DNA from: DRGV01 sp018903055 [NCBI: bacterium]
GTDB taxonomy: Bacteria > UBP18 > UBA7526
Direction: 5' to 3'
Assembly (NCBI GenBank): GCA_018903055.1
Contig: JAHIPW010000069.1
Span: 1-13,465 of the forward strand
DNA length: 13,465 bases
The notes beneath the pieces were generated by a model. It made no database searches. It saw nothing but the letters and a program-made list of their open reading frames with translations, and was not told the origin of the DNA. The position numbers and the translations under genes were made by a program. Positions 1 through 13,465 of the stretch are shown one piece after another; position 1 is the first letter of the stretch; each line of letters begins with the position of its first letter.

Positions 1-16
1 ATAATCAGGAAATGGA

Positions 17-448
17 TCATTTCTCACTTTCAATTATCTGAATAATTTTAGAACGATAAGTGCTTTGATCCTTTACCTTTTTGTTGTAGCGCCAGATGAG
101 AACAAAGGAGAGAACCAAAAAGACTAATCCCAGAACAAGGCCCACTGTCTGGGAAGATTCCTTAAGGCCTAAGCGATTAGTAATAGTAATACCAAGCACC
201 ATGCCTAAGATTAAGGCAAGAAGAGGAAAGATATAGATTAGGAAAGCACCCTTTAATATTTCCCGGGAAGAGATCTCCACTTTTACCCTCTGGCCTATCC
301 TCGCACCCAGGGGATTTTCTGCCTCTGTAATCATGGTATTTCCCGTACCCAGAGTGCAGGCACGACAGGTCCCACAGGCACTTTTTCTCTTGATCTCAAC
401 CTGAGCGAGATTTCCTTTTATTTCGATTACTATGCCTTCTTCTTCCAT
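17..448 (-). CDS. RseC/MucC-like membrane redox protein
   Basis: This 143-residue protein resembles the RseC/MucC (SoxR-reducing system) family. What is seen: a soluble N-terminal part with a cysteine cluster C25-x2-C28-x2-C31, a hydrophilic stretch to about residue 65, then two hydrophobic segments at about 67-90 and 101-120, and a basic cytoplasmic-looking tail. Known members are small two-helix inner-membrane proteins that accompany Rnf/Rsx electron-transfer complexes or sigma-E control genes. The cysteines could bind a metal or Fe-S centre, which is inference. It starts 4 bases after the iscS stop and is almost certainly co-transcribed with it. The window ends 16 bases after its stop, so whether rnf genes follow cannot be seen. 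Family assignment is good; the exact role is uncertain. Confidence 0.75.
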   Translation of the reverse strand: MEEEGIVIEIKGNLAQVEIKRKSACGTCRACTLGTGNTMITEAENPLGARIGQRVKVEISSREILKGAFLIYIFPLLALILGMVLGITITNRLGLKESSQTVGLVLGLVFLVLSFVLIWRYNKKVKDQSTYRSKIIQIIESEK

Positions 449-452
449 TCAA

Positions 453-1619
453 TTATCCCTTCTTCTTGTAAAGAGGCGACATGGCGCGCAGTCTCTGAAT
501 AATTTTTGGTAATACTTCCAACACTTGGTCTATATCCTCTTCTTCAGTTCCCCTCCCTAAAGTAAGACGCAACGAGCCGTGGGCTATTACTGGGGATAGT
601 CCGATGGCCAATAAGACATGGGAGGGCTCAAGGGTCGATGAGCTGCAGGCAGAGCCGGTTGAGACGGCAATACCGGCCAGGTCAAGATTGAGGAGCATAG
701 ACTCTCCCTCTACGAATTCAACGCTCACGTTAACATTATTGGGTAATCTTTTCTCAGGGTGGCCATTGAGGCGCACCTCTTCAATTCGCTCCAGGATTCC
801 TTTAATTAACCTATTCCGAAGAGAAGCAAGGCGTTTCCCTTCTTCATCCATCTCCTCTTTAGCAATCTCTACTGCCTTTCCAAATCCCACTATTCCTGGG
901 ACGTTCTCTGTGGAGGCCCTCCTCCATCGTTCCTGCTCGCCTCCATGTATGAATGAGATTATCCTGGTGCCCTTCCTGATATAGAGGGCTCCTACTCCCT
1001 TGGGGCCATAGAGCTTATGGCTGGAGATACTTAAGAGATCCACATTGAGTTTGTCCACATCTATGGGTAGATGCCCTGTTGTCTGAACGGCATCAGTATG
1101 AAAGTAGATCTCACGCTCTTGAGCAATCTTGCCTATCTCAGCAATGGGTTCAATAGTTCCTATTTCATTATTGGCGTGCATTACAGAGATCAAAATGGTC
1201 TTATCAGTAATTGCCTTCTTGACATCCTCTGGATTCACCAATCCATCTCTATCCACCGGAAGATAGGTTACCTTAAATCCCCTCTTCTCTAAGAACTTGC
1301 AGGCCTCGATGACCGCAGGGTGTTCAATGGCAGTGGTGATGATGTGGTTCCCTTTCTTCTCATTGGCAAAGGCCACCCCTTTCAAGGCAAAGTTATCCGC
1401 CTCTGTTCCCCCACTGGTGAAGACGATCTCCTCGCTCTTTGCCCCGATAAGATTAGCCACCCTATCCCTTACCTCCTCTATGGCTCTCTTCCCTTCCTGG
1501 CCGAAAGAGTGGATACTTGAGGGGTTGCCAAAGGATTTAGTGAAATAAGGCAGCATGGCCTTTACCACCCGAGGATCTGTGGGTGTGGTAGCCGCATGGT
1601 CAAGGTATATTCTTCTCAT
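453..1619 (-). CDS. iscS: Cysteine desulfurase (IscS/NifS type)
   Basis: PLP enzyme of 388 residues that converts cysteine to alanine and carries the released sulfur as a persulfide for Fe-S cluster assembly and other thio-cofactors. Visible class V aminotransferase marks: LDHAATTP at the N terminus, GGTEADN (70-76), AIEHPA with the PLP-stacking His100, HTDAVQT with Asp176, and the Schiff-base Lys202 in [12 protein letters not shown]. The catalytic Cys325 lies in STGSACSSS, the long flexible loop typical of group I (IscS/NifS) rather than SufS. Length matches the family. The start at 1619 has a GGAGG site six bases upstream, inside the end of the hydE gene, which it overlaps by 20 bases. With iscU three genes upstream it makes a minimal Isc system; LarE and HydE between them are likely users or partners. 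Confidence 0.97.
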
Positions 1620-2664
1620 CTTTTTCCTCCAGATTTTTAAACCTTTTTTTCAAACTATGTCCAAAACTTGAAGCAATAGTTCTCCCCAAAGACTTAACCA
1701 TCCCCTGAATGCAAGAGTGACAATCTTCAGCATCTTCAAAAATACAGATTTTGTCAGGATATATTTGATAATCTCTTCTATATTTCTGCGGGGTAATATT
1801 GGGCATAATTACATTAGCGCCACACTGGAGAGCCTTCTGTCTACCCAGTGGATCTATTGTGCCTACCGCTGTAGTAGCTGGAATATGAGCATTCTTGGTA
1901 ACTATACGAGCTATAGCAATTATTTTCAGCACCGCATCCAAACTCCCAGTTTTGGTATTTCTTAATGGCGTATCATAATGAGGGATAAAAGGTCCTATGC
2001 CAACCATATCTACATCTAATTTTTTAAACAGCAAAATGTCTTCGGCTAGACTTTCTACAGATTGTCCGGGTAAACCCACCATATTACCTGAGCCTACCTG
2101 ATAACCTAACTCTTTCAGCCAACTTAAGCACTTTAGTCTATCTTCGTAGAATAGGTCAGGGTGTAACCTTTTATAAAGGGGGTAATCAGATGTTTCATGT
2201 TTAAGCAAAAATCTATCTGCCCCTGCTTCTTTCATAACTTCGTATTCCTGCCGCGGTCTCTCACCGATACATAAGGTAATAGCAAGATGAAGTTCTTTTT
2301 TAATCTTCTTGATGAGAAGACACAAATCTTCTACTCTATAAGCAGGGTCCTCTCCTGATTGAAGGACCACTGTTTTAAAGTTAAGGGTCTGTGTTTTCAG
2401 AGCGGTTTGAAAGATTTCCGAAAATGTCATTCGATAGCGATGGAGACGAGCATTACTCCTCCGCAACCCACAATAAAGACAATCCCTGCGGCAATAATTG
2501 GAAAATTCTATTATTCCGCGCAAATGTATTTCATCGCCCATATATTTTTTTCTTGTCTTATCTGCTATCTGATACAGGCGGTAAACTTCTTCCTTGTTCT
2601 TTGTTTTTAAAAGTTCAATTATCTTTCTTTTAGATAATGTTCCTTCTTCTTCTGACGGGTTCAT
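1600..2664 (-). CDS. hydE: HydE-type radical SAM maturase
   Basis: Radical SAM enzyme of 354 residues, very like HydE of [FeFe]-hydrogenase H-cluster maturation. The SAM cluster motif is C58-x3-C62-x2-C65 inside [20 protein letters not shown], a HydE hallmark. QSGEDP (102-107), the GERPRQEY region, GLPGQ (197-201), GIGPFIPH (222-229) and CGANVIMPN (281-289) also match the family. A C-terminal triad C307-x7-C315-x2-C318 corresponds to the optional second cluster site of Thermotoga-type HydE. HydE acts on the Fe-CO-CN-cysteine synthon made by HydG. No hydF, hydG or hydrogenase gene lies in this window; the gene is sandwiched between larE (35-base overlap) and iscS (20-base overlap). It may serve a hydrogenase encoded elsewhere or another sulfur-containing cofactor. 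Confidence 0.88.
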
Positions 2665-3442
2665 TCATACTCCCTGTCCTGTATCCCTCCAGGTCAAGGG
2701 TTACATAAGTATATCCCAACTCCTTAAATTTAGAGGCAATCTTATCTCTTAACTTCAAAAGTTTAGAAAGATTTTCCTTCGGAACTTCAATTCTGGCGAT
2801 ACTGCCATGATGCCTCACCCTCAGGCTGCCTTTAATCCCCAGTCCACACAGGAACCTCTCTGCCTCATCAATCTTTTTAAGATTCTCCCTGGTTATCTTC
2901 GTTCCATAGGGAAAACGGGAGGCGAGGCAGGCGAAGGCTGGCTTATCCCAGGTGGAGAGGTCAAGTTCCTTTGACAATTGGCGGATCTCTCTCTTAGTAA
3001 GTCTTGCTTCCGCAAGGGGAGACCGCACCCCGAACTCCCTGGCTGCTCTTCTGCCTGGACGAAAGTCCCGGCGGTCATCATAATTTGTCCCATCCAGGAT
3101 ATAATTCATTCCATTCTTTTTGGCAATAGTCGAAAGTTGAGAGAATAACTCCTTCTTACACCAGTAACACCTGTTCAATGGGTTATAAAAAAAGTTAGGG
3201 TCGGATAATTCTTTGGTCTTGATAATTATATGTCCTACTTTCAATCTTTCTGTCATCTCTTTAGCCGCCTTGAACTCCGAAGAAGGATAGGTCAGAGAAT
3301 CAGCGGTAACTGCCAAAACTCTTTCCCCCAAGGTGTCCTTTGCCATTTTGAGAAGCAGAGTGCTATCTACACCGCCTGAATAAGCGAAAAGCACGCTTTC
3401 CATATTGGATAGAATTTTCTTTAACTTTTCTAATTTAGTCAT
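2630..3442 (-). CDS. larE: LarE-type ATP-dependent sulfur transferase (Fe-S type)
   Basis: PP-loop protein of 270 residues of the LarE family, which adenylates the pyridinium dicarboxylate carboxylates and replaces them with thiocarboxylates during synthesis of the nickel-pincer cofactor of lactate racemase-like enzymes. The ATP-binding SGGVDS is at 22-27. Three cysteines stand out: C92 and C95 in NRCYWCK, and C172 in AFACLASRFPYG. LarE proteins with this triad are thought to hold a [4Fe-4S] cluster that binds the transferred sulfur, unlike the single-cysteine sacrificial type, so catalytic turnover is expected. Neither larB nor larC is nearby. The ribosome site is weak (GGTAGG, close to the ATG, within a small stem 3444-3458), so translation may depend on upstream iscU. 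The substrate in this context is open. Confidence 0.88.
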   Translation of the reverse strand: MTKLEKLKKILSNMESVLFAYSGGVDSTLLLKMAKDTLGERVLAVTADSLTYPSSEFKAAKEMTERLKVGHIIIKTKELSDPNFFYNPLNRCYWCKKELFSQLSTIAKKNGMNYILDGTNYDDRRDFRPGRRAAREFGVRSPLAEARLTKREIRQLSKELDLSTWDKPAFACLASRFPYGTKITRENLKKIDEAERFLCGLGIKGSLRVRHHGSIARIEVPKENLSKLLKLRDKIASKFKELGYTYVTLDLEGYRTGSMNEPVRRRRNII

Positions 3443-3443
3443 A

Positions 3444-3498
3444 GCCTACCAGATAGGCACTCGCTTCACTAAGGGGAGCCAAGGCCTTAATTCCCCTC
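3444..3498 (-). other. Inverted repeats in the iscU-larE spacer
   Basis: The 54-base spacer contains two inverted repeats. GCCTA/TAGGC (3444-3458, 5-base loop) ends two bases before the larE start and covers its only SD-like bases. GGGG/CCCC arms (about 3474-3496) enclose the palindrome AAGGCCTT. No T-run follows on the coding strand, so neither looks like an intrinsic terminator. They could tune translation of larE relative to iscU or stabilise mRNA ends. Confidence 0.4.
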
Positions 3499-3904
3499 AT
3501 TTCTTCTTTCGATAATCCTCAATGGCGGCCTTCAGGGCATCCTCTGCCAAGACGGAACAGTGCATCTTAATGGGTGGCAGACCGTCCAGGGCCTCGGCTA
3601 CTGCCCTATCTGAGATCTCAAGCGCCTCATCGACTTTCTTGCCCTTCACCATCTCAGTAATCATACTACTCGTGGCAATGGCCGCACCGCATCCGAAAGT
3701 CCGGAACTTGGCATCCGTTATTATCTCCTCCGTCTTCCCCTCTGCCTCTTTATTCTCAACCTTAATCTGTAATTCCATGATATCGCCACATACCGGATTC
3801 CCCGCCCTTCCCCTTCCCGAGGGGTTCTCTATCTCTCCCACATTCCTAGGATTCTGGAAGTGCTCCATCACCTTCTTACTATATAACGACCAGTAATCAG
3901 CCAT
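3497..3904 (-). CDS. iscU: Fe-S cluster scaffold IscU/NifU-N
   Basis: Scaffold protein of 135 residues on which [2Fe-2S] and [4Fe-4S] clusters are assembled from IscS sulfur. The three conserved ligand cysteines are present: C39 in NPVCGD (with the conserved Asp41), C72 in FRTFGCGAA and C116 in LPPIKMHCSVLAEDALKAAI. The N-terminal YSKKVMEHFQNPRNVGEI is typical of the NifU/IscU family. An acidic, lysine-rich loop at 49-62 is slightly longer than in proteobacterial IscU. There is no NifU C-terminal domain, so this is a single-domain scaffold. It has a GGGAG ribosome site seven bases before the start and lies 48 bases after the Rrf2 regulator. HscA/HscB and ferredoxin genes of the classic isc operon are absent, so this is a reduced Isc set. 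Confidence 0.96.
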   Translation of the reverse strand: MADYWSLYSKKVMEHFQNPRNVGEIENPSGRGRAGNPVCGDIMELQIKVENKEAEGKTEEIITDAKFRTFGCGAAIATSSMITEMVKGKKVDEALEISDRAVAEALDGLPPIKMHCSVLAEDALKAAIEDYRKKK

Positions 3905-3952
3905 TTCTTTCTCCCATTCTTAAGTAAAACAGTCAGAAATATCTCCAAAAAA

Positions 3953-4417
3953 TTAGATCTGGAAGGCGAAAGGATGTTTCGGCTCCTTGCCTTTGGATAG
4001 CTGGCGGGCCTCTTCACAGAGGTCTTCCAGGGTAACCGCATCTAAAGTCTCGGCAAGTTTCTCACTCGTTCTCTTCCAGAGTAGACGCGTTATGCAGCGA
4101 TCTGCCCGGTGACATTCCTTTTTTCTTTCTTCAGGATCCACACAGTATACCAGGGATATGGGCCCCTCTATCGCCCGGATGACATCTCCAATTTTTATTC
4201 TGCCAGGTTTCTTGGTTAAGAAAAAACCTCCCCTTGGCCCTCGTGTGCCTTCTACCAGGCCCTCTCTTCTCAGACGAGCAAAGAGCTGCTCCAGATAGTT
4301 TATCGAGATCTCCTCTCTCTGGGAGATATCCTTTAAGGGGATGGGGCCCTGACCATAGCGCAGGGCGAGATCGAGCATGGCCCTTACTCCATATCTTCCC
4401 TTGGTAGAAAGTCTCAT
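3953..4417 (-). CDS. Rrf2-family regulator (IscR-like, cysteine triad)
   Basis: Winged-helix regulator of 154 residues, Rrf2 family. It begins MRLSTKGRYGVRAMLDLA, the canonical family start, followed by the recognition region ISINYLEQLFARLRREGLV and the wing RGPRGGFFL (59-67). Cluster-binding candidates are C92, C102 and C108 (C-x9-C-x5-C), the spacing found in many Gram-positive-type IscR proteins instead of the proteobacterial C-x5-C-x5-C. One more cysteine is in LEDLCEEA near the C terminus. Its position directly upstream of iscU suggests that it senses Fe-S supply and controls the isc genes, possibly also the cysteine genes (CymR-like). It has no ribosome site of its own: the ATG overlaps the stop of a 12-codon ORF that does have one. 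A match to family length supports the chosen start. Confidence 0.92.
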   Translation of the reverse strand: MRLSTKGRYGVRAMLDLALRYGQGPIPLKDISQREEISINYLEQLFARLRREGLVEGTRGPRGGFFLTKKPGRIKIGDVIRAIEGPISLVYCVDPEERKKECHRADRCITRLLWKRTSEKLAETLDAVTLEDLCEEARQLSKGKEPKHPFAFQI

Positions 4418-4455
4418 TACAACGACGCGCTTCGCTTGCCTCGTTTAATTAGCAT
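4417..4455 (-). CDS. Putative 12-codon leader peptide coupled to the Rrf2 gene
   Basis: A short ORF encoding MLIKRGKRSASL. An AAGGAGG ribosome site (4464-4470) lies eight bases before its ATG, and its TAA overlaps the ATG of the Rrf2 gene in TAATG. The Rrf2 gene has no Shine-Dalgarno sequence of its own, so reinitiation after this peptide is the likely route to its translation. The peptide is strongly basic (five K/R in twelve) with no cysteine. A TATAAT (4454-4459) overlaps the ATG. If that were a -10 box, transcripts starting about 4447 would lack the ribosome site, but no good -35 is seen. No homology is claimed; evidence is position and ribosome site only. Confidence 0.45.
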   Translation of the reverse strand: MLIKRGKRSASL

Positions 4456-4471
4456 TATAAAGCCCTCCTTT

Positions 4472-4879
4472 TTAAAAAAGAATCTCTATTGCTTTATAGG
4501 GACAGGCCCTTAAACAATTTTCACAGACAATACATCTTTCCTTATCAAAAGAGATTCGGCGGCTCTTCCGATCCATGATAAAGGCCTCTGTGGGACAGAT
4601 GGCTAAACAGACTCCACAGTGGGTACATTTTTTCTCATTCCACTTGATATCCTGAGCAAGAGACTCTATTTTTATTCCCAAGTCTTTTAAGAATTTAATT
4701 CCTCTGTCCAGGTCCCTTTTATCTCCCGTTACTTCTAAAACTAACAACCCCTCTTCCCTGGGAGTGACCCGGGCCCTCAAGATATTTATGATTAGGTCGT
4801 AATCCTTAACAAGATGATAGGTGATGGGTTTATCTACCAGAGAATGGGGAAAATTTAGAACGATCCTTTTCTTTGCCAT
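4472..4879 (-). CDS. NIL-domain 2[4Fe-4S] ferredoxin (homocysteine synthesis partner)
   Basis: Protein of 135 residues. Residues 1-77 form a NIL-type ACT-like domain (RIVLNFPHSLVDKPITYHL, with the beta-rich LLVLEVTGD region), as found in MetN. Residues 83-131 carry two ferredoxin motifs: C85-x2-C88-x2-C91-x3-C95-P and C116-x2-C119-x2-C122-x3-C126-P. This matches the MA1822-type partner of the DUF39 L-aspartate semialdehyde sulfurtransferase, needed to make homocysteine from sulfide in methanogens; it probably supplies electrons or handles sulfur. The start at 4879 is preferred over a longer frame to 5014, because MAKKRIVLNF is the natural domain start, an AGAGG ribosome site precedes it, and the longer form would overlap the radical SAM gene by over 130 bases. 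It starts one base after that gene's stop. Confidence 0.9.
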   Translation of the reverse strand: MAKKRIVLNFPHSLVDKPITYHLVKDYDLIINILRARVTPREEGLLVLEVTGDKRDLDRGIKFLKDLGIKIESLAQDIKWNEKKCTHCGVCLAICPTEAFIMDRKSRRISFDKERCIVCENCLRACPYKAIEILF

Positions 4880-4880
4880 C

Positions 4881-6239
4881 TCATTTCCTCTTATGTTTAT
4901 ATTCGTTCTCCCAGATGGGATCCGCCACCTTAGCCCACTCCTGAGCATATTCATCCATCTTATCCGCAAACTTAGTAAGAACCTGTTCTGCTCCTGGATG
5001 GGTGGGATGGGCACCGCTTGAAGCCACTACCTCTCTTAGTACCTCTGGATGGTCATGGAGTGGGCAGGTGCGCATAAGGTTCTTCTCGTGTGCTTGGCGC
5101 TCTCTCATGGCCCGGAAGAAGGGGGAGTTCAAAACCTCTTTTAACGATTTCTCCTTAATATTATCCACAGCAAAATGGGTGAAGACACAGGGCTCAACAT
5201 CTCCTTTGTTATTGATGTGGAAGTACCTCCTTCCAGCGGCAATACATCCTCCCACAACGGCCCCATCGATGAAGAAGCTGGCTAATAGGATGGGCCTGGT
5301 ATCCCGAATCTCCTGCTCTCTTCTGAGGAGCATGGCGCGCTGCTCTGGAGTGGGAACCAGATTCCAATTGGGATGGTGCCCTACTGGGGTATACAGAAAG
5401 TACCAGCCGATGACACATCCTTTCTTAATGAGCATCTCGATGAACTCATCACTGGTAACTACATCGGCATTCTCCTTGGTATAAGTAGCAGAGAAGGCAA
5501 ATAAGACCCGGTGCTTGCGCAGGATATCCATGGCTCTCATCACCTGATCGAATGTCCCCTCACCCCTTCGTTTATCTGTCTCCTTCTTAAATCCCTCGAG
5601 ACTGAGACAGGTTAAGACATTGCCCACTTTTAAGAGACGCTTAGCCATCTTATCATCAATGAGTGTCCCATTGGTATAAACCATAAAAGAGGTATTCTTG
5701 TGCTTTTCGAAAATATCAAATATATCCTCTCTTAAGAAGGGCTCTCCCCCGCTGATGCAGACATAATACATCCCCATCTCGTTGGCCTCTTTTATCACCC
5801 GGTCGATGACCTCGTAGGGAAGATCATCCTCTTTAGTATAACTTGCTGCATAGCAGCCATGGCAGCGAAGGTTACATCTCATGGTGGGGCTCATTAAGAA
5901 AAATCCCGGGGGATAGAAGCCTTCCTTTTCTAAAAACTCCTTTCTCTTATTACTTCCTACTAAAAGCTGATTGATGACAAAGGCTCTTATGACCCGTCTT
6001 CTATGATGAGGATGGCTCTGACGGATGATTCTCTTGGCCACCTCCAAGGCCGGATGCCCCTCTTGAAAGAGCTTCCGAATCTTTCTGATCTGCCTTAAGT
6101 AATGCTCCCTCTTGGTAATTCTCTCTGCCAAATAAGTTAATCTAATCATATTCCTGTCTGAGCCGCGAGCGAGAAAAATCATAAAGAGATTGATTAACCA
6201 AGTTAAGGTATAATTTTTAATTCTCTGTAAACATCTCAT
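4881..6239 (-). CDS. Radical SAM/SPASM-like protein
   Basis: Radical SAM protein of 452 residues of unknown substrate. The cluster motif C122-x3-C126-x2-C129 (MRCNLRCHGCYA) is followed by GGEP (164-167), a SAM-binding sign. A C-terminal region with C332, C351 in NNKGDVEPCVF and C392 resembles a SPASM/twitch extension with an auxiliary cluster. Residues 1-110 are a basic, helical N-terminal region, including a hydrophobic stretch at 11-24 that may associate with membrane. The gene lies between the DUF39 sulfurtransferase and the NIL-ferredoxin that normally act together, so a role in homocysteine synthesis or in modifying one of them is plausible but unproven. A start at Met31 is possible, but the ATG at 6239 has an AGGAG site five bases upstream. 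A stem-loop precedes it. Confidence 0.88.
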   Translation of the reverse strand: MRCLQRIKNYTLTWLINLFMIFLARGSDRNMIRLTYLAERITKREHYLRQIRKIRKLFQEGHPALEVAKRIIRQSHPHHRRRVIRAFVINQLLVGSNKRKEFLEKEGFYPPGFFLMSPTMRCNLRCHGCYAASYTKEDDLPYEVIDRVIKEANEMGMYYVCISGGEPFLREDIFDIFEKHKNTSFMVYTNGTLIDDKMAKRLLKVGNVLTCLSLEGFKKETDKRRGEGTFDQVMRAMDILRKHRVLFAFSATYTKENADVVTSDEFIEMLIKKGCVIGWYFLYTPVGHHPNWNLVPTPEQRAMLLRREQEIRDTRPILLASFFIDGAVVGGCIAAGRRYFHINNKGDVEPCVFTHFAVDNIKEKSLKEVLNSPFFRAMRERQAHEKNLMRTCPLHDHPEVLREVVASSGAHPTHPGAEQVLTKFADKMDEYAQEWAKVADPIWENEYKHKRK

Positions 6240-6257
6240 ATTAGCTCCTTAGACATG

Positions 6258-6298
6258 AGGAGGTTGGCCTCCCTCTCTTAGCGAGGGAGGCCACTCCT
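6258..6298 (-). promoter_or_regulatory. Intercistronic stem-loop before the radical SAM gene
   Basis: An 11-bp perfect stem (6265-6275 with 6283-6293, 7-base loop) is extended by a 5-bp CTCCT/AGGAG helix after a 2-base bulge. No U-run follows, so it is not a standard terminator. The 3' arm's CTCCT (6258-6262) could alternatively pair with the AGGAG ribosome site of the radical SAM gene (6245-6249) across an 8-base loop. That would allow a translational switch or simply differential expression and mRNA stability between the DUF39 gene and the radical SAM gene. Confidence 0.6.
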
Positions 6299-6300
6299 AA

Positions 6301-7506
6301 CTACTTCACCGGCCTTTCCTTAAGGGGCTTGAAGGTCTGTCCAGAATCGACAGAAGGAAGATACTCCACCGGTTCGGTCAAGAGGAACTTTCCCTTCTCT
6401 ATCCAACCCTTAAGAATCTGAGCTATTTCTCTTGCTTTGGCGTAGCTGGATAGGCCAGCGGCTGGAACCTCTTTACCTTTCACCCTTATCTTCCCGCTCG
6501 TGAGTTGCTCGTAGTTCACCTCACCCAATGAACCAGGCAAGCCCTTCGGATAGGCCTCACTATAGTCCACAATCTGGGCATAGATCTGGGAGTCCTTAAC
6601 CGCGGTATACTTCAAAATCTTCTCATTCAAGATGGGAATGGGAATCCCTATTCCTACAGTTGAGGTAACCCCATAGCCGGTAAAAGTCGTTCCCACTAGC
6701 CAATCCGGAGACATCTTCTTCAGGTCTCCGATGACCGCGACAGTTCCTGCTGGTGCCTTCGGGACGCCGTTCTTCGTCCTTTTCACCGTGGGGTTATGCT
6801 GGGTTCCGCTCCAGGCAACATATCCTATCGCCCCTCCCAAAAAGATCCTGGTTCCAATACCAATCGTCTCATAATAGGGATCGTTCAGCAGGGGAGAGAG
6901 CTGACCAGCAGAACAGTAGTTGGCATTCCCCAGATTGGGCTGCAGAACACCCATATAGGTATAGATCACCCTATCTGAGAGGTTGACGGCCACGTTGTAG
7001 TTCTGGTAGGCATTCCTGGGGTTGTAAAGGACAACTTCGTTCAGATCCTTGATGTTAATCAGGGTCTCTATCTCCTTCCTGGGATAGCAGTCCGTTCCAT
7101 AGGCAGTTGCCTTAAGTCTCACATCCTTCCCTGCTACCAGATCCTCTATGACATGTCCTCCACCATACTTGAACTCCCCAGGGTAGACCTTATTCCTAGG
7201 GTCATCGTCTGGAAGGGCGGTTGCTCCCAGGTAGACGTCTACCGCAGCAAATCCGGTATAGACCGGGACGTCATTGAGATAGGCCTTTCCTCCACCGAGC
7301 TTAATCTTGGGTTTGGCATGCCCTAGGTTGAGATAGACCCCAGAGGAACACATGGGGCCGAAGGTCCCTGTGGTAACAACATCTACTTCCTTTGCTACTG
7401 CCTTTACCCCCTTCTTCTCCACAAGGTCTATTATCTCCTCTGCAGTAACTACTACTGCCTTTCCTTTTCTAATCTTCTCGTTTATCTCTTTTATCGTCTT
7501 AGCCAT
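6301..7506 (-). CDS. DUF39 L-aspartate semialdehyde sulfurtransferase (homocysteine biosynthesis)
   Basis: Protein of 401 residues of the DUF39/HcyBio family. The methanogen homologue MA1821 puts sulfide on aspartate semialdehyde to make homocysteine without O-acetylhomoserine. Family-like features: TTGTFGPMCSSGVYLNLGH with C53, GTDCYPRKE with C140, NYCSAG with C198, and glycine-rich IFLGGAIGYVAWSGTQHNP (221-239). Two cysteines equivalent to C53 and C140 are regarded as catalytic. It lacks the C-terminal CBS pair found in the methanogen protein; the frame ends after residue 401 in a basic KPLKERPVK tail, so the short form is natural. The GGAGGAGG ribosome site lies five bases upstream. Downstream are a radical SAM gene and the NIL-ferredoxin partner. 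Upstream is a 22-codon ORF whose TAG touches the ATG. Confidence 0.9.
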   Translation of the reverse strand: MAKTIKEINEKIRKGKAVVVTAEEIIDLVEKKGVKAVAKEVDVVTTGTFGPMCSSGVYLNLGHAKPKIKLGGGKAYLNDVPVYTGFAAVDVYLGATALPDDDPRNKVYPGEFKYGGGHVIEDLVAGKDVRLKATAYGTDCYPRKEIETLINIKDLNEVVLYNPRNAYQNYNVAVNLSDRVIYTYMGVLQPNLGNANYCSAGQLSPLLNDPYYETIGIGTRIFLGGAIGYVAWSGTQHNPTVKRTKNGVPKAPAGTVAVIGDLKKMSPDWLVGTTFTGYGVTSTVGIGIPIPILNEKILKYTAVKDSQIYAQIVDYSEAYPKGLPGSLGEVNYEQLTSGKIRVKGKEVPAAGLSSYAKAREIAQILKGWIEKGKFLLTEPVEYLPSVDSGQTFKPLKERPVK

Positions 7507-7575
7507 CTAAACCTCCTCCTTTTTAATGAATTTATGAGTTCTGCCCCAGAGGGGGCCGACCATGGTCCATATCAT
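7507..7575 (-). CDS. Putative 22-codon small ORF abutting the DUF39 gene
   Basis: A 22-codon ORF beginning MIWTMVGPLWGR and ending in KKEEV. It has an AGGTGAT ribosome site (7581-7587) five bases before the ATG, and its TAG directly adjoins the ATG of the DUF39 gene. Its last codons run across the DUF39 ribosome site, so translating ribosomes would control access to it. It carries two tryptophans (3, 10). The DNA inside it holds the palindrome GACCATGGTC (7558-7567) and a GCCCC/GGGGC stem (7543-7556). It could be a regulatory leader peptide or a small protein. It may also be fortuitous, since the C-terminal KKEE merely reflects the AAAAAGGAGGAGG sequence. No homology is claimed. Confidence 0.4.
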   Translation of the reverse strand: MIWTMVGPLWGRTHKFIKKEEV

Positions 7576-7619
7576 TTCTCATCACCTGCCTTCTTCACTC
7601 TAATATAACGAGGTATTTC

Positions 7620-8549
7620 TTAGCTTTTTATAAAGAGATCAGTGGTCAGGTATCTCTCTCCAGTATCTGGTAGAATAACCACCACTGTTTTTCCTTTACC
7701 CAATCTCTTGGCCACTTTCAAGGCCGCCCAGCAAGCAGCGCCACTCGATATTCCTACGAATAATCCTTCCTCCTTTGCCAATCTGCGAGAGGTACGAGCA
7801 GCCTCCTCATTGGAGACAGTAATAATCTCATCCAGAATATCAGTATTAAGCACTTTAGGAACGAAACCGGCACCGATCCCTTGAATCTTGTGAGAACCAG
7901 AGGGACAGCCAGAGAGGACGGCAGAAGCAGCCGGCTCCACCGCCACAAGTTTTACCTTGGGATTTTTCTTTCTCAATACCTCTCCCACTCCAGTAATGGT
8001 TCCCCCAGTTCCTATTCCTGCTACAAAGGCATCGATATCCTCTCCCACCTGTTCCAGGATCTCAACCGCTGTGGTCTTTCTATGGATCTCCGGGTTAGCG
8101 GGATTATTGAATTGCTGGGGCATGAAGTAGTCCGGGTTCTTCCCGATCAGTTCCTCCGCCTTCTTCACCGCCCCCTTCATTCCTTCTGTTCCCGGAGTCA
8201 GAATGAGCTCTGCTCCAAAGGCCTTTAGGAGATTCCTCCTCTCAATGCTCATGGTATCCGGCATGGTGAGGATGAGTTTATATCCCTTCACTGCTGCCAC
8301 CATGGCCAGTCCAATCCCGGTATTCCCACTCGTTGGTTCGACAATGGTCGCTCCTGGCTTTAGCTTCCCTTCTTTCTCCGCTGCCTCTACCATGGAGAGA
8401 CATATCCTATCCTTGACGCTCGATACTGGATTGAACATCTCTAATTTTGCCCATACCGTGGCATCGTCCTCGCCCACTATCTTATTCAGCCTCACCACAG
8501 GTGTCTGACCGATGAGCTCCAGAATACTATTCGCTCTACGCGCTAACAT
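7620..8549 (-). CDS. cysK: Cysteine synthase (O-acetylserine sulfhydrylase)
   Basis: PLP-dependent enzyme of 309 residues making cysteine from O-acetylserine and sulfide. Visible marks: the PLP lysine K46 in PVSSVKDR, the substrate loop [10 protein letters not shown] (71-80), the phosphate-binding GTGGT (180-184), SSGAA (268-272) near the pyridine nitrogen, and [10 protein letters not shown] near the C terminus. There is no CBS extension, so it is CysK/CysM-type, not cystathionine beta-synthase. A GGAGGT ribosome site precedes the ATG. The matching acetyltransferase CysE lies three genes upstream and ends in isoleucine, as needed for the cysteine synthase complex. An alternative is use of a carrier-protein thiocarboxylate as sulfur donor (CysM-like), given the neighbouring MoaD/ThiS and ThiF genes. 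The repeat-rich spacer upstream separates it from moaD. Confidence 0.96.
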
Positions 8550-8564
8550 AGGTTACCTCCTTTC

Positions 8565-8755
8565 ATACACGGATAATCACTGATTTTAGATACTGATTTG
8601 CACGGATTTATCCGTGTGTATCTGTTCTATTATCTGCGGCCATCTGCGTCTTGATCTGCCCCTCGGATCCTGCCCCTCTGGGGTTCTCGTCCCGAGACCC
8701 CATTCGGGGTCGAGGGAAAGGATTCTCGGGATCCTGAAGGGCGTAAATCTGCGTA
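8565..8755. repeat. Interspersed-repeat-like spacer with inverted and direct repeats
   Basis: The 206-base gap between the carrier gene and cysK has no ORF or RNA gene that I recognise. It contains ACACGGATAA (8567-8576) facing TTATCCGTGT (8608-8617), an overlapping CACGGAT/ATCCGTG palindrome (8601-8616), ATCTGCG copies at 8632, 8642 and 8747, a GACCCC/GGGGTC hairpin (8696-8711), and GGATCC palindromes near 8665 and 8730. ATCTGCG and ATCCGTGT phrases of this kind recur in intergenic repeats of many environmental bacteria. The block lies immediately after the moaD stop and just before the cysK ribosome site, as if inserted between co-directional genes. Confidence 0.6.
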
Positions 8756-9034
8756 TTAGCCACCGGCAATGGGGGGAAAGATGTGTAAAATATCTCCTTC
8801 TTTCAAAGTGGTTTTTTTAATCTCTTTCCTATCCACGCTACGACCAGAGAGGAGAAGGATATAATAATCTTTAATCTTGCCACTGGGCTCATAGAGTTGA
8901 TCTGTGAACTTAGTGCCAAACTGTTCCCTGAGCTCTTCCAGAGCATCTGCCACATTCTTTGCTTCCAATTCCACCTTTCCCTTTCCCACTTTCTCCTTCA
9001 AAGTGGTATAGAACCTTACCGTTATCCTTGCCAT
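8756..9034 (-). CDS. MoaD/ThiS-type sulfur carrier protein
   Basis: Ubiquitin-fold sulfur carrier of 92 residues ending in IAGG, the C-terminal diglycine that an E1-like enzyme adenylates and converts to a thiocarboxylate. It begins ITVRFYTTLKEKVGKGKVELE, as in archaeal-type MoaD, and has the typical KEGDILHIFPPIAGG end. No residue follows GG, so no JAMM protease is needed to mature it. The activating ThiF/MoeB-like gene lies 12 bases upstream, with GGAGG before this start. It could serve molybdopterin or tungstopterin synthesis. However, its neighbours are cysteine and thiazole genes, and Thi4 needs no carrier, so donation to a cysteine- or homocysteine-making enzyme (as in the CysO or HcyS systems) is an attractive alternative. 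No moaE or thiG is present. Confidence 0.9.
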   Translation of the reverse strand: MARITVRFYTTLKEKVGKGKVELEAKNVADALEELREQFGTKFTDQLYEPSGKIKDYYILLLSGRSVDRKEIKKTTLKEGDILHIFPPIAGG

Positions 9035-9046
9035 CTCTTGCCTCCT

Positions 9047-9856
9047 CTATTTACTCGGGTCTTCGCCTAAGATTATGCGCAATGCAGCATTTGCCTCATG
9101 GTGGGCGGCGATTCCCACCCTGGGGGCCATGAGACCACAGCCCGGTCGGGCAGCAGTCTTTAAATCTCCGATGGCATATAAATTCTTCCCAACCTTCCTG
9201 GTCTTGATAGTATTATTGGACTCATATCCCGCCAGACCAGAGACGAAGATGAGGGGGATATGGGGTAGTCTCTTTGTGGCTACAGAGATAATGAGTTCTT
9301 TCTGATCTGCCTTGTCAAAGGCTTCTATCAAGACATCGACCTTCTTGAATATTCTCGGGATATTCTTCTCCGTAAGTCTTGTCTGATGGGTTACTACCTT
9401 GACATAGGGGTTTATTCTTTTTAAGTTATCTTTCATGGCCTTCACCTTTGGCTGGCCTATCTGGTCGGTGAAGAACTGCTGACGATTGAGGTTGGAGGGC
9501 TCCACCACATCATCATCTACGATGACTATCTTGCCCATACCGATCCTGGCCAGGGCAATGGCCACGGCGCTCCCCAATCCTCCAGCGCCGGCAATTCCCA
9601 CGGTGCATTTCTTTACCTTTTCGTGGACCCCAGGGGTATGGCGAGAGACCATAAGAGCCTCTAATTCCTTTTTAGAAGGAATCTCTCCTCTCCTTATAAG
9701 GACTACTTCATCCCCATTCTTCAAGGTAACATCCTTGGGCATGGGCGCACCATTATAGATAACAACATCCGCCTCTGGCTTATAACGCTTTTTAATCTCT
9801 TGGAGGGTAATTCCCTTCTTTGCCTCGATCCTTCTCTCGTTATACTTGATCCACAT
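9047..9856 (-). CDS. thiF: ThiF/MoeB-family E1-like enzyme with N-terminal ThiS-like domain
   Basis: Protein of 269 residues. Residues 1-57 form a ThiS-like beta-grasp domain (YNERRIEAKKGITLQEI to NGDEVVLIRRG) without a C-terminal GG, so it is a structural domain and not a carrier. Residues 80-265 are the adenylating domain: nucleotide loop GIAGAGGLGSA (87-97), DDD at 114-116, the adenylation Arg125 in NLNRQQF, K137, and GEDPSK at the end. C240 in ARPGCGLM is the best candidate for the acceptor thiol; the MoeB zinc CxxC pairs are absent. This layout fits the ThiF family 2 type. It should activate the GG carrier encoded 12 bases downstream. Its ATG overlaps the cysE stop in TAATG, and its ribosome site GGGGGAGGG is read as the GGG codons of the CysE tail. 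Confidence 0.85.
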   Translation of the reverse strand: MWIKYNERRIEAKKGITLQEIKKRYKPEADVVIYNGAPMPKDVTLKNGDEVVLIRRGEIPSKKELEALMVSRHTPGVHEKVKKCTVGIAGAGGLGSAVAIALARIGMGKIVIVDDDVVEPSNLNRQQFFTDQIGQPKVKAMKDNLKRINPYVKVVTHQTRLTEKNIPRIFKKVDVLIEAFDKADQKELIISVATKRLPHIPLIFVSGLAGYESNNTIKTRKVGKNLYAIGDLKTAARPGCGLMAPRVGIAAHHEANAALRIILGEDPSK

Positions 9857-10578
9857 TAGATCCCTCCCCCATGAGTGAATTCATCCAGGATGTGTCTTCT
9901 GGGGACTTCCTCTTCCTCGGGAGGAGAGATTCCCTGGGTCTTTTCCAAGACTTTAATCCTCTCGCCTAACTTATCCTGTTTCTTCAATAGGATATTGACC
10001 GCCTCTGCTACGGGATCGGGGAGTTTACCATGTTCCAGATCGATTAAGGGTCTTACTTTTGGTGCTGCAGTTTCCACTACTCTTCCCGGGACTCCGACTA
10101 CCGTAGCATTAGGAGGAACTGGCTTCACCACTACCGAACCGCTTCCAATCTTTGCCCCATTGCCTATCTCTATGGCCCCTAAGATAGTGGCTCCGGTGCC
10201 GATGACTACATTATTCCCAATGGTGGGATGGCGCTTCTTCTTCTCCAGACTCGTCCCTCCAAGAACTACCCCCTGATACATCAAGACATCCTCTCCCACT
10301 TCAGAGGTTTCCCCAATGACTATCCCCATCCCGTGATCGATGAAGAACCTGTGACCGATCTTTGCTCCGGGATGGATCTCAATTCCGGTTAGCCCCCGGC
10401 TAATATGAGAAAGGAGCCGCCCCAGAAAGCGAAGCTTGTGTGTCCAGAAAAAATGGGCTATCCTGTGAAACCAGATGGCGTGCAGGCCAGGATAGCAAAA
10501 GAGTACCTCAGAGAGGCTTCTCGCTGCTGGGTCCTTGGCAAAGACTGTCCTGATATCCTCTAAGATTCTTTCAAACAT
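9856..10578 (-). CDS. cysE: Serine O-acetyltransferase
   Basis: Makes O-acetylserine from serine and acetyl-CoA, the first step of cysteine synthesis. The protein has 240 residues. A short helical N-terminal part contains [27 protein letters not shown] (16-42). A left-handed hexapeptide beta-helix follows at about 66-160 ([40 protein letters not shown]). Catalytic residues are probably D81/H82 in FIDHG and H117 in KRHPTI. The N-terminal domain is short, as in Gram-positive and plant-like compact enzymes. A charged, helical extension (185-230) ends in THGGGI. A terminal Ile after glycine is how CysE tails dock into the CysK active site, so a cysteine synthase complex with the downstream CysK is likely. 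It starts seven bases after the previous stop. Confidence 0.95.
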
Positions 10579-10585
10579 CCTGACC

Positions 10586-11425
10586 TCACCTTTTTAAAGA
10601 ATCTAAGATCTTTCGGTGGAAGGAACAGAATTCATAGGGTGATTTTAGTTGAGCATGGATCACATCCTCCTGCCAGTGAGCATTATAAAGTCGACAGTTC
10701 CGGTCACGACAGAAAGGGTCTCCCATTAAATAATAGAATAAAGCCTGCATAGCATAACCCTTCATCACTTCTGTAGTCCGGGGATCATTGTAATCTATAA
10801 AGCGACCCTGAAATTTCTCTTTCAAATCTGATGTCACTTTCTCTCTCATCCCCAGTATATGATACTCTCTCTTCAGAAGATAATATTCTTTGGGTTTGGC
10901 TGGTGCTTCTACCAAGCCAGTAGTAGAGATAATCGCGGGAAGGCCATAGATACTCACCCGGGCATGGTAACGGCCATCGCTTTGGCTCCAGGTGCCAAAG
11001 AGTTGATTGGTAAATATGATATGAAGATGCTTTAGCTCTTTCTCCTCTTTAGGGATTAACTCAGATAAAACTCCTTGCAACTTGAATCCCTGGTATAGAA
11101 TACCGAACGATTTGTGATTGGGCTCCTCAATCTTTTTCTTCTCATACTCCATCTCAGCAGATAGAGGCTCGAAAGATATCTCTTGAACAGTTAAGTTACT
11201 GATTCTGTTCTGGGCTATTCTTTTAGCTAACGAGTCTATGATCTCTTCCCGGTCTTTTTCCTTAAGAAAAGATAAATGGTGAATAAAGAATTTTTCTCTG
11301 GTATCAATCTCTATATTAGGCAACCTCTCCTTTAAGTAATCCGATATTTCCTTAACATCCAAAGCCTTGGCAGTTGGCTCTTCATAGAGATGAATGAAGT
11401 CTGGTTTGATAATCAGTCCCTTCAT
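10586..11425 (-). CDS. Archaemetzincin-like protein lacking the zinc histidines (DUF6775-like)
   Basis: Protein of 279 residues that I do not recognise with certainty; from memory it resembles a family annotated as DUF6775 putative metallopeptidase, mostly archaeal. A conserved-looking core [11 protein letters not shown] (134-144), [19 protein letters not shown] (152-170) and [17 protein letters not shown] precedes [17 protein letters not shown] (228-244). That stretch aligns position for position with the archaemetzincin signature HExxHxxGxxHC-x4-C: Gly235, Cys239 and Cys244 are kept, but the catalytic H, E, H and H are A228, L229, Y232 and F238. A further C267-x2-H270 mimics the final zinc pair. 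It is thus probably non-proteolytic, perhaps binding structural zinc. Its ATG overlaps the thi4 stop (ATGA), implying a linked function. Confidence 0.6.
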
Positions 11426-12207
11426 CTAAGAAGTTTTTTAGCTACCTCGGCTGCCCTCTTCCCGGAAAGGAGCATGGCGCCAAAGGTGGGACCCATTCTG
11501 GGAAGACCATAGGTAGTAGCCACTGCCATACCCGTTACTATAAGGCCAGGATGGGCCTCTCCGGTATGCTCCACAACTAAGTCTTCTGACCTCTCCACCC
11601 ACATAGCACCAAAACCCCTGGTCTTAATTAAGCCCCGTTCTTCTAACTTCCTTACCACACAAGCATCATGTCCCGTAGCATCGATGACCAACTTTGACTC
11701 CAAGGCTACAGGATCAACACAGGTGATCTCACGTGGAAGGGCAGATATTGGAGTCCAGTTTATCACTACCCCGGCTACCCTGTTTTCCTCTCTCAATATT
11801 AGATCATCGAAGATGGTCATATTGGCGAACTTAGCTCCGGCATCGCAGCAACTAGCGATGAGCTTGGAGCAGGCATGTGGACCATCAGCCACGTATAGGC
11901 CTTTCGTTGCCTCTTCATAAGGAATATCCAATTCTTCAAGAACCTTCTCTCCCGGTCCCCTCACCGTCACCTTATTCATCAGGTAGCCGCCGATCCAGAA
12001 GCCTCCACCCAGATAGTTATTCCTCTCCACAATCAGGACCTTGATCCCTTCTTTTGCCAACTCCCTGCCAGCCATTAAACCGCTCGGTCCTCCTCCCACA
12101 ATGATACAGTCGCTCTCCACATACTCTGTGAACTGCTTCAAGAAGCTGCTGACAATGGCTCTGGTTACCTCTTTCTCTCCTACCGGGGTGAATATTCTCT
12201 TCTTCAT
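11422..12207 (-). CDS. thi4: Thi4-family thiazole synthase (non-cysteine type)
   Basis: FAD/NAD-binding fold protein of 261 residues making the thiamin precursor ADP-thiazole (or, in some archaea, ribose-1,5-bisphosphate isomerase-like annotation) from NAD and glycine. Visible: dinucleotide loop [13 protein letters not shown] (35-47), [14 protein letters not shown] (61-74), DGPHACSKL (108-116) and the C-terminal [13 protein letters not shown] (237-249). Eukaryotic enzymes sacrifice a cysteine in an SSCGHD motif; the equivalent motif here is DATGHD (176-181). The donor cysteine is missing, so a sulfide-using, multiple-turnover enzyme with Fe is expected. C183 lies close by but out of register. 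An AAAGGAGGAG ribosome site lies three bases before the ATG. It heads the operon behind a sigma70-like promoter. No TPP riboswitch was recognised in its leader. Confidence 0.92.
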
Positions 12208-12232
12208 TTACTCCTCCTTTCAAGATAAGAAC

Positions 12233-12407
12233 CTGACTTCGTCAGAACCTTGTTTTGTTTATTGAAATTTCGATACTTCAAAATAAGCCTCACGGAGCCT
12301 GTCCCGCACCGAACTTGTTCTGGTGCGGGGTTCGGCAATCTGATTACACAGATATTTTAAGCAGCTTTAATCGGTGTAATCAAGCATAGGATTGAAATTC
12401 CTATGCT
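12233..12407. repeat. Nested inverted repeats in the thi4 leader
   Basis: The 327-base gap between the sufB-like gene and thi4 has no ORF with support. Its thi4-proximal part holds four inverted repeats: CTGAC/GTCAG (12233-12245, 3-base loop), CCCGCACC/GGTGCGGG (12303-12329, with inner GAAC/GTTC), TGATTACAC/GTGTAATCA (12341-12349 with 12374-12382) and AGCATAGGA/TCCTATGCT (12383-12407, 7-base loop). The direct repeat GAACCT occurs at 12229 and 12245. None has a following T-run on either strand that would make a clear terminator. The block would lie in the 5' untranslated RNA of thi4. It may be an intergenic repeat element or a structured leader. Confidence 0.55.
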
Positions 12408-12444
12408 GCAAGATAGGTTTATTACTAAAATAGTCAACAATTAT

Positions 12445-12473
12445 ATTAAAACATAACTAACTTAATTTGTCAA
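12445..12473 (-). promoter_or_regulatory. Sigma70-like promoter of the thi4 operon
   Basis: On the minus strand TTGACA (12473-12468, perfect -35) is separated by 17 bases from TTTAAT (12450-12445, 5 of 6 to TATAAT). Flanking DNA is very AT-rich. Transcription would begin near 12438, giving a leader of about 230 bases before the thi4 ATG. This is the only strong promoter I see in the window, so the long run of minus-strand genes may depend on it together with weaker internal promoters. Confidence 0.7.
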
Positions 12474-12483
12474 GAATTATTTT

Positions 12484-12507
12484 AAAAAAATTTTCTCTAC
12501 TAAGAGA
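12484..12507 (-). terminator. Weak intrinsic terminator after the sufB-like gene
   Basis: On the minus strand TCTCT-TAGT-AGAGA (12507-12494) forms a 5-bp stem with a four-base loop, then AAA and seven T. It lies 28 bases after the stop of the sufB-like gene and just before the thi4 promoter, where a terminator would be expected. The stem is short and AT-containing, so termination would be partial at best. Confidence 0.4.
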
Positions 12508-12534
12508 TTGTTAAATTTTAGTATCTAGCGTAGA

Positions 12535-13465
12535 CTATCTCAACATACCCCTGACCACGACATCGATGGCCTCTTCCTTGGAAAGTCCTCGGGCCATTAC
12601 CGTCTCAAGCTGCTTCTTATCTATACTGCCAATGGCTGCCTCATGAGTCACCCTTGCCCTATCATTGGTTACTTGAACAATGGGTAAGGCCCTTGCTTGC
12701 GCCTTTCCTTGGACGATCTCGATGCAGTCCACATGTCCCCTGCTAAAGGGAGCATTCCCCTCTGTGATGCCGATGGCCATGGTCTTTGCTCTATCCTTGA
12801 CCGCCACCCGGGCCTTGATGAGGCTCTTAGCATAAGGACCATCGAGAATTACTTTCTCCTTTATTCGGATGTCGTCATCACCCTTCCCATATACCTTGGC
12901 CACCAGTTCTGCCACTGCCTTCTCTTTTGCCCGGGCCTCATAGTCAATCGAGAGCTTACCAACCCTTCCCTTAATTAAGGTGAAACTGGTATCCAGCCTT
13001 CCTCCCTTATCAATATATATCTTACCCTGAGGGATGACCTCTGCCCCCCCACTCTCCCCATGGTAGTGGGTCTCGTGATAGCCCAAGAAGGCCCCCTTTC
13101 CGATCCGGAATTCAGCGCTCATAACATGCTTAATCTTTACTGCATTAGGGAAGGTACAGTGGGCAATTAGAGTGATACTTGAGCCATCCGCTATCTTAAC
13201 ATCAACATAAATCTCCTGCAGTCCTCTTTTGGGAAGGATGCCGAAGCAGAGATAGACCGGTTTCTCGATTTTGTATCCCTTTTGAGTAACCAGGGTTATT
13301 TTTACACCCTTAGGCAATTCCTCTGCCTGAAAGATTCTTATCCCTTCTATCTTTCTCTTCCCTAAGATCCTGTTCTTATTTACTACCAGAGAAGCACACT
13401 GAGGGTCTCTTAAGACCTTGGGATCGCCCCCTGCTTTTCGATAGGCCCGGGCCATACTCTCATAA
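12535..13465 (-). CDS. SufB/SufD-family Fe-S assembly protein (short, SmsB-like), 5' end cut
   Basis: At least 306 residues of a SufBD beta-helix protein, part of a SufBC-type Fe-S scaffold complex. Conserved end: GHVDCIEIVQGKAQARALPI, then VTHEAAIGSIDKKQLETVMARGLSKEEAIDVVVRGM. Cys244 and Glu272 (numbered from the ATG at 13455) probably correspond to the SufB cysteine and glutamate needed for sulfur handling. HYHGESGGAEVIPQG (130-144) is typical of the short archaeal/anaerobe form. The frame stays open to the window edge beyond that ATG, the ATG has only a weak GAG ahead of it, and RAYRKAGGDPKVL looks like the interior of the family's N-terminal helix, so the true start is probably outside. 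An ATPase gene (sufC) is expected upstream. It forms its own unit, separated from thi4 by terminator and promoter. Confidence 0.88.
   Translation of the reverse strand, partial: YESMARAYRKAGGDPKVLRDPQCASLVVNKNRILGKRKIEGIRIFQAEELPKGVKITLVTQKGYKIEKPVYLCFGILPKRGLQEIYVDVKIADGSSITLIAHCTFPNAVKIKHVMSAEFRIGKGAFLGYHETHYHGESGGAEVIPQGKIYIDKGGRLDTSFTLIKGRVGKLSIDYEARAKEKAVAELVAKVYGKGDDDIRIKEKVILDGPYAKSLIKARVAVKDRAKTMAIGITEGNAPFSRGHVDCIEIVQGKAQARALPIVQVTNDRARVTHEAAIGSIDKKQLETVMARGLSKEEAIDVVVRGMLR

What the first reader, a model, noticed from the sequence alone, without database searches (positions are those of the whole stretch)
10586..11425. Metzincin-like protein with all catalytic zinc residues replaced, translationally coupled to thi4
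Residues 228-239 line up exactly with HExxHxxGxxHC of archaemetzincins. The structural Gly and Cys are kept, but H/E/H/H become A/L/Y/F. The downstream C-x4-C and C-x2-H pairs keep the second zinc-site layout (C-x4-C-x-L-x20-C-x2-H against C-x4-C-x-M-x17-C-x2-C). A pseudo-protease whose gene overlaps thi4 by ATGA could be a scaffold, iron or sulfide handling partner, or a new enzyme of thiamin synthesis. The alignment is read directly; the functional link is inferred from gene order.
Basis: partly seen in the sequence, partly recalled or inferred. Interest (0 to 1): 0.7.

Follow-up and report, generated by a model that had tools for sequence, protein, structure and literature searches.

The report
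Dead-protease partner of vitamin-B1 enzyme

Summary
Window 10586-11425 (- strand) encodes a 279-aa protein whose start overlaps thi4 by ATGA. It scores in Pfam DUF6775 ("Probable metallopeptidase family") and the overlapping DUF7001. AlphaFold2 models of it and of a 31%-identical relative match archaemetzincins best (Z 13.3-15.0; next fold below 10). The catalytic zinc site is gone: no HExxH in 77 homologues and the third His is Phe in all 77, while C-x4-C ... C-x2-H/C persists. New invariants (R152, H154, N248, H250, an [10 protein letters not shown] insert) include positions that, by alignment, lined the old substrate groove.

The thi4 link is real and specific. In three surveys (682 genomes), 145 of 146 genomes with DUF6775 also hold a close relative of the window's Thi4. 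Where residues were read, all DUF6775-linked Thi4s have Cys at the sacrificial position; none of 80 sampled Thi4s of the other clade do. The pair is kept even when unlinked. Against necessity: many Cys-Thi4 genomes, including Haloferax volcanii, lack DUF6775.

Best reading: a dedicated non-proteolytic accessory of Cys-type THI4, acting at or after sulfur donation. Whether it restores the cysteine, disposes of spent enzyme, handles metal or processes product is undecided.

The parts
10586..11425 (-). DUF6775/DUF7001 gene, archaemetzincin-fold protein without catalytic zinc site, 279 aa
10709..10744 (-). codons of residues 228-239 ([12 protein letters not shown]), the ruined HExxHxxGxxHC segment
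   Evidence: per-position states over 77 homologues
10616..10711 (-). codons of residues 239-270, the kept C-x4-C ... C-x2-H site (counterpart of the archaemetzincin Cys4 zinc finger)
   Evidence: C239, C244, C267 in 77 of 77; 270 is H in 72, C in 5; profile alignment in register
10835..10924 (-). codons of residues 168-197, insert relative to archaemetzincins with the signature E-A-P-A-K-P-(K)-E-Y-Y
10958..10972 (-). codons of residues 152-156 (RYHAR); R152 and H154 align with the two bulge-edge Phe of archaemetzincins
   Evidence: PMC3427221 passages
11422..12207 (-). thi4, THI4-family thiazole synthase of the Cys clade
11719..11721 (-). [quoted passage not shown]
   Evidence: equivalence with yeast Cys205 via Haloferax Cys165 in PMC4215014 (passages)
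11422..11425 (-). ATGA stop/start overlap of thi4 and the DUF6775 gene
9856..10578 (-). cysE, serine O-acetyltransferase, next gene downstream (7-nt gap)
9047..9856 (-). ThiS-like + ThiF fusion (sulfur-carrier adenylyltransferase)
8756..9034 (-). MoaD/ThiS/SAMP1-like sulfur carrier

Best explanation
The protein is a dedicated, non-proteolytic accessory of Cys-type THI4 thiazole synthase. It has the archaemetzincin fold, has lost the catalytic zinc site, keeps a Cys3His (or Cys4) site that probably still holds a structural zinc, and has rebuilt the former substrate groove with new invariant residues. Shown: fold (by prediction), loss of catalytic residues, conservation, gene linkage, co-retention, restriction to Cys-type THI4. 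Inferred: that it binds THI4, that it uses the groove to do so, and that it acts at or after the step in which THI4 gives up its cysteine sulfur. The version I find most likely for the step itself is upkeep of the sacrificial site (holding the Cys-bearing segment of fresh or dehydroalanine-form THI4 so that sulfur can be loaded or put back); I give that version alone about 0.3, inside the overall figure below.
For: Pfam DUF6775 E 8e-102 and DUF7001 E 9e-90. AF2 model pLDDT 93.8, pTM 0.91, archaemetzincins ranks 1-4; second model of a distant member pLDDT 90.6, same result. No HExxH in 77. Invariants over 77 homologues include H154, P163, S167, A176, P178, Y182, D214, F238, C239, C244, N248, H250. 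Linkage: 66 of 74 named loci within 300 nt of thi4. Co-occurrence: all 19 bacterial and all 10 Halobacteriota survey genomes with DUF6775 hold a Cys-type Thi4; Nitrososphaeria 116 both, 10 Thi4 only, 1 DUF6775 only, 23 neither of 150, Fisher p 2.8e-18 without correction for kinship. In 21 of those 116 the genes are apart (12 same contig, 9 other contig), so linkage alone does not explain co-retention. Cys at the sacrificial position in every DUF6775-linked Thi4 read: 68 named loci and the window, 29 survey genomes. The few Cys-clade Thi4s that lost the Cys (4 Ala, 1 Tyr, 1 Thr) are all in genomes without DUF6775. ThiC in 34 of 35 DUF6775 genomes tested; thi4-DUF6775-thiC collinear in G019 and G247.
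Against: DUF6775 is not needed for Cys-type THI4: high-identity Thi4 without DUF6775 in 35 of 45 Halobacteriota genomes, 14 of 33 bacterial ones and 10 of 126 Nitrososphaeria. Haloferax volcanii, whose Thi4 needs its Cys (PMC4215014, passages), is a control genome without a DUF6775 match. No physical interaction was tested, and no coordinates were available to check that the invariants form one pocket. Trees of the two proteins correlate (r 0.77 for 81 pairs) but shared species history alone can do that.
Confidence: 0.65

Rival explanations
1. Disposal adaptor: it recognises spent (dehydroalanine) THI4 and hands it to the cell's own proteases, so that a suicide enzyme does not accumulate.
For: Explains restriction to Cys-type THI4 and a dead-protease fold that could still bind a peptide. 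PMC4215014 (passages) expects build-up of dehydroalanine Thi4 and reports high-mass forms seen with wild type and not with C165A.
Against: No protease or unfoldase gene recurs beside the pair in the clusters listed (not exhaustively annotated). Many Cys-type THI4 genomes do without it.
Confidence: 0.13
2. Independent enzyme of the thiazole branch, for example hydrolysis of ADP-thiazole to the thiazole phosphate, with a new active site made of R152, H154, R156, K177, H250 and neighbours.
For: The ADP-thiazole hydrolase of archaea was unassigned in PMC4215014 (passages). The new invariants are rich in Arg, His, Lys, Tyr, as an anionic ligand would need. Gene order thi4-DUF6775-thiC in G019 and G247.
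Against: Non-Cys THI4s should yield the same ADP-thiazole, yet none of the 85 Halobacteriota or 55 bacterial genomes whose only Thi4 match is of the other clade has DUF6775. Many Cys-type genomes lack it too.
Confidence: 0.1
3. Metal or sulfide delivery factor for THI4 (Fe(II) or Co(II)), using the Cys3His site or the groove.
For: THI4 is a metal enzyme and other THI4 genes neighbour metal-binding TRASH proteins (PMC8454699, passages). Three Cys and a His/Cys are conserved. The window cluster is about sulfur and Fe-S.
Against: The Cys3His/Cys4 site corresponds to the structural zinc finger of archaemetzincins (PMC3427221, passages). Non-Cys THI4s also need metal, yet lack this partner.
Confidence: 0.09
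4. Chance or hitch-hiking neighbour without a role tied to THI4.
For: Shared ancestry inflates counts within single groups such as Nitrososphaeria.
Against: Linkage recurs in Chloroflexota, Omnitrophota, Elusimicrobiota, Aerophobota, Nitrospirota, Thermodesulfobacteriota/Dadabacteria, Thermoplasmatota, Hadarchaeota, Archaeoglobi and Nitrososphaerota by record title, in same-strand and convergent orders, and survives separation of the genes.
Confidence: 0.03

Closest known systems
Archaemetzincin, peptidase family M54 (Pfam PF07998; AmzA, PDB 2x7m, 3lmc, 3zvs, 4axq)
   Same: Predicted fold (Z 13.3-15.0); C-x4-C-x-(M/L) ... C-x2-(C/H) layout in register; edge strand ending in an invariant Ser (S102 in the M54 alignment A2, S167 here).
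   Different: No HExxHxxGxxH, Leu in place of the Met-turn Met, an insert of about 30 residues after the edge strand with [10 protein letters not shown], an extra N-terminal stretch, no PF07998 match.
Pfam PF20565 DUF6775 'Probable metallopeptidase family' and PF22529 DUF7001
   Same: The protein and all 60 members of alignment A1 score in both models.
   Different: Nothing in the sequences supports the peptidase label: no HExxH in 77 homologues. The thi4 link was in no paper found under these names.
THI4 thiazole synthases and their reported gene neighbours (TRASH proteins, Co/Ni genes; PMC8454699, passages)
   Same: A gene tied to THI4 by gene context.
   Different: The reported context concerns non-Cys THI4; DUF6775 goes only with the Cys clade. 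The words 'DUF' and 'peptidase' do not occur in that paper's main text.
LarE sulfur insertases, sacrificial versus [4Fe-4S] multi-turnover forms (PMC9283937, abstract and passages)
   Same: A cysteine-sacrificing sulfur enzyme with a non-sacrificial counterpart; a LarE of the CxxC-C type lies in the same gene run.
   Different: LarE escapes sacrifice by a cluster on the enzyme itself, not by a partner protein; analogy only.

Membership tests
PF20565 DUF6775 | Score above the curated cut-off (27 bits) | tested here: met
   340.6 bits, E 7.9e-102, residues 8-276
PF22529 DUF7001 | Score above the curated cut-off (27 bits) | tested here: met
   300.8 bits, E 9.3e-90, residues 12-272
Archaemetzincin (M54) | Archaemetzincin fold | tested here: met
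   Predicted models only: Z 14.1 (2.7 A, 165 aligned) to 3lmc and Z 13.7 (3.2 A, 169) to 2x7m; distant member Z 15.0 (2.5 A, 162) to 3lmc; Foldseek 2x7m E 4.5e-4, probability 1.00, TM 0.42/0.62
Archaemetzincin (M54) | HExxHxxGxxH catalytic zinc motif | tested here: not met
   A/L/Y/F here; 0 of 77 homologues with HExxH; 0 of 28 survey loci
Archaemetzincin (M54) | Met-turn methionine (C-x-M) | tested here: not met
   Leu in 76, Val in 1 of 77
Archaemetzincin (M54) | Four Cys of the second zinc site, C-x4-C-x-M-x17-C-x2-C | tested here: inconclusive
   Three Cys invariant, fourth ligand H in 72 and C in 5 of 77; metal content not testable here
Archaemetzincin (M54) | Match to Pfam PF07998 | tested here: not met
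   Only the two DUF models at E <= 10; PF07998 not among the 25 families shown (of 35) for 60 members at E <= 10. Profile-profile comparison weak: 6% probability, E 0.006
Active metallopeptidase | Proteolytic activity | not testable with these tools
   Bench assay needed; catalytic ligands absent
Partner of Cys-type THI4 | Presence only with a THI4 of the Cys clade | tested here: met
   145 of 146 survey genomes with DUF6775; the exception G606 has the gene 129 nt from a contig start. Outside the surveys, G069 (locus L023) has no full-length Thi4, its DUF6775 gene being 150 nt from a contig end
Partner of Cys-type THI4 | Physical binding to THI4 | not tested

The most novel reading that the evidence does not exclude
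DUF6775 is a reactivation factor that turns the 'suicide' THI4 into a multi-turnover enzyme: a dead archaemetzincin whose rebuilt substrate groove holds the dehydroalanine loop of spent THI4 while sulfur from sulfide or a carrier is added back to regenerate the cysteine.
Probability: 0.2. Interest if true: 0.9.

Novelty: new variant of a known kind. Interest (0 to 1): 0.64.

Why it matters
Whether prokaryotic THI4s with the active-site cysteine are suicide enzymes, and what becomes of them, is open; PMC4215014 (passages) only expects build-up of the dehydroalanine form. A conserved partner found only with Cys-type THI4, in ammonia-oxidising archaea as well as in several bacterial phyla, makes the question testable with one extra gene. 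If it restores or stabilises THI4 it would bear on efforts to replace the costly suicide THI4 of plants (cost argument in PMC8454699, passages). It also suggests that the Pfam label 'Probable metallopeptidase' misleads, and gives a case of an archaemetzincin fold used without its zinc.

Tried and rejected
Sequence search against solved structures: nothing useful with the protein (best E 1.1) or with the 60-member profile (best E 0.68). NCBIfam: no family. Profile-profile comparison with 13 archaemetzincins is in the expected register but weak, so homology rests on predicted fold plus Cys spacing.

A replacement gene beside Cys-type thi4 where DUF6775 is missing: none recurs widely in 38 loci. 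Cysteine desulfurase-like genes follow in 5 of them (L119, L120, L122, L123, L162; the first four are near-identical Thi4s). Other sulfur-type genes there (PP-loop, ThiI-like) were recognised by eye only.

A simple 'DUF6775 is required by Cys-type THI4' was rejected: see the genomes without it. 'Translational coupling is general' was rejected: exact 4-nt overlap in 2 of 74 loci.

The mirror-tree correlation was first run with 98 rows that held duplicate loci of the same genomes and repeated without them (81 rows); only the second is used. The tree is a quick LG+G4 search on 115 rows: 32 of the 74 named loci were put in, and three DUF6775-free haloarchaeal or methanogen rows that had been fetched (L182, L185, L192) were left out; DUF6775 presence changes at least 9 times on it. 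One 67-aa Thi4 fragment (G092:C8) was dropped from the counts. Of the lower-identity Thi4 matches I read 40 of 94 (Halobacteriota) and 40 of 62 (bacteria). Thi4 residues were not read for the 126 Nitrososphaeria survey genomes; there 'Cys clade' means at least 55% identity to the window's Thi4, all named Nitrososphaerota Thi4s read having Cys. Pairing with a second Thi4 in the same genome: the window's own genome holds a His-type Thi4 at G000:C16.

No coordinates of the models were available, so 'the invariants line the groove' rests on alignments and on residue roles in PMC3427221 (passages).

Full report
What is there. Window 10586-11425, - strand, is an open frame of 279 aa that begins inside the stop of thi4 (ATGA). 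The window lies in an unnamed bacterial assembly of 1.09 Mb, 85% complete, in 191 contigs. The protein scores in two overlapping Pfam families of unknown function, DUF6775 ('Probable metallopeptidase family', E 8e-102) and DUF7001 (E 9e-90). It has no NCBIfam family, and one copy was found in its genome.

Fold. An alignment of 60 homologues (A1) gave an AlphaFold2 model with mean pLDDT 93.8 and pTM 0.91. Foldseek's only match at E <= 0.001 is archaemetzincin AmzA of Methanopyrus kandleri, 2x7m. With VIA-align the four archaemetzincin entries lead: 3lmc Z 14.1 (2.7 A, 165 aligned), 2x7m 13.7 (3.2 A, 169), 3zvs 13.6 (2.8 A, 156), 4axq 13.3 (2.9 A, 158); the next is TACE at 9.2. A second model, of a Dadabacteria member 31% identical to the window protein (pLDDT 90.6), gives the same order: 3lmc Z 15.0 (2.5 A, 162), 2x7m 14.0, 3zvs 13.6, 4axq 13.6, next 9.7. 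At sequence level the relation is faint: hhalign against 13 archaemetzincins (A2) aligns 43 columns at 6% probability, E 0.006, with C-x4-C and C-x2-H on the archaemetzincin Cys pairs, and a full-length version of that alignment is.

Lost and kept residues. Over 77 homologues (window, 74 named loci, two survey loci) the position of the first catalytic His is never His, the Glu never Glu, the third His is Phe in all 77, the Met-turn Met is Leu in 76; the second His is still His in 21. No homologue has HExxH anywhere. In 28 survey loci (two of them shared with the 77) there is again no HExxH, and the third position is Phe in 27 and Ser in 1. C239, C244 and C267 are invariant in the 77, position 270 is His in 72 and Cys in 5. 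The new conserved set includes R152, H154, R156, P163, S167, E173, A176, K177, P178, Y182, D214, Q227, N248, H250, W251, Q252 and Q259, each in at least 74 of 77. [quoted passage not shown] these residues move on ligand binding in PMC3427221 (passages). The stretch 168-197 with [10 protein letters not shown] is an insert relative to archaemetzincins. I read this as a protease groove rebuilt for one fixed partner or ligand; that step is inference.

Link to thi4. A scan of GTDB contigs gave 74 loci. Thi4 lies in 68 of them: 61 upstream on the same strand within 300 nt, 5 convergent within 300 nt, 2 farther off. Of the 6 without, 5 have the DUF6775 gene within 150 nt of a contig end and one (L067) is a true exception in place, its genome holding a Cys-type Thi4 elsewhere. 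Among neighbours of these loci thi4 is the only gene cluster shared widely across phyla: 27 of 31 non-Nitrososphaeria loci, the next largest 8.

Surveys. Bacteria-wide: DUF6775 in 19 of 386 genomes, Thi4 at E <= 1e-25 in 88. Halobacteriota: 10 of 146 and 130 of 146. Nitrososphaeria: 117 of 150 and 128 of 150. All 29 DUF6775 genomes of the first two surveys and 116 of 117 of the third hold a Thi4 at least 50% identical to the window's; the exception, G606, has DUF6775 129 nt from a contig start. Distance: bacteria 18 of 19 within 200 nt (three convergent), one on another contig; Halobacteriota 8 of 10 within 350 nt, others at 1.1 and 8.6 kb; Nitrososphaeria 95 of 116 directly downstream, 12 elsewhere on the same contig, 9 on another contig. 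The 14 well-known control genomes have no DUF6775.

Only the Cys clade. THI4s fall into two clades, the split being fully supported in a quick tree of 107 + 8 rows. [quoted passage not shown] In the Halobacteriota survey the high-identity clade has 46 sequences: DUF6775 genomes 10 Cys; the others 32 Cys, 4 Ala. In the bacterial survey 34: DUF6775 genomes 19 Cys; the others 13 Cys, 1 Tyr, 1 Thr. Of the low-identity clade 80 of 156 matches were read: 71 His, 4 Met, 2 Ser, 1 Gln, 1 Leu, 1 Pro, no Cys. The window's own genome has one of each clade, the second (His) on contig C16. Two further genomes with a DUF6775-linked Cys Thi4 (G062, G065) also hold a His-type Thi4.

Against necessity. High-identity Thi4 occurs without DUF6775 in 35 of 45 Halobacteriota genomes, 14 of 33 bacterial ones and 10 of 126 Nitrososphaeria. 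On the Thi4 tree presence changes at least 9 times. Haloferax volcanii, where Thi4 and its Cys165 are required for thiamin-free growth (PMC4215014, passages), is a control genome without DUF6775. So the protein helps, or is needed under some conditions, but is not part of the chemistry as such.

Setting. ThiC is present in 34 of 35 DUF6775 genomes tested; thi4, DUF6775 and thiC are collinear in G019 and G247. In the window the pair sits in one long run of - strand genes that includes cysE, a ThiS-ThiF fusion, a MoaD/SAMP1-like carrier, HcyBio, NifU, LarE, HydE, NifS and RseC; cysK, Rrf2 and the NIL-ferredoxin gene were named by eye. The setting is thiamin plus sulfur supply.

Mechanism. Yeast THI4 gives the sulfur of one Cys and is left with dehydroalanine (PMC4215014 and PMC8454699, passages). 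A partner found only with Cys-type THI4, without proteolytic residues, with a kept protease-like cleft and new invariants in it, is best explained as a THI4-dedicated binder acting at or after the sulfur step. Putting sulfur back, guarding the site, or marking spent enzyme would all fit; the present data do not separate them. An enzyme for ADP-thiazole or a metal donor fits less well, because non-Cys THI4s should need those too and never have the gene in these surveys.

Literature. No paper in the held library has DUF6775 or PF20565, PF22529, DUF7001. PMC8454699 was seen in passages and its main text has no 'DUF' or 'peptidase'. A search for THI4 with archaemetzincin or metallopeptidase terms listed 20 of 57 papers, none on this link by title and abstract start. 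A review of inactive metallopeptidases has no 'M54', 'archaea', 'thiam' or 'DUF' in its main text (PMC11266112). The library lacks most subscription papers.

Noticed in passing
window 17-13455, - strand: About fifteen collinear genes for sulfur, cysteine, homocysteine and Fe-S supply around thi4 (SufBD-like, cysE, ThiS-ThiF fusion, MoaD-like, HcyBio, NifU, LarE, HydE, NifS, RseC; cysK, Rrf2, NIL-ferredoxin by eye).
   Followed up: partly
window 2630-3442: LarE (TIGR00268) with CxxC (RCYWCK) and a third Cys (FACLASR), the CxxC-C layout that PMC9283937 (abstract, passages) links to a [4Fe-4S], non-sacrificial LarE; a second sulfur enzyme of a sacrificial kind in the same run.
   Followed up: partly
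G000:C16:2836-3591 (L237): Second Thi4 in the same genome, of the His type (NLHVDP), not next to DUF6775 as far as the matches show; why one cell keeps both types is unexplained.
   Followed up: partly
L106, L107, L114, L185; L165; L194: Cys-clade Thi4s with Ala, Tyr or Thr at the sacrificial position, all in genomes without DUF6775; candidates for independent change to sulfide use.
   Followed up: partly
L103 818-1489 (G197): Shortened, diverged DUF6775 (223 aa) that keeps RYH, APAKP-YY and FC-x4-C next to a Cys-type Thi4.
   Followed up: no
L119, L120, L122, L123, L162: Cys-type thi4 without DUF6775, followed by a cysteine desulfurase-like gene (identified by eye).
   Followed up: no
G656:C5:5198-5729: DUF6775 broken into pieces with stops beside an intact-looking Thi4, perhaps a recent loss or an assembly fault.
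   Followed up: no
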